Origin: Terriglobia bacterium
Lineage (GTDB): Bacteria; Acidobacteriota; Terriglobia; Bryobacterales; Bryobacteraceae
Length of the DNA: 64,000 nt
NCBI GenBank assembly: GCA_021324185.1
Contig: JAJPJN010000129.1
Coordinates: forward strand, 1 to 64,000
Direction of reading: 5' to 3'
Shown here: piece after piece, positions 1 to 64,000 of the stretch
Layout: every line of letters starts with the position of its first letter
Numbering within the stretch: position 1 is the stretch's first letter
The notes under the pieces: generated by a model
Seen by the model: only the letters and a program-made list of their open reading frames with translations
Database searches by the model: none
Told to the model about the DNA's origin: nothing
Made by a program: the position numbers and the translations under genes

Positions 1-204
1 AGCCGCCTGGCAATGCGGGCAGGTGGTGAAGATGAATTCCAGCGCAACCACTTTGCCCCGATACTGGCTTAGCAGCTTTGTCCCTTGTCCTGGCACCGTA
101 AACGCCAGCTCGGGAGCTTTCCGCGGAGGATCTGGAGGAATCGACTGCGCGCTCATGACAAACGCCAGTGTCGCTGCTAATCCCAATACTCGTTTCAAAG
201 TCAT
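1..204 (-). CDS. Secreted thioredoxin-like (TlpA/AhpC-type) protein, partial at window start
   Basis: Only the N-terminal ~68 residues are present; the gene runs off the left edge. Translation gives a basic start (TLKR), a hydrophobic segment LGLAATLAFVMSA consistent with a Sec signal peptide, then a redoxin-like stretch (PRKAPELAFTVPGQG, YRGKVVALEFIFTTCPHC). The CPHC motif sits where thioredoxin-fold proteins of the TlpA/AhpC-TSA type have their CxxC, so a periplasmic thiol-disulfide or peroxide-reducing role is likely. The ATG at 204 has GGAG directly abutting it; a TTG two codons later (198) has better ribosome-binding spacing and gives a more typical signal peptide. The family is clear but the exact function cannot be told from a fragment. 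Confidence 0.7.
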   Translation of the reverse strand, partial: MTLKRVLGLAATLAFVMSAQSIPPDPPRKAPELAFTVPGQGTKLLSQYRGKVVALEFIFTTCPHCQAA

Positions 205-234
205 CTCCAATCTAGAGTTTAACTTAAAAACAGC

Positions 235-1569
235 TCAATACCGAGGCGCGGCGCCTGCGTGATGCGGCGCCGAAGCCGCCGGCCGGAACACCACCTTCAT
301 CGGACTCTTCGCCGTAGCTACCTCCTGTAAACGCCGCCATTCTGCCGCGTCGCTGAGTCCTTCCACGGTCGTAACCGTCAATCCATTCAGCCGCGTCACG
401 AAATACCCGTTATCGCCGGTTCCGGCAAACATCGCCGCTCTGTCCACTGTCCAGTCGCAATGCTTCCATTTCGTTTGCAAGACCTTTTTATAGGCACGGA
501 AGAAGCGTTCTGCCATTTCCGGCGAATCCCACTCGGACGCATATTCGAGTACCGGCTGGCCGTCCTTGCCTAAGCTTAAAATTTCGAACTGCCCGCCCCG
601 CAGATGCGGCGACAGGCTGGAAGAAACGTCCTCGCCCGCATACTGCCGCAATAACATCTCGTGATCGAACTCTCCCATCGATCCTTCCGCAATCCGCTTG
701 GCGCGTTCCTGCTCCGTCAGCGCCGGCAATTTCGGCTTCGATGGCTTCAGATGCGCAAAGTAGCGCTCCGGGTGAATGATCTGCGAGGAGTCTATCGGAG
801 GATCCTCGAAAACGGCCGCAAACGAGCGTTGCCCCATCTTCTGGTAAACGGCCGCAAAGAACAGCGTGCCTTCCGAATACGGGAACAGCAGCGATTGCTG
901 TATGTACAAAGGCGATGCCTTCAAAACCGGAAAATCCGCCAGCGATGATTGGCTCGAATCCGAAACCGTCTTCAACATCTCCGTCGTCGGCGCCGGGTCC
1001 TTCCCGGCTTTCTTCAGATCGTACGCAAGCATGAGCCACGACGCCTGGCCCTCCACAACGGCTGTGTGCGCCAGGTTTTCATCGTCGTTCGAGGGGCTTT
1101 CGTCCATGAAGTGATTCAGATCGAAATGCTGGTCCGCCAGCGCGTGCGCCAGTTCATGCGCCAGCGTCGTTGTCTCCTCGTTAAACGACGAATCATCGAG
1201 CAGATAGAGCTTCTTGTTGTCGTAGTCATAGAACGCGGCCGCCTGCTCGGTCAGCAAGTCAATCGTCGATTTCTTCAAATCGAAATCCTGCGGCACCAGC
1301 CCGAACATTTTGAGCGCCAGCTCATCGGCATAAATCTCCTCCGGCCGCAGTGTTTTCTTGATGCGTTTCGCAAGAAACTGCCGGAGTTGCTTCTTGTTCA
1401 TCCGGCCGTACGGAATCGGATGCTCTTCTGAAAGCCCGGTGATCTCCGACAGCGTTTTCACAATCGAGTCAATTTCCTGAAAGACCGGATTGACACGCGT
1501 CTTCGGTTGCGCCCAAACGAGCGCCACGGCGAAAAGCGCAAGGGCGGCAGCAAGAGTGCGGCGGAGCAT
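235..1569 (-). CDS. Secreted zinc-metallopeptidase-like protein (HExxH)
   Basis: 444 residues with an N-terminal signal peptide (MLRRTLAAALALFAVALVWAQ). Residues 138-142 read HELAH inside TTTLAHELAHALADQHF, and a glutamate at about 173 (VVEGQAS) lies where a third zinc ligand would sit, so this resembles a gluzincin-type metallopeptidase exported to the periplasm or outside. I do not recognise a named family. The C-terminal ~150 residues (DGQPVLEYASEWDSPEMAERFF, GYFVTRLNGLTVTTVEG) have no motif I can assign. It lies 30 bases downstream of the adjacent membrane-protein start region on the same strand and could be co-transcribed with the upstream-lying minus-strand gene. Peptidase activity is inferred from the motif only. 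Confidence 0.75.
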   Translation of the reverse strand: MLRRTLAAALALFAVALVWAQPKTRVNPVFQEIDSIVKTLSEITGLSEEHPIPYGRMNKKQLRQFLAKRIKKTLRPEEIYADELALKMFGLVPQDFDLKKSTIDLLTEQAAAFYDYDNKKLYLLDDSSFNEETTTLAHELAHALADQHFDLNHFMDESPSNDDENLAHTAVVEGQASWLMLAYDLKKAGKDPAPTTEMLKTVSDSSQSSLADFPVLKASPLYIQQSLLFPYSEGTLFFAAVYQKMGQRSFAAVFEDPPIDSSQIIHPERYFAHLKPSKPKLPALTEQERAKRIAEGSMGEFDHEMLLRQYAGEDVSSSLSPHLRGGQFEILSLGKDGQPVLEYASEWDSPEMAERFFRAYKKVLQTKWKHCDWTVDRAAMFAGTGDNGYFVTRLNGLTVTTVEGLSDAAEWRRLQEVATAKSPMKVVFRPAASAPHHAGAAPRY

Positions 1570-1605
1570 GGATCCGGGAGGAAAGACTATCTCTAGCCTA
1601 ACGAA

Positions 1606-2178
1606 TTACTTGTATTGACGCGACGTCCCAAACAACTCCCGCACCAGTGCTTGAAGCAGTCTCGCTCCAAATAGTCCCAATCCCAACAGACTCCCGAAGA
1701 TTGCCATCGCCTCATAGCTCTCGCGTCCTTCGCGCTGCCAGTAGACATCGCTCAAATTCAGCCACAGAGCGAATTCATCCAGGATCAGCGCCGCCGCCAC
1801 ACCATAGAGCATCGACGTCAACCGGCCCATCCAACGCGAGCCGCCGCTGCTGCCCGTCCCAACCCCGACCAGCCAGGAATAACCCACCAGCAACAGCAGC
1901 AGGATGCCCCAGACCATGTGGTGAATGTGCCTGCCATGCATCGTGACATTGTGAAAAGGCCCGATATCGTAGTGAATCGCCAGCGTGACGCCGCGCACCA
2001 CGACCACCGTCACAAAGAATCCCAGACAGGCCAGAAACAGCCGCTCCCGCCTTGGCTCCGGAAATTGGCTCCGGTAAACAGCATGCAGCCTTCCGCGTGA
2101 GAAGATTAACGCCAGCAGGCCAAGGATGGCCGCAATGATTAGCGGTGCAATCCAAAAGCTGCGATGTGTCCACGGCAC
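1606..2178 (-). CDS. Integral membrane protein, unknown function
   Basis: 190 residues with about five hydrophobic segments: [17 protein letters not shown] near residue 12, [13 protein letters not shown] near 50, [18 protein letters not shown] near 88, [19 protein letters not shown] near 120 and [17 protein letters not shown] near 160. A histidine cluster ([11 protein letters not shown]) sits just before the third helix, and the acidic stretch [14 protein letters not shown] follows the fourth. These look conserved, but I cannot name the family. The start codon lies only 41 bases from the divergent sodC start, so the two genes must share a promoter region. Confidence 0.7.
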
Positions 2179-2219
2179 CTGCCAATCTTACTCAACCGCG
2201 ATATCGTAGAGAAACACAT

Positions 2220-2738
2220 ATGCCGATCAAAATAACTGCTGCACTTGCCGCTCTCGCCTGTTCCGCCGTGCTCGCGCTGGCACAGTCGACTACGGTTGAA
2301 CTGAAGAATGCCTCCGGAGAGCCGGTTGGCACAGCCACGCTCGCGCCCGTCCCCGGCGGGCAAGGCGTCAATATCCAACTCGATCTCAAGAATCTACCGC
2401 CCGGCGTGCACGCCATTCACATTCATCAGAATGCCAAGTGCGACCCTCCCGCATTCACCACCGCCGGCGGTCACTTCAACCCGGAAAGCAAGCACCACGG
2501 ATTGCAGAACCCGCAAGGCCCGCACGCAGGCGATATGGACAACTTCACCGTGGCTGACGACGGAACCGCAAAAGTCACCGTTGTGGCTCCAAACGTAACC
2601 ATGGGCTCAGGCGCCAATTCCGTATTCAGCAACGGCGGAACCGCGTTAGTAATTCATGCCGGGCCCGACGATATGAAATCCGACCCGTCCGGCAATTCAG
2701 GCGCGCGCATTGCCTGCGGCGTCATCGTGAAGCAGTAA
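2220..2738 (+). CDS. sodC: Periplasmic Cu/Zn superoxide dismutase
   Basis: 172 residues from the ATG at 2220, beginning with a signal peptide ([23 protein letters not shown]). The start is placed here, not further upstream, because the signal peptide begins here and the upstream DNA overlaps the divergent gene. It carries the metal-site motifs of the family: [11 protein letters not shown] (copper histidines and the disulfide cysteine), GGHFNP (bridging histidine), HHGL, HAGDMDN (zinc ligands) and, near the C-terminus, [10 protein letters not shown] with the electrostatic loop and RIACGVI with the second disulfide cysteine. The enzyme dismutes superoxide to peroxide and oxygen outside the cytoplasm. 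All catalytic ligands appear intact. Confidence 0.93.
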
Positions 2739-2782
2739 CTGCACCGCCGTTCCGGCAACTACTGGTAACTAAAAAGACGCGA

Positions 2783-3466
2783 TTACTCGATCGCCAGCAC
2801 TTCGCACCGGATCACTTTATCCAGAAGCGGGAATTCGCGATCCAAATACGCATTGCCTTCTTCGAATAACTTGTCCTGGTGCCCCGCGCGCATACCGCCC
2901 CCAGACGTTTCGCCGTATCCGGAATAGAGTTGATCGATGACATCCATGCCCTCCGAAACATTCCCGAACGGGCTGAAGCCCATCTGATCAAGCCGCGACT
3001 GGTCGCCGGTATTGATATAGATCTGCGTCGTGCGTGTATTCGGACCCGTCATTGCGAATGCGAACGTGCCTCGCGTGTTGTGCGCCCGAACAGGATCGTC
3101 TGCAATCGTCTGGTGGCGCCAGATGCGCGCGATCGATGGCCGCCCGGCAATGCCAAATTGTGCAAACCTGCCGGAGATCACTCTGAAAAAGCGCGAGTCG
3201 TCATAGAAACCGGCTTGTACAAGGTGATAAAAGCGGTCCGCGCCTCTGGGCGACAGAGCTCGCGTCACTGAAAGAATCACCGGGCCCTTGGTTGTTTCCA
3301 TCCTCACCCGGTACTCATTGGGGCCGGGCGCGATCCAGAACGGGAGGCTGGGGTCAGCCAGCAGCGTACTCCGCTCATCACTGTGCCTGGCCGCCAACGT
3401 TAGGGCTCCGGCAATCGCTATCAGCAGAATCGACAGGGCCGAACCCGGAACGCGGCAATTGCGCAT
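2783..3466 (-). CDS. Cyclophilin-type peptidyl-prolyl cis-trans isomerase, exported
   Basis: 227 residues. An N-terminal hydrophobic stretch (ALSILLIAIAGALTLAA) works as a signal peptide or anchor. The cyclophilin fold follows: RMETTKGPVILSVTRALSPRGADRFYHLVQAGFYDDSRFFRVI, then FAFAMTGPNTRTTQIYINTGD and FSPFGNVSEGMDVID. The active-site FF-R and Q-F segments are recognisable, but several canonical positions differ (FAQFGIAG where FMIQGGD is usual), so isomerase activity may be reduced. It is the last gene of the minus-strand run that begins with an ECF sigma factor (sigma, anti-sigma, small helical protein, PPIase), which suggests a role in envelope protein folding. Confidence 0.87.
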   Translation of the reverse strand: MRNCRVPGSALSILLIAIAGALTLAARHSDERSTLLADPSLPFWIAPGPNEYRVRMETTKGPVILSVTRALSPRGADRFYHLVQAGFYDDSRFFRVISGRFAQFGIAGRPSIARIWRHQTIADDPVRAHNTRGTFAFAMTGPNTRTTQIYINTGDQSRLDQMGFSPFGNVSEGMDVIDQLYSGYGETSGGGMRAGHQDKLFEEGNAYLDREFPLLDKVIRCEVLAIE

Positions 3467-3496
3467 TGCCAGGATTGTAGCGCCAGGGCGGGAGTC

Positions 3497-3907
3497 TTAC
3501 CTCACTGTCGAAACGGGCGCGGCGTTCGGCGGTATCGGCCGTATGCCCAGCAGCTTGTAAAAACGCTCTCTCTGCGTGGGTGTCAGGACGTTCAAAATTC
3601 GCTGTGTGCCCAAAGCGGCTACGTCTTCGCGCTGGTCTTCAATGTTCTGGTAATACTTGGCGTAATCGTCCAGTTCTTTGCTGACGATCTCCACCTGCGC
3701 CGGACTGAGCTGCAACTCTTCTTTCAGCTTTTGCCAGCCGATTTGGCGCGCTCGCTCCATCTTCTGATTGTTGGAGCCATTGTCCATCCGGTAATGCAGA
3801 AACACTTGCGTTACCGCTGAGCCGCACGCCATGCCGCAAATAAAGATGACCGCAAGAATGCTCAGCACCTTGGGGTTGGACCATCCGATATCCCGTTGCC
3901 GCAGCAT
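3497..3907 (-). CDS. Membrane-anchored Spy/CpxP-like helical protein
   Basis: 136 residues. One N-terminal transmembrane segment (VLSILAVIFICGMACGSAVTQVF) is followed by a charged helical periplasmic part. The pattern LQLSPAQVEIVSKELDDY ... ILNVLTPTQRERFYKLLGI has the repeated L(S/T)PxQ helix starts seen in Spy/CpxP and heavy-metal-sensor-type periplasmic proteins. Family membership is inferred from this pattern, not from clear full-length similarity. It sits between the anti-sigma factor (29 bases upstream) and the cyclophilin gene (30 bases downstream), consistent with a stress-sensing or chaperone-like product of the same operon. Confidence 0.6.
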   Translation of the reverse strand: MLRQRDIGWSNPKVLSILAVIFICGMACGSAVTQVFLHYRMDNGSNNQKMERARQIGWQKLKEELQLSPAQVEIVSKELDDYAKYYQNIEDQREDVAALGTQRILNVLTPTQRERFYKLLGIRPIPPNAAPVSTVR

Positions 3908-3936
3908 GGCCCGGCGCCTCGCTTGTTCTATGGCTG

Positions 3937-4413
3937 CTATCGCAGTAATCCTTCGTGGACGGCGAAGTTCACCAACACCGCATCCCGCTGTTCAGCCTCG
4001 CTGCCCGTGACCGGAGCATCGTAATGTGTGCTCTGCGCCACCACGGCTTGCGCGCCTAACAGATGGCCATCGCGAGCTTCCTGCGTTACTACATAAGCTC
4101 CCAGCATCACCGCCACCGTGAGCGAAGCATACATCAATTTTTTCGCAAAGGGCGAGTAGATGAACGCGCCCCACATGGACTCCTTCGCGCACTCTTCAAT
4201 CCGCTGCAGCACGCGCGCATAAAAACCAGGCGCAGGCTCCATCTCTTCCGGAGAACGCAAAGTCGCCAGCAATTCCGATTGTGCTTTCATCAACGACAAT
4301 TCTGAGGAGCACTCGAGGCAGGAGGATAAATGAGCGCTCGCCTGATCATCTTTCCCCGCGGTTCCCTTGCCCGCGAGCAAATCCTCTAGCCGATCCCGTA
4401 TGGATCTGTGCAT
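3937..4413 (-). CDS. Anti-sigma factor with zinc-finger (ZAS-like) N-terminus
   Basis: 158 residues from the ATG at 4413, chosen because GAGGG lies five bases upstream; an in-frame start 24 bases earlier lacks such a site. Near the N-terminus is HLSSCLECS, the HxxxCxxC of zinc-associated anti-sigma domains. A single hydrophobic segment (KKLMYASLTVAVMLGAYVVT, around residue 100) follows, then a short extracytoplasmic tail. The gene lies 64 bases after the ECF sigma gene, the usual order for a cognate pair, so it probably binds and holds that sigma factor at the membrane until an envelope signal releases it. Confidence 0.85.
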   Translation of the reverse strand: MHRSIRDRLEDLLAGKGTAGKDDQASAHLSSCLECSSELSLMKAQSELLATLRSPEEMEPAPGFYARVLQRIEECAKESMWGAFIYSPFAKKLMYASLTVAVMLGAYVVTQEARDGHLLGAQAVVAQSTHYDAPVTGSEAEQRDAVLVNFAVHEGLLR

Positions 4414-4477
4414 GTTTCCCTCAAAAAAGCCCCACAAACTTTCGCGAATCTACTGTTCGCTTTACTCAAATCTACAC

Positions 4478-5167
4478 CTACGTGATCGGAGGCGCTATCG
4501 GCCCCTTCTCCAGCCGTTGCGCGGCCTTCACCAGCTTCTGCCGGGCGCGAAATAGCTTCACCTTAATCGTGTTCTCATTCATGCCGGTCATTTCCGACAA
4601 TTCTTCCACCGAATGCCCTTCCACTTCCTTCAGCAGAATGAGCGAGCGGTCTTCTTCGGAAATCTTCGAGAGCAGCTTCAAAATCAAATCATGCTGCGCC
4701 AGCCGCCGGTCCACCGAAGGCGTCTGATCCGTTGCCGGCTCCGAATTATCCATGCGCAGCGAGTCCTCGGTCGAAAAATCGCTTTCATACACCAGCTTGC
4801 GGACGCGCTTCTTACGCAGATAGTCGTAGCATTCGTTGACCGTGATTTTGTAAATCCAGGTCAGGAGCGAACTGCGAAAATCAAAATTCTTGATCGAAAA
4901 ATAGATCTTGGCAAACACCTGCTGCGCAATATCCTCGGCATCGTTGCGGTTGCGCAAAATACCGTAAATGATCGAGAAAACTTTAGCCTGGTAGCGCTCG
5001 ACGATCTCGCGGAAGGCGATTTCATCCTGAGCCTGCACCCGCCGGACGAGAGCCGCCTCTTCGGTGCTTCGGTGGTCCAATTTTGTCTTCGCTCGGGTCG
5101 CCTCCCCCGTGCTGACGGCCGGAAAAGGAACGCTGGCACTAAGCCCGCTCATAAGAATATATTGCAC
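4478..5167 (-). CDS. ECF-type RNA polymerase sigma factor
   Basis: 229 residues from a GTG at 5167; an ATG at 5152 is an alternative and neither has a clear ribosome-binding site. Region 2 is clear (FREIVERYQAKVFSIIYGI, NRNDAEDIAQQVFAKIY, LTWIYKITVNECYDYLRKKR), as is region 4 with its helix-turn-helix (KISEEDRSLILLKEVEGHSVEELSEMTGMNENTIKVKLFRARQKL). Regions 1.1 and 3 are absent, which defines the ECF group. It directs RNA polymerase to a small regulon, most likely including its own operon of anti-sigma, Spy-like protein and cyclophilin. A ~35-residue N-terminal leader precedes region 2, somewhat longer than usual. Confidence 0.93.
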   Translation of the reverse strand: MQYILMSGLSASVPFPAVSTGEATRAKTKLDHRSTEEAALVRRVQAQDEIAFREIVERYQAKVFSIIYGILRNRNDAEDIAQQVFAKIYFSIKNFDFRSSLLTWIYKITVNECYDYLRKKRVRKLVYESDFSTEDSLRMDNSEPATDQTPSVDRRLAQHDLILKLLSKISEEDRSLILLKEVEGHSVEELSEMTGMNENTIKVKLFRARQKLVKAAQRLEKGPIAPPIT

Positions 5168-5220
5168 CCGACGCGCCTTGCTCCCGGCGGGTTACAATAA
5201 AAGCGCCAGAGGAAACTCAG

Positions 5221-5544
5221 ATGATTCAGCTTACCGAAACAGCCGTACATAAAGTCAATGAAATCCTGAATATGCAGGACCCCAAACCGGCCGGCTTGCG
5301 GATTGCCGTAGTGGGCGGCGGATGCTCCGGATTCAGCTACTCGATGGCTTTCGAAAACCAGCCCAACATGCTCGACAAGACCTACCAGTTCGGCGATTTG
5401 AAGGTTTTTGTCGATCAGGCCAGCATGTTGTACCTGGACGGCGCCGAGGTCGATTATGTCGAAACACTCGAAGGTTCAGGCTTTAAATTCAACAATCCGC
5501 ATGTGAAATCCACCTGCGGCTGCGGCAGTTCCTTCAGCGCCTGA
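5221..5544 (+). CDS. iscA: A-type iron-sulfur cluster carrier (HesB/IscA/ErpA family)
   Basis: 107 residues, the full length of the family, with the three conserved cysteines: GGGCSGFSY around residue 36 and the C-terminal pair in STCGCGSSF. These bind an Fe-S cluster or iron for delivery to apo-proteins in the cytoplasm. The start is supported by AGAGGAAA just upstream. The gene is divergent from the sigma operon with only ~53 bases between start codons. Whether it is functionally ErpA, IscA or SufA cannot be told from sequence; no isc/suf cluster adjoins it here, although a cysteine desulfurase lies at 29.5 kb. Confidence 0.92.
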   Translation: MIQLTETAVHKVNEILNMQDPKPAGLRIAVVGGGCSGFSYSMAFENQPNMLDKTYQFGDLKVFVDQASMLYLDGAEVDYVETLEGSGFKFNNPHVKSTCGCGSSFSA

Positions 5545-5575
5545 TCGCTTCAAGACCGATCGCATCCGGAACTGT

Positions 5576-6460
5576 TTGAAGGACCTCGTCACCGAAACTC
5601 CCAACCCGAACTCCAGCGAAATCGACGCCCTCCCCACCGCCGCTCTGCTGCGCGTCATCAACGATGCCGACCAGGAGGTCGCGTCGGCCGTAGCGCGCGA
5701 GATCCCCAACATCGCCAAGGCCGTGGACGGCATCGCCGCGCGCCTGGAAGCGGGCGGCCGCCTGTTTTACCTGGGCGCGGGCACCTCAGGCCGCCTGGGC
5801 GTCCTCGACGCCTCCGAATGCCCGCCGACCTTCAATACGCCGCCAGATATGGTGATCGGCCTCATTGCCGGCGGCGACCGCGCCCTGCGAACCTCCATCG
5901 AAAAAGCCGAAGACGATCCCACGCAAGGCGAGCGCGATCTGCGCCAACGCAACTTCGGCCCCGGCGATGTCGCGGTCGGTATTGCCGCCAGCGGCCGCAC
6001 ACCCTATGTGCTCGGCGGCATCGCCTATGCCCGCTCCCTCGGCGCCCTCACGGTCGGAATCAGTTGCACACCCAACTCGGAACTGGCGCGCGCCGTCGCA
6101 ATTCCCATCACACCCGTGCCAGGTCCCGAAATCATCACCGGTTCTACACGCATGCGGGCCGGTACCGCAACCAAGCTCGTCCTGAACATGTTGAGCACGG
6201 GCGCCATGATCCGGCTCGGCTACGTTTACGGCAACCTGATGGTCAATGTACAGCCCACCAATGAGAAACTCATCGATCGCGCCCGGCGCATTATCGCAAG
6301 CATCACGGGCGTATCCTATGAGGAAGCTTCCCGCCTGCTGGCAGACGCGGGCTCCGTCCGGACAGCCATTTTAATGTATAAACGAAAGCTGTCCCGCAGC
6401 GAGGCCGAAGCCAGGCTAAAAGCTGCGAAAGGTCGCCTGCGCGCGGCACTCGAACTGTAA
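5576..6460 (+). CDS. murQ: N-acetylmuramic acid 6-phosphate etherase
   Basis: 294 residues from a TTG start. Family hallmarks are LVTETPNPNSSEIDALPT at the N-terminus, the sugar-phosphate (SIS) site LFYLGAGTSGRLGVLDASECPPTF, and the conserved GSTRMRAGTATKLVLNMLSTGAMI. The enzyme cleaves the lactyl ether of MurNAc-6-phosphate to GlcNAc-6-phosphate and D-lactate in the cytoplasm, the key step of muropeptide recycling. Its stop codon shares a base with the murA start (TAATG), so recycling and synthesis of wall precursors are translationally coupled. I see no anmK or murein transporter gene next to it. Confidence 0.95.
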   Translation: MKDLVTETPNPNSSEIDALPTAALLRVINDADQEVASAVAREIPNIAKAVDGIAARLEAGGRLFYLGAGTSGRLGVLDASECPPTFNTPPDMVIGLIAGGDRALRTSIEKAEDDPTQGERDLRQRNFGPGDVAVGIAASGRTPYVLGGIAYARSLGALTVGISCTPNSELARAVAIPITPVPGPEIITGSTRMRAGTATKLVLNMLSTGAMIRLGYVYGNLMVNVQPTNEKLIDRARRIIASITGVSYEEASRLLADAGSVRTAILMYKRKLSRSEAEARLKAAKGRLRAALEL

Positions 6461-7719
6461 TGGATCAATTCAAAATTACCGGCGGCACTCCCCTCCACGG
6501 CGAGCTGCCGGTGAGCGGCTCAAAAAATTCAGCCCTTCCTGCGTTAGCCGCCTGCCTGCTTACCGAAGAGCCGGTCACGCTGCGCCGCATCCCGCAGGTC
6601 AAAGACATCGCCACCATGGAGCAGTTGCTGTCGCATACCGGCGCGCAGCTCACTGACGACGACGGTACCGTGACCGTGAACGCCAGATCGCTCGACAACC
6701 CCGAAGCTCCCTACGATGTGGTCAAAACCATGCGCGCTTCGAGCCTCGTGCTCGGGCCCTTAGTGGCGCGAACAGGCCGCGCCCGCGTCTCCATGCCCGG
6801 CGGCTGCGCGATTGGTGCAAGGCCCATCAATCTGCACGTTTCAGCCCTCGAGCAACTGGGCGCAACCATTGAACAGTCTCACGGCTATGTCGAAGCACAA
6901 GCCCCGGCCGGCCTGCAAGGCGCAACCATTCACTTCGACAGAATCACTGTCACAGGCACGGAGGACGTCCTCATGGCGGCCGTTCTGGCCCGCGGTGAAA
7001 CCACCATTCGAAATGCCGCGCGCGAGCCCGAAGTGAAGGACCTGGCCGAGTTGCTCATCGCCATGGGCGCCAAAATCGAAGGCGCGGGCACTTCCATCAT
7101 CCACGTACAAGGCGTCGAACGCCTGCACGGCGCCGAGCACACCATCATTCCCGACCGCATCGAAGCCGGCACCTTCCTGCTCGCCGGCGCCGTCTCGCAG
7201 GGCGATATTCTGATCACGCACTGCAATCCCGAACACGTCGCCGCCCTCATCGTCAAAATGCAAAAGGCCGGCGCCGACATCGAAGAGGTGTCAAACTGCG
7301 CCATCCGCGTGCGTTTCTCCGGCAGGCCCAGAGCGGTTGACGTAACAACCGAAGAATACCCGGGATTCGCGACCGATCTGCAGGCGCAATACATGGCCTG
7401 GATGACGGTAGCGCAAGGCATCAGCTTCATCACCGAGACCATCTTTGAAAACCGCTTTATGCATACTCAGGAGTTGGCGCGCATGGGAGCCAATATTCGT
7501 ATTGAAGGCCGGCAGGCGATCGTCGCAGGCGAAGATCATCTGACCGGCGCGCAGGTCATCGCCTCCGATCTGCGCGCGAGCGCCTCTCTGGTGCTGGCCG
7601 CTCTCATCGCCCAGGGCGAAACCACCATCGACCGGGTCTATCATATGGATCGCGGCTACGAGCGCATCGAACAGAAGCTCGCCGCCGTCGGCGCAAAGAT
7701 CGAACGCATAGCAGCATGA
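6460..7719 (+). CDS. murA: UDP-N-acetylglucosamine 1-carboxyvinyltransferase
   Basis: 419 residues, full length. It transfers enolpyruvate from PEP to UDP-GlcNAc, the first committed step of peptidoglycan synthesis. The start GGTPLHGELPVSGSKNSALPALAA and the loop SMPGGCAIGARPINLHVSALEQLGA with catalytic Cys at residue 116 are typical, so the fosfomycin-sensitive cysteine is retained. Also visible are ATDLQAQYMAWM and the C-terminal DLRASASLVLAALIAQGETTI and RGYERIEQKL. It overlaps murQ by one base upstream and the rhodanese gene by four bases downstream, forming a compact operon. Confidence 0.97.
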   Translation: MDQFKITGGTPLHGELPVSGSKNSALPALAACLLTEEPVTLRRIPQVKDIATMEQLLSHTGAQLTDDDGTVTVNARSLDNPEAPYDVVKTMRASSLVLGPLVARTGRARVSMPGGCAIGARPINLHVSALEQLGATIEQSHGYVEAQAPAGLQGATIHFDRITVTGTEDVLMAAVLARGETTIRNAAREPEVKDLAELLIAMGAKIEGAGTSIIHVQGVERLHGAEHTIIPDRIEAGTFLLAGAVSQGDILITHCNPEHVAALIVKMQKAGADIEEVSNCAIRVRFSGRPRAVDVTTEEYPGFATDLQAQYMAWMTVAQGISFITETIFENRFMHTQELARMGANIRIEGRQAIVAGEDHLTGAQVIASDLRASASLVLAALIAQGETTIDRVYHMDRGYERIEQKLAAVGAKIERIAA

Positions 7720-8105
7720 GCACGCCAGTTAAACATCACAGTCCGGGCTTCCTCGCCCTGGTGCAGGATGCGAAAAAGCGCATTCGCGAGATCGATATCG
7801 AAGAGTACAAGCGTCTGCTGGCCGCAGGCGATGCCGGCCAACTGGTGGATGTGCGCGAAGACCACGAGTTTGAAGCCGCACATGCCGCCGGCGCAATTCA
7901 TTTGAGCAAAGGCATCATCGAACGCGACATCGAAAAGATGTTCCCGGACAAGCAAACCAGGCTTGTGCTCTATTGCGGCGGCGGCTACCGTTCGGCGCTC
8001 GCCACAGACAATCTCCAGAAAATGGGCTACACGAATGTGATCTCACTCGACGGCGGCTGGCGCGCGATCGAAGCGTCCGGGCTGCCGCTCGAACGGAAAG
8101 CATAA
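7716..8105 (+). CDS. Rhodanese-like domain protein
   Basis: 129 residues, a single rhodanese domain. LVDVREDHEFEAAHAAGAIHLSKGIIE is the N-terminal signature and RLVLYCGGGYRSALATDNLQKMGYTNVISLDGGWRAI carries the active-site cysteine loop CGGGYRS. Such proteins bind persulfide sulfur and serve in sulfur transfer or sensing in the cytoplasm. There is no signal peptide. It overlaps the murA stop by ATGA, so it is translated with the wall genes; the reason for this pairing is not apparent from sequence. Confidence 0.9.
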   Translation: MSTPVKHHSPGFLALVQDAKKRIREIDIEEYKRLLAAGDAGQLVDVREDHEFEAAHAAGAIHLSKGIIERDIEKMFPDKQTRLVLYCGGGYRSALATDNLQKMGYTNVISLDGGWRAIEASGLPLERKA

Positions 8106-8151
8106 GGCCCGCCGGCCGGAAGACTGCTCTCTAATGCGCACTTGACCGAAG

Positions 8152-8577
8152 TCAATCAATGCCGAGATCTCGAAATAAAGGACGAAACCCCTCTTGCTCA
8201 AAATGGCGATCGTTAGTGAGAACCTCTGTCAAGTGCTCGCGGCGCATGGTTTCCATCGAGATACAGTCTGGAAGGCTATAACTTTTATCGGGTCGCGCGG
8301 CATATAACTCGAATCCAAGCCGGAACGTCTCGTGACTCTGCGGTAATACTCGAATGGTATTGTCACGCATAATTGCTCGCACCATTGCCACCGCTTTCTT
8401 TCGAAGAAAGGGTCCTTTGTTGCCAAAGAAGGTCAAGAACTCTGTTAGAACCTCTTCCCTCGTAACGAGTGCCGGACGATCTTTGGATGCATCCAAAATG
8501 TTGGCTCTTTCGTGGGAGGCGTCTTCCGGACTGGCTAACGAGACCCAATAAAACGTATCTGCGAAAACGGCGTTCAA
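8152..8577 (-). CDS. PIN-domain toxin (VapC-like ribonuclease)
   Basis: 141 residues. The PIN acidic residues are visible: FADTFYWVSL (first Asp), a Glu in TREEVLTEFLT, Asp in SYSLPDCISM and Asp in VLTNDRHFEQEGFRPLF. This is the arrangement of VapC-type endoribonucleases that cleave tRNA or rRNA when freed from their antitoxin. The start overlaps the upstream antitoxin gene by ATGA, as expected for a coupled pair. The TGA stop lies within a small hairpin (TTGAC-CGAA-GTCAA at 8142-8155), which may help end the transcript. The target is not predictable. Confidence 0.87.
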   Translation of the reverse strand: MNAVFADTFYWVSLASPEDASHERANILDASKDRPALVTREEVLTEFLTFFGNKGPFLRKKAVAMVRAIMRDNTIRVLPQSHETFRLGFELYAARPDKSYSLPDCISMETMRREHLTEVLTNDRHFEQEGFRPLFRDLGID

Positions 8578-8852
8578 CTGTTTCTTTTCGGCCAGCCGTA
8601 GATGTAGTGGTCGTGCTCGCTGGCGCCGTCTTTAGGCAGCTTCGCAAGCTCTTCCTGCGGCGTGGCGGCCATGATGTCCGCGATCACTTGAGAAATGCGC
8701 CGAGCCGGTCGCGACGATCCAATCTCCGGCTCCGCCGCGAGCTCCTTTTGTAGAATCTGCTGCGCATATTTCTCCGCCGATAAACCAAGCTCCTTGGCCC
8801 TCGCGTTCAGCATTGCGATCTGCTCATCGGACAATTGAATGGAAACAGTCAT
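8574..8852 (-). CDS. Antitoxin of the PIN toxin, ribbon-helix-helix-like
   Basis: 92 residues. The N-terminus MTVSIQLSDEQIAMLNARAKELGLSAEKYAQQIL fits a short ribbon-helix-helix or CopG/VapB-like DNA-binding unit (beta strand followed by two helices). The C-terminal half (ISQVIADIMAATPQEELAKLPKDG) is a flexible toxin-binding type tail. It precedes and overlaps the PIN toxin gene, the normal antitoxin-first order, and would repress the operon and neutralise the toxin by binding it. About 210 bases upstream hold nothing I can assign before the TIGR03435 remnant. Confidence 0.8.
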   Translation of the reverse strand: MTVSIQLSDEQIAMLNARAKELGLSAEKYAQQILQKELAAEPEIGSSRPARRISQVIADIMAATPQEELAKLPKDGASEHDHYIYGWPKRNS

Positions 8853-9065
8853 AGAAACTCCCCTGCGAACACCCGCACAAGCGGATCTTCGCTGACCTCA
8901 AAAACGCCTCTTCGTAGATTCAATTCATCCTTTCGACGCTGTTCCCAACTGGTGCCGCACTTATTTTTAGTATCACCAATGTCCAAAAACAAGCGCCGCC
9001 TGTTTCAAGGGACATTTCGAAACAGCCACCTCAGGGCCTTCCTGCGCAGTCGCTACTGGCCTCGC

Positions 9066-9427
9066 TCAATTCTCCGTCGGCGTTCTCTCGACCTGATCGA
9101 TGACAAGCACATCCAGGGCAGCACGCGTGAATCGAGCTTAAGGCCAAGTTGCTTTAGCGAAGAGACAATGGCATCGCGCGGATCCGGTATAGCATTCGCG
9201 CCGGCCGGGTCTGCGTCCGGCGTTATGCTTCCAAGGGCCTTGTTTGCCAATGCCATCAGATCCACTTCGAAGGAACCCTGATACCTACCCTTCAGCCCTG
9301 TCTGATTCACAACCGGGCGGTCCACATAGCGGGAGAGCAAGGAGGCAAACGTCTCCATCGTCACGCCGTCGAATTCGTACCGCATCCGTCCGCTTTCTCC
9401 AATTTTCCAGAGGTAAACTTTCAGCAT
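9066..9427 (-). pseudogene. Frameshifted, N-terminally truncated TIGR03435-family remnant
   Basis: The open frame MRYEFDGVTMETFASLLSR ... RPVVNQTGLKGRYQGSFEVDL ... DAIVSSLKQLGLKLDSR matches the C-terminal half of the TIGR03435 family, which is strongly expanded in acidobacteria. After KLDSR the expected family ending is found in another frame (ALDVLVIDQVERTPTEN, stop at 9066-9068), while the original frame runs into nonsense (VLPWMCLSS). The break lies near 9114-9125. The N-terminal half is missing and a TAG lies in frame just upstream of the first ATG. A sequencing error could explain the frameshift but not the missing N-terminus. Confidence 0.8.
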
Positions 9428-9475
9428 CGAAGCGATGCCTGATTCGCTGAGGCGCTAACTGGGAGGTACAGCCCC

Positions 9476-9718
9476 ATGGCTGAACTATTGCACTTTGTCC
9501 GTATTATGACTGCCGCTCTGAAAGCCTTAGCTTGTCTAATAACCGTCTGGGCGATTGTTACGATTCTGTACGTAGCCAGTATTGTGTTTTTTGCCAGCCC
9601 CAAACACATGGGTGGAATCTCGGTCGATGTATCTGGGCTGACAAGGTCTCCGCTCTATTGGGCAATCCTCGTTGCCTGCACTCTTTCCAGTTTGTACCTC
9701 GTCTTCTCGCGCAGATAA
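9476..9718 (+). CDS. Small two-helix membrane protein
   Basis: 80 residues with two hydrophobic helices (ALKALACLITVWAIVTILYVASIVFF and LYWAILVACTLSSLYLVF) separated by a short loop, ending in the basic SRR. GGAGG lies nine bases before the ATG, which supports a real gene. I recognise no family. It stands alone between the TIGR03435 remnant on the other strand and the PEP-CTERM propeller gene. Confidence 0.55.
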   Translation: MAELLHFVRIMTAALKALACLITVWAIVTILYVASIVFFASPKHMGGISVDVSGLTRSPLYWAILVACTLSSLYLVFSRR

Positions 9719-9763
9719 ACCAACGCCCGTCCTCACCGTGGCCTGCATTACCCATCGCGCCCT

Positions 9764-9788
9764 AGTACTTCGAAATAGTACTTTCGAA
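9764..9788. promoter_or_regulatory. Tandem operator-like repeats upstream of the PEP-CTERM gene
   Basis: AGTACTTCGAA (9764-9774) and AGTACTTTCGAA (9777-9788) form a near-perfect direct repeat with a 13-base period; each contains the palindrome TTCGAA. They lie about 14 bases upstream of the candidate -35 box for the 9878 gene, a usual place for an activator or repressor site. The factor is unknown. Confidence 0.4.
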
Positions 9789-9801
9789 GCACCCCTGAAT
9801 A

Positions 9802-9831
9802 TTGAAGCCTCAGCCAATCCCGGTATATGAT
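9802..9831 (+). promoter_or_regulatory. Candidate sigma-70 promoter for the PEP-CTERM propeller gene
   Basis: TTGAAG (9802-9807), an 18-base spacer and TATGAT (9826-9831); TATATG at 9824 with a 16-base spacer is an alternative -10. Transcription would start near 9838, about 40 bases before the ATG at 9878, which is preceded by GAGGAGAAAA. Confidence 0.45.
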
Positions 9832-9877
9832 CAATCCTGCATTTCAGACTTTCAGCGACCGCTGAGGAGAAAACCAA

Positions 9878-10810
9878 ATGAAAAGATGGGGCCTGTTTGC
9901 TGCATTATTGGGAACACTACTGTCCACCAGCGTAGCCAGCGCGAATACCATCTTCGTGACGAACGCTGCCTCCGGCATCATCGGCGAATACACAACCTCA
10001 GGGGCCGCGATCAACGCCTCGCTCATTACCGGGCTGAGCACTCCAGGCAGTCTCACAATTTCGAACTCTAACTTGTTTGTCGCTGTCGGAGGCAACACCA
10101 TCGGCGAATACACCGCCGCCGGCGCGCCCGTGAACCCCGCGCTCATCACCGGGCTGCACAATGTGCATCAAATTAGTTCCTTCGGCTCAAACCTCTTTGT
10201 CGCAAATGGCGATCCCACTAACACCATCGGCGAGTACACCACCGCAGGCGCCACCGTAAACAGCGCCCTCATCTCAGGCCTCAACGTCGCTCACGGCGTC
10301 GCATCGAACGGCGCGAACATCTTTGTGCTGAATAACGCCAACGGCAATCCGGGAACGGGATTTATCTCGGAATATACGGCTGCCGGCAGCCTGGTGAACG
10401 CGTCGCTGATTACCGGACTCAGCAGTCCGGAGGAGATTCTCATCTCGGGATCGAATATCTTCGTCACTAACTTCGTTTCCGGCACCGTGGGCGAATACAC
10501 CACCTCGGGAAGCACCGTAAATGCCGCCTTGATCTCCGGGCTGAACGGCCCCTATGGCATCGCCATCGACGGCACAAATCTGTTCGTGACGAATGCGCTC
10601 GGCAGCACTGTATCCGAGTACACTACCTCAGGAGTTTTGGTAAACGCAGCGCTCATCTCCGGACTAAGCACGCCCGGCGGCATCGCCGTACTCTCCACAG
10701 CCACACCCGAGCCCGGGAGTTTCGGATTTTTAGTCATCGCCTTGGCGTTGGGCTTCCTCGCCCACCGCCATCTTTCCAGTCGCCGCGCCGGTCACCAAAC
10801 CGGCAATTAA
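9878..10810 (+). CDS. Secreted beta-propeller protein with PEP-CTERM-type sorting end
   Basis: 310 residues. A signal peptide (GLFAALLGTLLSTSVASA) precedes about six repeats of roughly 37 residues of the form NLFVTN..GTVGEYTTSGATVNAALISGL..PYGIA, the blade pattern of NHL/Vgb-like beta-propellers. The C-terminus is TPEPGSFGFLVIALALGFLAHRH followed by basic residues: the PEP motif, transmembrane helix and arginine cluster of exosortase substrates. It is therefore probably exported, anchored, then processed at the cell surface. A good ribosome-binding site (CTGAGGAGAAAA) supports the start. The ligand or role is unknown; the repeats may mediate surface or matrix binding. Confidence 0.85.
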   Translation: MKRWGLFAALLGTLLSTSVASANTIFVTNAASGIIGEYTTSGAAINASLITGLSTPGSLTISNSNLFVAVGGNTIGEYTAAGAPVNPALITGLHNVHQISSFGSNLFVANGDPTNTIGEYTTAGATVNSALISGLNVAHGVASNGANIFVLNNANGNPGTGFISEYTAAGSLVNASLITGLSSPEEILISGSNIFVTNFVSGTVGEYTTSGSTVNAALISGLNGPYGIAIDGTNLFVTNALGSTVSEYTTSGVLVNAALISGLSTPGGIAVLSTATPEPGSFGFLVIALALGFLAHRHLSSRRAGHQTGN

Positions 10811-10834
10811 ATTTCAGCGCCCCTAACCTACTCA

Positions 10835-10853
10835 CCGCAAACAGCTTTTGCGG
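10835..10853 (+). terminator. Hairpin after the PEP-CTERM gene, weak terminator candidate
   Basis: CCGCAAA (10835-10841) pairs perfectly with TTTGCGG (10847-10853) across a five-base loop, 24 bases after the stop. There is no T-tract after the stem, so termination would be weak or factor-dependent. Confidence 0.35.
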
Positions 10854-10891
10854 AATAGCGCCCTCCCGCACCCCCTGCCTCCCGCCCGCGC

Positions 10892-10911
10892 CCGGTTTAC
10901 CCTCAAACCGG
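10892..10911 (+). promoter_or_regulatory. Inverted repeat overlapping the ribosome-binding site of the next gene
   Basis: CCGGTTT (10892-10898) and AAACCGG (10905-10911) form a perfect seven-base stem with a six-base loop. The 3' arm runs into the GGAG that serves the ATG at 10923, so the hairpin could mask translation or be an operator. Confidence 0.35.
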
Positions 10912-10922
10912 AGCTATAGAAA

Positions 10923-11585
10923 ATGTCATCCGAACTTCAATGCGCGGCCAATCGCGCCAATGCTCAAAAGAGCACCGGCCCCACCACTACCGCGGGCCTC
11001 GAAAAAGTCTCCCGGAACGCCTTGAAACACGGCCTCTGCGGTAAATTCCAGGTCCTGCCCACCGAAAGTCAGGCCCTGTACAACGCTCTCCTGGAGGGCT
11101 TCCTGCGTGCCGAACAGCCCGCCGACGAGGTCGAACGCGAACTGGTCACCAAAATGGCCCGCCACACCTGGCTCGCCGAGCGCGCTATCCGTTGCCAGGA
11201 TAGTTGTTTCATCGTCCTGTCTGCATCAGAGGAGGACGAAGCTGCCCGCAAAGACCCTACCATCATCGATCTGCAGCTCGAACGCTTCATCCGCTACCAC
11301 ACCGCCCACGATCGCGCCTACCAGCGCGCCTCCAAAGAGCTGCAAGAGCGCAGAAAACAAAGGCTCAAGGCCGAAAATGGCTTTGTTTCGCAACAGCACA
11401 AGGAAGCCGCCGAAAAGCGCCGCGAAAAACGCTCGCAACAGCAGGATGAACTGCACCAGGTGCGTCACGCCACCGCTCAAATCAACTTCCAGATGAAAGA
11501 ACAGCGGTATTTGAAAGCGACAGCGGCTTCCGGAGCATCCAAAACCGCGGACATAGGCGGCGAAATCCACCAAATCGCCGCCTGA
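10923..11585 (+). CDS. Conserved hypothetical protein with STGP..G...VSRNALKHGL motif
   Basis: 220 residues, soluble and highly charged. The N-terminus reads ANRANAQKSTGPTTTAGLEKVSRNALKHGL, a motif I know from many uncharacterised proteins of acidobacteria and planctomycetes. The rest is helical and rich in Arg, Lys, Glu and Gln (ERRKQRLKAENG, EAAEKRREKRSQQQDELHQVRHATAQ), probably coiled coil. Function is unknown. The family often occurs in many copies per genome in accessory DNA, which fits the setting here. GGAG nine bases before the ATG supports the start; an inverted repeat overlaps it. Confidence 0.65.
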   Translation: MSSELQCAANRANAQKSTGPTTTAGLEKVSRNALKHGLCGKFQVLPTESQALYNALLEGFLRAEQPADEVERELVTKMARHTWLAERAIRCQDSCFIVLSASEEDEAARKDPTIIDLQLERFIRYHTAHDRAYQRASKELQERRKQRLKAENGFVSQQHKEAAEKRREKRSQQQDELHQVRHATAQINFQMKEQRYLKATAASGASKTADIGGEIHQIAA

Positions 11586-11668
11586 AATCGCTCCAACTCA
11601 CCTCGCTTTGCCCCGCTCGCACCCATCGTGCGCATGCTCCCTACTTCTGCTTCCGGCCCGCTTTCGTA

Positions 11669-12703
11669 CTACCGGATAACCAGCGGAAGCGTCACGCTTG
11701 CTTTCCCGCCGCTCTTATCTTCAACCGTCAACGTAACGCTGTATGACCCTGCAGTCACCGGCGTGCCCGATAACGCGTTCGTCTTCTCGTCAACAACGAT
11801 GCCTTGCGGCGCTCCGGAAACGCTCCACTTGTAACCGCCCGCACCGCCGCTCGCCGTCAGCGGCACCGGACCGTAAGCAGCACCCACGGCGCCATCGGGG
11901 AGCTTGCCGGCGGTGATCTTCAGATCCGTGAGTTTATCCTTACGCACATCGTTGGTGCGGAACAGCGTTTCAAATACTTCGCTCAGCTTCTGCGAGGCGC
12001 GGTCGGAAAACATGCCTACGAGCCCGCAGATCGCAATCACGCCGTACGGATTCACGGCACTGGCATCCGCGGGAGTTCCGGCCATAAATCCGCCGCGCAC
12101 CACGGCGTAAAAGATCAGCGCCAGCGCTGCCCCCAGAAATGGCCGCGTCACATAGAAGTAGAACCAGCTTGTCTTGGCTGTCCGGTTGCCGATAAAATCG
12201 GCCAGAGACTTAATGGCATGGATATAGCTGCCAAGCGCTCCCGACAGCACGCCAAGCAACAGAAGCTGGATATTCAACGAGAGCGACCAGACGCCCCAAG
12301 GCGTTGACAACACGCCATAGGCCGCAGGTTTGAGCGTTATGGCTGCATTCTCAGCCGCCCGCGCCTGCAGCGCCTTATCTGCAGGAGTGAAGTCGAACCA
12401 GGAAAGAAAGGCTATGCCCGCGATGAGCAGAACGCCAAAGACGATCAGATAGATGATCAGAAACCGGCGCGCGCCGAGCTTGAGAGGACAGTCACCGCCG
12501 TCGTCATCCGGCTTGGAGGCAGACCACCACCAGAAAGCCGACGTGCCCAGTAGCACGATCAGGGCTGCCATGACGCCGCGCCATGCGATCGTGGCGCCTG
12601 CGTAACGCCAGGGCGACCAGATCAGAATCCAAACGATTACGGCAACCGCAATACGCAATGCACTTCGCATTTTTTCAATGAATACTCGTCCGGTATTCAT
12701 CAA
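11669..12703 (-). CDS. Membrane protein with C-terminal putative Ig (He_PIG) domain
   Basis: 344 residues. About six hydrophobic segments occupy residues 12-220 (IAVAVIVWILIW, GVMAALIVLLGTSAFWW, FLIIYLIVFGVLLIAGIAFL, SLNIQLLLLGVLSGALG, FLGAALALIFYAVV, YGVIAICGLVGMF). The segment ASQKLSEVFETLFRTNDVRKDKL follows, then a C-terminal Ig-like module LPDGAVGAAYGPVPLTASGGAGGYKWSV ... ALSGTPVTAGSYSVTLTVEDKSG of the putative-Ig type common in secreted proteins. The start is uncertain: 12703 lies beyond an inverted repeat, while an ATG at 12670 (MRSALRIAV) would leave that repeat upstream. Function is unknown. Confidence 0.7.
   Translation of the reverse strand: MMNTGRVFIEKMRSALRIAVAVIVWILIWSPWRYAGATIAWRGVMAALIVLLGTSAFWWWSASKPDDDGGDCPLKLGARRFLIIYLIVFGVLLIAGIAFLSWFDFTPADKALQARAAENAAITLKPAAYGVLSTPWGVWSLSLNIQLLLLGVLSGALGSYIHAIKSLADFIGNRTAKTSWFYFYVTRPFLGAALALIFYAVVRGGFMAGTPADASAVNPYGVIAICGLVGMFSDRASQKLSEVFETLFRTNDVRKDKLTDLKITAGKLPDGAVGAAYGPVPLTASGGAGGYKWSVSGAPQGIVVDEKTNALSGTPVTAGSYSVTLTVEDKSGGKASVTLPLVIR
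12678..12700. promoter_or_regulatory. Perfect inverted repeat between divergent genes
   Basis: ATGAATAC (12678-12685) and GTATTCAT (12693-12700) with a seven-base spacer, in the gap between the minus-strand Ig/membrane gene and xseB. Symmetry and position suit a dimeric repressor site; it overlaps the first codons of the longer start of the minus-strand gene. Confidence 0.35.
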
Positions 12704-12758
12704 TTCTATGCAAAGCAGGACTTACATTTGGAGACGCCCGCCGCCGCTAAAATGGAGC

Positions 12759-13007
12759 ATGCCTGAGACGAACACCGCTCCACCATCGTTCGAAGCCGGA
12801 CTGCAGGAGTTGGAGCGTATTGTGAAAGAGCTGGAGCAAGGCGATCTGCCGCTGGAAGAGAGCCTCAGACTGTTTGAAGCCGGAATGCGCATTAGCGCCG
12901 ATTGCAAGCGGCAGTTGGAAGAAGCGGAAACGCGGGTCGAGATTTTGATGAAGCGCGGCAGCGAAGTTGTGCCCCAACCCTACAATCCGGATGCAGGCAC
13001 AAAGTGA
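12759..13007 (+). CDS. xseB: Exodeoxyribonuclease VII small subunit
   Basis: 82 residues from the ATG at 12759; longer upstream frames lack similarity. SFEAGLQELERIVKELEQGDLPLEESLRLFEAGMRISADCKRQLEEAETRVEIL is the whole-length family signature, a helical protein that binds XseA to form the nuclease degrading single-stranded DNA to oligonucleotides. Its stop overlaps the GTG start of ispA (GTGA), the order seen in many bacteria. xseA is not next to it in this window. Confidence 0.95.
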   Translation: MPETNTAPPSFEAGLQELERIVKELEQGDLPLEESLRLFEAGMRISADCKRQLEEAETRVEILMKRGSEVVPQPYNPDAGTK

Positions 13008-13906
13008 TTGAAGCCGTGCAAAAGACGCTTCAGCAATATCTGGCCGATCAGGTGCAAGCGGTCGAGCGCGCGCTCGACAAGTGGACGCCTGCTGAAAGTG
13101 CCGAGCCGCAATCCATCCATACGGCGATGCGCTATAGCTTGTTTGCCGGAGGGAAGCGAATCCGGCCGGTTCTCGCGATAGCGGCAGCAGAAGCGATATC
13201 CGATTGCCCGGCGGGCATTGAAGACGCTGCGGCCACGCTCGAACTCGTCCATACTTACTCGCTGATTCATGACGATCTGCCGGCGCTGGATAACGACGAT
13301 CTGCGGAGAGGTCGCCCGACTTGTCACAAAGTTTTCGGTGAGGCGATGGCCATTCTCGCAGGCGATGGGCTTCTGACGCTCGCGTTCGAGGTTCTAAGCC
13401 GGCTGCCGCACCGGAGTGCCGAGCAGCGGATCCATATGGTGCAGGAACTCTCAAGCGCGGCAGGAACAGTAGGCGGCATGATTGGCGGCCAGGTTCAGGA
13501 TATTGAGGGTGAGGGCCGGCAGCCCACCGCTGCCCTGCTTGAAACCATTCACAAATCGAAGACGGGAGCGCTTCTGCGGGCGAGCGTACGTATAGGCGCC
13601 ATCTACGCCGGCGCAAATGCGGAACAACTCGCCGCGCTTTCGGAATACGGCGAGCATATTGGGCTGGCCTTTCAGATCGTTGACGATGTTCTCGACATGG
13701 AAGAGTCGTCAGAGGCGCTCGGCAAGACGGCCGGAAAAGACCAGGCGCAGCAAAAGATCACCTTTCCAGCCGTTTATGGATTGGAGCGCTCCCGCAGCAT
13801 GGCCGAAGAAGAGCGCCTGGCAGCGCATCGGGCGCTGCGCATATTCGATGATCGCGCTGAACGGCTGCGGCAGATCGCAGATTTTATCGTGCAGCGCCGC
13901 GCCTGA
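13004..13906 (+). CDS. ispA: Polyprenyl (farnesyl/geranylgeranyl) diphosphate synthase
   Basis: 300 residues from the GTG at 13004 overlapping the xseB stop; upstream in-frame sequence belongs to xseB and is excluded. Family motifs are FAGGKRIRPVL, the first aspartate-rich motif DDLPALDNDDLRRGRPT, GDGLLTLAFEVL, GGQVQDIEGEG, KTGALLRASVRIGA and the second aspartate-rich motif FQIVDDVLDMEES. It condenses IPP with allylic diphosphates to make C15/C20 prenyl chains for quinones and undecaprenyl carrier. Product length cannot be read with certainty. It is two bases from tlyA; dxs, often between them, is absent. Confidence 0.93.
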   Translation: MIEAVQKTLQQYLADQVQAVERALDKWTPAESAEPQSIHTAMRYSLFAGGKRIRPVLAIAAAEAISDCPAGIEDAAATLELVHTYSLIHDDLPALDNDDLRRGRPTCHKVFGEAMAILAGDGLLTLAFEVLSRLPHRSAEQRIHMVQELSSAAGTVGGMIGGQVQDIEGEGRQPTAALLETIHKSKTGALLRASVRIGAIYAGANAEQLAALSEYGEHIGLAFQIVDDVLDMEESSEALGKTAGKDQAQQKITFPAVYGLERSRSMAEEERLAAHRALRIFDDRAERLRQIADFIVQRRA

Positions 13907-13908
13907 TC

Positions 13909-14703
13909 ATGCTAGCATCTTCGCCGCAGTCTCGGAAGCTCAGGCTCGATGTGGCCCTCGTGGACCGGCACTTTGTGGAATCGCGAGAGCGCGCGCAGGC
14001 TTTAATTCTCGCGGGAAAAGTACGGGTGGATGGGCAACGCGCCGATAAGCCCGGCCGCCCAGTTTCCGAGGACGCGCGCATAGAAATAGCTCAGCCGCTA
14101 CGATATGTCAGCCGCGGCGGCATCAAACTCGAGGCGGCGCTGGCGGCGTTTGAAGTATCCGTTGCGCAGAAGGTGTGTCTTGATGTGGGCACGTCGACCG
14201 GCGGCTTTACCGATTGTTTGTTACAGCACGGAGCAAAACGGGTTCATGCTGTGGATACCGGAGCGGGACAGATTCATTGGAAGCTGCGAACCGATCCACG
14301 CGTGGTGCTGCATGAAAATGTGAACGCGCGTTATCTGACTTTCGAGGAGATTGGCGAGAACGTTGACATCGTCACATGCGATGTCAGTTTTATTTCAGTG
14401 ACGCTACTGATTCCGGCATTGGAGAAATTGCTAACCACGGAAGGCATTTGGATTATTCTGGTGAAACCACAATTTGAGGCAGGGCGTGAGCTTGTGGGAA
14501 AGGGCGGGATTGTGCGCGACGCTACGGCGCAATTGGCAGCATGCCAACGCGTCGCGCAAGTATTGCAGGAAAGAGGTTTTTCGACGCGCTATATAGAGAG
14601 CCCCATCTTAGGTGCCGAAGGCAATCGCGAATTTCTTCTGGCGGCAACGCGCAATGGGGCAGCAGCTTCCGGCGTGACCGGCAACTATCATGCGAGAGAT
14701 TAA
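13909..14703 (+). CDS. tlyA: TlyA-family rRNA 2'-O-methyltransferase
   Basis: 264 residues. The N-terminal S4 RNA-binding domain (LRLDVALVDRHFVESRERAQALILAGKVRVDGQRADKPG) is followed by an FtsJ-like SAM methyltransferase domain (YVSRGGIKLEAAL, VCLDVGTSTGGFTDCLLQHGAKRVHAVDTG, DIVTCDVSFISV, LVKPQFEAGRE). Family members 2'-O-methylate cytidines of 16S and/or 23S rRNA and set capreomycin sensitivity in mycobacteria; the older hemolysin label is not supported by the domains. Its 3' end overlaps nadK by 14 bases. Confidence 0.92.
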   Translation: MLASSPQSRKLRLDVALVDRHFVESRERAQALILAGKVRVDGQRADKPGRPVSEDARIEIAQPLRYVSRGGIKLEAALAAFEVSVAQKVCLDVGTSTGGFTDCLLQHGAKRVHAVDTGAGQIHWKLRTDPRVVLHENVNARYLTFEEIGENVDIVTCDVSFISVTLLIPALEKLLTTEGIWIILVKPQFEAGRELVGKGGIVRDATAQLAACQRVAQVLQERGFSTRYIESPILGAEGNREFLLAATRNGAAASGVTGNYHARD

Positions 14704-15550
14704 TACAGTCGGAATCATCTCGAAGCCGAACATCGCAGAGGCAGCCGGTATCGTTTGCAGCCTGATTGAATGGCTTGAAGAACGGGGGATTGCTTACGAG
14801 TGCGATGAGCAGACGGCCCGCTATGCGAATTTGAAACAGTTTCTCCCGCGCGAAAAATTGCCGGACGGAATCGATCTGATGATCGTTCTGGGAGGCGACG
14901 GTACCTTGCTATCTGCGGCGCGCGTGGTGGATGGACGCGACATTCCCTTGTTCGCAGTAAATCTGGGACATTTGGGATTTTTGACAGCCATCACGATTGA
15001 GGATCTGTTCCCCGAACTGGAGCGGGCTTTACACGGCGAGCACCGAATCGGACGCCGCCGAATGGTTGATAGCGAACTGGTGCGCGGAGGAAAGCTAATC
15101 GCAACCTATTCAGCGTTGAACGACGTGGTTGTTACCAAATCCGAGCTGGCGCGCATGATCGATCTCGACACACATGTCGACGATCATTTTGTGGCCGCCT
15201 ATAAAGCGGACGGCCTGATCATCTCTACACCGACGGGCTCAACCGCTTACTCGTTGTCTGCGGGCGGGCCGGTTATCTTTCCATCCGTGGGCGCGCTGTG
15301 CATTACGCCGATCTGCCCGCACATGTTGACGAACAGGCCGGTGATAGTGCCGCACACAAGTGTGGTTCGCATATTGAATCACGGTGAGGAGGGGACCTAT
15401 CTGACAATCGATGGCCAGGTAGGCGAGCCGATCTGCAAAGGAGATCAGATTATCTGCCGGTCGTCGCACAAAACGATACAACTTATTCGGCCACCGAAAA
15501 TGCTTTTTTTTGATGTGCTGCGGGAAAAATTAAAGTGGGGCGAGCGCTAA
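14690..15550 (+). CDS. nadK: NAD kinase
   Basis: 286 residues. It phosphorylates NAD to NADP with ATP or polyphosphate in the cytoplasm. The nucleotide motif LMIVLGGDGTLLSAARVV, the substrate segment ALNDVVVTKSELARMIDL and the hallmark GLIISTPTGSTAYSLSAGGPVIFP are all present. The ATG lies inside the tlyA reading frame (overlap 14 bases) and its own 3' end overlaps the symporter start by 16 bases, so the four-gene run is a single translational unit. Confidence 0.95.
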   Translation: MREINTVGIISKPNIAEAAGIVCSLIEWLEERGIAYECDEQTARYANLKQFLPREKLPDGIDLMIVLGGDGTLLSAARVVDGRDIPLFAVNLGHLGFLTAITIEDLFPELERALHGEHRIGRRRMVDSELVRGGKLIATYSALNDVVVTKSELARMIDLDTHVDDHFVAAYKADGLIISTPTGSTAYSLSAGGPVIFPSVGALCITPICPHMLTNRPVIVPHTSVVRILNHGEEGTYLTIDGQVGEPICKGDQIICRSSHKTIQLIRPPKMLFFDVLREKLKWGER

Positions 15551-16770
15551 AGCTTTCCCTCACCTCGTGGATCTTTATTGCGCTCGTTATCGGGACGCTG
15601 CTCGGCATTTTCACGCCCGGATTTGCCAAAAGCCTTGCCCCCATCAGCAATATTTTTCTGCGGCTTATCAAGTCGATTGTGGGACCGCTGCTTTTCGGCA
15701 CTTTGGTGTACGGCATCGCCTCTGCGGGCGAGCTGCGCACCATGGGCCGTATCGCGGCAAAATCGTTGATTTACTTCGAAGTGGTCACCACGCTGGCGTT
15801 GATCATCGGGTTGCTGGTAGTCAATATTGTTCGGCCCGGCGCCGGCATGAGTCTTACCGGAGCCATAGCAGGTTCGGGCCTGACCGCAAGACCGGTGGCG
15901 TTCTCGCAGGTGCTGGAACACGCTGTTCCGCAGAACATATTTGAATCGCTCGCGCAGAACGATGTGCTGCAAATGGTCGTGTTTTTCTTCCTTTTCGGCG
16001 CCGCCTGCGGGGCTGTCGGGAAGAAAGCGGAACCGGTGGTCAGCTTCGCTGGCTCGGTCGCGGAAGTGATGTTTCGCTACACAAAGTACGTCATGTATGT
16101 AGCGCCGTTCGGTGTAGGTGCAGCTATAGCGGTCACGATCGGTTCAAAAGGCATCGGCGTTTTGTTCGGTTTAGGGAAGTTGGTTGGGGCGCTGTATTTG
16201 GCTCTGATTCTGTTTGTTGCGCTGGTGCTGGTCCCGACGCTTGTGATCGCGGGAGTTCCCTTGGCCAGCTTCTGGCAGGCCGTCCGGCAGCCGGGCTTGA
16301 TCGCGTTTTCGACTGCATCCAGCGAAGCGGCGCTTCCTCTGGCGCTCGAAAACATGGAACGCTTCGGCGCGCCAAAGCACATCGTGGGCTTTGTGCTGCC
16401 GACGGGATACAGCTTCAACCTGACGGGCAGCACTCTTTATGTCTCGCTGGCATCGCTTTTTATCGCGCAGGCGGCGGGCATTCGCATGCCGCTCGAAACG
16501 CAGATTGCCATGATGCTGACGCTGATGCTAACCAGCAAAGGCATCGCCGGAGTTCCGCGCAGCGGGCTCGTCCTGCTGGCTGCTACCGTTGCGAGCTTTC
16601 AAATGCCGGCCGAAGGGATCACGCTGGTGATGGGTGTCGATGCGCTTCTGGATATGGGGCGCACTTGTGTGAACGTGTTAGGGAATTGCGCAGCGACCGC
16701 CGTGGTCGCTCGCTGGGAGCGCGTGCCGTTAACGGCTAAGTCGACTAAAGCGTTGGAAGTCGAAGCTTAG
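15535..16770 (+). CDS. Dicarboxylate/amino acid:cation symporter (DAACS family)
   Basis: 411 residues from a GTG start within the end of nadK. Eight-helix DAACS topology with reentrant loops is evident: LTSWIFIALVIGTLLGIF, FLRLIKSIVGPLLFGTLVYGI, VVFFFLFGAACGAVG, the serine-rich hairpin AFSTASSEAALPLALENMERFG and the NMD-type region LPTGYSFNLTGSTLYVSLASLF. The C-terminal ILxDMGRTCVNVLGNCAA equivalent is VDALLDMGRTCVNVLGNCAATAVV. It imports C4-dicarboxylates or glutamate/aspartate with Na+ or H+; substrate choice is not decidable here. Confidence 0.9.
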   Translation: MGRALKLSLTSWIFIALVIGTLLGIFTPGFAKSLAPISNIFLRLIKSIVGPLLFGTLVYGIASAGELRTMGRIAAKSLIYFEVVTTLALIIGLLVVNIVRPGAGMSLTGAIAGSGLTARPVAFSQVLEHAVPQNIFESLAQNDVLQMVVFFFLFGAACGAVGKKAEPVVSFAGSVAEVMFRYTKYVMYVAPFGVGAAIAVTIGSKGIGVLFGLGKLVGALYLALILFVALVLVPTLVIAGVPLASFWQAVRQPGLIAFSTASSEAALPLALENMERFGAPKHIVGFVLPTGYSFNLTGSTLYVSLASLFIAQAAGIRMPLETQIAMMLTLMLTSKGIAGVPRSGLVLLAATVASFQMPAEGITLVMGVDALLDMGRTCVNVLGNCAATAVVARWERVPLTAKSTKALEVEA

Positions 16771-17150
16771 AAAATGTGCTTGATGCCTCTGCCGATGCCT
16801 TTTAGGATCTTGCCGGCGCCTTTGGTGGTGCCCACCGTAGCATCTTTGCCGGCGTAAACCGCGCCTTTGCCGACATCAGTTGCGGCATCGATCGGATGCA
16901 AGGTGACTGCATCGACAGCGCCTTTCCCCGCGCCTGCAGCCGCATGGCCCGCCGCGCCCGCAGCACCTTTGCCGATATCGCCAGCGCCGCTGGCGACGTC
17001 GCCGCCCGCGCTTCGGCCATGTTTCCTTTGCTTGACGGTCCGCTGCTGCGTGGTGGTTTCCGGCGCTGGCTGCTGGTCCTGTCGCGCCAGGGCAGGCACG
17101 CCCAGCCCCACGATGAGCAGGGGCGTTAGAGACAGAGATTTGAGCCGCAT
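16767..17150 (-). CDS. Small secreted Gly/Ala-rich protein, unknown
   Basis: 127 residues from the ATG at 17150, preceded by AAGGAGAA at ideal spacing; the longer frame upstream has no such site. A signal peptide (MRLKSLSLTPLLIVGLGVPALA) is followed by a Gln/Thr/Lys-rich linker. Next comes a low-complexity Gly/Ala/Lys region with a repeating GKGA/GKDA pattern (DIGKGAAGAAGHAAAGAGKGAVDA, DVGKGAVYAGKDATVGTTKGAGKI), possibly an amphipathic helix. No enzyme motif is seen. Its 3' end overlaps that of the convergent symporter gene by four bases. Confidence 0.6.
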   Translation of the reverse strand: MRLKSLSLTPLLIVGLGVPALARQDQQPAPETTTQQRTVKQRKHGRSAGGDVASGAGDIGKGAAGAAGHAAAGAGKGAVDAVTLHPIDAATDVGKGAVYAGKDATVGTTKGAGKILKGIGRGIKHIF

Positions 17151-17184
17151 ACTTCTCCTTTTTATTGGGACGCTTTCGACAGAT

Positions 17185-17970
17185 CTATAGTTGCTTCGAG
17201 AGCCGGATACGCTCAATGCTGTTCGCTAAGCCTGTATTCTCATCGGCATCGATCAGTACGGCGTGCAGCTCAATGCCGTGCCGTGCGGCTTCCATGCGCC
17301 CGTGTAAACCGGTGAGAAAGCGGCGCAAAATCGTGTCTTTGTCGACTCCGATAACCGATTCGTAGGGTCCGGTCATTCCCGAGTCAGTCTGATAGGCGAG
17401 CCCGCGCGGCAGAATCCGTGAATCAGCCGTGGCGATGTGGGTGTGAGTTCCGATCATCGCGGTCGCCCGTCCATCGAGATACCATCCCATGGCCATTTTT
17501 TCGCTGGTCAGCTCGGCGTGGAAATCGACAAACCGGATTTTCATCTGCGGATCGAGAGCCTGCAACAACTCATCCGATTTGCGGAACGGGCAGTCGATAT
17601 TCGGCATGTGCGCGCGGCCTTGCAGATTGAGCACCGCATACGGAACGCCGTTGCGCGCTTTGCCCGTATATACGCCGTTTCCCGGTAAACCGGGCGGATA
17701 GTTGGCAGGCCGGAGAAGACGCGGCTGGTGTTCGTAATAGTCGTGGATCTCGCGCTTATCAAAGCTGTGATTGCCACCTGTAAGGACGTCGATGCCGAGA
17801 GATAGAAGCTCTTCCGCAATAAGTGGAGTGATGCCGAATCCGCCGGCGCTATTCTCGGCGTTCGCAATGACCAGGTCGACCCGGTGTTCAGTCACGAGCC
17901 GGTTCAGATGTTCAGCGACAATGGCGCGTCCACCGGAAGCGAAAATGTCGCCGATAAACAGAATGTGCAT
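17185..17970 (-). CDS. ymdB: YmdB-family metallophosphoesterase
   Basis: 261 residues matching the TIGR00282/YmdB family over its length. MHILFIGDIFASGGR, LVIANAENSAGG, DVLTGGNHSFDKREI, VDFHAELTSEKMAMGWYLDGRATAMIGTHTHIATADSRILP and MTGPYESVIGVD supply the Asp, Asn and His ligands of a dimetal phosphoesterase. The characterised Bacillus and Deinococcus members hydrolyse 2',3'-cyclic nucleotides and affect RNA turnover. In many bacteria it follows rny; no rny is next to it here, but a 6S RNA lies directly upstream on the same strand. Confidence 0.92.
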   Translation of the reverse strand: MHILFIGDIFASGGRAIVAEHLNRLVTEHRVDLVIANAENSAGGFGITPLIAEELLSLGIDVLTGGNHSFDKREIHDYYEHQPRLLRPANYPPGLPGNGVYTGKARNGVPYAVLNLQGRAHMPNIDCPFRKSDELLQALDPQMKIRFVDFHAELTSEKMAMGWYLDGRATAMIGTHTHIATADSRILPRGLAYQTDSGMTGPYESVIGVDKDTILRRFLTGLHGRMEAARHGIELHAVLIDADENTGLANSIERIRLSKQL

Positions 17971-18021
17971 TCAATTTCATCTCGCGTACAACGGCGCCAA
18001 ACGCCTGTGCGCTCGAAATAA

Positions 18022-18232
18022 GAAAACGTTCCCGGCGAGAGCTTCCGGCAGGCCTCCGTCATTGACCCCTAAGAGAACAGGGGGGAATCCTCCGAGCGCC
18101 TTTAGGCTTCTCCATGGCATCTGACGACACCGGAGCCTGCACACCAGCACTTAATTCGAGTGGGACTCCATGACATTGACTATCGGATCAATTTTTTGGA
18201 GACCGAGCGGACGCTCTCGCGGGGAACGCTTC
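18022..18232 (-). ncRNA. ssrS: 6S RNA
   Basis: Recognised from structure and sequence on the minus strand between ymdB and the pectinase gene. The ends form a long closing stem: CGTTCCCCGCGAGAGC (18228-18213) pairs with GCTCTCGCCGGGAACG (18042-18027), 15 of 16 positions matching. The 3' half reads GAGAAGCCTAAAGGCGCTCG, ...ATTCCCCCCTGTTCTC, then TTAGGGGTCAATGACGG and AGGCCTGCCGGAAGC. This closely follows the E. coli order GAGAAGCCUUAAAAC, ...AUUCACC, GGGUUACAGCCUGCGGCGG, and it includes the small hairpin in the 3' side of the central bubble (CCCCT/AGGGG). A U-rich tail (TTTTCTTATTTC) follows. 6S RNA mimics an open promoter and sequesters housekeeping RNA polymerase. Exact ends are estimates. 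Nothing else is evident in the 18233-18384 gap. Confidence 0.85.
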
Positions 18233-18384
18233 TTTCCGCAGAATACCAGAGAGCTACCGTGGCCCGGTAGAACGATTTCAATTTTTCTAAAAGCTGCGTT
18301 TACTTCTTTTTGTTTGACCGAATGCCGCACTGGCTCTAAGTTGGCACCAAGCAGTTGTTGAGCCGATTAAAAAGAGAGGGAACG

Positions 18385-21300
18385 TTGTTTATTGGATCGC
18401 TGAGCCGTGCCGCCGCAATTTCTGCCATTTTGCTGGGCAGTTTGGATGTTAGGGCGATTGCACAAGATACCCGAACAGTGACTGAGCCGGTTTTCCCGGC
18501 ATCCTGCACAGTTTTGACGGCGCAATTGGCGGCCACAAATGGAGATTTGCCGGCTGCCGATGAGAACAGCTTTGACACGCAGCGCATTCAGGACGCCATC
18601 AATACTTGTACGGCGGGACAGGCTGTGGAGCTTGCGCCGGGAGCGTCCGGGAATAATGCGTTTCTAATACAGCCCATTCAGCTTGCCTCAGGCGTCACGC
18701 TGCTGGTAGATGCCGGCGTGACGGTTTTTGCGTCACGCAACCCGCGCGACTACGATGTACAGCCAAATTCCTGCGGGATTGTGGCGGCGTCGAGTGCCGG
18801 GTGCCAGCCCATCATCACGATCAAAAACGCTTCCAACAGCGGTGTGATGGGGTTCGGCAAGATTGACGGGCGAGGCGGGGACACACTGCTCGGCCCCGGC
18901 GCGCCGGCCAACACCTCCTGGTGGGATCTGGCGAGTCAGGCACAGCAGGAGAATTTGAGCCAGTTTGTTCCCCAGACGCTGAACATTTCGAATTCGAATA
19001 ACATCACGCTATACAAAATCACGCTCAAGAACTCACCGACTTTTCACGTTGCCACCAGCAACCTGAACGGCTTCACGGTATGGGGAATCAAGATTACGAC
19101 GCCATACTCAGCGCGCAATACAGATGGAATCGACCCTGGCAATTCGACGAATGTCACGATTACGAACAGCTATATCTCGGATGGCGACGACGAAATTGCA
19201 GTGGGCGCTTCCCATGCCGGTTCCTCGAACATTTCGATCACCAACGATCACTTATACGACGGCCACGGCGTATCGATTGGGAGTTACACCACGGGCGGAG
19301 TGACCAACATGCTTGTGGATCACGTGATGATGGCGGGCGATACGGCCGACCCAAACGCAAACGGTATCCGCATCAAGTCGGCCGACGACCGCGGCGGTAC
19401 TTTGACCAACATCACATACCAGAACATGTGCATCAAGAATGTCAGATCCTTGTTGCAGTTCAACCCGCTATACAACACAAATTCCGGCACGCTGATTCCA
19501 TACTTCAAGTCCATTGCGCTGAGTAACGTCCACTTTCTCACGGAAGGCAGCGTGGAACTGGACGGCGCCGATGCAGACCATCCGCTCGGGCTGACTCTCG
19601 ACAACGTGATTTTCGATTCGCTCAAGCCGAGCGACCTGACACCGGCGCCGCAGTATGCAAACATCACGCTCGGCCCCGGTCCGGTTTCAAGCAACCTCGT
19701 GAGCAATCTTTCGGGCACGGGCGTAACGGTGACCAACAACATCACGAATCTCAACGAAGCCCCGTTCAGTTGCACGAATGCGTTTGCCTATTTGGCGGGC
19801 GAATTAACTGGGCCATCTGCAACCGTGAACGGCGGTCAGGTGGTTAATTTGATTGCAATTGTGCAACCGGTGATGGCGGGCGCAGCGCTTCCAACCGGGA
19901 GCGTGCAGATTCTCGAGAACGGGAATGTAGCAGGAACCGCCACTCTTTCCGGAAGAAGCGATCTGGTGAACATTGCCCTGACCAATGTTACACAGGGGCA
20001 GCATACGTACACGGCCAGTTACTCGGGTGATGGGAATTACGCGCCGCTTTCTTTCGGCTCTTATACAGTGACAGTCAATGCCGCATCGGGGGCGCAAAGC
20101 CAGACAACATTGCAGGGAGCGTCCGGAACTGTTTATTACGGGACACCGCTGCAGCTTTCCGCGACCGTTTCCGGTTCAGGTGCGACGCCGACGGGATCAG
20201 TTGAGTTTTCGTCGGGGAACACCGTTCTAGCAACGGTACCGCTCTCTTCGGGAACCGCAACGTACACGCTGGCGGGATTGCCGGCGGGGCAGTACTCGAT
20301 CACAGCGGCCTACACCGGTGATCAGAACTACGCAGGGTCGATATCCGCTTCATCATCGCTCACCGTTTCGCCTGAGCCGACGCAAACATCTCTGCAGTCT
20401 TCAGCCACGCAGGCGAACTACGGACAAACGGTAACACTGACGGCGACAGTTTCATCTTCAATTGGCACGCCGCCGGGCACAGTCGCCTTCTACGATTCCT
20501 CGACTCTGATTGGAACTGCCGCACTCGCGAATGGCACCGCAACAGTCAATGCCGCCCTGGCTACGGGCACGCATACAGTCACGGCGTCGTACGTTGCCAC
20601 GCAAAACTTTTCTGCGTCGACATCGGGTCAGGTCACGATCACGATAAATCTGTCTTCGAATGCGACGCTAAGCACGCTTCCTGAGACATTGCCTTACACC
20701 ATTTCAACCTTGGCGGGCGGGGCTAGCTCGAATTGTGCGGCGGGCAACGGCATCGGTGACGGCTGCCCCGCTACACAGGTGGTGCTTTCGAGCGATCTGC
20801 GCGGCGTTACTGCCGATCCCCTGGGTAACATCGTGTTCACCGATACCAATAACAACCGGATTCGGAAGATTAGCGCGACTACCGGCATTATCTCCACGAT
20901 TGCCGGTGGGGGCACGGCCTGCGCCGCTAAGATCGACAGTTACGGTGATGGCTGTCCGGCAACACAGACCGGAAACTTTAACCATCCGCGCGGGGTTTGG
21001 ACCGATGCGAGCGGGAATATATTTATCGCCGGCTATAACGACAACCTGATCCATGAAATACAGGCATCTACCGGAAACATGGTGATGATTGCTGGCGCGC
21101 TTTCGGGCGGCAGCGGCCTATCGGGCGCCGGAGCAGATAATGTGCCTGCCACGAGCTCGGCGCTAAAAGGACCGCGGGGTGTCTGGACAGACCTGAACGG
21201 CAATATCTATATCTCCGATAGCGGCAATAACAAAGTTCGTGTCGTTTACCAGGGCGGCCTGATTCCGAATGTGGCGACTCCCGTTGTGGGCAATATCTAC

Positions 21301-24300
21301 ACGGTCGCGGGAAATGGAACTGCTGGTACGGCCGGGGATGGAGGCCCGGCAAACGCCCCCGGTGTTGAGATCAACAATACACAAGGCGGCGTAACGGATG
21401 TAAACGGCAACGTCTTCATTGCGGATGGCGGCGGGCGTGTGCGCGTGGTGTACATGGGCGGGACTATTGTCGCGCAGTTGATTGCAACGGAAAACAGCGG
21501 CGTGACGGCCCAGGTGGGGTATATCTACTCGATTGCCGGCGGTGGCAGCACACCGGGCAGCACTACACCGGCATTGGCTACCAGTGTGGCCCTCAGTGGA
21601 CCCCAAAAACTGGCGCTCGATCCGGATGGAAATCTCTATATCAGCGATTCCAGCGCGAACGCAGTCTGGTTTCTGGACATCCGCAGCGGCTACATTCGTT
21701 TGATTGCGGGCGGCACAAAGACGGTGTGCGCCAACGCCACGGATACGATCGGCGACGGCTGCCCGGCAACTCAGGCAACTATTACATCTGGCGGAAATGG
21801 TATCGGCATTGGCCTGGATAATAAAGGAAACCTGTATGTCACAGATACAACCGATCTGCGCATTCGCAAAGTATCGACGAATACGAGCTTCAGCGCCACA
21901 GCAGTAAATAGTTCGCAGACTCAGACGCTATTCGTTCACTACATACCCGGTGATGGCCCGGCTACACAAACGCCATTTACAATTCCAAGTAGCTATAAAG
22001 ATTTTTCGCTGGGCGCGCCCTCCTGCGCAACCAATGCAGATGCAAGTACCGATTGCTTTATAACTGCGCAATTTACTCCTCTGGTTCCCGGTTGGCGAGG
22101 AGCGCCGCTTAGTATCGTTTCAAAAGCTCCCGCAACAACTTATGCCGGGCTACAAGGCATCGGGACGGGTGCCGGCGGCGCAATCGATCCAGCAACGCAA
22201 CTGAATATCGGAAGCGGGATCGTTCCGCAGGGTGTGGCTACGGATTCTGGGCAGAACGTATACGTCTCAGACGGTGCTACGGGCAGTGTCTTAAAATTTG
22301 CGCCGGGGAGCAGTTCTCCGGCGGCAATCGGCGCCGGGTTTATTTCCCCGCAAGGTTTGGCCGTCGATAGCGCGGGGGACGTGTATGTAGCCGATATGCG
22401 CGCGCCGTCGGTAGAACGCATCGCGCCGGATGGAACCCTCACTTCTATCGGTAGCAACTGGAAATCGCCCAAAGGCATTACGTTGGATGCCAACGGGAAT
22501 CTTTATGTCGCCGATCCGGGCCAGGCAAAAGTGATCGAAATAGCTCCGAATCTTACATATGAGATGACTGTCGGCAGCGGCTTTACCTCGCCCGTTTCGG
22601 TCGCGGTGGATCCATCCTTCAACGTCTATGTGGCTGATAACTCAACTGGTGCGGTCACGAAGATTACACCGGCCGGTGCAACCAGCACGATAAATACTTC
22701 GGCAGCATCGCCGAGCGCACTCGCAACGGACGCCGCAGGAAATCTGTATGTACTGGATTCGGCTTCACTGGATGTGATCCTGGTGGCCTTGTCCGGAATT
22801 GGGCCCGCACCGATTGCTGCAAACCTGCAAGCACCCGCAGCAATTGCGATCGATGGAACAGGCAACGCTTATATCGCAGATAGCGGCAAGAGCTCTATTG
22901 TCGAACTCGAGCGCACGCAGGGCGTGTTGACGTTCGGAGATACGGCTACGACGCTTACGGCTGTGCTTACAAGCATCGGGAACCAGCCGATAACGCCATC
23001 CGGCTCGGGATTCACACAGACAGACGCCAACGACTTCAACTTATCCACGGCAGGCACCCGCGGCTGCAATTTCAGTAACACCCTGGCAGCGGGCCTTGCC
23101 TGTACGCTTTCTGCGCAATTTACGCCGAAGCAGACCGGCGCGCTCACAGACTTCGCGACCTTTACGGGGAATTATGCAAATCTGTCATTTGCAAATCCGC
23201 AATCGTTGCAGTTGGTTTTGAACGGAAATGCATCTTCGACGGTATCGCCGACTTCTGTGGCGCTAAGCATTCAGCCACCCTCGCCGGTTTACGGACAAAC
23301 GATTAACGCACAGATCATTGTATCTTCAAGTGCAGGAACTCCGAGTGGTTCGGTGACTATCTCGCTCGATGGCGCGGCGATTACAACGGCCGGCTTGGGA
23401 CCGAACGGAAGCGCAACTGTTCCACTATCTGGCGTTACTGCAGGGAAACACACTTTGTCCGCTGTTTATGGAGGCAACGCGTCCTTTTCCGGCTCTTCGA
23501 ATAGCCTGACCTTTAGCGTTGCACAGGCGTCTACGACGATTACGTGGAATCCTCCGTCCACGAGTATCGTTTACGGCAATACTCTTGCGAGCACGCTGAA
23601 TGCGACTGCTCCCGTTCCGGGCACATTTGCATACAGCGCGACATCGACGGCCGGAACAACCGCCGTGAATGGATCGACCATTCTGACGGTAGGCACGTAT
23701 ACCCTTACGGCGATGTTTACGCCGACAGATTCGACCGACTATTCAGCAGCCAGCGCGCAGATCACATTGGCCGTGACGAAAGCCGGAACGAGCACCGGCG
23801 CCGGGATTACTCAAACTGTCGTCGCATCAGACAATTCGGGCAATTTTACTTCAATCGGCGCTGCACTGCAATCTTTGCCAGCGACTGGCGGTTCGCTCTA
23901 TATTAAACCTGGAAGTTATAAAGAACAGGTCATTGTAAAAACGCCGAATGTCGCGGTGTACGGATTGGGTGGCGATCCAACTAAGGTCATCATCACCGAT
24001 GATTTGTCGGCCGGGCCCAATAACTTCAATGGAAAACTGGGAGATCAGGGGTCGGCAACCGTGCAGGTTCTAGCGGACGGCTTTTATGCAGATCACCTGA
24101 CGCTCGAAAATACATTTGACCTGGAGCAGAATCAGGACACTACGCCCAATGCGCAAGCGCTAGCTTTGTGGGTTAGCGCCGATAAAGCAGTATTTAACAA
24201 CTTAAATTTCATCGGGCGGCAGGATACCGTTTATGGGGGATCCAAAGGTTGTACCAGTACGACCTGTACGCCGGCGCGACAGTACTTCTATAACGCCTAC

Positions 24301-25422
24301 GTCGAAGGAAACGTCGATTATATTTTTGGTGATGGCGCTACGGTGTTCGAATCATCGATTATCCACACGGTCTATCACGGAACCGCCAACGGCGAGGCGA
24401 CCATAACAGCGCAAAACAAGAAGTATACCGGGAGTGGAAGCTATCTCAGTGGCGAAGTCTTCTCGAATAGCACGCTAACGGCTGAGAATGACAGCGGCAC
24501 GATGACCAATCTGTACCTGGGGCGCCCCTGGGGCACTTATTCGACGAATGTCTGGCTGAATACGAATATGGCTGCGCCTGTTAATCCAGCAGGCTGGATC
24601 GAATTTACGCCCGGTGTGACGAATAATCTACCAACCAGCGACTACGCCGAATACAATTCGTACGGACCTGGCGCGGCTGGCCCAAGGGAGCAATATGCGA
24701 TCCAACTTACAGCGACGACAGCGGCGGCCTGGCAGCCTCTCACGTTTCTGGCAGGTAGCGACGGATGGAATCCACAGGCTGCGCTCGCGCAAGGCGCGGC
24801 CGGCGTGGTACCTGCGGCCAATTCCATTACCTCCAGCCAGGGCGAGAAATTCACAATTGTGGCCCGGATTGCTCCTGCTGTGAGCGGCATACCGACCGGA
24901 ACCGTCACGTTTCTGGATAACGGTTCCACATTAACCACCGTGAATGTCGATGCGAGCGGTGAGGTGATGTTGGATGGATCGACGCTCGGCCCGGGCCAGC
25001 ACTCGATTACCTTGCAATATTCGGGCGATTCGAATTTTGCCAGCAGCACTTCGGCGGCCCTGACGGTTAATATAAGCAGCGGCTGCGCCACGGATGTGAC
25101 ATCGCAAGTTACCGTGACACGCGGGGGATTCCGCTTTAATCATGGAACGAACATGTTTGTCGAGACGGTGACCGTCACAAACAATGGAACCGGTTCGTTG
25201 ACCACGCCTGTGCTGGTACTGGATAATCTCAGCTCCAATGCGAAGCTCGCAAATGCAGGTGGAACAACGCAATGCGCGGCGCCGACGGGGAGCCCGTGGA
25301 TTGCCCTTACGACGCCGCTGGAGCCCGGGCAATCGACCAGCGTGAACTTAAACTTTTCGGATCCAAGCATGTCGGCTATTCAATACAGCTATCGTGTCCT
25401 GGCAGGCAGCGGAAGTTATTAA
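18385..25422 (+). CDS. Giant secreted pectinase: polygalacturonase (GH28) + propellers/Ig domains + pectinesterase (CE8)
   Basis: About 2,345 residues. The TTG at 18385 is chosen because GAGAGGGA lies just upstream and a signal peptide (GSLSRAAAISAILLGSLDVRAIAQ) follows; a TTG at 18355 is possible. Order (residues from 18385): GH28 parallel beta-helix ~60-465 with NTDGID (245-250), DGDDE (266-270), GHG (293-295) and RIKS; Ig-like repeats ~472-758; NHL/Vgb beta-propeller blades ~770-1510 (GNIVFTDTNNNRIRKIS and many variants); a choice-of-anchor/HYDIN-like domain; Ig-like ~1620-1800; a CE8 pectinesterase ~1810-2100 with GRQDTVY (Asp 1947), GNVDYIFG (Asp 1978) and LGRPWG (Arg 2047); an Ig-like domain; and a C-terminal module with no enzymatic motif. 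It would de-esterify and cut homogalacturonan outside the cell. All recognised catalytic residues are intact. Confidence 0.9.
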   Translation: MFIGSLSRAAAISAILLGSLDVRAIAQDTRTVTEPVFPASCTVLTAQLAATNGDLPAADENSFDTQRIQDAINTCTAGQAVELAPGASGNNAFLIQPIQLASGVTLLVDAGVTVFASRNPRDYDVQPNSCGIVAASSAGCQPIITIKNASNSGVMGFGKIDGRGGDTLLGPGAPANTSWWDLASQAQQENLSQFVPQTLNISNSNNITLYKITLKNSPTFHVATSNLNGFTVWGIKITTPYSARNTDGIDPGNSTNVTITNSYISDGDDEIAVGASHAGSSNISITNDHLYDGHGVSIGSYTTGGVTNMLVDHVMMAGDTADPNANGIRIKSADDRGGTLTNITYQNMCIKNVRSLLQFNPLYNTNSGTLIPYFKSIALSNVHFLTEGSVELDGADADHPLGLTLDNVIFDSLKPSDLTPAPQYANITLGPGPVSSNLVSNLSGTGVTVTNNITNLNEAPFSCTNAFAYLAGELTGPSATVNGGQVVNLIAIVQPVMAGAALPTGSVQILENGNVAGTATLSGRSDLVNIALTNVTQGQHTYTASYSGDGNYAPLSFGSYTVTVNAASGAQSQTTLQGASGTVYYGTPLQLSATVSGSGATPTGSVEFSSGNTVLATVPLSSGTATYTLAGLPAGQYSITAAYTGDQNYAGSISASSSLTVSPEPTQTSLQSSATQANYGQTVTLTATVSSSIGTPPGTVAFYDSSTLIGTAALANGTATVNAALATGTHTVTASYVATQNFSASTSGQVTITINLSSNATLSTLPETLPYTISTLAGGASSNCAAGNGIGDGCPATQVVLSSDLRGVTADPLGNIVFTDTNNNRIRKISATTGIISTIAGGGTACAAKIDSYGDGCPATQTGNFNHPRGVWTDASGNIFIAGYNDNLIHEIQASTGNMVMIAGALSGGSGLSGAGADNVPATSSALKGPRGVWTDLNGNIYISDSGNNKVRVVYQGGLIPNVATPVVGNIYTVAGNGTAGTAGDGGPANAPGVEINNTQGGVTDVNGNVFIADGGGRVRVVYMGGTIVAQLIATENSGVTAQVGYIYSIAGGGSTPGSTTPALATSVALSGPQKLALDPDGNLYISDSSANAVWFLDIRSGYIRLIAGGTKTVCANATDTIGDGCPATQATITSGGNGIGIGLDNKGNLYVTDTTDLRIRKVSTNTSFSATAVNSSQTQTLFVHYIPGDGPATQTPFTIPSSYKDFSLGAPSCATNADASTDCFITAQFTPLVPGWRGAPLSIVSKAPATTYAGLQGIGTGAGGAIDPATQLNIGSGIVPQGVATDSGQNVYVSDGATGSVLKFAPGSSSPAAIGAGFISPQGLAVDSAGDVYVADMRAPSVERIAPDGTLTSIGSNWKSPKGITLDANGNLYVADPGQAKVIEIAPNLTYEMTVGSGFTSPVSVAVDPSFNVYVADNSTGAVTKITPAGATSTINTSAASPSALATDAAGNLYVLDSASLDVILVALSGIGPAPIAANLQAPAAIAIDGTGNAYIADSGKSSIVELERTQGVLTFGDTATTLTAVLTSIGNQPITPSGSGFTQTDANDFNLSTAGTRGCNFSNTLAAGLACTLSAQFTPKQTGALTDFATFTGNYANLSFANPQSLQLVLNGNASSTVSPTSVALSIQPPSPVYGQTINAQIIVSSSAGTPSGSVTISLDGAAITTAGLGPNGSATVPLSGVTAGKHTLSAVYGGNASFSGSSNSLTFSVAQASTTITWNPPSTSIVYGNTLASTLNATAPVPGTFAYSATSTAGTTAVNGSTILTVGTYTLTAMFTPTDSTDYSAASAQITLAVTKAGTSTGAGITQTVVASDNSGNFTSIGAALQSLPATGGSLYIKPGSYKEQVIVKTPNVAVYGLGGDPTKVIITDDLSAGPNNFNGKLGDQGSATVQVLADGFYADHLTLENTFDLEQNQDTTPNAQALALWVSADKAVFNNLNFIGRQDTVYGGSKGCTSTTCTPARQYFYNAYVEGNVDYIFGDGATVFESSIIHTVYHGTANGEATITAQNKKYTGSGSYLSGEVFSNSTLTAENDSGTMTNLYLGRPWGTYSTNVWLNTNMAAPVNPAGWIEFTPGVTNNLPTSDYAEYNSYGPGAAGPREQYAIQLTATTAAAWQPLTFLAGSDGWNPQAALAQGAAGVVPAANSITSSQGEKFTIVARIAPAVSGIPTGTVTFLDNGSTLTTVNVDASGEVMLDGSTLGPGQHSITLQYSGDSNFASSTSAALTVNISSGCATDVTSQVTVTRGGFRFNHGTNMFVETVTVTNNGTGSLTTPVLVLDNLSSNAKLANAGGTTQCAAPTGSPWIALTTPLEPGQSTSVNLNFSDPSMSAIQYSYRVLAGSGSY

Positions 25423-25437
25423 TAGAAGGAGGCTATT

Positions 25438-26100
25438 TTGAACTATCGCTTAGTCATGGCGTTGATGATGTTAGTCGGAACAGTGTGCGATGCAGACGTT
25501 ATTTATAACGTCACGTTGAACACGGCCCCGCTAATTGGGAATTCCAATGCACCCTTTGCTCTTGATTTTCAGTTAACCAGTGGGAACTCGAGCAGCGGCG
25601 TTGTCAACTCGGCGACGCTCTCAAATTTTTCATTTGGGGCAGGCGGGTCGGCGGGAACCGGGCATCCGTTCAGCAATTCGGGGAATGCCTCAGGCACGCT
25701 AAGCTCAACGGTATCTCTGAATACCAGCGGTGGGTCGTTTTTCAATGAATTTTCCCAATACTTTAATCCGGGATCAAGTTTGTCATTCAAGCTCGACCTT
25801 ACAAACTTCGCCGAGCCGGCAGGCAGTTTCCCGGATGAGTTTGCTTTTTATCTGATCGACCATACAGGCGGACCTGTTTTGACGACCGACACCACGGGAA
25901 ATTCGCTGATCTTTATTGACCTCACAGGTTCTGCGCTGCACCCGAATGTTTTTACAACAACGAGTGATGGCGCCAGCATAACCCCTGCCATTACGGCTGT
26001 GCCGGAGCCGGGGACAGCGCCGTTAGCGGCTCTAATGTTTCTGTTTAGCGCGGCTGCAGGCGCTCAGCGATTTCTTTTTCGGAAATTGCACCTTCCTTGA
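25438..26100 (+). CDS. Secreted PEP-CTERM protein, NXS-rich
   Basis: 220 residues from a TTG start backed by a strong ribosome-binding site (AGAAGGAGG). The signal segment VMALMMLVGTVCDA is followed by a beta-rich Ser/Asn/Gly domain (NVTLNTAPLIGNSNAPFALDFQLTSG, SSLSFKLDLTNFA, EFAFYLIDHTGGPVLTTDTTG) and ends in VPEPGTAPLAALMFLFSAAAGAQRFLFRK, a PEP motif, hydrophobic helix and basic tail. This is the layout of exosortase-sorted proteins. It begins 15 bases after the pectinase stop and is probably co-transcribed with it. Its last 56 bases overlap the convergent Sua5 gene. Function is unknown. Confidence 0.8.
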   Translation: MNYRLVMALMMLVGTVCDADVIYNVTLNTAPLIGNSNAPFALDFQLTSGNSSSGVVNSATLSNFSFGAGGSAGTGHPFSNSGNASGTLSSTVSLNTSGGSFFNEFSQYFNPGSSLSFKLDLTNFAEPAGSFPDEFAFYLIDHTGGPVLTTDTTGNSLIFIDLTGSALHPNVFTTTSDGASITPAITAVPEPGTAPLAALMFLFSAAAGAQRFLFRKLHLP

Positions 26101-26683
26101 TCACACGCCAATAGGGCTCCGTGATATCGACCGTTGTTGGGCCGGCGCCGGTGCAGAGGCCGCCGTCGAGAACCAGGTCGATGCGGCCGTCCATGGCTGC
26201 GAATAGCTCGATTCCGCTGGAGACGGTGGGTTCTCCCGACAGGTTGGCGCTTGTGGCAATCAGTGCATGACCTGTTTTTTCGATGATGGCGTTCAACAGA
26301 TTGGATTTTGCGTGGCGCATCGCAAGACGCCCGGTATTTCCGGTGACTTTGAGAGGCACCTTGGCGGCGGCCGGGACAATCATGGTTAGCGGGCCGGGCC
26401 AGAAGTGTCTTGCCAACACGTAAAAGCGGCTGTTCAGTTCCTTGGCCAGATCCTCGGCCATAAGCATGTCAGAAACTGCGAGAGGCAGGGAGCGGATGGT
26501 CTCACGTCCTTTGGCGGCGAAGACGCGGCCGACGGCTCTCAGGTCGAAGGGGTCGGCCACGATCGAATAGAGCGCGTCAGTTGGCACGCCCACAAGTCCT
26601 CCCCGGCTGATTTCGCGTACAGCTCTATCTACTGCGCCGGGGTAGGGGTTTTCAACATCGACTTCAATCAGGTCAGTCGCCAC
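26045..26683 (-). CDS. L-threonylcarbamoyladenylate synthase (Sua5/YciO/YrdC family)
   Basis: 212 residues, a single YrdC domain. GGLVGVPTDALYSIVADPFDLRAVGRVFAAKGRETIRSLPLAVSDM carries the ATP/threonine pocket (PTDA/TxY, K-R), and LARHFWPGPLTMIVPA, VGNTGRLAMRHAKSN and LIATSANLSGEPTVSS complete the fold. The enzyme makes threonylcarbamoyl-AMP for t6A37 of ANN-decoding tRNAs. The Sua5 C-terminal domain is absent, so it is of TsaC/YrdC length. It lies 28 bases after the homocysteine methyltransferase gene on the same strand. Confidence 0.9.
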   Translation of the reverse strand: MATDLIEVDVENPYPGAVDRAVREISRGGLVGVPTDALYSIVADPFDLRAVGRVFAAKGRETIRSLPLAVSDMLMAEDLAKELNSRFYVLARHFWPGPLTMIVPAAAKVPLKVTGNTGRLAMRHAKSNLLNAIIEKTGHALIATSANLSGEPTVSSGIELFAAMDGRIDLVLDGGLCTGAGPTTVDITEPYWRVIKEGAISEKEIAERLQPR

Positions 26684-26711
26684 AGGAAGATTCGAGTTTA
26701 GACGATTTTAT

Positions 26712-28592
26712 TCAGCGCTCGCCCAACGCCTGGGCGACTTGGACCGCCATCTCATAGCGGCCAAAGGGGGCGCTCAGTTGCGCGCCTTGCACCATGGAGC
26801 GAATGCGAGTGCACATCTCCTGGGCGATAGCAATTCCTTCGGCGCGCGCTTTCTCGGCACTATCGGCTCGACGCATGCGGTCCATGTACTCCTGTGGAAC
26901 GGGCACGCGCAGTTCGTTCACCATAAACTCGGCATTACGAAAACTGGTGAGCGGCCATATGCCGGCAATAACCGGAACTCGATACTGCCCGGTTCTTTTC
27001 AGAAAATACTCAAGCAAATCGAGATCGAAGACCGGCTGAGTGACAACGTATTCCGCGCCTGCCTCCATTTTCCAGGCAAAGCGGCGCAGCTCCTCATCCA
27101 TGTTGAGCGCGCCAGGGTTCGCGCCGACGCCAATTAATAAACTTGTTTGCGAGCCAATCGGATTGCCGCCGATATCAAGGCCCTGGTTCAGATTGTTGAC
27201 GATGTTCGTCAGCCCGATGGAATCTACGTCGAATACTGCCGTGGCATCGGGATAAGTTCCCATTCGCGGCGGATCACCCGTAATACAGATAAGGTTGCGG
27301 ATGCCCACTGTGTTCGCACCGAGCAGCTCTGACTGGATGCTCAGGATGTTGCGGTCACGGCAGCAGAAATGGAGGACAGCTTCGATTCCGGCCTGCGTTT
27401 GAATAAGCTGGCAGGTGACCTGCGCACTCAGACGGGCGCTGGCGCGAGGGCCATCCGGAACGTTGATGCAATCGATACCGGCATCTCGGCAGAGCCGGGC
27501 GCCTTCGATCTCCTTGGATGCGTTGACACCACGCGGAGGCAGAATCTCAACGAAAGCGACAAACTTGCCCGCAGCCAGCTTTGCGCCGAGTTGAGACTTT
27601 TCGGCCATCGGAATCTTCGGTAGCCGCTTTACTTCGGCCTTGGCCTCTTCCGAAATGATTACCGTGGAGCGATGTTGAATGGGCTGTAGCGAGCGGACCT
27701 CACTACAGATGTTCTTGATATGGTCCGGAGTGGTACCGCAACAGCCACCAATGAGGCGGACGCCCGCTTGCAGAAAACGGCGGGCATACTGCGCGATATA
27801 TTCTGGCGAGCAGAGATAAATATTGCGGCCTTCGACGGTGGCAGGCAAACCGGCATTCGGCATAGCGCTGGTGGGCTTGGCCGTGAGCGCGAGCATCTTC
27901 TCAATGGTTTCGAGGACGACCTTGGGCCCGGCGGAGCAGTTGACGCCGATCACGTCTACGGGCAAGTCGTTCAGTGCGCGTGTGAACGTTTCCGTGCTGG
28001 CCCCATCGCGAAGGCGGCCATCATCTTCGACGGTCACCTGCGCCACTACGACTATGTCGGGGCCGGCCGCTTCGCGTACTGCATGAATAGCTTCGCGTAA
28101 CTCACTCAATTCATAGAATGTTTCGAGCACGAACAGATCGACACCAGCGGCCAGCAGAGCCTCGGCCTGCTCGCGAAAGATGGCGCGCGCTTCGGCGTAA
28201 GACATGGGACCGAGGGGCTCGATTTGAGTTCCCAAGGGGCCGATAGCGCCTGCGACGAATGCCTTTTCGCCAGCCGCTTCGCGCGCTAAACGGACGCCGG
28301 CTTGGTTGATAGCGCGCAATTTCTCCGCGAAACCGAATGCCCCGAGGCGCACACGATTGCCGCCGAACGTGTTGGTTTCCAGAACCTCAGCGCCGGCTTT
28401 GACATATTCCTGATGAATTTCCTTCACCAGAGCGGGAGCCGAGACATTGAGTTCATCAAAACAGCGGTTGATGAAGATGCCTTTGGAGTAAAGCATCGTA
28501 CCCATGGCGCCATCGGCTACAACGATTTTCGACTCAATCTTCTTGCGGAATTCGGCAGCGCGGGTTTGTGTAGGAGGTTCGGCTACAGGCAT
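26712..28592 (-). CDS. Bifunctional homocysteine S-methyltransferase / 5,10-methylenetetrahydrofolate reductase
   Basis: 626 residues in two fused enzymes. Residues ~12-305 are a cobalamin-independent homocysteine methyltransferase: VVADGAMGTMLYSKG, ETNTFGGNRVRL, VIGVNCSAGPKV and the zinc cysteines GGCCGTTPDHI. Residues ~330-626 are a MetF-type reductase: FVAFVEILPPRGVNAS, ICITGDPPRMGTYPDATAVFDVDS, YVVTQPVFDLDLLEYF and PVIAGIWPLTSFRNAEFM. The fusion is known from Bacillus YitJ and many acidobacteria. It links one-carbon reduction to methionine formation in the cytoplasm. The SAM hydrolase gene lies 62 bases upstream in the same direction. Confidence 0.93.
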   Translation of the reverse strand: MPVAEPPTQTRAAEFRKKIESKIVVADGAMGTMLYSKGIFINRCFDELNVSAPALVKEIHQEYVKAGAEVLETNTFGGNRVRLGAFGFAEKLRAINQAGVRLAREAAGEKAFVAGAIGPLGTQIEPLGPMSYAEARAIFREQAEALLAAGVDLFVLETFYELSELREAIHAVREAAGPDIVVVAQVTVEDDGRLRDGASTETFTRALNDLPVDVIGVNCSAGPKVVLETIEKMLALTAKPTSAMPNAGLPATVEGRNIYLCSPEYIAQYARRFLQAGVRLIGGCCGTTPDHIKNICSEVRSLQPIQHRSTVIISEEAKAEVKRLPKIPMAEKSQLGAKLAAGKFVAFVEILPPRGVNASKEIEGARLCRDAGIDCINVPDGPRASARLSAQVTCQLIQTQAGIEAVLHFCCRDRNILSIQSELLGANTVGIRNLICITGDPPRMGTYPDATAVFDVDSIGLTNIVNNLNQGLDIGGNPIGSQTSLLIGVGANPGALNMDEELRRFAWKMEAGAEYVVTQPVFDLDLLEYFLKRTGQYRVPVIAGIWPLTSFRNAEFMVNELRVPVPQEYMDRMRRADSAEKARAEGIAIAQEMCTRIRSMVQGAQLSAPFGRYEMAVQVAQALGER

Positions 28593-28654
28593 GATGAAGC
28601 AGTTGAATCACTACCGCCCAGAAGCTTCCCGAAAGGTCGCCGGTGGCTAGTGGA

Positions 28655-29467
28655 TTACCAAGATTGTACCGCTTCAGCGGTAAACATCGTAATTCGATCG
28701 CCGGGGGACACGCTGAGTGCCTGAGCGGCGCTTTGCTGGTTAATGCCGATTTCAAGGTAACCGGAACTGCCGTGATAGACGAACGGAACGCCGGGCGGCG
28801 CAGCGCCGAAAGTATTGTAGAACTTGTTTATTCTGTGCCGGTTGACATCCAGAATGAAATTAGAACTTGAAGTGTTAGAAAGGAAGTTTGTAATCAGATT
28901 ACCGAAGTGATCGATACTCAGCACAATGCCTTCCCAAACGCCGGGCTGAACCTGCCGGGGCGTGAGATCGCGGAAGCGCTGCGGGTGCTGAAGAATTGGC
29001 CCGACGTCTTCCGCTTTAGCTTTGCCGCTCGCGAGGAAGGCAGCGACGGGCGAGAAGATATCGCGGCCGTGGAAGGTGTGGGAGGGCGAATCCAACCAAA
29101 GGCGGCGGTTGGTGATCTCACGGACTACGGCCTGGCTGTCCCGATCGAGTATCAGGGTAAGCAAGCCATTATCCGGGGCGACGAAGAACTGATCGCCGGC
29201 TTCAGCCAGAATAGCTTTACGCTCAGTTCCGACGCCGGGGTCGACGACAATGACGTGAATCGTCCGGGGCGGGAAGAAGGAGGCCGCCTGGCTGATAGCA
29301 TGCGCTCCCGCGAGGATGGAGAACGGGGGCAGATCATGGGTGATGTCCATAATGGTCGCGTTTGGACAGCGGGTCAGGATGACGCCTTTCATGGTTCCCA
29401 CGTAGTGGTCTGAAAGCCCGAAATCTGTGGTGAGGGTAATGATGGGCGGCGCGGAGGGCAGTGCCAT
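28655..29467 (-). CDS. SAM hydroxide adenosyltransferase (S-adenosylmethionine hydrolase, DUF62)
   Basis: 270 residues. ITLTTDFGLSDHYVGTMKGVIL, IMDITHDLPPFSILAGAHAISQAASFFPPRTIHVIVVDPGVGTERKAI, FVAPDNGLLTLIL and HTFHGRDIFSPVAAFLASG are the conserved blocks of the fluorinase/chlorinase/SAM hydrolase superfamily. The D-R-H hydrolytic site is suggested by the GRDIFSPVAA block. Ordinary members hydrolyse SAM to adenosine and methionine; a halogenase is unlikely without a biosynthetic cluster. It starts 78 bases from the divergent cysteine desulfurase. It is followed by the homocysteine methyltransferase, so the operon touches methionine at two points. Confidence 0.9.
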   Translation of the reverse strand: MALPSAPPIITLTTDFGLSDHYVGTMKGVILTRCPNATIMDITHDLPPFSILAGAHAISQAASFFPPRTIHVIVVDPGVGTERKAILAEAGDQFFVAPDNGLLTLILDRDSQAVVREITNRRLWLDSPSHTFHGRDIFSPVAAFLASGKAKAEDVGPILQHPQRFRDLTPRQVQPGVWEGIVLSIDHFGNLITNFLSNTSSSNFILDVNRHRINKFYNTFGAAPPGVPFVYHGSSGYLEIGINQQSAAQALSVSPGDRITMFTAEAVQSW

Positions 29468-29545
29468 ACGTTGCTAAAATTGTAAAGAATTCCTTTTTAT
29501 TCCGCCCGCAGGTGCAGGCGAACTTTCGTTCCTCCTGCAAACATT

Positions 29546-30688
29546 TTGCTGTTTTTCGATCACAATGCGACCACACCTGTAGCGCCCCAAGTGGCGGCTG
29601 CCATGGATGCTGCCGTGCGCGAAGTGTTCGGTAACGCCTCGAGCACTCATCGAACGGGACAAATCGCGCGGGAGCACCTGGAGAACGCGCGAGCGACAGT
29701 TGCGAAATTCATGAATGCTTCGCCGAACGAAATTGTTTTTACAAGCGGCGGGACCGAGTCGAACAATCTGGCAATTCTGGGGCTTATTCGTTCGCGTAAA
29801 GGCCGCGTGGTTTCGCGTAAAGGCCGCGTGGTAACGACGGCGATCGAACATCCTTCCGTGCTGGAATGCTGCCGGCAAGTGGGGGCTTACATGGTTGCGC
29901 CTGCCGAGCGGATATGGGAGTTCGTTACGGACGACACAGTGCTTGTGTCAGTGATGCACGCCAATAACGAAACGGGCTCGATTCAAGACATTGCTGAACT
30001 GGCGCGCCGGATTCGCGAGCGGCGAGCCGCCGGGCAAGAGATTTATCTGCATTCGGACGGAGTGCAGGCGCTCGGGAAAATAACGGTGGACGTAAAGGCG
30101 TTAGGAGTAGATCTTTACTCAGTGAGCGCGCACAAGGTGTTTGGGCCGAAGGGCATGGGCGCGCTGTATGTGAGGCGCGATGTGCCCTTAGCGGGTGTTC
30201 AGTTCGGCGGGCGCCATGAGCGGGGACGGCGAGCGGGTACGGAGAACGTGCCAGGCACCATAGGCTTTGCGCGGGCGGTAGAAGTGGCGCGTGAAAACGA
30301 ATTGCATGCGGGCGAACTGCGCGATTACTTTGAAGCTGAAATTCTGCGGCTTGTACCGGACGTAGAAGTAAATGGGGCGAGTTTGCCGCGATTACCGAAT
30401 ACGAGCAACCTGCTGTTTCGTGGCATCGCGGCGGAAGCTCTGGTGATTGCTTTGGATATGCGCGGAATGGCAGTCTCGACGGGGGCGGCGTGTAGTAGCG
30501 GCTCAGTTGAGCCATCGCATGTACTGCTGGCCATGGGCCGGAGCCGTGAAGAAGCAAAATCGAGCGTCCGTTTTTCCTTTGGACGGTACAACACTCGGGG
30601 TGACGTAGAACAGCTTGTGGAAGCCGTTGTCTCATGCGCCGGCAGACTGCGGCGCGGCCGCTCACGGGAGGCTCAGCTTGTCAGTTGA
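29546..30688 (+). CDS. iscS: Cysteine desulfurase
   Basis: 380 residues, class V aminotransferase fold. [49 protein letters not shown], the PLP lysine loop [20 protein letters not shown] and the persulfide cysteine [10 protein letters not shown] are all present. It removes sulfur from cysteine for tRNA thiolation and Fe-S clusters. The start is uncertain: TTG at 29546 gives the expected N-terminus but has no clear ribosome-binding site. Residues ~83-96 contain an in-frame duplication (RKGRVVS twice) from a perfect 21-base tandem repeat. mnmA begins within its last codons. Confidence 0.93.
29791..29832 (+). repeat. Perfect 21-base tandem duplication inside the cysteine desulfurase gene
   Basis: The unit beginning TTCGCGTAAAGGCCGCGTGG at 29791-29811 recurs exactly at 29812-29832. 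It adds seven residues (SRKGRVV) in frame just before the conserved TTAIEH strand. The perfect identity suggests a recent slippage duplication. Confidence 0.9.
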
Positions 30689-31796
30689 GCAGAAGCCCTC
30701 GATCGCGGTGGCGATGTCAGGCGGAGTCGATAGTTCGGTTGTCGCGGGATTGCTGCACCGGCAAGGTTATAGGGTAGTTGGGATGACCATGCAACTCTGG
30801 AATCAGCGGCGGCTGCCTGAGCTGGTTCCGGAGAGCGGCCTTACAGGCCGGTGCTGCTCGCTCGATGATGTGTACGACGCCCGTTCCGTAGCGAGCCTGC
30901 TCGGGATTCCATACTACGTGGTCAATTTCGAGGAGCGATTCGAGCAGCAGGTAGTCAAACCATTCGTAGAAGATTACTTAGCAGGCCGAACGCCAATTCC
31001 CTGCACGCTCTGCAATAACTTCATCAAGTTTGATCAATTTCTCGAAATGGCGGATGCAGCCGGTGCAGAAAAAATCGCGACCGGGCATTATGGACGAGTG
31101 AGGTTCGATGGCGGCACGGGCCGCTATCAGATGCGGACCGGCGTAGATCGAAGCAAAGATCAAAGTTACTTTTTATTTGGCCTGACTCAGGCTCAATTAG
31201 CGCGAACGCTTTTCCCACTGGGTGAGATGGTAAAGACGGAGGTGCGTGAGCTGGCAAGAGAGTTGGGCTTGCCGATTGCTGAAAAAAACGACAGCCAGGA
31301 GATCTGTTTTGTCCCCAACGGCGATTATGCCGCGTTCATTGGCGCTTATTTCCGCGAACAAGGGATCGATGCAGCTCGAAGCGAGGGAGAGATTGTGGAC
31401 ACCTCGGGGCGCGTCTGGGGAGAACATGCAGGGACACATCACTTCACCGTTGGGCAGCGGAGAGGGCTACGCGTCGCAGCCGGTGAGCCGCTTTATGTGA
31501 TCGCGACAGATCCGAAGACGCAGAGAGTAATCATCGGCCGTAATGAAGAACTGCTGCGTCCTACCTTGATGGCGAAAGACGTAAACTGGCTATCGATCGC
31601 GGCGCTCGACGAACCGCGACGAGCAACCGTGAAGATTCGAAATAAGCATATTCCTGCGGCAGCGACTTTGATTCCTACCGGCAATCCTCAGCGGACTGAA
31701 GTGCATTTTGATCAGCCGCAACGCGCCGTGACGCCAGGACAGGCGGCCGTCTTTTACGACGGCGATTGTGTCTTAGGCGGCGGCTGGATCGAATAG
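30678..31796 (+). CDS. mnmA: tRNA-specific 2-thiouridylase
   Basis: 372 residues from the TTG at 30678, chosen because GGGAGG lies six bases upstream; this overlaps the cysteine desulfurase stop by 11 bases. The PP-loop [20 protein letters not shown], the first catalytic cysteine region [18 protein letters not shown], the KDQSYFLF segment and the persulfide-forming cysteine [12 protein letters not shown] are all present. With sulfur from the adjacent desulfurase it makes s2U34 in tRNA for Lys, Glu and Gln. The gene pair forms a direct sulfur-relay operon. Confidence 0.95.
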
Positions 31797-31805
31797 ACTT
31801 CCAAG

Positions 31806-32708
31806 TTGGCGAACCCGAAGAACTGGCTTCAGACTCGCGCTGAATATGCGTTGGCTTGGAGCCTCATGGGGATGCTGCGTACCCTGCCCTTGCCTTTGGC
31901 CAACACATTGGCAAGAGCGGGCACACGCACCCTTGATCTTGTGCTTCCGAGATTACGGCGCGTTGCAATGACGAACCTTCAATTCGCAATGCCGATGAAC
32001 ACGCCGTCTGAACATGTGGAGATTGTCGATGGGGTTTTCGAAAGCCTGGCGCGAATTCTTGTATCGATGGGCCGATTTCCGGACCTGAACGCCAGAAACA
32101 TCTCGCAATGGATTTCCTATGAGGGGCTGGAGCATTATATGGGCGCAAAAGCCGCGGGACGAGGAATTCTGGTAGCGACGGCTCATCTGGGCAACTGGGA
32201 GTTGAGCGCATTCGCGCACGCGCTGATGACTGAATCGATGAACGTGATGGTAAGGCCGCTGGACAATCCGCTGGTGGATCGATTGGTGGAATCGCGGCGG
32301 ACGCTTTCGGGCAATCGATTGATTTTGAAGCGGGACGCAGCGCGTTCTGTCGTAAAGGCACTGCGGAATAACGAGGCAGTCGGGATTTTAATTGATCAGA
32401 ATACAAGCGCGGCTGAAGGAGTTTTCATTCATTTTTTTGGACGGCTTGCCTGCGCTGGATCGGCCTTTGTGAAGCTGGCACATCATTCCGGAGCCGCCGT
32501 TCTGCCGGGATTCGCTCTGTGGGATGCGGCGCGCAAATGCTACGTGCTGAGGTTTTATCCGCAGATTCCAATGGGTGGCAATGTCGAGCACGATACGCAA
32601 CAGATTCACTCTTCGATTGAACGTGTGATTCGCGAATATCCGGATCAGTGGATGTGGATTCACCGGCGATGGAAGACCCGGCCCGAAGGCGAAGATCCCA
32701 TCTACTGA
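31806..32708 (+). CDS. Lysophospholipid / Kdo-lipid A acyltransferase (LpxL/HtrB family)
   Basis: 300 residues from a TTG start nine bases after mnmA. An amphipathic N-terminus (YALAWSLMGMLRTLPLPLANTLARAG) is followed by the catalytic HxxxxE equivalent ILVATAHLGNWELSAFAHAL, the segment NEAVGILIDQNTSAAEGVFIHFFGRLACAGSAFVKLAHHSGAAVLPGF and the ending REYPDQWMWIHRRWKTRPEGE, all typical of the family. It transfers a secondary acyl chain to lipid A or a related lipid at the inner membrane, consistent with a diderm acidobacterium. The acyl donor and exact step are unknown. Confidence 0.9.
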   Translation: MANPKNWLQTRAEYALAWSLMGMLRTLPLPLANTLARAGTRTLDLVLPRLRRVAMTNLQFAMPMNTPSEHVEIVDGVFESLARILVSMGRFPDLNARNISQWISYEGLEHYMGAKAAGRGILVATAHLGNWELSAFAHALMTESMNVMVRPLDNPLVDRLVESRRTLSGNRLILKRDAARSVVKALRNNEAVGILIDQNTSAAEGVFIHFFGRLACAGSAFVKLAHHSGAAVLPGFALWDAARKCYVLRFYPQIPMGGNVEHDTQQIHSSIERVIREYPDQWMWIHRRWKTRPEGEDPIY

Positions 32709-32711
32709 CCG

Positions 32712-34712
32712 CTATCTGACGGCGTGGTGTCTGGCAACGGGCCGCTGATCCAATCCCAGAATGGCGGTGACGTAAGGAGCAATGGACTGCGGAACAGTTA
32801 GCGGCTCCCGGTACGTCAGGTACTGATTGCCTTTATCATCTGTGGCGCGACAAAGGTGGATTCCGAAGGCCTCGTCCATTTGCTGCGCGCTGCCTTCGAT
32901 CTTCACCGTACGAGTCTGAAAATTTTCATCCAGAATCTTCAACCCGTAGTGCTGGGCGAACGAACAAATGGCGGACACCTCATTGGGATCTGCCATGGTG
33001 GTTGCGACGGTGTTGGGCTCAGCCGAAGCGGGCGCACGCCGCAGCAGAATGGAGGCGGTCACGAGTTCCTTGGCCGGATCCGGCAAGTTTGTGAACCGAA
33101 CAGCGGCGCCGTGCTGAGGCTCACTGCCGGCGACCGGGACGCGCTGAGCAGTGGGAGAGCCTGCTTGCAAGGCTTTTAGCAAGGCAACTCCGTTCGGGGT
33201 ACCCAGACCCGTGCAGGGGTCCCAGCCGGCTTTGGCGTTGTAGTAGCCGAGACCGCTATCGTCGTTGTTGCCGCTGGTGATGTCGTGGAAATCGGCTTCG
33301 CCCAGGCTGTAAAGCGTGGGATTCAAGAAGCCGACATTTTTACCGAGTTGTTCATTCATGAGGGCGACGAGCGCAGCCCAAAGGGGCGCTACTGCGCTAG
33401 TGCCGCCAACGACCTGATTCTGGCCGTCGACTCTTACCTGGTAACCCGTGGAGGGGTCGGCGTCACCGGCGACGTCGGGCACGCCTCGTCCGGCATAGCC
33501 CGTTTGCGGTTGCTTCGGAACACCGGCTGAGGATTGGTAAGAAGGCAGCGGGAACTTGGTGCTGACGCCGCCACCGGTGGCGCCTTCATTATTCGCGACT
33601 TCGTTCCATACAGCTTCGGATGAGATCTTGCCGCCAGACGCCTTCAAAGTTGTGCCCCCGCAGGCGAGCGCATAAGGGCTGGAAGCGGGGAAATCGACGT
33701 GAAGTTTGCCGTCACCGGCTCCGTCGGTGGAACCATCATCTCCGGCCGCAACAGTAACCGTGACACCCATGGTGGCGGCATCCTGTAGTGCCGAATTCAT
33801 CGCCGTCAATGACTGCTGAGTCCAATTGTCTTCGGGGCCGCCCCAACTGATGGAGACGACAGAAGGTTTGCGTGTGGTGTCATGCACGGCGTCGGTGATG
33901 GCATCCAGAAATCCTTGATCTGTATTGGGCGCAAAATAGACGGCGATATTGGCGCCGTTGGCAATCGCGCCGACTACTTCGATATCCAGCATCACTTCGC
34001 CATCCGCATCCGAGCCGGGCGAATTTGTAGCGCCGTCGACAGATACGGCGGTTACGTTGGGCTCGGTAACACCGAGGCCTTTGAAGTACGTTTGGAGATC
34101 AGAAGCGCTGTAGCCGCCGCCCAATTCGATGATGGCGACGGTCTGGCCTTGTCCGGTAAGGCCGGTGGGGTAATTGTAAAGTGCGGCAACTTGCTGGGGC
34201 GTAAAGGTCGCCGGCGCGGCCTGCTTTTTCCTCCTCCTGAAATGCGGCTTCGCAATATGCCGAGTGTCGAGGCCGAGGACAGCGACCACTATGCCTTCCA
34301 GATCTGCCGGGATGCTGAGAGCGCCGGTTCTACCCCGGAAGGTGCGGCCGGTCGCTTCGGCTTTATAGCACTGCAGTTCCGCCCCGAACGCCGCAGTCAT
34401 GCTGGCAGCGGTTCCGGATAGAATGACACGTCTCTTCCCTACATTTGCGTCGACTACCGTCAACTGGTACTGATGAGCAAATTGCTCCACCAAGGCGATA
34501 TCTTGGGGATTAGCGCCGTGCTCCTGCGCGAATTGCTCGCGTGTCAAGTGAATACCATGGGGGCCGGGGGCAGGGACAGGATCCGCGGCCTTGCGGCGCA
34601 CGAACACTGTGACGCGAATTAGATCGTCAGGCGGGATCGATCCGATGGGTTGCGCAGTAGGCGGTGCGTTCCTTTCGCTGCCGCGCAGAGTAGTTCGTTG
34701 ATTAGAGAGCAT
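32712..34712 (-). CDS. S53 sedolisin/kumamolisin-like serine-carboxyl peptidase with two activation domains
   Basis: 666 residues. The N-terminal pro-kumamolisin activation domain is ~30-160 (VTVFVRRKAADP, LTREQFAQEHGA, LSGTAASMTAAFGAEL). The catalytic domain is ~172-520 with Glu239/Asp243 (DGEVMLDIEV), oxyanion Asp in TVAAGDDGS (~325) and Ser439 (VVGGTSAVAPLWAALVALMNEQLG); the C-terminal calcium site is HDITSGNN...AGWDPCTGLGTPNG. Unusually, residues ~547-660 repeat the activation-domain pattern (ELVTASILLRRAP, DPNEVSAICSFAQHYGLKI, KIEGSAQQMDEAFGIHL, VTAILGLDQRPVA). No clear signal peptide is visible; kumamolisin-like enzymes are often secreted without an obvious one. Acid-active extracellular proteolysis is the likely role. 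Confidence 0.92.
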   Translation of the reverse strand: MLSNQRTTLRGSERNAPPTAQPIGSIPPDDLIRVTVFVRRKAADPVPAPGPHGIHLTREQFAQEHGANPQDIALVEQFAHQYQLTVVDANVGKRRVILSGTAASMTAAFGAELQCYKAEATGRTFRGRTGALSIPADLEGIVVAVLGLDTRHIAKPHFRRRKKQAAPATFTPQQVAALYNYPTGLTGQGQTVAIIELGGGYSASDLQTYFKGLGVTEPNVTAVSVDGATNSPGSDADGEVMLDIEVVGAIANGANIAVYFAPNTDQGFLDAITDAVHDTTRKPSVVSISWGGPEDNWTQQSLTAMNSALQDAATMGVTVTVAAGDDGSTDGAGDGKLHVDFPASSPYALACGGTTLKASGGKISSEAVWNEVANNEGATGGGVSTKFPLPSYQSSAGVPKQPQTGYAGRGVPDVAGDADPSTGYQVRVDGQNQVVGGTSAVAPLWAALVALMNEQLGKNVGFLNPTLYSLGEADFHDITSGNNDDSGLGYYNAKAGWDPCTGLGTPNGVALLKALQAGSPTAQRVPVAGSEPQHGAAVRFTNLPDPAKELVTASILLRRAPASAEPNTVATTMADPNEVSAICSFAQHYGLKILDENFQTRTVKIEGSAQQMDEAFGIHLCRATDDKGNQYLTYREPLTVPQSIAPYVTAILGLDQRPVARHHAVR

Positions 34713-34776
34713 CTGGTTATCCTCCGGAAACCGGGCAGGGACTAGTTTATCCGGTCGGCCTGATTTTGCTAATTAC

Positions 34777-34806
34777 TTGGGTATTTTTGAGGTAAATGCA
34801 TAGAAT
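34777..34806 (+). promoter_or_regulatory. Candidate promoter for the GNAT gene
   Basis: TTGGGT (34777-34782), 18-base spacer, TAGAAT (34801-34806). Transcription would begin near 34813, leaving almost no leader before the TTG/ATG start candidates, which would fit a leaderless or very short-leader transcript. Confidence 0.3.
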
Positions 34807-34812
34807 GAGCGA

Positions 34813-35571
34813 TTGCGAGATATGAGAGGGGCTGTGGCGATCGAAATTCGCCAGCTTGAAACCCGTGATGAGTTTGCTGCAGCGGTGAAGTTGCAGCGGG
34901 AGATTTGGGGCTTTGAAGATGTAGACCTTCTGCCTTTGCGTCTTTTTGTCGTGGCGAGCAAGATCGGCGGGCAAGTGTTGGGCGCTTATGCCGGTTCAAG
35001 GATGGTGGCCTTTTGCCTTTGCATTCCAGGTTTGAAAGCGGGTGCTAAACCTTACTTTCACAGTCACATGCTAGGTGTCTTGCCCGAATATCGCAATTCC
35101 GGTTTAGGCAAGGCTTTGAAGCTGAAACAGCGGCAATACGCGTTATCGACGGGAGTTGATCTGATTGAGTGGACCTTTGATCCCCTGGAATTGAAGAATG
35201 CGTTTTTCAACATAGAGCGACTGGGGGCGATTGTGCGGCGTTACGTGCACAATCAATACGGGCGGACGACCAGTCATCTTCATGGCGGCCTGCCAACGGA
35301 CCGGCTGGTGGCGGAGTGGTGGATTCGGTCGAAGCGAGTGGAAGCGACGATTGAAGGGCTTCCTTGGGAGCGGCCGGAGGTTGAGGCGCGAATCAGCCTG
35401 CCTGCAAATATTGCTGAACTCCGGGTTAAAGAACACAAAAGAGCTCGCGAAATTCAGAGCAAAGCCGGCGAACAGTTCGACAAATATTTTCAGGAAGGGC
35501 TGGCCGTGATCGGGTTTGAAAAAAGCACGGAATCCGGGACTTATTTACTTGGCACATGGGAATTAAAGTAG
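34813..35571 (+). CDS. GNAT-family N-acetyl/acyltransferase (COG3375 type)
   Basis: 252 residues from a TTG; ATG at 34822 or GTG at 34834 (preceded by GAGAGGGG) are alternative starts. The GNAT core is visible: FVVASKIGGQVLGAYAGSRMVAFCLCIPG, the acyl-CoA loop HSHMLGVLPEYRNSGLGKALKLKQRQYAL and IEWTFDPLELKNAFFNIERLGA. This family commonly neighbours enolase-superfamily OSBS/racemase genes, as here, where the genes overlap by 16 bases. By analogy with the N-succinylamino acid racemase pathway it may acylate D-amino acids with an acyl-CoA; this is inference. Confidence 0.85.
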   Translation: MRDMRGAVAIEIRQLETRDEFAAAVKLQREIWGFEDVDLLPLRLFVVASKIGGQVLGAYAGSRMVAFCLCIPGLKAGAKPYFHSHMLGVLPEYRNSGLGKALKLKQRQYALSTGVDLIEWTFDPLELKNAFFNIERLGAIVRRYVHNQYGRTTSHLHGGLPTDRLVAEWWIRSKRVEATIEGLPWERPEVEARISLPANIAELRVKEHKRAREIQSKAGEQFDKYFQEGLAVIGFEKSTESGTYLLGTWELK

Positions 35572-36671
35572 ATCGCATTATTCTGCGGCACATACGAATG
35601 CCGCTGGTGCACTTTTTTGAGACCAGCTTTGGGCGGACATATGAGCGCGACATCATCCTGGTGGAACTGAATGCGGATGGGATATCCGGATGGGGTGAAG
35701 TTACGGCAGGTGAGAATCCTTTCTATAACGAGGAATGGACCGGCTCAATCTGGCCACTGCTGATTCACCATGTTTCCCCGCGCGTTTTGAACTATGAATT
35801 TGCTTCGCCCGCAGAAGTGGGCAAGCGAACGTCGCATATTCGCGGGCACAACATGGCCCGTGGGGGGCTGGAAGCTGCTTTTTGGGATCTGCAGGCACGA
35901 ATCAATAACGAGCCGCTATGGAAAACGATTGGCGGAGGCACACGTAAGGAGATTGCGTGCGGGGTTTCGATCGGAATTCAGGATTCAGTGGAACAACTGC
36001 TGGAGAAGATCGCCGTGGAACTTGCTGCCGGGTATCAGCGCATCAAGATTAAGATTAAGCCGGGCTGGGACGTGGATGTGATCCGGCGCGTGCGGGAGCG
36101 ATTTCCGGAAATTAAACTGATGGCGGACGCCAATTCGGCATATACGCTGCAGGAAACGGATCGCCTGAAAAAACTGGATGAGTTTTATCTGATGATGATT
36201 GAACAGCCTTTAGCACACGACGACATTATCGACCATGCCGTGTTACAAGCGAAGCTGCAGACTCCTATTTGCCTGGATGAGTGCATCCGCTCCGCACATC
36301 ACGCGGAACAGGCGATCCGATTACAGGCATGCCGGATTATCAATATTAAGCTCGGACGTGTAGCGGGGTTCGCGGGAGCCAAGGCTGTGCATGACATCTG
36401 CGCTGAAAACGGAATACCGGTCTGGTGCGGTGGGATGTTGGAATCCGGGATCGGGCGGGCGCATAACATCGCGCTTTCGACGCTGCCCAATTTTGTTCTC
36501 CCAGGGGACGTTTCTGCAAGCAGGCGCTATTGGAAACGAGACATCATATCGCCTGCCATTGAAGTGAGCACAAAAGGAACTATCCTGGTGAGTGATCAAC
36601 CTGGCTTTGGATATGAGCTAGATACAGATTATCTTGAACACTTAGTCGTGCGGCGGGAGACGCTTCAATAG
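35556..36671 (+). CDS. menC: o-Succinylbenzoate synthase / N-succinylamino acid racemase-type enolase-superfamily enzyme
   Basis: 371 residues. The capping domain (LPL/MPLVHFFETSFGRTYERDIILVEL, GWGEVTAGENPFYNEEW) precedes the barrel with the acid/base lysine GYQRIKIKIKPGWDVD, metal ligands LMADANSAY, IEQPLAHDD and ICLDECIRS, and the second lysine IINIKLGRVAGFAGA, ending CGGMLESGIGRAHNIAL. This is the OSBS/NSAR branch. No other menaquinone genes are nearby and an acyltransferase gene overlaps it, which favours N-acylamino acid racemase use, but sequence alone cannot separate the two activities. The gene symbol is by family only. Confidence 0.88.
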   Translation: MGIKVDRIILRHIRMPLVHFFETSFGRTYERDIILVELNADGISGWGEVTAGENPFYNEEWTGSIWPLLIHHVSPRVLNYEFASPAEVGKRTSHIRGHNMARGGLEAAFWDLQARINNEPLWKTIGGGTRKEIACGVSIGIQDSVEQLLEKIAVELAAGYQRIKIKIKPGWDVDVIRRVRERFPEIKLMADANSAYTLQETDRLKKLDEFYLMMIEQPLAHDDIIDHAVLQAKLQTPICLDECIRSAHHAEQAIRLQACRIINIKLGRVAGFAGAKAVHDICAENGIPVWCGGMLESGIGRAHNIALSTLPNFVLPGDVSASRRYWKRDIISPAIEVSTKGTILVSDQPGFGYELDTDYLEHLVVRRETLQ

Positions 36672-36675
36672 ACAA

Positions 36676-38040
36676 ATGCTAAATAGAAACATCTTCCGCG
36701 AATACGACATTCGCGGCATAGCTGACCAAGAGCTGTTGTCTCCAGATGCCGAACTTTTGGGTCAAGGACTTGCGACTTACCTCATTCGGCACAGCGGAAG
36801 CCGTATCTGTTTAGGCTGCGATTGCAGATTAAGCGGAGCACGGTTACACGACGCTGTTCTGAAAGGCTTGCTGAAGGCAGGCGCGAAAGTACTGGATTTG
36901 GGCACGGTTCCCACTCCGGTGCTTTACTACGCCGCGGTGCATTTTAAGGCGGATGGCGGAATTATGATTACCGGCAGTCATAATCCGCCTGAATACAACG
37001 GGATCAAAACCGTCTGCGGCGCCGGTACGCTCTACGGAAAGGCCATTCAGGATGTTTACCGGCTCATCACGGAGAACGATCTCGATTCGGGGAAAGGATC
37101 GGTAGAGAAAACAGATGCAGTCACCCCATACGTCGAGGAGATTACCGGGCAATTCAAATACAAGCGAAAGGTCAAGGTAGTGGTAGATGCCGGGAACGGC
37201 ACGGCTGGACCTGTCGCACACGCGGTCTTGTCGCGATTGAACGTGGATGCGGTCGAGCTCTTTTTCGAGATGGACGGTACTTTTCCGAATCACCATCCCG
37301 ATCCGACGGTTCTCGAGAATCTCAGTGATCTGCGTAAAACGGTAAAGGAGCACAAAGCAGATCTGGGAATTGCATTCGACGGTGATGGCGACCGTATCGG
37401 TGCGGTAGACGAGCACGGGCGCGTTGTTTACGGTGACATGCTGCTGCTCATTTTCGCGCGTGAAATTCTGTCGCGAAAGCCCGGATCGACGTTTATTGGT
37501 GAAGTGAAATGCTCGCAGATTATGTACGACAAGATTCGGGAACTTGGCGGCAACCCGATCATGTATAAGACCGGGCACTCGCTAATTAAGGCGAAGATGA
37601 AGCAGGAGCACGCGGAGCTGGCGGGCGAGATGTCGGGCCACATGTTTTTTGCCGATCGCTATTACGGCTTTGATGACGCAATCTATGCTGCGTGCAGGCT
37701 GCTGGAGATTGTTGCCGATTCGGATGCACCGCTATCGGCACAGTTGAAGGACATTCCCAAGTTGGTGTCCACACCAGAGTTGCGAATCGATTGTCCGGAT
37801 GGAGTGAAGTTCGACGTAATCGCGAAGGTTGCGGAGATGATGCGGCGTGACCGGCCGATTGTAGATATCGATGGCGTTCGAGTACCGTTCAAGGACGGAT
37901 GGGGTCTGGTACGGGCGTCCAATACCCAGCCGGTTCTGGTGATGCGTTTCGAAGCGGCAAGCGAAGATCTCCTGGAGCAATATAAAAAGCAGATTGAAGA
38001 TGCCGTGGAGCGAGCCAAGAAAGATTTGAAGATAGCCTAG
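36676..38040 (+). CDS. Phosphomannomutase/phosphoglucomutase
   Basis: 454 residues, all four domains of the alpha-D-phosphohexomutase family. The N-terminus is FREYDIRGIADQELLSPDAELLGQGLATYL; the phosphoserine loop is GGIMITGSHNPPEYNGIKT; the metal site is LGIAFDGDGDRIGAVDEHG; the sugar-binding loop is AELAGEMSGHMFFADRYYGFDDAIYAACRLLEI; and the phosphate-binding C-terminal loop is VRASNTQPVLVMRFEA. It interconverts hexose-1- and 6-phosphates for polysaccharide and LPS precursors. It starts five bases after the menC-like gene and ends exactly where the convergent hypothetical gene ends. Confidence 0.95.
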   Translation: MLNRNIFREYDIRGIADQELLSPDAELLGQGLATYLIRHSGSRICLGCDCRLSGARLHDAVLKGLLKAGAKVLDLGTVPTPVLYYAAVHFKADGGIMITGSHNPPEYNGIKTVCGAGTLYGKAIQDVYRLITENDLDSGKGSVEKTDAVTPYVEEITGQFKYKRKVKVVVDAGNGTAGPVAHAVLSRLNVDAVELFFEMDGTFPNHHPDPTVLENLSDLRKTVKEHKADLGIAFDGDGDRIGAVDEHGRVVYGDMLLLIFAREILSRKPGSTFIGEVKCSQIMYDKIRELGGNPIMYKTGHSLIKAKMKQEHAELAGEMSGHMFFADRYYGFDDAIYAACRLLEIVADSDAPLSAQLKDIPKLVSTPELRIDCPDGVKFDVIAKVAEMMRRDRPIVDIDGVRVPFKDGWGLVRASNTQPVLVMRFEAASEDLLEQYKKQIEDAVERAKKDLKIA

Positions 38041-38544
38041 TCAGTTACTGGGCCCGATATTTTCTGTACGGCCGGCCAACGGTTTCACGGCGGGTCCGCC
38101 ACAGACGCCCACACCGGTTTTCAATAAGGCATTCAAGAGATTTACCAGGACCATATAGACGACCTGCTCGGTAACAGGCTGCCGTCCGGGCATGCGAAAG
38201 CTTCCGGGCAGTTCCTTGGCGATCTGCACGCGGACGGCGTGCGGAAGCGCCCGTCCGTTTTTGTCATGCTGATTGGCGAGAAATAGCGGAGTCTGCAACA
38301 CGCTGCCGGTTTTACCGTCGACGTAGAACTGGCAGCGCGAAAACCAGCCCAGATTACCCGGATCTGCAGCATCGAATAACAGCAGCGGCGCCTGACGGTC
38401 CGTTGCTGTCAGATCCAGCGAAATAACACGCTGCTGATCGTCAACTTTGACTTCGAAACCCGCCTGCCGCGCGATGTTGCCGATCGATTCAGGATCGAGT
38501 TCGAGCAAAAGATATTTATGATTGCCAGCTTCCAGAACTTGCAT
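38041..38544 (-). CDS. Hypothetical protein downstream of the macro-domain gene
   Basis: 167 residues, soluble, no signal peptide or membrane helix. Parts that look structured are KYLLLELDPESIGNIARQAGFEVKVDDQQRVISLDL and SRCQFYVDGKTGSVLQTPLFLANQHDKNGRALPHAVRVQIAKELPGSF; the C-terminus is GVGVCGGPAVKPLAGRTENIG. I recognise no family or active-site motif. It lies 14 bases after the macro-domain gene on the same strand, so it is probably co-translated with it. Confidence 0.6.
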   Translation of the reverse strand: MQVLEAGNHKYLLLELDPESIGNIARQAGFEVKVDDQQRVISLDLTATDRQAPLLLFDAADPGNLGWFSRCQFYVDGKTGSVLQTPLFLANQHDKNGRALPHAVRVQIAKELPGSFRMPGRQPVTEQVVYMVLVNLLNALLKTGVGVCGGPAVKPLAGRTENIGPSN

Positions 38545-38558
38545 GGAACAGTTACATC

Positions 38559-39143
38559 CTAGCCGTGAGTGACCGCGGCATGCAGGTTTTGAGCAAGCCT
38601 CCGGTATACCTCGTGATCGTGGTCACTGAATTGGACTAACTTAACGACATGAATGGGCCCGGCATGGGTACGGAGCCAATCGATAACAGTCTGAAGTGCT
38701 ATAGCCGCAGCTTCTTCGATCGGATACCCATAAATACCTGTGCTTATGGACGGGAAGCTGATCGTTTTGACGTCGCGTTCCTCCGCAAGGCGCAGACAGG
38801 TCTCGTAACAGGATTTCAGAAGCTCGGCTTCCCCGTGTTTGCCGTCGCGATAGCGCGGTCCGACCGCATGAAACACGTATTTTGCGGGGAGGCGGCCTGC
38901 GCCCGTAACAACAGCCTGACCTGTTTCGCAGTGGCCGCCGATGCGATCTGCGACTTCTCTTAGCTCGCGCATAACTTCCGGTCCTCCGGCACGGTGGATG
39001 GCTCCATCGACCCCGCCGCCGCCGGCAAGTGACGAATTGGCCGCGTTCACGATGGCATCTACGGCAATTTTCGTAATATCGCCTTTCAATAATTGGAGCT
39101 GCGAGAGCCCAAGCTGGATGACGAAATCGGAGGGCATAACCAT
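38559..39143 (-). CDS. Macro-domain protein, O-acetyl-ADP-ribose deacetylase type
   Basis: 194 residues, a single macro domain of the MacroD/E. coli YmdB class. ITKIAVDAIVNAANSSLAGGGGVDGAIHRAGG carries the ADP-ribose binding loop and catalytic Asn/Asp positions, and FPSISTGIYGYPIEEAAAIALQTV is the second diphosphate loop. Such enzymes remove ADP-ribose from acidic residues or deacetylate O-acetyl-ADP-ribose. The start shares a base with the stop of the aminotransferase gene upstream (TAATG), so translation is coupled; the metabolic link is not obvious. Confidence 0.93.
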   Translation of the reverse strand: MVMPSDFVIQLGLSQLQLLKGDITKIAVDAIVNAANSSLAGGGGVDGAIHRAGGPEVMRELREVADRIGGHCETGQAVVTGAGRLPAKYVFHAVGPRYRDGKHGEAELLKSCYETCLRLAEERDVKTISFPSISTGIYGYPIEEAAAIALQTVIDWLRTHAGPIHVVKLVQFSDHDHEVYRRLAQNLHAAVTHG

Positions 39144-40261
39144 TACATACAGTCTGCGAGGGATTCCAGCAGAAAATCGACGCTCTCTTCTGTGGCCAGG
39201 GGCCCCATCGTGCCAATGCGAAGAATCTTACCTGACAGTTGTCCCAATCCGGAGGCGATCTCAATGTTATGGCGTTCCAAAAGCTTTTGCCGCAAGCTCG
39301 CTTCGTCGACGTGTGCGGGAGGGATTACCGTGGTCAGGTGCCAGATGCGGTGGTCAGGATTTTTTACCAATGGCTGGAAACCCAGACGTTCCAAGCCGGC
39401 GAGAAGTTGCTTATTAGTTTGCTGGTGACGTGCCCAGCGATTTTGTAACCCTTCTTCTTCTATAGCTGCCAAACCCTGGTGCATCGCGTAATAAAGCGGC
39501 GGCGACGGCGTGTGGTGATACACGTGAGCAGGTTCGAAATACTTACTGATCAGCGCCAGATCGAGATACCAAGTGTAAGGCGGCTCCGGCCGCGACTGCA
39601 ACCACTGATATGCTCTCGGCGAGATAGAGACAGGGGATAGGCCCGCGGGGCAACTCAGTCCTTTCTGAGAGCAGCTATACGCGACATCGATGCCAACTGA
39701 ATCGAGTTCGACAGGCATGGCACCCAGCGAGGTTACGCAATCAGCGATTACCAATGCATTCACCTTACGAGCCGCTGCGGTGATGGCGCGACCTGATTGG
39801 TAGGCGCCTGTCGAAGTCTCAGCTTGCACGAAACCGACCACATCCGGCTGCTGGCGTTGAATGAACTCCTCTGCTTCCTCGGCGCTGAATACTTCACCCC
39901 ACGGCTTCTCAAATCGAGCAACGGTTGCACGCTGGCGCTGGGCAACCACTGTCATGCGATCCGCAAACAGGCCGGCTGCGAATATGGCGAATTTTGATCC
40001 TGGGAGCACGAAGCTGGAAACGGCAGCTTCCATTCCGGCGCCTCCACCGCCCGGAATGGGAAACGTGGCTTCGTTCCTGGTACCGAAAGCATTGCGCAGG
40101 CCGGACTGAATCTCACTCAGGAGATCGAGCAAATATGGGTCTCGTATGCCAACCACAGGCTGGCTCATCGCCTCGTATGCGCGCGGATCAACGGCAGATG
40201 GTCCTGGGCCATAGAGGAGGCGTTTCGGCGGCGTTATGCGCTTGCTCTCAATCGTCACCAT
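39143..40261 (-). CDS. Alanine-glyoxylate / serine-pyruvate-type aminotransferase
   Basis: 372 residues, class V PLP fold. LLYGPGPSAVDPRAYEAMSQPVVG is the family N-terminus; PIPGGGGAGMEAAVSSFV, VGFVQAETSTGAYQ, LVIADCVTSLGAMPVELDSVGIDVAYSCSQKGLSCPAGLSPV (PLP lysine in SQKG) and the C-terminal IEIASGLGQLSGKILRIGTMG are all present. It likely transfers the amino group from Ala or Ser to glyoxylate or pyruvate in the cytoplasm. The exact substrate is not resolvable. First gene of a minus-strand trio with the macro-domain and hypothetical genes. Confidence 0.9.
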   Translation of the reverse strand: MVTIESKRITPPKRLLYGPGPSAVDPRAYEAMSQPVVGIRDPYLLDLLSEIQSGLRNAFGTRNEATFPIPGGGGAGMEAAVSSFVLPGSKFAIFAAGLFADRMTVVAQRQRATVARFEKPWGEVFSAEEAEEFIQRQQPDVVGFVQAETSTGAYQSGRAITAAARKVNALVIADCVTSLGAMPVELDSVGIDVAYSCSQKGLSCPAGLSPVSISPRAYQWLQSRPEPPYTWYLDLALISKYFEPAHVYHHTPSPPLYYAMHQGLAAIEEEGLQNRWARHQQTNKQLLAGLERLGFQPLVKNPDHRIWHLTTVIPPAHVDEASLRQKLLERHNIEIASGLGQLSGKILRIGTMGPLATEESVDFLLESLADCM

Positions 40262-40308
40262 TCCTTCAACTTAACAGGAAGGTAGCGGGGGGCCGACGAA
40301 TGGACAAG

Positions 40309-40662
40309 CTAACTAGCGGGAAGGGCGGAGGCAATCCACTCGGCTGTGATGTCGTTGTGCGACGCGGACGCGAGCACGACGCCACGGCGCAATACGACCA
40401 CTTGGGGAGATTCATGGCGCACGCCAGTCGATTGTGAGATGTGGCGGGCGACATCACGCTGGCTGCGGACCGAGACGAGGTAGACGCAAGCATCCGGGCG
40501 GCTCTCACAAAAACGCGAAACTTCGCGGTGGGCATACAAGCTCAGCGGGCACGTGGGGCTGTGCTTAAAAATGATGCTGAGTTCCTGCAAAAGCAGCCGA
40601 TCATACTGCTGCGTGCTGGTAAGCGGTGTCATGCCTGGGGCGCTTGGCGATTGAAACGCCAT
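40309..40662 (-). CDS. YtxJ-like (bacillithiol-system) thioredoxin-fold protein
   Basis: 117 residues. LLLQELSIIFKHSPTCPLSLYAHREVSRFC is the active-site region with the CPLS motif, matching the monothiol CxxS of YtxJ/DUF2847 proteins, followed by VYLVSVRSQRDVARHISQSTGVRHESPQVVVLRRGVVLASASHNDI, the rest of the thioredoxin fold. YtxJ-type proteins are assigned to the bacillithiol redox system, probably as monothiol reductants of mixed disulfides. An alternative start at 40632 would shorten it by ten residues. It lies alone upstream of the aminotransferase gene and downstream of tRNA-Val on the same strand. Confidence 0.8.
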   Translation of the reverse strand: MAFQSPSAPGMTPLTSTQQYDRLLLQELSIIFKHSPTCPLSLYAHREVSRFCESRPDACVYLVSVRSQRDVARHISQSTGVRHESPQVVVLRRGVVLASASHNDITAEWIASALPAS

Positions 40663-40731
40663 CTCTTTCAGTTAAGCACAAAACGAGGCCGCTATGTAAG
40701 GTGAATTACGAAAATATCTATGAGGCCGGAA

Positions 40732-40808
40732 TGGTGGGCCCTAGAGAACTCGAATCTCTGACCTCTACCGTGTCAAGGTAGCGCTCTAACCAACTGAGCT
40801 AAGGGCCC
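40732..40808 (-). tRNA. tRNA-Val (anticodon GAC)
   Basis: Read on the minus strand: seven-pair acceptor GGGCCCT/AGGGCCC, D-arm TAGCTCAGTTGGTTAGAGC, anticodon stem CTACC/GGTAG enclosing the loop TTGACAC (anticodon GAC), a TTCGAGT T-loop, discriminator A and an encoded CCA. 77 bases including CCA. It decodes GUC/GUU valine codons. The flanking intergenic DNA holds nothing else I can assign. Confidence 0.97.
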
Positions 40809-40846
40809 GATTGAACAACTTTACGATAGCACTAGCAATCAGCCCG

Positions 40847-42382
40847 CTAGTTTTTCCGCGCGTGGGCAAAAGAGCTGGCCGGATTCCAGCTCGGAGGGTT
40901 GGGATCATTGGCGAGGCGGGTGACAAGCCCGTCGAAGAATTCATTGAATTTCGCGGCGGCGGCGGGGTCCCAGGGTTGGTTCAGATCGTCAGCCGGGCTA
41001 TGATACCGCTCGGCATACCAGGTACGGTATACCGCTTCCTCCGGCGATCCTTTCTCATAACCGAAGATAAAGCCGATGGCCGGTACCTCGATTTGCATGA
41101 AATTCCAGTGATCCGAACGGCGCAAAAGGTTCCGCTCAGGCTCGGGGTCCGGCTGCAGACGAATGCCCATTTGTGCTGCCACTTGCGTCGCGGTTTCGCC
41201 GAGGGATGAGTCGTTGATCGCAAGCGCCGTGAGAATTTTTAGTGGGAAAATCGGGCGCAACTGATCGAGATTTATGTCGGCTACAAGTTGGTCGCGCGGC
41301 ACTGTCAGATGGGTTGTGAAGTATTTCGACCCGAGCAGTCCCTTTTCCTCTCCGGTGAACACGCAGAAAAGCACAGATCGCCTCAAATGAGTTCCTGAAT
41401 TATGAAGCTTGTCCGCCAAATCCATCAGAGTTGCGACGTAAGCGGCATCATCAAACGTACCGTTATAGATGCGGTCACCGTTCCAGGGTTCGCCGAATCC
41501 GTAGCCATCCAGATGCGCCGAAACCGCGATGAACTGTTTCGAAAGCTCAGGATCTGACCCCGGCAAAGTGGCAATGATGTTATCGGAGCTTAACTCTCGG
41601 GTCTCAAAGCGCATGGTCGCCTCGAACTTGGCAGGAAGTTCAAAGGTGGGTAGCGGCTTACCTGCTTCTGCCAGAGCCTTGAGCTCCTCATAGGAGTGCC
41701 CCGAGTCTGCGAAAAGCTTGGCCGCACTTGCGGGATTAAAGCGGAATACGATCTGATGGCCGGCCTGAGGGAGCGGGTCGTCTCGAAGCCGCATAGTCAC
41801 TGAATAGGCGACTGGCCAACGCGGTGGTTCGGGGCCAGCGGTGCTATCGATGTTGACGATTGCAACCGCACCTGGAAACTGAGGATTTTGACCACGGGAA
41901 GCGGTTACGGGCGCTCTCAAGCGGACAGCAATTTTTCCCGTGAGATCACCCGGGTCCTGATCAGAACCAATGAAGACCAGCTTTCCGGCGACATTTCGCG
42001 GCGTATCCACTGCAGCAGCAACGGTAATGTCCCGGAGCCATTGCAACTTTTCCGTTGTGCCGTTCCGAACAAGGCTCACGGTGGACTCCTCTTTTACGAG
42101 GCGTACTTCGTGCAGTGGGACCGATTGGTAATATCCGGAAGAGCCGGCCGGTTCCAATCCGGCCGCGCGAAATTTCGAGACCACGTAAGCTGCTGCGCGG
42201 CGATATCCTGCGCTTCCCGTGTCGCGACCCTCCATAGAATCGTTCGAAAGAGCCTGCGTGTAAGTCCACCACTGGCGAATTGACTCCGGAATTTGGGCGC
42301 TAACAGCTAGCAAACAAAAGACCAGTGCAAATAGGGCGATGAGCCGCACAGAGCGGCTGTACGTACGCCATTCAGACATCAT
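40847..42382 (-). CDS. Secreted M28-family zinc aminopeptidase with PA insert
   Basis: 511 residues. The signal peptide is VRLIALFALVFCLLAVSAQ. An N-terminal peptidase segment (DSMEGRDTGSAGYRRAAAYVVSKFRAAGLEPAG) and a PA-like insert (~150-290) precede the catalytic core: FIAVSAHLDGYG (metal His/Asp), GTFDDAAYVATLMDLA (bridging Asp), LFCVFTGEEKGLLGSKYF (catalytic and metal Glu), VADINLDQL (Asp) and ERYHSPADD (His). All M28 ligands are present, so an active exported aminopeptidase or carboxypeptidase is likely. It is divergent from the phage-derived cluster, 122 bases away. Confidence 0.92.
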   Translation of the reverse strand: MMSEWRTYSRSVRLIALFALVFCLLAVSAQIPESIRQWWTYTQALSNDSMEGRDTGSAGYRRAAAYVVSKFRAAGLEPAGSSGYYQSVPLHEVRLVKEESTVSLVRNGTTEKLQWLRDITVAAAVDTPRNVAGKLVFIGSDQDPGDLTGKIAVRLRAPVTASRGQNPQFPGAVAIVNIDSTAGPEPPRWPVAYSVTMRLRDDPLPQAGHQIVFRFNPASAAKLFADSGHSYEELKALAEAGKPLPTFELPAKFEATMRFETRELSSDNIIATLPGSDPELSKQFIAVSAHLDGYGFGEPWNGDRIYNGTFDDAAYVATLMDLADKLHNSGTHLRRSVLFCVFTGEEKGLLGSKYFTTHLTVPRDQLVADINLDQLRPIFPLKILTALAINDSSLGETATQVAAQMGIRLQPDPEPERNLLRRSDHWNFMQIEVPAIGFIFGYEKGSPEEAVYRTWYAERYHSPADDLNQPWDPAAAAKFNEFFDGLVTRLANDPNPPSWNPASSFAHARKN

Positions 42383-42504
42383 CCGAACACGATAACAGAA
42401 ATGAAAAAAAAGATATCTGGCCTGCTTTCAACCGGTTAACTGCAGTTCGGATGGGATCTTGAACGCGGCTGGCACTAACCTGATTGCAGATTGAGTTTGC
42501 CGCA

Positions 42505-43890
42505 ATGATCCAGATTGATCAAGAACACGCTGAGTACAAACGACAACGGCGCACGTTACAGACGTATCGCGACTTATACGCCGGCGGTTACGAATTTAAA
42601 GAACGTGCCGCACATTATCTGCTTCGAAGGCAGAAAGAGCCCTTAGATGTGTATGCTGAGCGGCTCTCGCGAGTCTTCTACGAAAATTACGTCGGATCGA
42701 TTATCGACTGGTACGGATCGACCTTATTCCGGCGGGAACCGAGCCTTTATTTCGAGGAGGGTTTAGAGCCAGCCCGTCAATTTCTTTCACAGTTTGCCGA
42801 TGATTGTGATCGACGCGGGACAACTTTGTCCGATTTCTTCCGACATGCGTTTATCGACGCATTGGTTGCAGGAAAAACTCACATTCTGATCGACTTTCCG
42901 CGCGTTTTCAAGACTATTATGAATCGCGCCGAAGAAGACGCTATCGGCGTTTCACGAGCTTATTTGATTCGTTTCGGAGCAGAAGATCTTATCAACTGGT
43001 CGACTGATGAGCGCGGCGATTACGAGTGGGTTGTATTTCGCCAAAAGTCGCGGCAACAACTTAGCATCGAAGCCGAGTCTGTTGTTGAAGAGACCTGGTG
43101 GCGTTATTACGACAAAAGCGAATATCGGTTTTACAGGCGGATCGAAGGAAAGGATAAGCCGGGCAGCATTGAGCTTGTGGCGCAAGGTCCCCATGCGCTG
43201 ACTTTGCAGCATCGCGTACCCGTATTCACTCTGGAATTGTCGGAAGGCTTACGGCTGATGAGCAAAGCGGCCCACCTACAGCTCGAACACTTTAATAAGT
43301 CCAATTCCCTGGGCTGGGCGATCACTATGGGCCTGTTTGCCATGCCGGTCATTTATTCCGACCGCGAATGGGACCAAATTGTCGGAGATAGCTATTACAT
43401 CCAGCTAGGCCCGACCGACCGCTTCGGCTGGACTGAACCTGATGGCAAGGTCTATGAAATCGCCGCGGCTAACCTTGAAACTTTGAAAGAGGAGATCTAC
43501 AGGGTCTGCTACTTGTCCCAAGCCTCCGGCGAAATGACCGGCGGCCGTGCGCAATCTGCGGCGAGCAAACAAATGGATTTTACGATCACGCAGGAAGTGC
43601 TGCGAGCATATGGGGCAGTTGTGAAAAGTTGCATTCGAAAAGTGATAGCCGCTATTACGGAGGCGCGCCAGGACAAGGCGGCTGTAAACGTAACCGGCTT
43701 GGATGAAGTGGACATCAGCGATTTCACAACGGAGTTGAACAACGCGGCGAGCCTACTAAGCCTTGGAATCGAATCGCCGACTTTGAAGCGAGAGATCTGT
43801 CAGAGACTCGCTCTTAAGTACCTGAATGACGCGCGGCAGGAGACAAAAGACCAGATCGCGCGCGAAATTAATGCACAGTATCTGAATTGA
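42505..43890 (+). CDS. Phage portal protein (DUF4055-like)
   Basis: 461 residues from the ATG at 42505; a TTG at 42484 is possible. YRDLYAGGYEFKERAAHYLLRRQKEPLDVYAERLSRVFYENYVGSIIDWYGSTLFRREPSL, then LIRFGAEDLINWSTD, VPVFTLELSEGLRLMSKAAHLQLEHFNKSNSLGWAIT, and near the C-terminus GEMTGGRAQSAASKQMDFTITQEVLRAYG, are the blocks of DUF4055-type portal proteins. The portal forms the dodecameric DNA channel at the capsid vertex. It is the first gene of the cluster; the terminase genes that normally precede a portal gene are absent and the flanking upstream gene is a chromosomal peptidase. Confidence 0.8.
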   Translation: MIQIDQEHAEYKRQRRTLQTYRDLYAGGYEFKERAAHYLLRRQKEPLDVYAERLSRVFYENYVGSIIDWYGSTLFRREPSLYFEEGLEPARQFLSQFADDCDRRGTTLSDFFRHAFIDALVAGKTHILIDFPRVFKTIMNRAEEDAIGVSRAYLIRFGAEDLINWSTDERGDYEWVVFRQKSRQQLSIEAESVVEETWWRYYDKSEYRFYRRIEGKDKPGSIELVAQGPHALTLQHRVPVFTLELSEGLRLMSKAAHLQLEHFNKSNSLGWAITMGLFAMPVIYSDREWDQIVGDSYYIQLGPTDRFGWTEPDGKVYEIAAANLETLKEEIYRVCYLSQASGEMTGGRAQSAASKQMDFTITQEVLRAYGAVVKSCIRKVIAAITEARQDKAAVNVTGLDEVDISDFTTELNNAASLLSLGIESPTLKREICQRLALKYLNDARQETKDQIAREINAQYLN

Positions 43891-43903
43891 GGAGAAAAGT
43901 GTG

Positions 43904-44506
43904 ATGGATCAAAACGAAATAAACAATCACTCTGCCGGCGAGGAGCAAACAGCGGCGGCCAGCAGCGAGCATATCCGTGACCTGGTTCGACAAGCTATTG
44001 ATGAGTTCGTCCGGGTACAGCAAAAAAAAGCGGAGCCTGCATACAAAGCTGAGCTATACGAAGAACGCAAGCGCAGAGAAAACTTGGAAAGCCGGTTGAA
44101 TCAACTGGTTGAGGAAAACCGCCGGGCAAAAGCGCTCGCGGAGGAAGCCGACCGCAGCTCTCAGATTAGAAGCGAATTACAGCGCCTGGGCGTGGCTAAG
44201 CTTGACTTAGCATATAAGGCCGTTAAGGACGACATCATGCGAACAGATGATGGGCGTTTACAACCCAGAGGACAGGATGGAAAGACACTTCAGGAATATC
44301 TTGCAGGTTTCGTACAAGAAAATCCTGAACTGCTTCCCGCCCGCATCGCCGGTGGAAGCGGCGCTAACGCAGCCGCGAAAAGCGCTCCCGCAGCCCCGGC
44401 CTCGTTTAGTCTCGATGCGATTTTACCGGGAATGAGGAAAGAGGATCTCGATCGAGTGCGCGAAGAGATTTCCCGCCTGGCATCACAGGCATTACGGGGC
44501 TCCTGA
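43904..44506 (+). CDS. Phage scaffolding-like protein
   Basis: 200 residues from the ATG at 43904 (a GTG one codon earlier is possible), with GGAGAAAAG upstream. The sequence is highly charged and coiled coil: LYEERKRRENLESRLNQLVEENRRAKALAEEADRSSQIRSELQRLGV, with an Ala/Pro-rich linker and a short C-terminal helix (PGMRKEDLDRVREEISRLASQAL). Position between portal and major capsid, length and composition fit an assembly scaffold. No protease that would remove it is encoded nearby. Role inferred mainly from context. Confidence 0.7.
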   Translation: MDQNEINNHSAGEEQTAAASSEHIRDLVRQAIDEFVRVQQKKAEPAYKAELYEERKRRENLESRLNQLVEENRRAKALAEEADRSSQIRSELQRLGVAKLDLAYKAVKDDIMRTDDGRLQPRGQDGKTLQEYLAGFVQENPELLPARIAGGSGANAAAKSAPAAPASFSLDAILPGMRKEDLDRVREEISRLASQALRGS

Positions 44507-44588
44507 TTCAGGAAGCTCTGTAATTTGCAGTTGACGCACACAAACCAAACGGCGGCCGAGATGCCGCCAATCTTACTTTAGGAGACTT

Positions 44589-45500
44589 ATGTCAATCATT
44601 ACATCTGCCAATTTGGCAAATGCGATTGTCAAGCTGGTGGCTGCGGATGCATTGCCGGCTCTGGTGGGCAATCTGGTCATGGGCAATCTGGTGAACCGGG
44701 ATTATGAACCCGTGCTGGCGCATGCCGGCGACACCGTCAATGTGCCTATTCCACCGGTTCTTGTTGCCAACAACATCGCAGAAGGCGGGACGGTTTCCCC
44801 ACAAAATCCCAGCTTGGGCAATGCCCAGATTGTGCTGAATACACATGCGGAAGCCACGTTTCAGATTCCCGATGTCACGAAAGCTCTTGCTTTTCCGGAG
44901 TTGCTCAAGGCCTACATGCAGCCGGCTGTCATCGCAATCGCACAACGCGTAGAGCACGATTTGCTGAACTTGTATAGCCAGTTCACGGCCAATGCGCCTG
45001 TGGGCGCGGCTGGCACTGCCATCACCGAAGCGACTATCGACGCGGCGGAAACAGCTCTATTTTCAGCGATGGTTCCGGCGAGCATGCCGAAGTATCTGGT
45101 TGTTGATTCGAGCACTTACTCGCAAATCCGCCAGATTCCTCGCTTCAGCGAGTATTACTCGGCTGGCGAGGCCGGGCTGAAGACGTTAATAGAAGGAAAC
45201 GTCGGGAAGATAAAAGACTTCTTCATCTTCCGTTCGCAGTTTGTCCCGGTTACGGGCGGCGCCACCCCGAACAATCACAGCTTGGCATTCACTCGCGATG
45301 CGATGGGCTTAGTTGTGCGCCGGCTACCTCAGCCGCTCCCTGGTACAGGGGCCGTGGCTGAATATGCCGAAATGGGTAATTTTGGCTTGCGTGTGGTGAT
45401 GAGCTATCAACCGAATACGTTGGCACAGCAGTTTACCGTGGACGTGCTGTACGGTTGCGGAGTTCTTCGCAATAACTTTGCCGTGCAGGTAAACACGTAG
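44589..45500 (+). CDS. Major capsid protein (P22 coat-protein-like, HK97 fold)
   Basis: 303 residues with a strong ribosome-binding site (TTTAGGAGA). The N-terminal LVGNLVMGNLVNRDYEPVLAHAGDTVNVPIPPVLVANNIAEGGTVSPQNPSLGNAQIVLNTHAEATFQIPDVTKAL, the mid-region YLVVDSSTYSQIRQIPRFSEYY and the C-terminal LRVVMSYQPNTLAQQFTVDVLYGCGVLRNNFAV match the P22-type coat family pattern. It would form the icosahedral shell. The frame is intact. A rho-independent terminator lies 31 bases after the stop. Confidence 0.85.
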   Translation: MSIITSANLANAIVKLVAADALPALVGNLVMGNLVNRDYEPVLAHAGDTVNVPIPPVLVANNIAEGGTVSPQNPSLGNAQIVLNTHAEATFQIPDVTKALAFPELLKAYMQPAVIAIAQRVEHDLLNLYSQFTANAPVGAAGTAITEATIDAAETALFSAMVPASMPKYLVVDSSTYSQIRQIPRFSEYYSAGEAGLKTLIEGNVGKIKDFFIFRSQFVPVTGGATPNNHSLAFTRDAMGLVVRRLPQPLPGTGAVAEYAEMGNFGLRVVMSYQPNTLAQQFTVDVLYGCGVLRNNFAVQVNT

Positions 45501-45531
45501 TAACCAATATCAACCGTTTACTTTCAATGAT

Positions 45532-45558
45532 GGAGCCGTCTTGCGCGGCTCCTTTTTT
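45532..45558 (+). terminator. Rho-independent terminator after the capsid gene
   Basis: GGAGCCG (45532-45538) pairs perfectly with CGGCTCC (45546-45552) around a seven-base loop, followed by TTTTTT. It lies inside the cluster between the capsid gene and the next gene (start 45576), so readthrough must supply the tail genes. Confidence 0.85.
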
Positions 45559-45575
45559 ATAGGGGATTAGATTTC

Positions 45576-45923
45576 ATGGACCTAAAACAGTACTTTAAGA
45601 AGATTCACGAACTTGAGGCGACTCTGGCGGATGAGTATCCTGTCGTGGTCAGCCTTCCAACGGCCGACGGCGGCAAAGCTGGCGTGCTCTCCGAGGTTTC
45701 GAAAGCCGTTGCGGCGAAAATGATCATCGACGGCCGTGCGGTGCTCGCCACTGCTGCGGAAAAGCAGAAGCACCTGGAACAGCAGGCAGCGGCCAAAAAA
45801 CACGCAGAGCAGGTTGAGCTATCGCGGCGCGTACAGGTCGCCATTATTACCGACCCCAATCTGAATATCGGGGCGACACCAAAGGGCAGTAACGCGCCCG
45901 CCGGCCTAAATAAGCAGGAATAG
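45576..45923 (+). CDS. Small phage head protein, unknown
   Basis: 115 residues, acidic-basic and helical: LKQYFKKIHELEATLADEYPVVVSLPTADGGKAGVLSEVSKAVAAKMIIDGRAVLATAAEKQKHLEQQAAAKKHAEQVELSRRVQVAII. GGGGATTAG precedes the ATG. It sits directly after the capsid terminator, where head-completion or decoration proteins are often encoded, but I recognise no family. Five bases separate it from the next gene. Confidence 0.6.
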   Translation: MDLKQYFKKIHELEATLADEYPVVVSLPTADGGKAGVLSEVSKAVAAKMIIDGRAVLATAAEKQKHLEQQAAAKKHAEQVELSRRVQVAIITDPNLNIGATPKGSNAPAGLNKQE

Positions 45924-45928
45924 CGCTC

Positions 45929-46711
45929 ATGGCTCTATTCACTGATCCGAACATCGTGACGCTCGACGATCTGTTGCAGTTCGAGAGTTCACTTATACAA
46001 GTCTCTACGACGCACGGTATCGACGTTGAGACCAAAATCACACTCGCGGTGAATTCGATAGGCGATCGCTTGATGCTTTGGCTGTTGAATTCTGGCGGTT
46101 CCGATCCACAGTTCCTGCAAAGGCGGACTCTTGGGCTGAAAACCGTCGTGGTAATCCCAACACTTTATCGGTGGATCTGTTTCGATTCTCTGTCACGGTT
46201 TTTTGCGGAAGCGTATAACGTGCAGCTCAACACCAGATTTCAGGGCAAGTGGACCGAGTACCAGCAGGAAGCACAGAATGCAGCGGACATGGTCTTTATG
46301 TCAGGAATAGGAATCGTCTACAACCCGCTGCCCAGGCCACCGATCCCCACGCTGATTGTCGGTGCGGGAGCGATAACGGCTCAGTCGATATTCGTGCAGA
46401 CAACTTGGGTCGATAGCAAAGGCAATGAAAGCGCGCCTAGCGGGGTAACTGGAGAGCTTCTACCCGCTTTTTCCAGTGTCACCATACCACCACCGATCAG
46501 CGGGCTTGTCCAGCCGCCTTCGGGAGCCGTGGGCTGGAATATCTACGGAAGCTCGACTGATGCCGGCTTTGGACTGCAAAACTCCACGCCGATTCCGCTG
46601 GATTCGAGCTGGCAGCTATCTAGTGCGGGTGTCGTTGCCGGCGCTGCTCCGTCGGGCGGACAGCAACCGAATTTTTACATCGCGCTGACCAGGCGCATTC
46701 AGCGAGGCTAA
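45929..46711 (+). CDS. Phage head-tail connector/neck-like protein with Ig/Fn3-like C-terminal domain
   Basis: 260 residues. The N-terminal ~130 residues are helical (DLLQFESSLIQVSTTHGIDVETKITLAVNSIGDRLMLWLL, RWICFDSLSRFFAEAYNVQLNTRFQGKWTEYQQEAQNAADMVFM), a pattern like head-tail adaptors. The C-terminal half is an Fn3-like beta domain (FVQTTWVDSKGNESAPSGV, GWNIYGSSTDAGFGLQNSTPIPLDSSWQL) of the type also found in the large tip protein of this cluster. Function is assigned by position only. It lies three bases before the next gene. Confidence 0.55.
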   Translation: MALFTDPNIVTLDDLLQFESSLIQVSTTHGIDVETKITLAVNSIGDRLMLWLLNSGGSDPQFLQRRTLGLKTVVVIPTLYRWICFDSLSRFFAEAYNVQLNTRFQGKWTEYQQEAQNAADMVFMSGIGIVYNPLPRPPIPTLIVGAGAITAQSIFVQTTWVDSKGNESAPSGVTGELLPAFSSVTIPPPISGLVQPPSGAVGWNIYGSSTDAGFGLQNSTPIPLDSSWQLSSAGVVAGAAPSGGQQPNFYIALTRRIQRG

Positions 46712-46713
46712 CT

Positions 46714-47214
46714 ATGGCACTTCCCATGACGATTTTGGCCAGCCAGAAAATGGCGAGCCTGCTTACAAACAACAATGCTCTTTATCAGCAGATCGTCTCC
46801 ATTTCTGCCGCGGCCAACATGGCGGTTCCGCCCATAGCGGCAAGTCAGGTCGTCTTGAGCTCGGCTAGCCCCGATATCGGGGATAAAAATATCCAGCTCA
46901 CATACCCAAGAGTGTGCTTATACAGTACATCCGTAAAAAATACTCATATTGAGAAGTTCAAGTCACTATCGGGAACCGTTTCCGTTATTACCGATATTTG
47001 GGCAAGCGGAAATCTGGTCAGCGATACCGATCAGTGGATCCACTTTTATGTGGAGGCTGTGACGGACATCTATCGACGGAATGTTGGAAATCTCAATGAC
47101 GGATTTTATTTTTCGGGCGCTTATGAAGTTCAGTTTCAGCCGCCCAAGCAGGGGGGCATTGGCTTTTCACAATCCGCCAAAATTACCTCTCTTCTCAACG
47201 TAAGTCAAAGCTAA
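46714..47214 (+). CDS. Tail completion/neck-type phage protein, putative
   Basis: 166 residues. KMASLLTNNNALYQQIVSISAAANMAVPPIAASQVVLSS is followed by a beta-rich part (NIQLTYPRVCLYSTSVKNTHIEKFKSLSGTVSVITDIWASG and DQWIHFYVEAVTDIYRRN). A small protein of this size between adaptor and tail-tube genes is usually a neck or tail-terminator protein. I do not recognise a named family, so the role is inferred from gene order. Confidence 0.55.
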   Translation: MALPMTILASQKMASLLTNNNALYQQIVSISAAANMAVPPIAASQVVLSSASPDIGDKNIQLTYPRVCLYSTSVKNTHIEKFKSLSGTVSVITDIWASGNLVSDTDQWIHFYVEAVTDIYRRNVGNLNDGFYFSGAYEVQFQPPKQGGIGFSQSAKITSLLNVSQS

Positions 47215-47225
47215 GAGGCATCAAC

Positions 47226-48392
47226 ATGGCATACATATCTTCGAATCAAAATCGTTTCTACGCCGCTATCGAAGCTGATTACGCTCAAGCCGCTCCCATC
47301 ACGGCGGCGAATCGTTACCCGGCTGTTCGTTTACAGGCTCATCAAATCATTGAGCGCGGCCATCGCCGCGATAAGACCGGGTCTCGGACATTTCTAGGAA
47401 GCCCTACCAGCGCCCGTCGCAAATCTGCATTTGAAACGCAGACCTATCTAACGTCATGGGCGGGCACGGGCCAACCAGGCTACGGCGCGTTGGTGCAAGG
47501 TGCGATGGGATCCGCTCCTCAGATCGCCACCGGCCTGATCGTAGCCTCAGCACCGAATGGGGCCTCATTGGAGACCACAGCACCGCATGGACTTTCCGTA
47601 GGCACAGCGATTTCCTACCAGAGCGAAATACGCTTCGTCGCATCTGTGCCCAGCCCGACTGCCTTGACGCTAAATGCGCCATTGTCCAACGTTCCTCTAG
47701 CTAACTCACAATTAGCGCCGACTATAACTTATAAGCTCGCGACCACATTGCCGAGCGTCACACTCTATGATTACTGGGACCCCGTTACGGCAGTAAGTCG
47801 AATTGTGACCGGAGCAGCCGTCGATATTTTTGGTGTCTCAGTAAACGGCGATTTCCACGAGATGCAATTTAGCGGTCCCGCAGGCAATTTGCTGGATTCG
47901 AGCAGCTTTGAGGCGGGCACGGCCGGCCTTAGCAGCTACCCGCAAGAACCGGCCCTCACGACGTTTGATTACACCGTTGTGCCAGGAAATCTCGGGGAAG
48001 TCTGGCTCGGAACTGGGCCAACGCAATTTCTTACTTTAACAGAAGCTACTATAGCCCTCAAGAACAATATCGATCTGCGCAGCTTCGAATTCGGAAGTGC
48101 GTATCCCCTGTCCATGACGGCCGGCCCGCGGCAGGTAAGCTCCAGCTTCACGGTTCTCGTTCAGGATGATGCTCAAACATCGGCTCTTTACGCCGCGGCC
48201 AAGCAAAGAACGCCCATCAGCGCGATGCTTCAACTTGGCCAGCAGCAGGGTCAACTGATGGGTATTTATCTGTCCTCGGTAACACCGGAAATTCCGGCGT
48301 ACGACGACAGCGCAACGCGGCTGCAGTGGCAATTCAAAAATAATCTGGCCCAAGGTGTCGTCGATGATGAACTCTACATTGCATTCGCCTGA
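47226..48392 (+). CDS. Major tail tube-like protein
   Basis: 388 residues, beta-rich, without a signal peptide. YPAVRLQAHQIIERGHRRDKTGSRTFLGSPTSARRKSAFETQTYLTSWAG at the N-terminus and NIDLRSFEFGSAYPLSMTAGPRQVSSSFTVLVQDDAQTSALYAAAKQRTPISAMLQLGQQQGQLMGIYLSSVTPEI at the C-terminus resemble tail-tube subunits with a beta barrel and inserted Ig-like domain. It precedes the frameshifted tail chaperone pair, where siphoviruses encode the tube protein. The gene's end overlaps the chaperone start. Confidence 0.65.
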   Translation: MAYISSNQNRFYAAIEADYAQAAPITAANRYPAVRLQAHQIIERGHRRDKTGSRTFLGSPTSARRKSAFETQTYLTSWAGTGQPGYGALVQGAMGSAPQIATGLIVASAPNGASLETTAPHGLSVGTAISYQSEIRFVASVPSPTALTLNAPLSNVPLANSQLAPTITYKLATTLPSVTLYDYWDPVTAVSRIVTGAAVDIFGVSVNGDFHEMQFSGPAGNLLDSSSFEAGTAGLSSYPQEPALTTFDYTVVPGNLGEVWLGTGPTQFLTLTEATIALKNNIDLRSFEFGSAYPLSMTAGPRQVSSSFTVLVQDDAQTSALYAAAKQRTPISAMLQLGQQQGQLMGIYLSSVTPEIPAYDDSATRLQWQFKNNLAQGVVDDELYIAFA

Positions 48393-48762
48393 GCTGCACG
48401 AATACTCCAGCCTGGTTTGGCACAACAGCGAGCGACGGCCAGGTGTTCGGTTTGCGACGCGACAAATGTCCCTGGCGCAAAGGATTGCGCTTACCAAACA
48501 GGTTCGTGACCTTATGTTACGCCATGACTTTCTAAAGGGGGGTGATACTGCTGATCAACTGCAGGCCACCCTCGGCGATCTATTAAGCCGCCGACTTTAT
48601 GTCGAATGGGGACTTGCGCATATAGAAGGCCTTTCGATCGACGGAACCAACGCCACGGTTGAGCTGCTGATAGAACACGGGCCGGAAGACTTAACGCAGG
48701 AGATCGCAAACGCAATTATTTCTGATCTGCATCTGACGGAAGAAGAAAGAAAAAACTTCTAA
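48364..48762 (+). CDS. Tail assembly chaperone, short (gpG-like) product
   Basis: 132 residues in the zero frame. The start is 48364 or 48367 (ATGATG, with AAGG upstream), inside the tail tube gene. SPELHEYSSLVWHNSERRPGVRFATRQMSLAQRIALTKQVRDLMLRHDFLKGG and VEWGLAHIEGLSIDGTNATVELLIEHGPEDLTQEIANAIISDLHLTEEE form a mostly helical acidic protein like tail assembly chaperones. It ends AGA AAA AAC TTC TAA, where the slippery heptamer A AAA AAC sits two codons before the stop. Position between tube and tape-measure genes fits the lambda G/GT arrangement. Confidence 0.8.
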   Translation: MMNSTLHSPELHEYSSLVWHNSERRPGVRFATRQMSLAQRIALTKQVRDLMLRHDFLKGGDTADQLQATLGDLLSRRLYVEWGLAHIEGLSIDGTNATVELLIEHGPEDLTQEIANAIISDLHLTEEERKNF

Positions 48763-48809
48763 TCGCATTCCATTTTCAACATTCTTCGCCAGCCGCGTGG
48801 AATTGCGAT
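48750..48809 (+). promoter_or_regulatory. Programmed -1 ribosomal frameshift site
   Basis: Slippery heptamer A AAA AAC at 48750-48756 in the correct phase (zero-frame codons AAA 48751, AAC 48754). After five spacer bases comes a stem: ATCGCATTCCA (48762-48772) pairs with TGGAATTGCGAT (48798-48809) with a single bulged base. Slippage by -1 opens a frame of 108 codons with no stop until 49080. Heptamer, spacing and stem match the classical stimulator design. Confidence 0.88.
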
Positions 48810-49082
48810 GCCTGCCGGTCCAGCGGCCTGGTGACACTTAGAAATTGCGCATGGTATCCGTCAACGGAATCTAGCGCTAAAGTCGTTTGGGCACGCTCCG
48901 GCATATTGACCACCAATTGCCCGAAGTCTTTGATAACCGCGCAGAGCATGGCATGGTTGGAAGAATTCTTCGCTTGGAAGGCGCTGGGTGGTGGCATTGA
49001 TTTTAAGATGCCGGCAAAGTCCGTTGATGCACTGATCGTCTTGAACCAAGCGTGGTTAATGGAGAATCAACATGAGCAATAG
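48757..49082 (+). CDS. Frameshift extension of the tail assembly chaperone (gpGT-like)
   Basis: Read in the -1 frame from 48756 this region continues without a stop for 108 codons to the TAG at 49080-49082, giving a 239-residue fusion with the upstream chaperone. It contains two cysteine motifs (WNCDACRSSG and RNCAWYP) and WLEEFFAWKALGGGIDFKMPAKSVDALIVLNQAWLMEN near the end. It lacks a plausible start and ribosome-binding site of its own (the first GTG is at 48831), so expression by frameshift is the best explanation. The next gene starts within its last codons. Confidence 0.82.
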
Positions 49083-49740
49083 TAAGAATCCGCTGTCTGT
49101 TTTAATCGATCAACTTGTTGGCCCTAAGTCGTCGGCGCTCGCCTTTTCCCGGTTTGTTCAGCCGTTGATCGCTGCGAACTCAAGCACGTCAAAATCAACC
49201 TCTGCTTCTGAGCCGCTGGGCTCCTTAGGGTTGAAGGCTTCGTCAGCGCTATTCGCGCCGGCCGTCAAAAGTATTGGCTTTGGAAAGCCGTCCAGCAACA
49301 CCACACCAGCATCATCCTCTACCGGCAGCACTTGGCAAGGCTTACTCTCCCAGACGGCTTCCGGAGGACTCGCCAGTGCACTAACCGGCGGACTCAGCTC
49401 CATTGCAGGCCTAGGCGGTTTGATATCTGACATCGGAAAATTATTCGGCGGCGGCTCATCCAAACCGGCCCCTCCGCCTCTCACCCTCTTTTCACTTCCC
49501 ACTTCCATTCAGCAGACAGCCTATTTGGCCTCGAACGGCGCACACGTGTACGCCGGTGATTCCGCCGATCAACCTCCCAAGGCTGGTCCTACGTTACCGA
49601 TATACACAACAACCGGAATGGCAAATACCGCCGGCCATAATCCCGTATCGGCGGCCACCGATAGCGCCGCCATTGCGCAAGCTGTGAAAAACGCGCTGCT
49701 TACCTCCAATACGCTGGGCGATGTTATCGCGGAGTTATAG
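49072..49740 (+). CDS. Short tape-measure-like tail protein, putative
   Basis: 222 residues, Ser/Ala/Gly-rich. The centre (LLSQTASGGLASALTGGLSSIAGLGGLISDIGKLFGGG) is a hydrophobic glycine-rich stretch like those in tape measure proteins; the C-terminus IAQAVKNALLTSNTLGDVIAEL is helical. It occupies the tape-measure position directly after the frameshifted chaperone. Typical phage tape measures are several times longer; at ~1.5 angstrom per residue this would specify a tail of only ~33 nm. The RcGTA tape measure is, from memory, of similar length. Function inferred from position and composition. Confidence 0.55.
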   Translation: MSNSKNPLSVLIDQLVGPKSSALAFSRFVQPLIAANSSTSKSTSASEPLGSLGLKASSALFAPAVKSIGFGKPSSNTTPASSSTGSTWQGLLSQTASGGLASALTGGLSSIAGLGGLISDIGKLFGGGSSKPAPPPLTLFSLPTSIQQTAYLASNGAHVYAGDSADQPPKAGPTLPIYTTTGMANTAGHNPVSAATDSAAIAQAVKNALLTSNTLGDVIAEL

Positions 49741-50100
49741 ATGAACACATTTCCAACCATCACCTCAAATGCCGTAACGCAATATCCGGCCGCTATTCAA
49801 TATTCGCAAGGAGTTCAGGTTATTGAATACTTGGACGGCGCAGACCAGCGTTATTTGCTGCAGCCAAGAATGCTGCGGCTGTGGCGAATCAATCTGGCCC
49901 AACTGAACGAGGACGAAGTACAGCAGATCGAAACGTTTTTTGCTGGTCAGCAGGGCACATACTCACCGTTTGCCTTCCCTGATCCCTTTACAGGAACAGT
50001 CGTGGGAAACTGCCGTCTGGCCGCTTCGACTTTTCTCACTAACTATGTGGGTGTCGATAACGCCGCCACTTTTTGCTGGGTGATTGAAACCAATGGCTAA
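49741..50100 (+). CDS. Distal-tail-like protein (DUF2460-like), copy 1
   Basis: 119 residues starting directly after the preceding stop. RYLLQPRMLRLWRINLAQLNEDEVQQIETFFAGQQGTYSPFAFPDPFTG has the pattern W-x-L-xx-L-x(10)-FF-x(3)-GxYxxFxFxDP typical of DUF2460/minor tail proteins that form the distal tail ring. The next gene product has the same pattern. Family assignment is by pattern, not full-length alignment. Confidence 0.6.
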   Translation: MNTFPTITSNAVTQYPAAIQYSQGVQVIEYLDGADQRYLLQPRMLRLWRINLAQLNEDEVQQIETFFAGQQGTYSPFAFPDPFTGTVVGNCRLAASTFLTNYVGVDNAATFCWVIETNG

Positions 50101-50890
50101 TTTATTTTTCCCGCAACTCGCTACGGGAGCAATGGCACAGTATCCCATCAAAAAAACTGCTGTGACTAGAACGATCACCAACCTTATGGCTGACGGCAGC
50201 ATCATCGTGCAAGCAGACACGCCAGCCGCGAAAATGATTTGGGAAATGGCGTTTACCGATTTATCGCCAGCGGACGCGACCGCTTTGCAGGCGCATTTTC
50301 AAGCCTGCATCGGCCCATACCATGCGTTCACTTTTATTGATCCCACAGATAATATGCTGGCAGACAGCACAGATCTGACGAGCATTAGTTGGGTCAGATC
50401 TGCTCTCTTGAATGTCAGCGACGGAGCGTCGGACCCTAACGGCGGCTCCGGCGCCTTTCTTTTGACCAATACAAGTTCAGCTCCACAGCAGATATCTCAA
50501 CAGTTGGCAGTGCCCGCGAATTACCAGTATTGCTTTTCGCTCTATGCTCTGAGTGCCGTACCCATGACGTTGGATCTGGTGCGCCAGGGGGCTCTCGCAA
50601 GTGCCACCAACACACTTTCTGTCGGACCGGCATGGACTCGAATAATCTCAACCGGCAGGTTGAACGATCCAGGAACGCAATTTACTGTAGCGATTAATCT
50701 GTCACCCGGCCAGCAGGTCACCGTTTTCGGCTTGCAGTTGGAGCCTCAGCTTCAGCCTTCACGCTATCGCCCTACTGTGGGACGCAGCGGCGTTTACGCC
50801 AATGCGCACTGGGCATCGGACACCCTTTCGATGGTCTCCCAAGCGCCCAACCTGTTCTCTACATCCTTTGCAATTCAGGCCAACGTCTAA
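50093..50890 (+). CDS. Distal-tail-like protein (DUF2460-like), copy 2 with C-terminal jelly-roll-like domain
   Basis: 265 residues from the ATG at 50093, overlapping the previous stop (an ATG at 50084 is also possible). Residues ~40-85 (MIWEMAFTDLSPADATALQAHFQACIGPYHAFTFIDPTDN) match the previous protein's pattern. The C-terminal ~170 residues (VRSALLNVSDGASDPNGGSGAFLLTNTSSAPQQISQQLAVPANYQYCFSLYALS ... TVFGLQLEPQLQPSRYRPT) resemble a carbohydrate-binding jelly-roll as seen on phage tail fibre and baseplate proteins. It may add a receptor-binding arm to the distal tail. Confidence 0.6.
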   Translation: MANLFFPQLATGAMAQYPIKKTAVTRTITNLMADGSIIVQADTPAAKMIWEMAFTDLSPADATALQAHFQACIGPYHAFTFIDPTDNMLADSTDLTSISWVRSALLNVSDGASDPNGGSGAFLLTNTSSAPQQISQQLAVPANYQYCFSLYALSAVPMTLDLVRQGALASATNTLSVGPAWTRIISTGRLNDPGTQFTVAINLSPGQQVTVFGLQLEPQLQPSRYRPTVGRSGVYANAHWASDTLSMVSQAPNLFSTSFAIQANV

Positions 50891-50897
50891 GAAACTC

Positions 50898-53800
50898 ATG
50901 GCAATAATCAATACAGTCAAGCAGCTTCCTGAAACAGATACTCCACTGCTGTTCTTTCAGTGCGTGATGCCTTCGGGAGATACCGAGTACTGGTGCACGC
51001 ACGCTATTAACTTCAATGGCTCAGCATACACGGCGCGAATATTGAAACACAACCTTTTCGATCTGCAACTTTCAGCCGACGATGCAATGGACGGAATCAC
51101 GCAATTGTCCATTACTTTGGCCAACGCAGATTCTGCCTTGTCGCAACTGAACTCCGCTATAGGCTTTAAAGGTTCCCAACTCACCGTTTTCTTCGCTTTT
51201 GCGGACCTACCTACGCTGACCATCACAACTGAAAGTACTGTATTGTTTCAAGGCGTAGCAGGTGACCCGGACGAAATCACCGAAGATGCCTTTACGCTAA
51301 GCTTCATCAATAAGCTTAGTCTTCAGCGCATTCCTACGCCGGAAGTGCGCGTGCAGCGCTCGTGTCCTTGGGCCTTTCCCTCGGGACCCGATGAACGAGC
51401 CGAGGCAGTAAACGGCGGTAGTGACGGACCGTACTCTACTTTTTATCGCTGCGGGTATTCAGCGGATCAACCGGGCGGCACTGGCGATTTGAATGGCGGA
51501 CAGCCGTATACCTCGTGCGACAAAACGCGAAGCGCATGCCAGGCTCGCGGCATGTTTAACAAAGACAACAGCGGCAATATAACTCAGCGGTTCGGCGGCT
51601 TCGAATTTATCCCCTCAGCGATCATGGTGCGAACTTCTGGCGCCAAAACGACTCATTTATCCCCACTACTGGATAATACGGCTCTTTTCAACGATGCTGT
51701 GCCTCTCGTTTACGGAACTGGTTGGCTGAGAGCTCCCGTAATCTTTTCACGTAACGATGGGAATCTCACCCATATGGAAGTTCTGGGGGGCTTAGGGCCG
51801 ATTCAAGGGGTTCTTAAGGTAGTCGTGAATGATGTCGAGATCCCCCACGCCGTACAAGGCCAAGATATGACCGCGACGGGATGGTATAACTTCGTCACGA
51901 CGGGTAACCGAACCGGCAACTTCAATCTGGATTTTACTGATTCAAATGGTAACCCGCTGGGCGATCCATATGGAAGCATGTGCGTGCTCTCCGTTGTCGT
52001 TCCCAATCGGGTCAGCAGCGGAAGATCGTTAGCAAACGTCGAAGTTCTTATACAAGGTCAACAGCTCGATTCCTATAATCCGGATGGCACTTTTTCCGCC
52101 CGTGGATATACTAACAATCCTGCATGGGTCATTCTGGACTTACTTAGAAGATCCGGCTGGTCACCTTCCGAACTCAATTTACCCGCATTTGCTGAAGCCG
52201 CCGCGTTTTGCCAGGAGCTGATCAGTACGACAGATTTGAATGGAAACCCGATTCAGGTACCGAGATACGAGTGCAATCTCATTCTGACGAAGCGGCAAAG
52301 TGTTGCAACAGTGGTTCGTGGCATACGCGTCGCTGCCAGCCTGATGCTGCGTTACGGACCCACGGGACTATTGGAACTTCTGCCGGAAACTACGCTGGCC
52401 GCCCAGCAACCCGCTTTACCGGATGGAAGCAATAGCACGGAAACGTTGAATGGCGGTTGGCCCGCATACGAATTCAGCGATGCTTCTGGGCCTTTTTCCG
52501 GCATTATGCGGGATTCAAAAGGCGCTTCCACTATCCGGCTCATCTCGCGCAGCATAACGGAAACCTCCAACCGCCTGAGTGTCGAATTTCAGGACGAGAA
52601 CAATGAATATCAGCAGGACAGCTTATCGTTGGTCGACGGCAATGACTACGCTCTGATCGGCTATGAAATCAGCAGTCAATCTACCGCGATGGGGATTGCT
52701 AATTTTAGCCAGGCGACTCGCGTTTTGCTGCGCCAGTTAGATAAGCTGACCAAAGGAAACCTGTTTGTTCAGTTCCAGACCAGCTTTCGTGCGCTGAAAA
52801 TCAGACCTGGTGATCTGATCACACTGACATATCTCAAGGAGGGATTCACCCGTACTGTTTTTCGTGTCACGAAGCTTTCGCCCGCCGTGAATTTTCAGAC
52901 GGTGCTGATCACGGCGCAGATTCATAACGATAATTGGTACAGCGATAATCCGGCAGTTCTCGGAGGCGCGGGCCGGCAGCCGGCCTCGCAATTGCAGATG
53001 CCGCGACCATTAATCGGTTTATCCCCTCATCTAGGACCGTCTGGAGCTTTTGAGTTCTTCGATTTTCAGGTCGAGGAAAATATTCAGGCCCAAAGCGACG
53101 GTAGCGCCACTGACACTCTCACGGTCAGCTTCTCCGAGCCTGTCCAACCTGCTAAGAGTGCCCTTGCTATCCCGTTGTTAAGCCTTTCGCCGCAATATCA
53201 GCTTACGGGCGGCTCGCTACCGGCAAACAGTACTTACTACTACGCAGTGAGTGCGCTCGATGACCTTGGAAATGAGGGCCCTCTATCGTTCACCGTTCCA
53301 GCAACAACACCCTCCACCTCAAACACAAATAGCATCGTAATTGCCAATCTGAGCTTTCCGTCTGGCAGTGCGGCGTTCAATGTTTACCGCGGAACAACAC
53401 CGCAAATGCTCTACCGCATCGCGACCAGCGTCGCATTATCCAGCACTTTTCTGGATTCCGGCTTACCACCCCTCCCGTTCGGACCTCCTGACCCCAGCTT
53501 CGATCATGCAAACTTCTACTATAGGTACGAAAATGCGGGCCCATTTCCTGTTACTTCAGCGACTGCCACATCGATCACGTGCTCCGATCTAGGCGCGACA
53601 AGTCTTGCCTACGGAGGCATGGCGGTTCGAATCATTGAGGGAACCGGCCGCGGCCAGGAACGAACCATTTCGACCAACGACGAAACAACACTGACCATAA
53701 GCTCGGCGTGGTCTATCTTGCCCGATTTGACCAGCCGCTTCGTCATTACGGAAGCATCCTGGCGGTTTGCGGGCGTTACTTCTGCAAGCCCTGTGCAGTT

Positions 53801-54839
53801 TGAAATTCCTTATCGCACCGGCAACGTTATTCAGATCTCCGGCCGTGCGGCTAATGTGAATAACCTCGAAGGCACGCCCGATTTATGCCCCCTCACAAGA
53901 TTGGCGCTGGGACAAAACCAGGCAGATTTGGCAGTGCCTCCCGCACCTGCTTTTCAAGTCGATGTTCCAGGTGGCGGAGAAGTTGTGCTGACTCAAATAG
54001 GTTTTAACGATCAGAACAATATTTCTTCTATATCGAGTGGTACGCTTCAGATCTACACGTGGAATGAATTAGTAAACCCCGCCATTTATTCGCTTACCCT
54101 GCCGCTAAACACGGCTTCCAATACGGTCACCCTTAATGTGCTGCCTGGCATGCAGGTGGGAACCGTCATTCAGGTTGATGCGGAATTGATGAGTATTCAG
54201 TCAGTTGATCAACCAACAAACACCTATACGGTTGTTCGGGGTGCGCTCGGCTCTGCCGTGGTCGCGCACAACGCCGGCGCCTCGGTGTTGCACTTGACAA
54301 CCGCAGTCATTACGGTTCCTTTTGCCTCTCATTTTTTCGAAAATCGCGCGTCGGTCAACTATCTGCATACAGTCAGCCTGCCTGATATGCGCATATGTGC
54401 TGCAGAAATGTTCGCCAGCAATGCACTTGGCAACGGCGTGCCTACAGTCTACTGCTATACGGCTGATCCTGATGGCGGTCTGCGCACTCTTTCCGGAGGA
54501 CAATTTTCCCTTCAGGTCACAGGCGCATTGGCAACGCAGCAAAATGCCGCGCCACCTTTGATGATCGAGTCCTCGCATGCGGTACGCGATGTTCGAGCTA
54601 CGGTAAATCAGGCGCCGGTTGGATACGATCTGGGGATAGAAGTTTTGCAGGATGGAAACAATTATTGTTCTTTGACCATTCCATCCGGCAGTACAAATTC
54701 GAATCTCATCGATGGCGTCTCTCTGCCGCCGTTAATCGACGGTTCCTCTATTTCCATTAATCTAACCCTCAATCTCATACCCAATCCGCCGGCATCATTG
54801 ATTCCGGGCAAGGATTTGGCTGTTACCATTCGCCTGTAG
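50898..54839 (+). CDS. Large tail hub/tip protein, DUF2163-like N-terminus with gpJ-like core
   Basis: 1,313 residues from the ATG at 50898, eight bases after the previous stop; longer frames overlap that gene. The N-terminal ~270 residues resemble DUF2163/BR0599 hub proteins (WCTHAINFNGSAYTARILKHNLFDLQLSADDAMDGITQLSITLAN) and include four spaced cysteines (RSCPW, YRCGY, TSCDK, SACQAR) before RFGGFEFIPS. These probably ligate an Fe-S cluster as in lambda gpL. The middle (YTNNPAWVILDLLRRSGWSPSELNLPAFAEAAAFCQE) is gpJ-type tail-tip sequence, and the C-terminal ~500 residues hold Fn3-like and beta domains (YQLTGGSLPANSTYYYAVSALDDLGNEGP). It joins functions separate in RcGTA and lambda. Confidence 0.72.
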   Translation: MAIINTVKQLPETDTPLLFFQCVMPSGDTEYWCTHAINFNGSAYTARILKHNLFDLQLSADDAMDGITQLSITLANADSALSQLNSAIGFKGSQLTVFFAFADLPTLTITTESTVLFQGVAGDPDEITEDAFTLSFINKLSLQRIPTPEVRVQRSCPWAFPSGPDERAEAVNGGSDGPYSTFYRCGYSADQPGGTGDLNGGQPYTSCDKTRSACQARGMFNKDNSGNITQRFGGFEFIPSAIMVRTSGAKTTHLSPLLDNTALFNDAVPLVYGTGWLRAPVIFSRNDGNLTHMEVLGGLGPIQGVLKVVVNDVEIPHAVQGQDMTATGWYNFVTTGNRTGNFNLDFTDSNGNPLGDPYGSMCVLSVVVPNRVSSGRSLANVEVLIQGQQLDSYNPDGTFSARGYTNNPAWVILDLLRRSGWSPSELNLPAFAEAAAFCQELISTTDLNGNPIQVPRYECNLILTKRQSVATVVRGIRVAASLMLRYGPTGLLELLPETTLAAQQPALPDGSNSTETLNGGWPAYEFSDASGPFSGIMRDSKGASTIRLISRSITETSNRLSVEFQDENNEYQQDSLSLVDGNDYALIGYEISSQSTAMGIANFSQATRVLLRQLDKLTKGNLFVQFQTSFRALKIRPGDLITLTYLKEGFTRTVFRVTKLSPAVNFQTVLITAQIHNDNWYSDNPAVLGGAGRQPASQLQMPRPLIGLSPHLGPSGAFEFFDFQVEENIQAQSDGSATDTLTVSFSEPVQPAKSALAIPLLSLSPQYQLTGGSLPANSTYYYAVSALDDLGNEGPLSFTVPATTPSTSNTNSIVIANLSFPSGSAAFNVYRGTTPQMLYRIATSVALSSTFLDSGLPPLPFGPPDPSFDHANFYYRYENAGPFPVTSATATSITCSDLGATSLAYGGMAVRIIEGTGRGQERTISTNDETTLTISSAWSILPDLTSRFVITEASWRFAGVTSASPVQFEIPYRTGNVIQISGRAANVNNLEGTPDLCPLTRLALGQNQADLAVPPAPAFQVDVPGGGEVVLTQIGFNDQNNISSISSGTLQIYTWNELVNPAIYSLTLPLNTASNTVTLNVLPGMQVGTVIQVDAELMSIQSVDQPTNTYTVVRGALGSAVVAHNAGASVLHLTTAVITVPFASHFFENRASVNYLHTVSLPDMRICAAEMFASNALGNGVPTVYCYTADPDGGLRTLSGGQFSLQVTGALATQQNAAPPLMIESSHAVRDVRATVNQAPVGYDLGIEVLQDGNNYCSLTIPSGSTNSNLIDGVSLPPLIDGSSISINLTLNLIPNPPASLIPGKDLAVTIRL

Positions 54840-54842
54840 AAA

Positions 54843-57695
54843 ATGCCCGAACAGCTCTATAAACTAAGCCCGGACCGGGACTTACAAAGCTACTTTTTCA
54901 TGCCATCTGCCATAGCTGCCATGAGCCAGGCAGGTCCCGCCGGATTCACATTATCCGGCAGATGGCGCCAGCAGTTCGATTGGGCAGTAGTCGAATGGAA
55001 TCGCGACAACACATTCGAGCATCCTTCGCTTCGCTATTTACCGGATGGTGACTTGAGTGGCCTGAAGCTGACTTATATCGAGCAGCGGCGGAATTGTATC
55101 CCCCTAGAGTCGAACCTTTATCCTGTCGTGGACTGGAACGATCTTCGCATTTGGGCTACCCCCGAAGGCGGTACAGAACAGTTGTATCAGGTGTTTTTTG
55201 TTAACCCGTACGGAAACGCGCCCAACGGCATAACTACCGCTCCGATTGGCAGTTACGTTCCGGCCTCCGCCACCATGCTGTTGACTAGCTCGCCGGGAAC
55301 AGGAAAGCGCGCAGGTGTCGCCGTCCTTGAGCAGCATTACTACTATATTGTGGCTGGTGGCGACACCTTGAGCGACATCGCCGCCGGTATAGCTCAGAAC
55401 ATCAATGATTTCGGCAGCTCGACTTTTTCTGCCTACAGCAACGGCGCGTCCGTGGTCATTACATTGAATCCTGCCAATTGGGAGAGTGCAAACCACAGCG
55501 CCGTCAATCCTCTGTTAGGGGCCAACGGTAACCGGCTCACCGTTTACGGATTTGCAGAAGATGGTGCGCAGATCTGGCAACAGCCGGCCGTTTTTTTCAA
55601 CGGCGGACAGTTCCCCGCGGCATATCAAATCACAATCGATTTTGGCAACTTGATTGGCAGGAATGTCAACACTGGACAATTCGTGCCGGTTCCAACAAGT
55701 GACATCCGAAAAATGCGGTGGACCTGGTCAGCCGATTTTCAACCCTCTTCGTTTATGCAAACAGACTTCCAAGTACAGGTAACAAATTGGACCGTTACGG
55801 GACAAAATCGAATTTATTCAGTGGCCGGCCCCGGGAGCAGAAGAATCGAAGACAGCGGCTCCGGCGTTACCTACTCAGGAACCTGGAGTACCGAGCAAGG
55901 AAACTATTCAGGCAGCAGCATCGCCTTTACACAAACCCCCAACGACGCCTGCACTATTATTTACCAGGAGACAAGCCAACATCAGTTATACCTTGGCACC
56001 CGGCTTTTAAATTCAGGCCAAAAGTCTGGCGCCAATATTTCGATAATAGTCGACGGTCAGCCTGTACCGCAGTTCACCACCTTGTTTCTGCCTGGAGAAG
56101 ACCTCCTGGTCCGCTTACCACTCGGCACATATGGGCCAGGCACTCATACCGTTACTTTGCAGCACCAGGGGCCGGCTGATTACTACATTTACTTCGACTT
56201 TTTGGAAATCGCCCATCCCACAACCAGCTTGCCTGAATTTGAGCCAAACACGTTCTCGTTAGCAACGGACTGGGACACCTATCATTCACAATCTTTACCC
56301 GCCGAACGAACGGCATGGCTGATTCAAAAACTGGGCTTTACAGGCCGGGTAAACCATTATGTTGGCGCTCTCTGGTTCTACGAAATTGTCCGCCCCGGAA
56401 CCCGGTACGCTTCCCTGACAGTTACGTTCGTGCTCGTGCAAGGAGTGAACCCGAGTTCGACAATAACCCTGAATATCACGCCGCCCAACTCCGGCACAAC
56501 GTCAATTCAACACTTAGTACTTTTCGATGACACGCCAGCGACCTTGGCCCAAGCATTCGCCGGCCTGATCAACCTCGGAAGCAATGCGATTTGGGCGAGT
56601 GCATCGGGAGATCAACTCACGCTAACCGCACGCGCCATGGGGCCGGACGGCGACAATATTCTCGTACAATTGGATTCGAGCACCGCTGGATACACCCTTC
56701 AGGGCGGCTCAGAGCTAACCGGCGGTGTTTACGGCGCACCCTATACCAACATCGATCCAAACGGGACTCTGGCCCTGACCGCCGATTATTGGCGAACGGA
56801 TCTCTCAGCAGCTCCCAGCATCAATCGTGCAGCACGCGATTGGCATCTGGCATACTTTCAGGCACTGAAGAGCTACGGCATTGATGTGGTTGTTGCGTTT
56901 AGTACCGAGCTCATGAATGGCGATCCGGATCCGGCGGCAGGCATCGTTCAGCAGTATCCAGATGCTGCTCCGGTTGTCTTAACTACTCCTTCCATCCAGA
57001 CGAATTTTTCACCTACTTCCATTGCATATTGGACGAAGAATTATCTGGAAATGGCCTCGCTTCAAAACTCCGCGGGCCTGCAGCCCTATCTGCAGTTCGG
57101 CGAAGTGCAGTGGTGGTATTTTCCGAATGGCGCAGGAATGCCGTTTTACGATGCCTATACGCAGCAGCAATTCCAAGCTAAGTACGGCGTGCCCATGCAG
57201 ACGATCACTTCGAATACTGCGGACCCCAGCGCCTACCCGAACGAGATGTCGTTCCTCGCGGCCATGATTGGAAACTACACCGCCTCCATCCGCAATACGG
57301 TATTAGCCCAGTATCCGGCGTGCCGGTTTGAAGTACTATATCCGACGGATACGAACAATTTCAGCATCACGCAGATGGTGAACTTTCCCGCAACCGATTG
57401 GACGCCGGCGAATCTCCATGTTTTGAAAACTGAGAGTTTCACATTCACGGGATCGAATAACTTGGACCTCAGCGCCTATTCAATCGGCGTGAGCGCCTCG
57501 AAAGGATTCCCCCTGAATCAACGAAGTCACTTAGTAGGTATAGGTAACGCCTGGAACGCATGGCCCAAAGAGGTAGATATCGCACAGGCGCAAGGACTTG
57601 ATTCAATCGTCTTATTTGCCTTAGATCAGTATTGTCTAATCGGCTACCCTCCACCTCCATTCTTAAAGACCGCGCGTGCATTGCGCCAGGCTTGA
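54843..57695 (+). CDS. Large tail protein with C-terminal TIM-barrel, glycosidase-like domain
   Basis: 950 residues, start three bases after the hub gene stop. The N-terminal ~600 residues are beta-rich with structural repeats (YLPDGDLSGLKLTYIEQRRN, LSDIAAGIAQNIND, VTYSGTWSTEQGNYSGSSIAFTQTPNDACTIIY). From ~640 the sequence looks like a (beta/alpha)8 hydrolase: SINRAARDWHLAYFQALKSYGIDVVVAFSTEL, LQPYLQFGEVQWWYFPNG with a candidate catalytic Glu near 754, MPFYDAYTQQQFQAKYG, and EVDIAQAQGLDSIVLFALDQYC. It recalls GH42-like barrels and the TIM barrel of the RcGTA megatron, and may belong to the so-called non-contractile tail sheath family (from memory, unverified). Wall or glycan processing at the tail tip is inferred. 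Confidence 0.65.
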   Translation: MPEQLYKLSPDRDLQSYFFMPSAIAAMSQAGPAGFTLSGRWRQQFDWAVVEWNRDNTFEHPSLRYLPDGDLSGLKLTYIEQRRNCIPLESNLYPVVDWNDLRIWATPEGGTEQLYQVFFVNPYGNAPNGITTAPIGSYVPASATMLLTSSPGTGKRAGVAVLEQHYYYIVAGGDTLSDIAAGIAQNINDFGSSTFSAYSNGASVVITLNPANWESANHSAVNPLLGANGNRLTVYGFAEDGAQIWQQPAVFFNGGQFPAAYQITIDFGNLIGRNVNTGQFVPVPTSDIRKMRWTWSADFQPSSFMQTDFQVQVTNWTVTGQNRIYSVAGPGSRRIEDSGSGVTYSGTWSTEQGNYSGSSIAFTQTPNDACTIIYQETSQHQLYLGTRLLNSGQKSGANISIIVDGQPVPQFTTLFLPGEDLLVRLPLGTYGPGTHTVTLQHQGPADYYIYFDFLEIAHPTTSLPEFEPNTFSLATDWDTYHSQSLPAERTAWLIQKLGFTGRVNHYVGALWFYEIVRPGTRYASLTVTFVLVQGVNPSSTITLNITPPNSGTTSIQHLVLFDDTPATLAQAFAGLINLGSNAIWASASGDQLTLTARAMGPDGDNILVQLDSSTAGYTLQGGSELTGGVYGAPYTNIDPNGTLALTADYWRTDLSAAPSINRAARDWHLAYFQALKSYGIDVVVAFSTELMNGDPDPAAGIVQQYPDAAPVVLTTPSIQTNFSPTSIAYWTKNYLEMASLQNSAGLQPYLQFGEVQWWYFPNGAGMPFYDAYTQQQFQAKYGVPMQTITSNTADPSAYPNEMSFLAAMIGNYTASIRNTVLAQYPACRFEVLYPTDTNNFSITQMVNFPATDWTPANLHVLKTESFTFTGSNNLDLSAYSIGVSASKGFPLNQRSHLVGIGNAWNAWPKEVDIAQAQGLDSIVLFALDQYCLIGYPPPPFLKTARALRQA

Positions 57696-57699
57696 TTGT

Positions 57700-57716
57700 C
57701 ATAGCTTCGCTATGAG
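57700..57716 (+). terminator. Hairpin directly after the phage cluster
   Basis: TCATAGC (57700-57706) and GCTATGA (57710-57716) form a perfect seven-base stem with a three-base loop, five bases after the last stop of the cluster. There is no T-tract, so it may stop RNA decay or act as a weak terminator. Confidence 0.4.
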
Positions 57717-57738
57717 CACATCGTAAACTGGTCAATTC

Positions 57739-59160
57739 ATGATTTTCATCGTGACGGTCTCGCTTGTCGTGCTCGTTTTGTGTGCCATCACGGTATACAA
57801 AACCAGGCAAGTGAAAAACGAAGCCGATTTTCTGGTGGCCGGCAGAACCCTAAGCTGGCCCGTATTGGTTTTCACCCTACTTTCCTCCTGGATCGGCGCA
57901 GGCAGCCTTCTTGCCGGTGCGGAAAACGCCTATAAGAACGGTCTCGTTGCGCTTTGGCAGCCGGCAGGGGGCTGGGTCGGTTTGCTGCTTATTGCTGTCA
58001 TCGCGGGTCGCGCCCGGCAGTTTGCTCAATTCACCGTGCCCGACCTCCTGGAAGCCAGATACAGTTCAACCGCCCGGGTACTCGCGACGATTGCCATCGT
58101 TATCTCGTACACGGTTATTGCGAGTTATCAGCTTATAGGAGGCGGCGACATCCTACATCTCATTTTTCCTGACCTGGCGCGAACGACTGGCCTCTATATC
58201 ATGGCTGCGTTCGTCATTTTTTTTACAGCGGCAGCCGGTATGGCATCCATCGCCTATCTCGATCTGGTCATAGGGTCGCTAGTCACCGTCACCGTGATCA
58301 TCGCTGTTCCGATCCTTCTATCGAAAGTAGGCGGCTGGGGCGCCGTGCATCATGCACTCCCCGCAACGCACTTTCAACTTTTGGGCAATTACACGCTTGG
58401 CGGCGCCATCGCTCTTGGCCTTCCCACGCTCTTGTTGCTGATCGGCAATCAAGGCATGTACCAGAAGTTCTTTTCTGCAAAATCTGCCCGTGACGCCCGT
58501 AACTCCGTAATCGGTTGGATCTTCGGAACTATCACGCTCGAGACCTTGTTGGTTCTGGTTGCACTTATCGCCAGCGCGAAGCTGCACACAGATCGCCCCC
58601 GCGAGATCATTCCTCTTACTGCAAAACAGGCTCTTCCACCGCTTCTGGGAGCCATCTTACTCGGTGGAGTGTTCGCGAAGGTCGTCTCGACCGCAAACAA
58701 TTACTTGTTCTCGCCTGCCACAAATTTAATCCATGACGTCTATGAGCGTTTCATTGATCCCCATGCAACACAGCGCCGCAAATTATTGGTCTCGAGAATT
58801 ATTGTCATCCTCCTCGGGATTTTCGCCATTCTCCAAGCGACACAATTTCAATCCGTTCTGAAAGCTTCGCTATATGCTTATACTGTGTACGGCACAGCCG
58901 TAACACCCGCCGTCATGGCGATTTTCTTTTGGCGCCGCACGACGACGGCCGGTGCGGTGAGTTCTATCCTGCTAGGGACCATCGTCACCGTAGGCTGGCA
59001 ACTGTTGCAGCAGTACGGGCCCGATGCGGTTCAAAAACAGATCGGAAATGTAGACGCGGTTTACCCTGCCTTGGCGGCATCCATGCTGAGCCTGGTCGTG
59101 GTCAGCTTACTGACACCCGCGCCCTCCCCGGTGCAGTTAGCTAAACTCGAAGCTGTCTAG
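57739..59160 (+). CDS. Sodium:solute symporter family transporter
   Basis: 473 residues with about 13 hydrophobic helices. FLVAGRTLSWPVLVFTLLSSWIGAGSLLAGAENAYKNGLVALWQPAGGWVGLLLIAVIAGRARQFAQFTVPDLLEARYS is the SSS-family start, with the sodium-site SS-WIGAG region, followed by AAAGMASIAYLDLVIGSLVTV and QGMYQKFFSAKSARDARNS. It takes up a small solute with Na+. The substrate is not predictable, but an Xaa-Pro-type peptidase gene follows after seven bases, so proline or a peptide product is plausible. Confidence 0.92.
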   Translation: MIFIVTVSLVVLVLCAITVYKTRQVKNEADFLVAGRTLSWPVLVFTLLSSWIGAGSLLAGAENAYKNGLVALWQPAGGWVGLLLIAVIAGRARQFAQFTVPDLLEARYSSTARVLATIAIVISYTVIASYQLIGGGDILHLIFPDLARTTGLYIMAAFVIFFTAAAGMASIAYLDLVIGSLVTVTVIIAVPILLSKVGGWGAVHHALPATHFQLLGNYTLGGAIALGLPTLLLLIGNQGMYQKFFSAKSARDARNSVIGWIFGTITLETLLVLVALIASAKLHTDRPREIIPLTAKQALPPLLGAILLGGVFAKVVSTANNYLFSPATNLIHDVYERFIDPHATQRRKLLVSRIIVILLGIFAILQATQFQSVLKASLYAYTVYGTAVTPAVMAIFFWRRTTTAGAVSSILLGTIVTVGWQLLQQYGPDAVQKQIGNVDAVYPALAASMLSLVVVSLLTPAPSPVQLAKLEAV

Positions 59161-59167
59161 TATCGCC

Positions 59168-60346
59168 ATGCGCATCGAAAATATTCAAAACGCTCTTCGC
59201 CTGGCTGAATTAGACGGCTGGCTTTTCTTTGATCATCATCGACGCGACCCGCTCGCATATCGCATTCTCGGGCTGAGTAACCGGATCGAAGCCACACGCC
59301 GCTGGTATTACTTTGTGCCAGCGAATCAGGAGCCTCGTAAGCTGGTGCATCGCATCGAAAGTGAGTCGCTCGATGAACTTCCCGGCTCCAAGGAACAATA
59401 TTCCAGTTGGCCTGATCAACAACAGAAACTGTGCAACCTGCTTCACGGCTGCCGTCGCATCGCAATGCAATATTCGCCTGATTGTGCAATTCCCTACGTC
59501 TCACTTGTAGACGCCGGGACCATTGAGCTGGTCAGAAAGTGTGGAGTTGAGATAGCTAGCTCAGCCGATCTCGTTCAGGAATTCGAAGCTCGCTGGACCG
59601 AAGAGCAATATCAATCTCATTTGCAGGCGGCCGAAAAAGTTGATGCGGTGCGCCGCGAAGCATTCCGGCTGATTAGCGAGTACATTCGCGATGAGAACGC
59701 ACTCACCGAATATGAGGTCCAGCAGTTTGTGGTGCGGCGATTCAAAGAGTCGGGGCTGTTTGCCACGCATGGTCCAATAGTGGCGCGCAACGAGAACGCC
59801 TCAGATCCACACTATGAGCCCAGCCGGAATCGAACCGCCCACATCCAACGCGGTGATCTGGTTCTCCTCGACATGTGGGCCAAACTAAACACGCCAGATG
59901 CCGTCTACTACGACATCACCTGGACCGGTTTTTGCGGCGCGACTGTTCCAGACCGGATTCAGAATGTCTTCACAGTTGTTCGCGACGCGCGCAAAAAAGC
60001 TTCGGAGTTCGTGATCCGGCAAATCTCTGCAGGATCGACGATTGCCGGCTACCAGGTGGACGATGTTGCCCGCGGCCATATCGAACGAAACGGCTTCGGT
60101 GCTTTTTTCTTTCACCGCACCGGCCACAGTATCGGAACGGAAGTGCATGGCACGGGAGCCAATATGGACAATATGGAGTCGCATGATACGCGCCGGATCA
60201 TCCCCCGCACCTGCTTTTCCATCGAGCCCGGCATTTACCTGCCCGATTTCGGTATCCGTTCGGAAGTGAATGTGTACGTCGGGGAGGGCTCTGCCTGCGT
60301 TACCGGCGAAGAACAAAGCGAGATGCTTAAGCTCGGATCCCGCTGA
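59168..60346 (+). CDS. M24-family metallopeptidase (Xaa-Pro aminopeptidase/dipeptidase type)
   Basis: 392 residues: a creatinase/prolidase-type N-domain (~1-150) and the pita-bread catalytic domain. Metal ligands appear in order: Asp in RGDLVLLDMWAKL, Asp in VYYDITWTGF, His in FHRTGHSIGTEVHG, Glu in CFSIEPGIYLP and Glu in GIRSEVNVYV. There is no signal peptide, so it acts in the cytoplasm, probably on proline-containing peptides. Co-transcribed with the symporter upstream. After it, ~110 bases hold nothing I can identify. Confidence 0.92.
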   Translation: MRIENIQNALRLAELDGWLFFDHHRRDPLAYRILGLSNRIEATRRWYYFVPANQEPRKLVHRIESESLDELPGSKEQYSSWPDQQQKLCNLLHGCRRIAMQYSPDCAIPYVSLVDAGTIELVRKCGVEIASSADLVQEFEARWTEEQYQSHLQAAEKVDAVRREAFRLISEYIRDENALTEYEVQQFVVRRFKESGLFATHGPIVARNENASDPHYEPSRNRTAHIQRGDLVLLDMWAKLNTPDAVYYDITWTGFCGATVPDRIQNVFTVVRDARKKASEFVIRQISAGSTIAGYQVDDVARGHIERNGFGAFFFHRTGHSIGTEVHGTGANMDNMESHDTRRIIPRTCFSIEPGIYLPDFGIRSEVNVYVGEGSACVTGEEQSEMLKLGSR

Positions 60347-60458
60347 ACTGCATTCGCATTACTCATCTAAATTGCTCGGCACGCTGGATTTAGGCGTCAA
60401 TCGAGCGCATTAATTATTTTGATTGGCGGCGACCGGCCAATCCGTTCTAACGTCGAGT

Positions 60459-61211
60459 ATGGCGACAGCAATTTTCCCGGAGCCCTCGGCTTCACAAGTC
60501 GCGCTGCTCCACCGTATCAGCAACATTGTCAGTTCCGAGCTCTCTCTCGACGAGATGCTTGGTGAAATTGTCGGATTAACGGTACAAGTTACGCACTGCG
60601 ATGCATGCCTCGTGTACCTGGTTGAACGCTCGACCAACGAAATAGTTCTTCGTGCCTCGCAGGTTCCCCACCAGGGCGATTTGGGAAACATTCGCATGCA
60701 AGTAGGCGAGGGCATTACCGGATGGGTCGTTGAACACCACTCGGTCGTTGCTCTTCCGGAAAATGCGGCCGCCGATCGCCGCTTCAAATATTTCCAAGCT
60801 CTCATTGAAGATACGTACGAGGCGTTTCTCTCGGTCCCACTGGTCAGCGGGGGAGAAGTAATCGGCGCTATCAACGTTCACCACCGCGAGCCGCACTATC
60901 ACACGCCGGATGAAATTTCCCTGCTCACCTTTATCGGCGAACAGATGGGCAACGCCATTTCGAAGTCGATTCTGACAGACGAAAATCTGCGCCTTCAGGA
61001 AGAAACGGTGGAAATGCGACGGCAGCTTGAAACCCGCAAGATTGTTGAGCGCGCCAAGGGTATACTGCAGCACCGCCACAACCTGACCGAAGAAGAGGCA
61101 TACTTGCGGTTGCGGAACGAAAGCCGGCGGCTGCGCCGGCCTATGCGGGAACTCGCCGAAGCCATTATTCTTTCGGAAGATCTCAGTCGTAAAAGCGAAA
61201 TCGCTCAATAA
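60459..61211 (+). CDS. GAF-ANTAR transcription antitermination regulator
   Basis: 250 residues from the ATG at 60459; a TTG at 60423 is possible. A GAF sensor domain (~18-165: SELSLDEMLGEIVGLTVQVTHCDACLVYLVE, VGEGITGWVVEHHSVVALPENAAADRRF, AFLSVPLVSGGEVIGAINVHHRE) is joined by a coiled coil (LRLQEETVEMRRQLETRK) to an ANTAR RNA-binding domain (IVERAKGILQHRHNLTEEEAYLRLRNESRRLRRPMRELAEAII). ANTAR proteins bind paired hairpins in leader RNAs and prevent termination. There is no histidine kinase or phosphoacceptor domain; sensing is presumably through the GAF ligand. It heads the run with the hydrolase and two permeases. Confidence 0.93.
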   Translation: MATAIFPEPSASQVALLHRISNIVSSELSLDEMLGEIVGLTVQVTHCDACLVYLVERSTNEIVLRASQVPHQGDLGNIRMQVGEGITGWVVEHHSVVALPENAAADRRFKYFQALIEDTYEAFLSVPLVSGGEVIGAINVHHREPHYHTPDEISLLTFIGEQMGNAISKSILTDENLRLQEETVEMRRQLETRKIVERAKGILQHRHNLTEEEAYLRLRNESRRLRRPMRELAEAIILSEDLSRKSEIAQ

Positions 61212-61239
61212 ACAGCCGCCGGCAGCGGAGCGGATATCG

Positions 61240-62286
61240 ATGTGCTTCCGCAATCTCGGCTCGTCCCGGCCGCTACAATTTAGTTTGGATCGCGATTTCC
61301 AGCCGCTTGTAGGGAATGCTCACCTGTTGACGGTTCTCGGCAACTACTGGCCGCGCAAGATCGACTTGGCGCGTTTTCCGGCTCGGCGTGTTGAATACCG
61401 CATCGATGACTGCACCCGAATTGTTGTCTTCGAGCATCAGCCGCAGTCGCCGCCGCGTGCGGGAATTCTTTTCGTACACGGTTTGGAGGGTTCGGCCGAT
61501 GCCAGCTACATTCAAAGCTTCGCCCAAAACGCGCTCCTAAGAGGCTACGCCGTTCATCGCATGAATCTCCGCACCTGCGGCGGGACGGAAGAACTCTGTG
61601 AAACCATGTACCATTCAGGTCTCACGAGCGACACGCGAGAAATTTCAGAACGCATCCGGCTGGCTAGCAAGATTCCCTTGTTCGTCGTAGGATTTTCCCT
61701 CGGTGGCAACGTTGTGCTCAAGTTGGCTGGTGAACTCGGCTATTCAGACCTGCTTGCAGGTATCTGCGCGATATCGACGCCGATCGATCTGGCTACATGC
61801 GTTCGCTATCTCGACCGGCCTGCAAATTCACTCTATGCGCGCCGCTTTCTGAAGCGGCTTTGCGACCGCGTGCGGCGTAAGAACAAATCAGCTCCGCATC
61901 TTTACCGGACCGCCGGCCTGCGCGGCGTGAAAACGGTGTGGGAGTTTGATGATCGCTTCACGGCGCCGCTTTTCGGTTTCGGCACAGCAGCGAATTATTA
62001 TTCCACGCAGTCAGCTACGCGGTATTTGGATGCGATTCGAATCCCCACGCTCGTCATTACAGCCAAAGACGACCCGCTGGTTCCGTTTTCGATCTACAAT
62101 CACCCGGCATTTCGACACAATCCGGCGCTCACACTGATTGCTCCCGAGCACGGCGGCCACTTAGGTTTTCTGTCGCGCAAACAGCCCCGATTTTGGGTTG
62201 ATAACGTTGCCCTGAACTGGATGGAGCGGTTCCTCGCAAGTAATAGAAATCCGGGAACAGTGGCCGCGCAAGTTGCGTATCAATAG
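61240..62286 (+). CDS. Alpha/beta hydrolase of the YheT/EMB8 family
   Basis: 348 residues. LVGNAHLLTVLGNYWPRKIDL is the family N-terminus; GILFVHGLEGSADASYIQSFAQNALLRGYAVHRMNLRTCGGTEEL is the oxyanion region; the nucleophile elbow is VVGFSLGGNVVLKLAGELG; the acid lies in ITAKDDPLVPF; and the histidine in PEHGGHLGFL. All triad residues are present. Substrates of this family are poorly known (short-chain esters in vitro). It lies 28 bases after the GAF-ANTAR gene and eight before the ABC permease. Confidence 0.9.
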   Translation: MCFRNLGSSRPLQFSLDRDFQPLVGNAHLLTVLGNYWPRKIDLARFPARRVEYRIDDCTRIVVFEHQPQSPPRAGILFVHGLEGSADASYIQSFAQNALLRGYAVHRMNLRTCGGTEELCETMYHSGLTSDTREISERIRLASKIPLFVVGFSLGGNVVLKLAGELGYSDLLAGICAISTPIDLATCVRYLDRPANSLYARRFLKRLCDRVRRKNKSAPHLYRTAGLRGVKTVWEFDDRFTAPLFGFGTAANYYSTQSATRYLDAIRIPTLVITAKDDPLVPFSIYNHPAFRHNPALTLIAPEHGGHLGFLSRKQPRFWVDNVALNWMERFLASNRNPGTVAAQVAYQ

Positions 62287-62294
62287 GCGTATCG

Positions 62295-63557
62295 GTGTCT
62301 GCCAAGCGAAAATACCGGCCAAGCGCTTCGTTCTGGGAAGCGGGCCGTATTGCCATCGATTCTTTAAACAAGAACAAGCTGCGTAGTTTCCTCACCCTGC
62401 TAGGCATCATTCTCGCCACTACGACGTTGATCTCTGTCACGGCGCTGATCCACGGCATGAATGTCTACATAGCAACCAAAGTTTCCAATATGGGCTCGGA
62501 TGGTTTCCGTATTGTCCGTATGGCGTGGTTCGGCCCGCCCGATCCCAAGAAACTCCTGCTCATGTCGAAACGCAATCCGAATTTGCGGCGCGAAGAGTAC
62601 GACTTCGTAAAGGAAAATGCGACGTTGTTGCGAGGTCTGGGCATTATGGCTTCTACGAACGGACGCATTTCTTTTCACGGCGAATCAACCGACAATACGG
62701 TCAATATTCAAGGCATAACGGCTAATATACCGGCGCTGAACAATGTTCAGGTGGATGCGGGCCGCGGAATCACCGACGAGGAAGTACACCGGCACGCAAA
62801 CGTCGCCTTCATTGGTCACGACATTACCAACCGGTTTTTTGCGAATCGGGATCCGGTCGGCAAGACGATAGAGGTCGATGGCGTTCCTTTTGAAGTGGTC
62901 GGCACTGCCAAAGAGCTAGGCAGTGTATTCGGTCAATCGCAGGATAACTTTGTCATGATTCCGATCGACACGTACTTCAAGACGTACGGCGCGCAAAAGG
63001 GCATGAGCTTTGTGGCCAAGGCTATCGATCAGGAACATCTCTTCCAGGCCGAAGATGAAGTGACTATGCTGCTGCGCGCTTTCCGCCATTTGCGCCCGGG
63101 GCAGGACAACAATTTCGGGATCATCTCGTCGGATTCTTTTGTCAGCCTGTGGCAGCGCCTCACGGCGGCGATTGCGGCCACTGCCGTCGGCATCGTCTCG
63201 GTATTCATGGTGGTCGGCGGCATCGTCATTATGAACATCATGCTGGCGGCGGTGACAGAGCGCACGCACGAAATCGGTATCCGCAAGTCTTTGGGCGCCA
63301 GAAGAGCGGACATTATGAATCAATTTCTGGTGGAATCCGCAACGCTTGCGGCCACGGGTGGTCTCGCCGGCGTGCTCATCGCATGGGCGATTGCCGCACT
63401 CATCCGCAACGCAGCCTCAGTCCCGATGGCTTTGCCCGTTACGTCGGTTCTCATTGGCGTGGGCTTATCTGCCATCGTGGGTCTTTTCTTTGGTATCTAT
63501 CCGGCGCGCCAGGCTTCGAAGCTGGATCCTATTGAAGCGCTCAGGTCGGAGCAATAA
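62295..63557 (+). CDS. MacB/FtsX-type ABC transporter permease
   Basis: 420 residues from a GTG start. One N-terminal transmembrane helix (KLRSFLTLLGIILATTTLISVTALI), a large periplasmic MacB-like domain (~60-285: VQVDAGRGITDEEVHRHANVAFIGHDITNRFFANRDPVGKTIEVDGVPFEVVGTAKE) and three C-terminal helices form the FtsX/MacB layout (AAIAATAVGIVSVFMVVGGIVIMNIMLAAVTERTHEIGIRKSLGARRADIMNQFLVESATLAATGGLAGVLIAW). Such permeases export or mechanically transmit signals across the envelope with a separate ATPase, which is not in this window. The next permease gene begins immediately after its stop. Confidence 0.92.
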   Translation: MSAKRKYRPSASFWEAGRIAIDSLNKNKLRSFLTLLGIILATTTLISVTALIHGMNVYIATKVSNMGSDGFRIVRMAWFGPPDPKKLLLMSKRNPNLRREEYDFVKENATLLRGLGIMASTNGRISFHGESTDNTVNIQGITANIPALNNVQVDAGRGITDEEVHRHANVAFIGHDITNRFFANRDPVGKTIEVDGVPFEVVGTAKELGSVFGQSQDNFVMIPIDTYFKTYGAQKGMSFVAKAIDQEHLFQAEDEVTMLLRAFRHLRPGQDNNFGIISSDSFVSLWQRLTAAIAATAVGIVSVFMVVGGIVIMNIMLAAVTERTHEIGIRKSLGARRADIMNQFLVESATLAATGGLAGVLIAWAIAALIRNAASVPMALPVTSVLIGVGLSAIVGLFFGIYPARQASKLDPIEALRSEQ

Positions 63558-64000
63558 GTGAACTGGATCCCCGTTTTCAACGCGACATTTCTGGCGGTCG
63601 AGACAATCCGCGCTCATAAAATGCGCGCATTCCTGACTGTGCTCGGTGTGGTCATGGGAACCGGGACCATCATTGGCGTCGGATCTATTCTCACCGGCTT
63701 CGATTCTTCTATCACTGCCATTCTCCGCAGCTTTGGCCCGAACTCCGTCATCATTTACAAATTTCCGGCAGGCCGACCTTCGCCGCCGACTCCCGAAGAG
63801 CGAACCAGGAAGGACCTGACTTACTCCAGCGTTCTGGCCCTGCGGGAAAAATGCAGCTTGTGCGAGAGCGTATCTCCAAACGCATTTCGAAACAGCAACA
63901 CCATTCAGGCGCGCTACAAAGGCAACGACATGTACGGCGTCAATCTACAGGGCGTCGAGGAAGAATACGCCAATTCCGGGCAAGCGGATCTGAGCGCGGG
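63558..64000 (+). CDS. MacB/FtsX-type ABC permease, partial at window end
   Basis: The GTG at 63558 directly follows the TAA of the previous gene. The visible ~147 residues read FNATFLAVETIRAHKMRAFLTVLGVVMGTGTIIGVGSILTGFDSSI (first transmembrane helix) and the start of a MacB-like periplasmic domain with two cysteines (EKCSLCESVSPNAF). It is a second permease, similar in plan to the first, so the two probably form a heterodimer. The gene continues beyond the window. Confidence 0.88.
   Translation, partial: MNWIPVFNATFLAVETIRAHKMRAFLTVLGVVMGTGTIIGVGSILTGFDSSITAILRSFGPNSVIIYKFPAGRPSPPTPEERTRKDLTYSSVLALREKCSLCESVSPNAFRNSNTIQARYKGNDMYGVNLQGVEEEYANSGQADLSA

Follow-up and report, generated by a model that had tools for sequence, protein, structure and literature searches.

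The gene transfer agent (GTA) of the Rhodogtaviriformidae, RcGTA, is encoded by a cluster of head and tail genes that spans about 15 kb and runs in the order terminase, portal, capsid and tail, with a short tape measure and with DUF2460-like and TIM-barrel tail proteins. Under the definition of Kogay et al. (2022, PMC9662315), GTAs are phage-like particles formed from tailed-phage-derived proteins that hold mostly random host DNA and deliver it to other cells; the genes are fully endogenised in the host, often at several loci, the heads are too small for complete packaging of their own genome and inheritance is mostly vertical, co-diversifying with the hosts. Formal classification recognises three independently domesticated groups, and BaGTA and Brachyspira VSH-1/BhGTA would resemble the locus described here in being tailed-phage particles domesticated independently in other bacterial lineages (PMC9662315); both were absent among the profile matches of the locus. 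For the Acidobacteriota, Eichorst et al. (2018, PMC5900883) described prophage clusters 140 and 153, mostly in Granulicella and Terriglobus. These likewise comprise structural genes of phages from Acidobacteriota, among them isolate KBS 96, which carries the present locus, but they were treated as prophages and belong mostly to genera of other families; the KBS 96 part may include the locus.

The host of the present locus is a member of the Bryobacteraceae (Acidobacteriota subdivision 3). Within the window, by which is meant the whole 64-kb stretch of DNA analysed, intact and co-directional phage head and tail ORFs extend from 42,484 to 57,695 between ordinary chromosomal genes (Table 1), in agreement with a preliminary description of an unbroken structural run. 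An M28 peptidase and an aminotransferase lie to the left and an SSF transporter, an M24 peptidase and a GAF-ANTAR gene to the right. The portal gene starts at either a TTG (42484) or an ATG (42505) codon. Profile matches and orthologs in relatives indicate that the full phage-derived gene set is present and intact, and the GC content of the locus is close to that of its flanks. The explanation favoured here is that the locus derives from a tailed phage, was domesticated and has passed vertically through the Bryobacteraceae, probably acting as a GTA.

Table 1. Features of the locus and its chromosomal neighbours in the window.
Feature	Position	Strand	Evidence or remark
M28 peptidase	40847..42382	-	left-hand neighbour; left flank not conserved
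M28-peptidase-to-portal gap	42383..42504		large-terminase position in relatives; no terminase remnant here
Portal protein	42484..43890	+	phrog_145 E 1e-46; orthologs in every region examined
Scaffold-like protein	43901..44506	+	position and charged, helix-rich composition; 41-71% identical orthologs at same position
Major capsid protein, P22-coat type, 303 aa	44589..45500	+	PF11651 E 1e-11; phrog_283 E 6e-40
Small conserved protein, 115 aa, no assigned function	45576..45923	+	recognised in some relatives, not all
Probable head-tail adaptor (g5)	45929..46711	+	AlphaFold model; weak connector/stabilisation-protein matches
Probable tail terminator/completion protein	46714..47214	+	position
Tail tube protein	47226..48392	+	phrog_290 (minor tail protein) E 4e-9; orthologs 33-63% identical
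Tail assembly chaperone, upstream frame (G)	48355..48762	+	orthologs in relatives; frameshift site
Tail assembly chaperone, -1 frame (T), frameshift-fused	48726..49082	+	conserved frameshift arrangement
A_AAA_AAC slippery heptamer, predicted programmed -1 frameshift	48750..48756	+	kept in relatives
Short tape-measure candidate, 222 aa	49072..49740	+	position; 171-251 aa in relatives where recognised
DUF2460-like distal tail protein	49741..50100	+	PF09343 22 bits, under cut-off 30.4
DUF2460-like protein with GTA head-spike-fibre domain	50084..50890	+	NF048003 E 2e-13, above cut-off
Tail hub/gpJ-like baseplate protein, 1316 aa	50889..54839	+	phrog_31 (J) E 6e-27; PF13550 E 6e-10
TIM-barrel tail protein, 950 aa	54843..57695	+	PF23845 E 3e-18
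SSF transporter	57739..59160	+	right-hand chromosomal anchor within genus
M24 peptidase	59168..60346	+	right-hand chromosomal anchor common to several genera

PHROG and Pfam profile matches back the identities given earlier to the portal, P22-type capsid, tail tube, gpJ-like hub and TIM-barrel tail protein, of which the last has an ortholog in some relatives and none in others. Two proteins had been called DUF2460-like and do match that family, at 22.2 and 23.8 bits, but both fall below the Pfam cut-off of 30.4; for the DUF2163 label of the hub no match to that family was found. Position and length supplied the labels of scaffold, connector and tape measure. A Pfam search gave no match for the scaffold-like protein, while the connector (g5) has some structural backing from an AlphaFold model (mean pLDDT 90.8) with a helical N-terminal half and a beta-sandwich-like C-terminal half, for which fold comparison yielded only weak matches, to phage connector and stabilisation proteins. 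The AlphaFold model of the capsid was of low confidence (mean pLDDT 34). A frameshifted chaperone had also been proposed, and the slippery heptamer is indeed followed directly by the 0-frame stop at 48760-48762; the heptamer occurs in 39 of 43 relatives, of which 36 share the exact arrangement, the 0-frame stop coming within 7-10 nt.

The likeness to RcGTA extends to the size of the cluster (about 15 kb), the gene order, the short tape measure, the DUF2460-like and TIM-barrel proteins, a head-spike-fibre domain in a tail gene, whose product matches the RcGTA head spike fibre 6tb9 by profile (E 6e-4), and vertical inheritance through a large clade without integration genes. The differences place the locus outside the Rhodogtaviriformidae. 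Its capsid is of the P22 type and is accompanied by a scaffold-like protein; the hub, which has weak similarity to the GTA megatron (E 0.0015), scores 16.4 bits against a megatron equivalog cut-off of 800 (NF048004); and profiles of the tube, the capsid and the large terminase (TerL) of the Bryobacteraceae matched no RcGTA structure, those of capsid and TerL matching other phage structures. The host phylum is also different, RcGTA being the type I agent of Alphaproteobacteria, and the terminase has been lost in several Bryobacteraceae lineages. The capsid type, the hub score and the lack of an RcGTA capsid or TerL match thus uphold the proposal of a lineage distinct from RcGTA. Among phages, Streptomyces phage Keanu, Gordonia phage Aleemily, Vibrio phage KF4 and siphophage cta39025 (MW202476) have capsids 23-32% or a portal 28.7% identical to those of the locus, and P22-coat-type phages and cta39025 share the TerL-portal order. 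In contrast to the locus, these phages mostly have autonomous genomes of 75-87 kb, and cta39025 carries an integrase, replication genes and a Mu-like tail sheath. Capsid and portal comparisons revealed no close named phage relative.

The capsid gene was found in 197 of 237 Bryobacteraceae genomes, representing 70 of 76 genera, nearly always as one copy and with approximately 70-91% identity; no other gene of the locus is as strongly conserved. Outside the family, a match was obtained in 4 of 396 evenly sampled phylum genomes, two of these being remote relatives, and no such capsid turned up in the other families of the class that this sample covered; in a sister family, f3, the locus occurs in 1 of 18 genomes. 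The same genes were present in the same order in about 43 regions of relatives inspected, and since this order recurs in more than 40 genomes the locus is not a chance association. Left flanks vary within the window's genus and the right flank is kept, the M24 peptidase adjoining the end of the locus, or lying no more than about 3.3 kb away, in G030, G348, G481, G484, G504, G514, G576 and the window's genus. Frameshifts in locus genes are rare among relatives. The locus genes are under purifying selection, with an omega of 0.005-0.044 for the capsid; dS was saturated in most gene pairs, and omega is therefore given only where YN00 converged, codon-position differences being used otherwise. Purifying selection acts on phages too.

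The locus tree shared 11 of 26 branches with that of RpoB, compared with at most 3 after shuffling (n = 2000), and locus and RpoB distances were correlated with a Mantel r of 0.74 (shuffles at most 0.44). Some deep branches, although well supported, disagree with RpoB, which leaves a residue of horizontal exchange or of error in the trees. Inheritance has been mostly vertical, with co-diversification with the hosts, as the preliminary description had supposed; of the signs of domestication that it had named, low dN/dS was observed, together with a conserved right flank.

The position between chromosomal genes, the conserved right flank and the lack of an integration module and att repeats show that the locus is fully endogenised in the host genome. 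ORFs, profile searches and a repeat scan revealed no integrase, repressor, replication genes or att repeats at the window's locus, which by these criteria is not a temperate prophage; this test concerns the window, the flanks of relatives having been read through. No lysis or regulatory genes could be assigned to the locus. Integration at a tRNA-Val gene (40732-40808) was ruled out, as no tRNA fragment is duplicated in the window and no repeat of 12 nt or more is shared between the two edges. Repeated re-acquisition of a temperate phage lineage of very wide distribution, or of remnants of it in decay, could account for the patchy occurrence in the sister family, the variable left flanks within the genus, some tree conflicts and the classification of the locus as viral in IMG/VR. 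It is quite improbable given the absence of integration and replication genes, the single copy in nearly all genomes, the conserved right flank, intact frames and host-like GC, and the fact that the longest of the approximately 160 IMG/VR contigs listed measures 22.6 kb. A domesticated particle locus is supported by the family-wide spread, kept order, purifying selection, frameshift site, GC content and RpoB-like tree, and also by the absence of integrase, att repeats and listed viral contigs above 22.6 kb. The earlier claim of domestication accordingly stands, at the level of genes, on a conserved gene set, a vertical pattern and missing integration genes. One observation said to speak against it, an adjacent terminase in relatives, was made, but presence in the family is not patchy, att repeats were unseen and frameshifts are rare.

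The locus had been described as one without packaging genes. This is true of the present genome: upstream of the portal the window holds neither a terminase nor a remnant of one, and no orthologous TerL was found anywhere in an assembly that is 97% complete. As a general property it is wrong, an orthologous TerL being present in 182 of the 237 family genomes, in every case checked immediately before the portal, and often preceded by a small terminase-like ORF. Isolate KBS 96, whose locus lies inside KB906767.1:2929452-2950360, is among the genomes with TerL. In TerL the Walker A lysine is invariant and acidic residues are kept, and none of the matches listed has an internal stop. At least 11 contig-verified genomes, including that of the window, lack a cis terminase, with at least five changes on the tree, and one genome (G584) holds a degenerate remnant; the other locus genes remain constrained after the loss. 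The absence in the window is thus a loss common to a minority of lineages, and DNA packaging by a cis terminase is not universally required. An assembly artefact is a very improbable cause. The genome is a draft of 184 contigs, and the M28-portal junction is unseen elsewhere because relatives of the M28 gene are only 40-53% identical and occur in some congeners, but the near-complete genome is without TerL and independent genomes have TerL-less junctions with different left flanks. Copies without TerL also look like the helper-dependent state of a satellite-like element, to which a helper phage would supply terminase and mobilisation; a complete structural set, the lack of mobility genes, the vertical pattern and TerL in most copies make this extremely unlikely.

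The domesticated locus is predicted to encode a tailed particle that has a head of the P22 type, with scaffold-like protein and portal, and a short non-contractile tail, with DUF2460/gpJ-like proteins, often plus the TIM-barrel protein, at the tip. If it acts as a GTA, the heads would in most species be filled with host DNA by the terminase next to the portal, frequently together with its small terminase-like partner, and the short tail would deliver this DNA on binding related cells. In the window's genome, where the cis terminase has been lost, particles may be filled by one of three orphan terminases or made DNA-free. A domesticated particle without DNA cargo, such as a headed tailocin-like killer or an adhesion or delivery device, with the terminase as a dispensable relic being lost, is considered rather unlikely. 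The repeated, contig-verified losses, the degenerate remnant and continued purifying selection on the structural genes are as such a particle would predict, but the intact TerL of most genomes is not, nor is a capsid that is the most conserved gene, nor a portal and scaffold, needless for a tail-only weapon. As portal, scaffold-like gene and capsid are present and constrained, the locus is not a tailocin, that is, tail genes without head or packaging genes.

An unlinked large terminase had been proposed as worth seeking, and the window's genome contains three orphan TerLs, one of them with a TerS, which might act in trans. Orphan terminases were present in 10 of 10 verified TerL-loss genomes of at least 70% completeness versus 88 of 169 others, and in 21 of 28 when all capsid-positive genomes without a TerL match are counted; the comparison ignores phylogeny, the highest counts per genome are read as at least 4, and the association is only suggestive. 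A further reading, less likely than not, is that the cis terminase was repeatedly deleted in several lineages, which now package in trans with the help of solitary modules, TerS-TerL or a split ATPase and nuclease, at other chromosomal sites; particle genes and motor would then evolve as unlinked components of a single DNA-exchange system under host control. The short ATPase 'terminases' of genus g246, paired with an RNase H-like ORF and present in several copies amid housekeeping genes, were rejected as the missing TerL on these grounds and because they hardly match that of the locus.

A search of open-access papers found no earlier report of the locus, which is probably a previously unreported GTA. 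A candidate conserved throughout a family of common soil bacteria would add the Acidobacteriota to the hosts of GTAs and provide a means of exchanging genes in soils and peat, and repeated terminase loss with a constrained remainder makes possible a direct test between DNA transfer and another role of the particle. The results also suggest that the many IMG/VR soil contigs bearing the locus are cellular, not viral.

The phage head-and-tail locus of the window consisted of tightly packed ORFs, all intact and in one direction, as had been described from the sequence alone, and profile matches were obtained for the portal, P22-type capsid, tail tube, gpJ-like hub and TIM-barrel tail protein. Both DUF2460-like genes of the preliminary description were matched, albeit weakly, by DUF2460 profiles; the second also carried a GTA head-spike-fibre domain (NF048003, above cut-off) and matched the head spike fibre of RcGTA, the alphaproteobacterial gene transfer agent (GTA), in profile comparison. 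The frameshifted chaperone was borne out by a predicted -1 frameshift at the slippery heptamer A_AAA_AAC, which joins the tail chaperone pair. Of 43 relatives, 39 had the heptamer and 36 the exact arrangement, in which a 0-frame stop follows it within 7-10 nt. Chaperone genes were not recognisable in the congener G011. Genes flanking the locus in the window were ordinary, and a search of its edges for repeats and a duplicated tRNA found none.

Approximately 43 regions extracted from relatives contained the same set of genes with its order kept. Most gaps fell at contig ends, among small genes that evolve fast, or at the TIM-barrel gene. The latter was variable, occurring in congeners G000 (the genome of the window), G001 and G010 and not found in congeners G005, G008, G009, G011 and G014. 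The right flank (SSF, M24, GAF-ANTAR, hydrolase, ABC) was kept in the window's genus, and in other genera M24 followed the locus in 7 genomes, directly or within ~3.3 kb. Of the synteny suggested earlier as a check, gene order and, within the genus, the right flank were kept; the left flank differed among relatives. The antiterminator-type GAF-ANTAR gene, kept across the genus, is possibly a regulator of the locus. G566 carried a distant TIM-barrel copy (27%) downstream on the opposite strand, G043 had extra genes of 242 and 601 aa between the tape measure and DUF2460 genes, and the hub gene of G484 was split.

The close relatives of the window's genome are Bryobacterales/Bryobacteraceae, isolate KBS 96 among them. 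The capsid gene was found in 197 of the 237 genomes of this family, spread over 70 of its 76 genera and including 16/16 congeners, nearly always in single copy and with ~70-91% identity; one internal stop occurred among ~150 matches listed. The G019 capsid gene contains TAG. An evenly drawn phylum sample yielded matches in 4 of 396 genomes, two of them remote relatives; the locus is therefore a Bryobacteraceae trait with scattered copies in sister groups. Identity to named phages did not exceed ~29% across the greater part of either capsid or portal. At least 597 IMG/VR contigs carried relatives, none exceeding 22.6 kb among ~160 matches listed. A record bearing the locus under the proteobacterial title 'Nevskia soli' (L157, NZ_CAJCHS010000017.1) matches G477, itself a member of this family, and is thus probably a misnamed assembly.

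Trees of portal, capsid, tube and hub from 29 genomes broadly agreed with RpoB, as anticipated for a vertically maintained locus: 11 of 26 branches were in common (shuffles ≤3, n = 2000), Mantel r was 0.74 (shuffled ≤0.44) and a few supported deep branches conflicted. Locus GC was similar to flank GC in 38 genomes.

No terminase was present at the window's locus, as previously stated; in relatives, however, an intact orthologous large terminase (TerL) was present (182/237 family genomes), directly upstream of the portal wherever its position was checked. Its identity was ~70% within the window's genus, falling to 48-59% between genera and families, with no internal stops among matches listed, and invariant columns included, by our own reading of the motifs, Walker A and nuclease-domain acidic residues. 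A short ORF just before TerL, a candidate small terminase, occurred in 62 of 91 upstream stretches and was not found in the window's genus. Loci lacking TerL were confirmed on contigs of G000, G006, G012, G015, G477, G481, G484, G495, G542, G543 and G584. G584 retains its small ORF together with degenerate remains of a terminase, so TerL was deleted there; parsimony on 29 genomes gave at least 5 changes in TerL presence. The remaining genes were still constrained between TerL-less pairs. For G006-G012, capsid omega was 0.027, the low dN/dS sought earlier, with differences of 2% at second against 45% at third codon positions.

The suggested search for an unlinked TerL recovered three full-length orphans in G000, sharing 61-71% identity with one another and ~33% with the locus TerL of relatives. 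Each was surrounded by housekeeping genes without structural genes, and one was preceded by a small-terminase gene (phrog_309, E 1e-7). A terminase elsewhere was found in 10/10 verified TerL-less genomes at least 70% complete and an extra one in 88/169 TerL-bearing genomes, these counts being non-independent. Such a pattern would fit a possible supply of terminase in trans to TerL-less loci. Similar orphans occurred in G006, G009 and G012.

Coordinates of features at the locus and elsewhere
Feature	Sequence	Position
Head-and-tail locus	window	42,484-57,695
Slippery heptamer	window	48750-48756
TIM-barrel tail gene	window	54843-57695
GAF-ANTAR gene	window	60423-61211
Orphan TerL of G000	contig C158, L228	290-1774
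Orphan TerL of G000	contig C40, L229	8940-10561
Orphan TerL of G000	contig C6, L230	483-1994
Extra genes of G043	L134/L135	21.7-25.2 kb (oriented)
Repeated short peptides	L323	4000-6250

Taken together, the evidence supports domestication of the locus. Given a complete head gene set and a terminase kept in most species, DNA packaging is considered its likeliest use, making a GTA-like role reasonably probable. Endogenisation and vertical inheritance, among the published criteria for GTAs (Kogay et al. 2022, PMC9662315), were both found. The locus failed the RcGTA-family tests, in keeping with the distinct lineage proposed at the outset; it is therefore treated as a candidate rather than an established GTA, belonging to a new lineage.

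Two-gene units of a ~260-aa terminase ATPase and an RNase H-like ORF of ~215-240 aa were repeated in genus g246 (L318-L333, L337), each genome having 1-7 copies, which lay among housekeeping genes. Adjoining one split unit, short peptides repeated in several frames (VAPLAGAWIET...) probably represent a CRISPR array.
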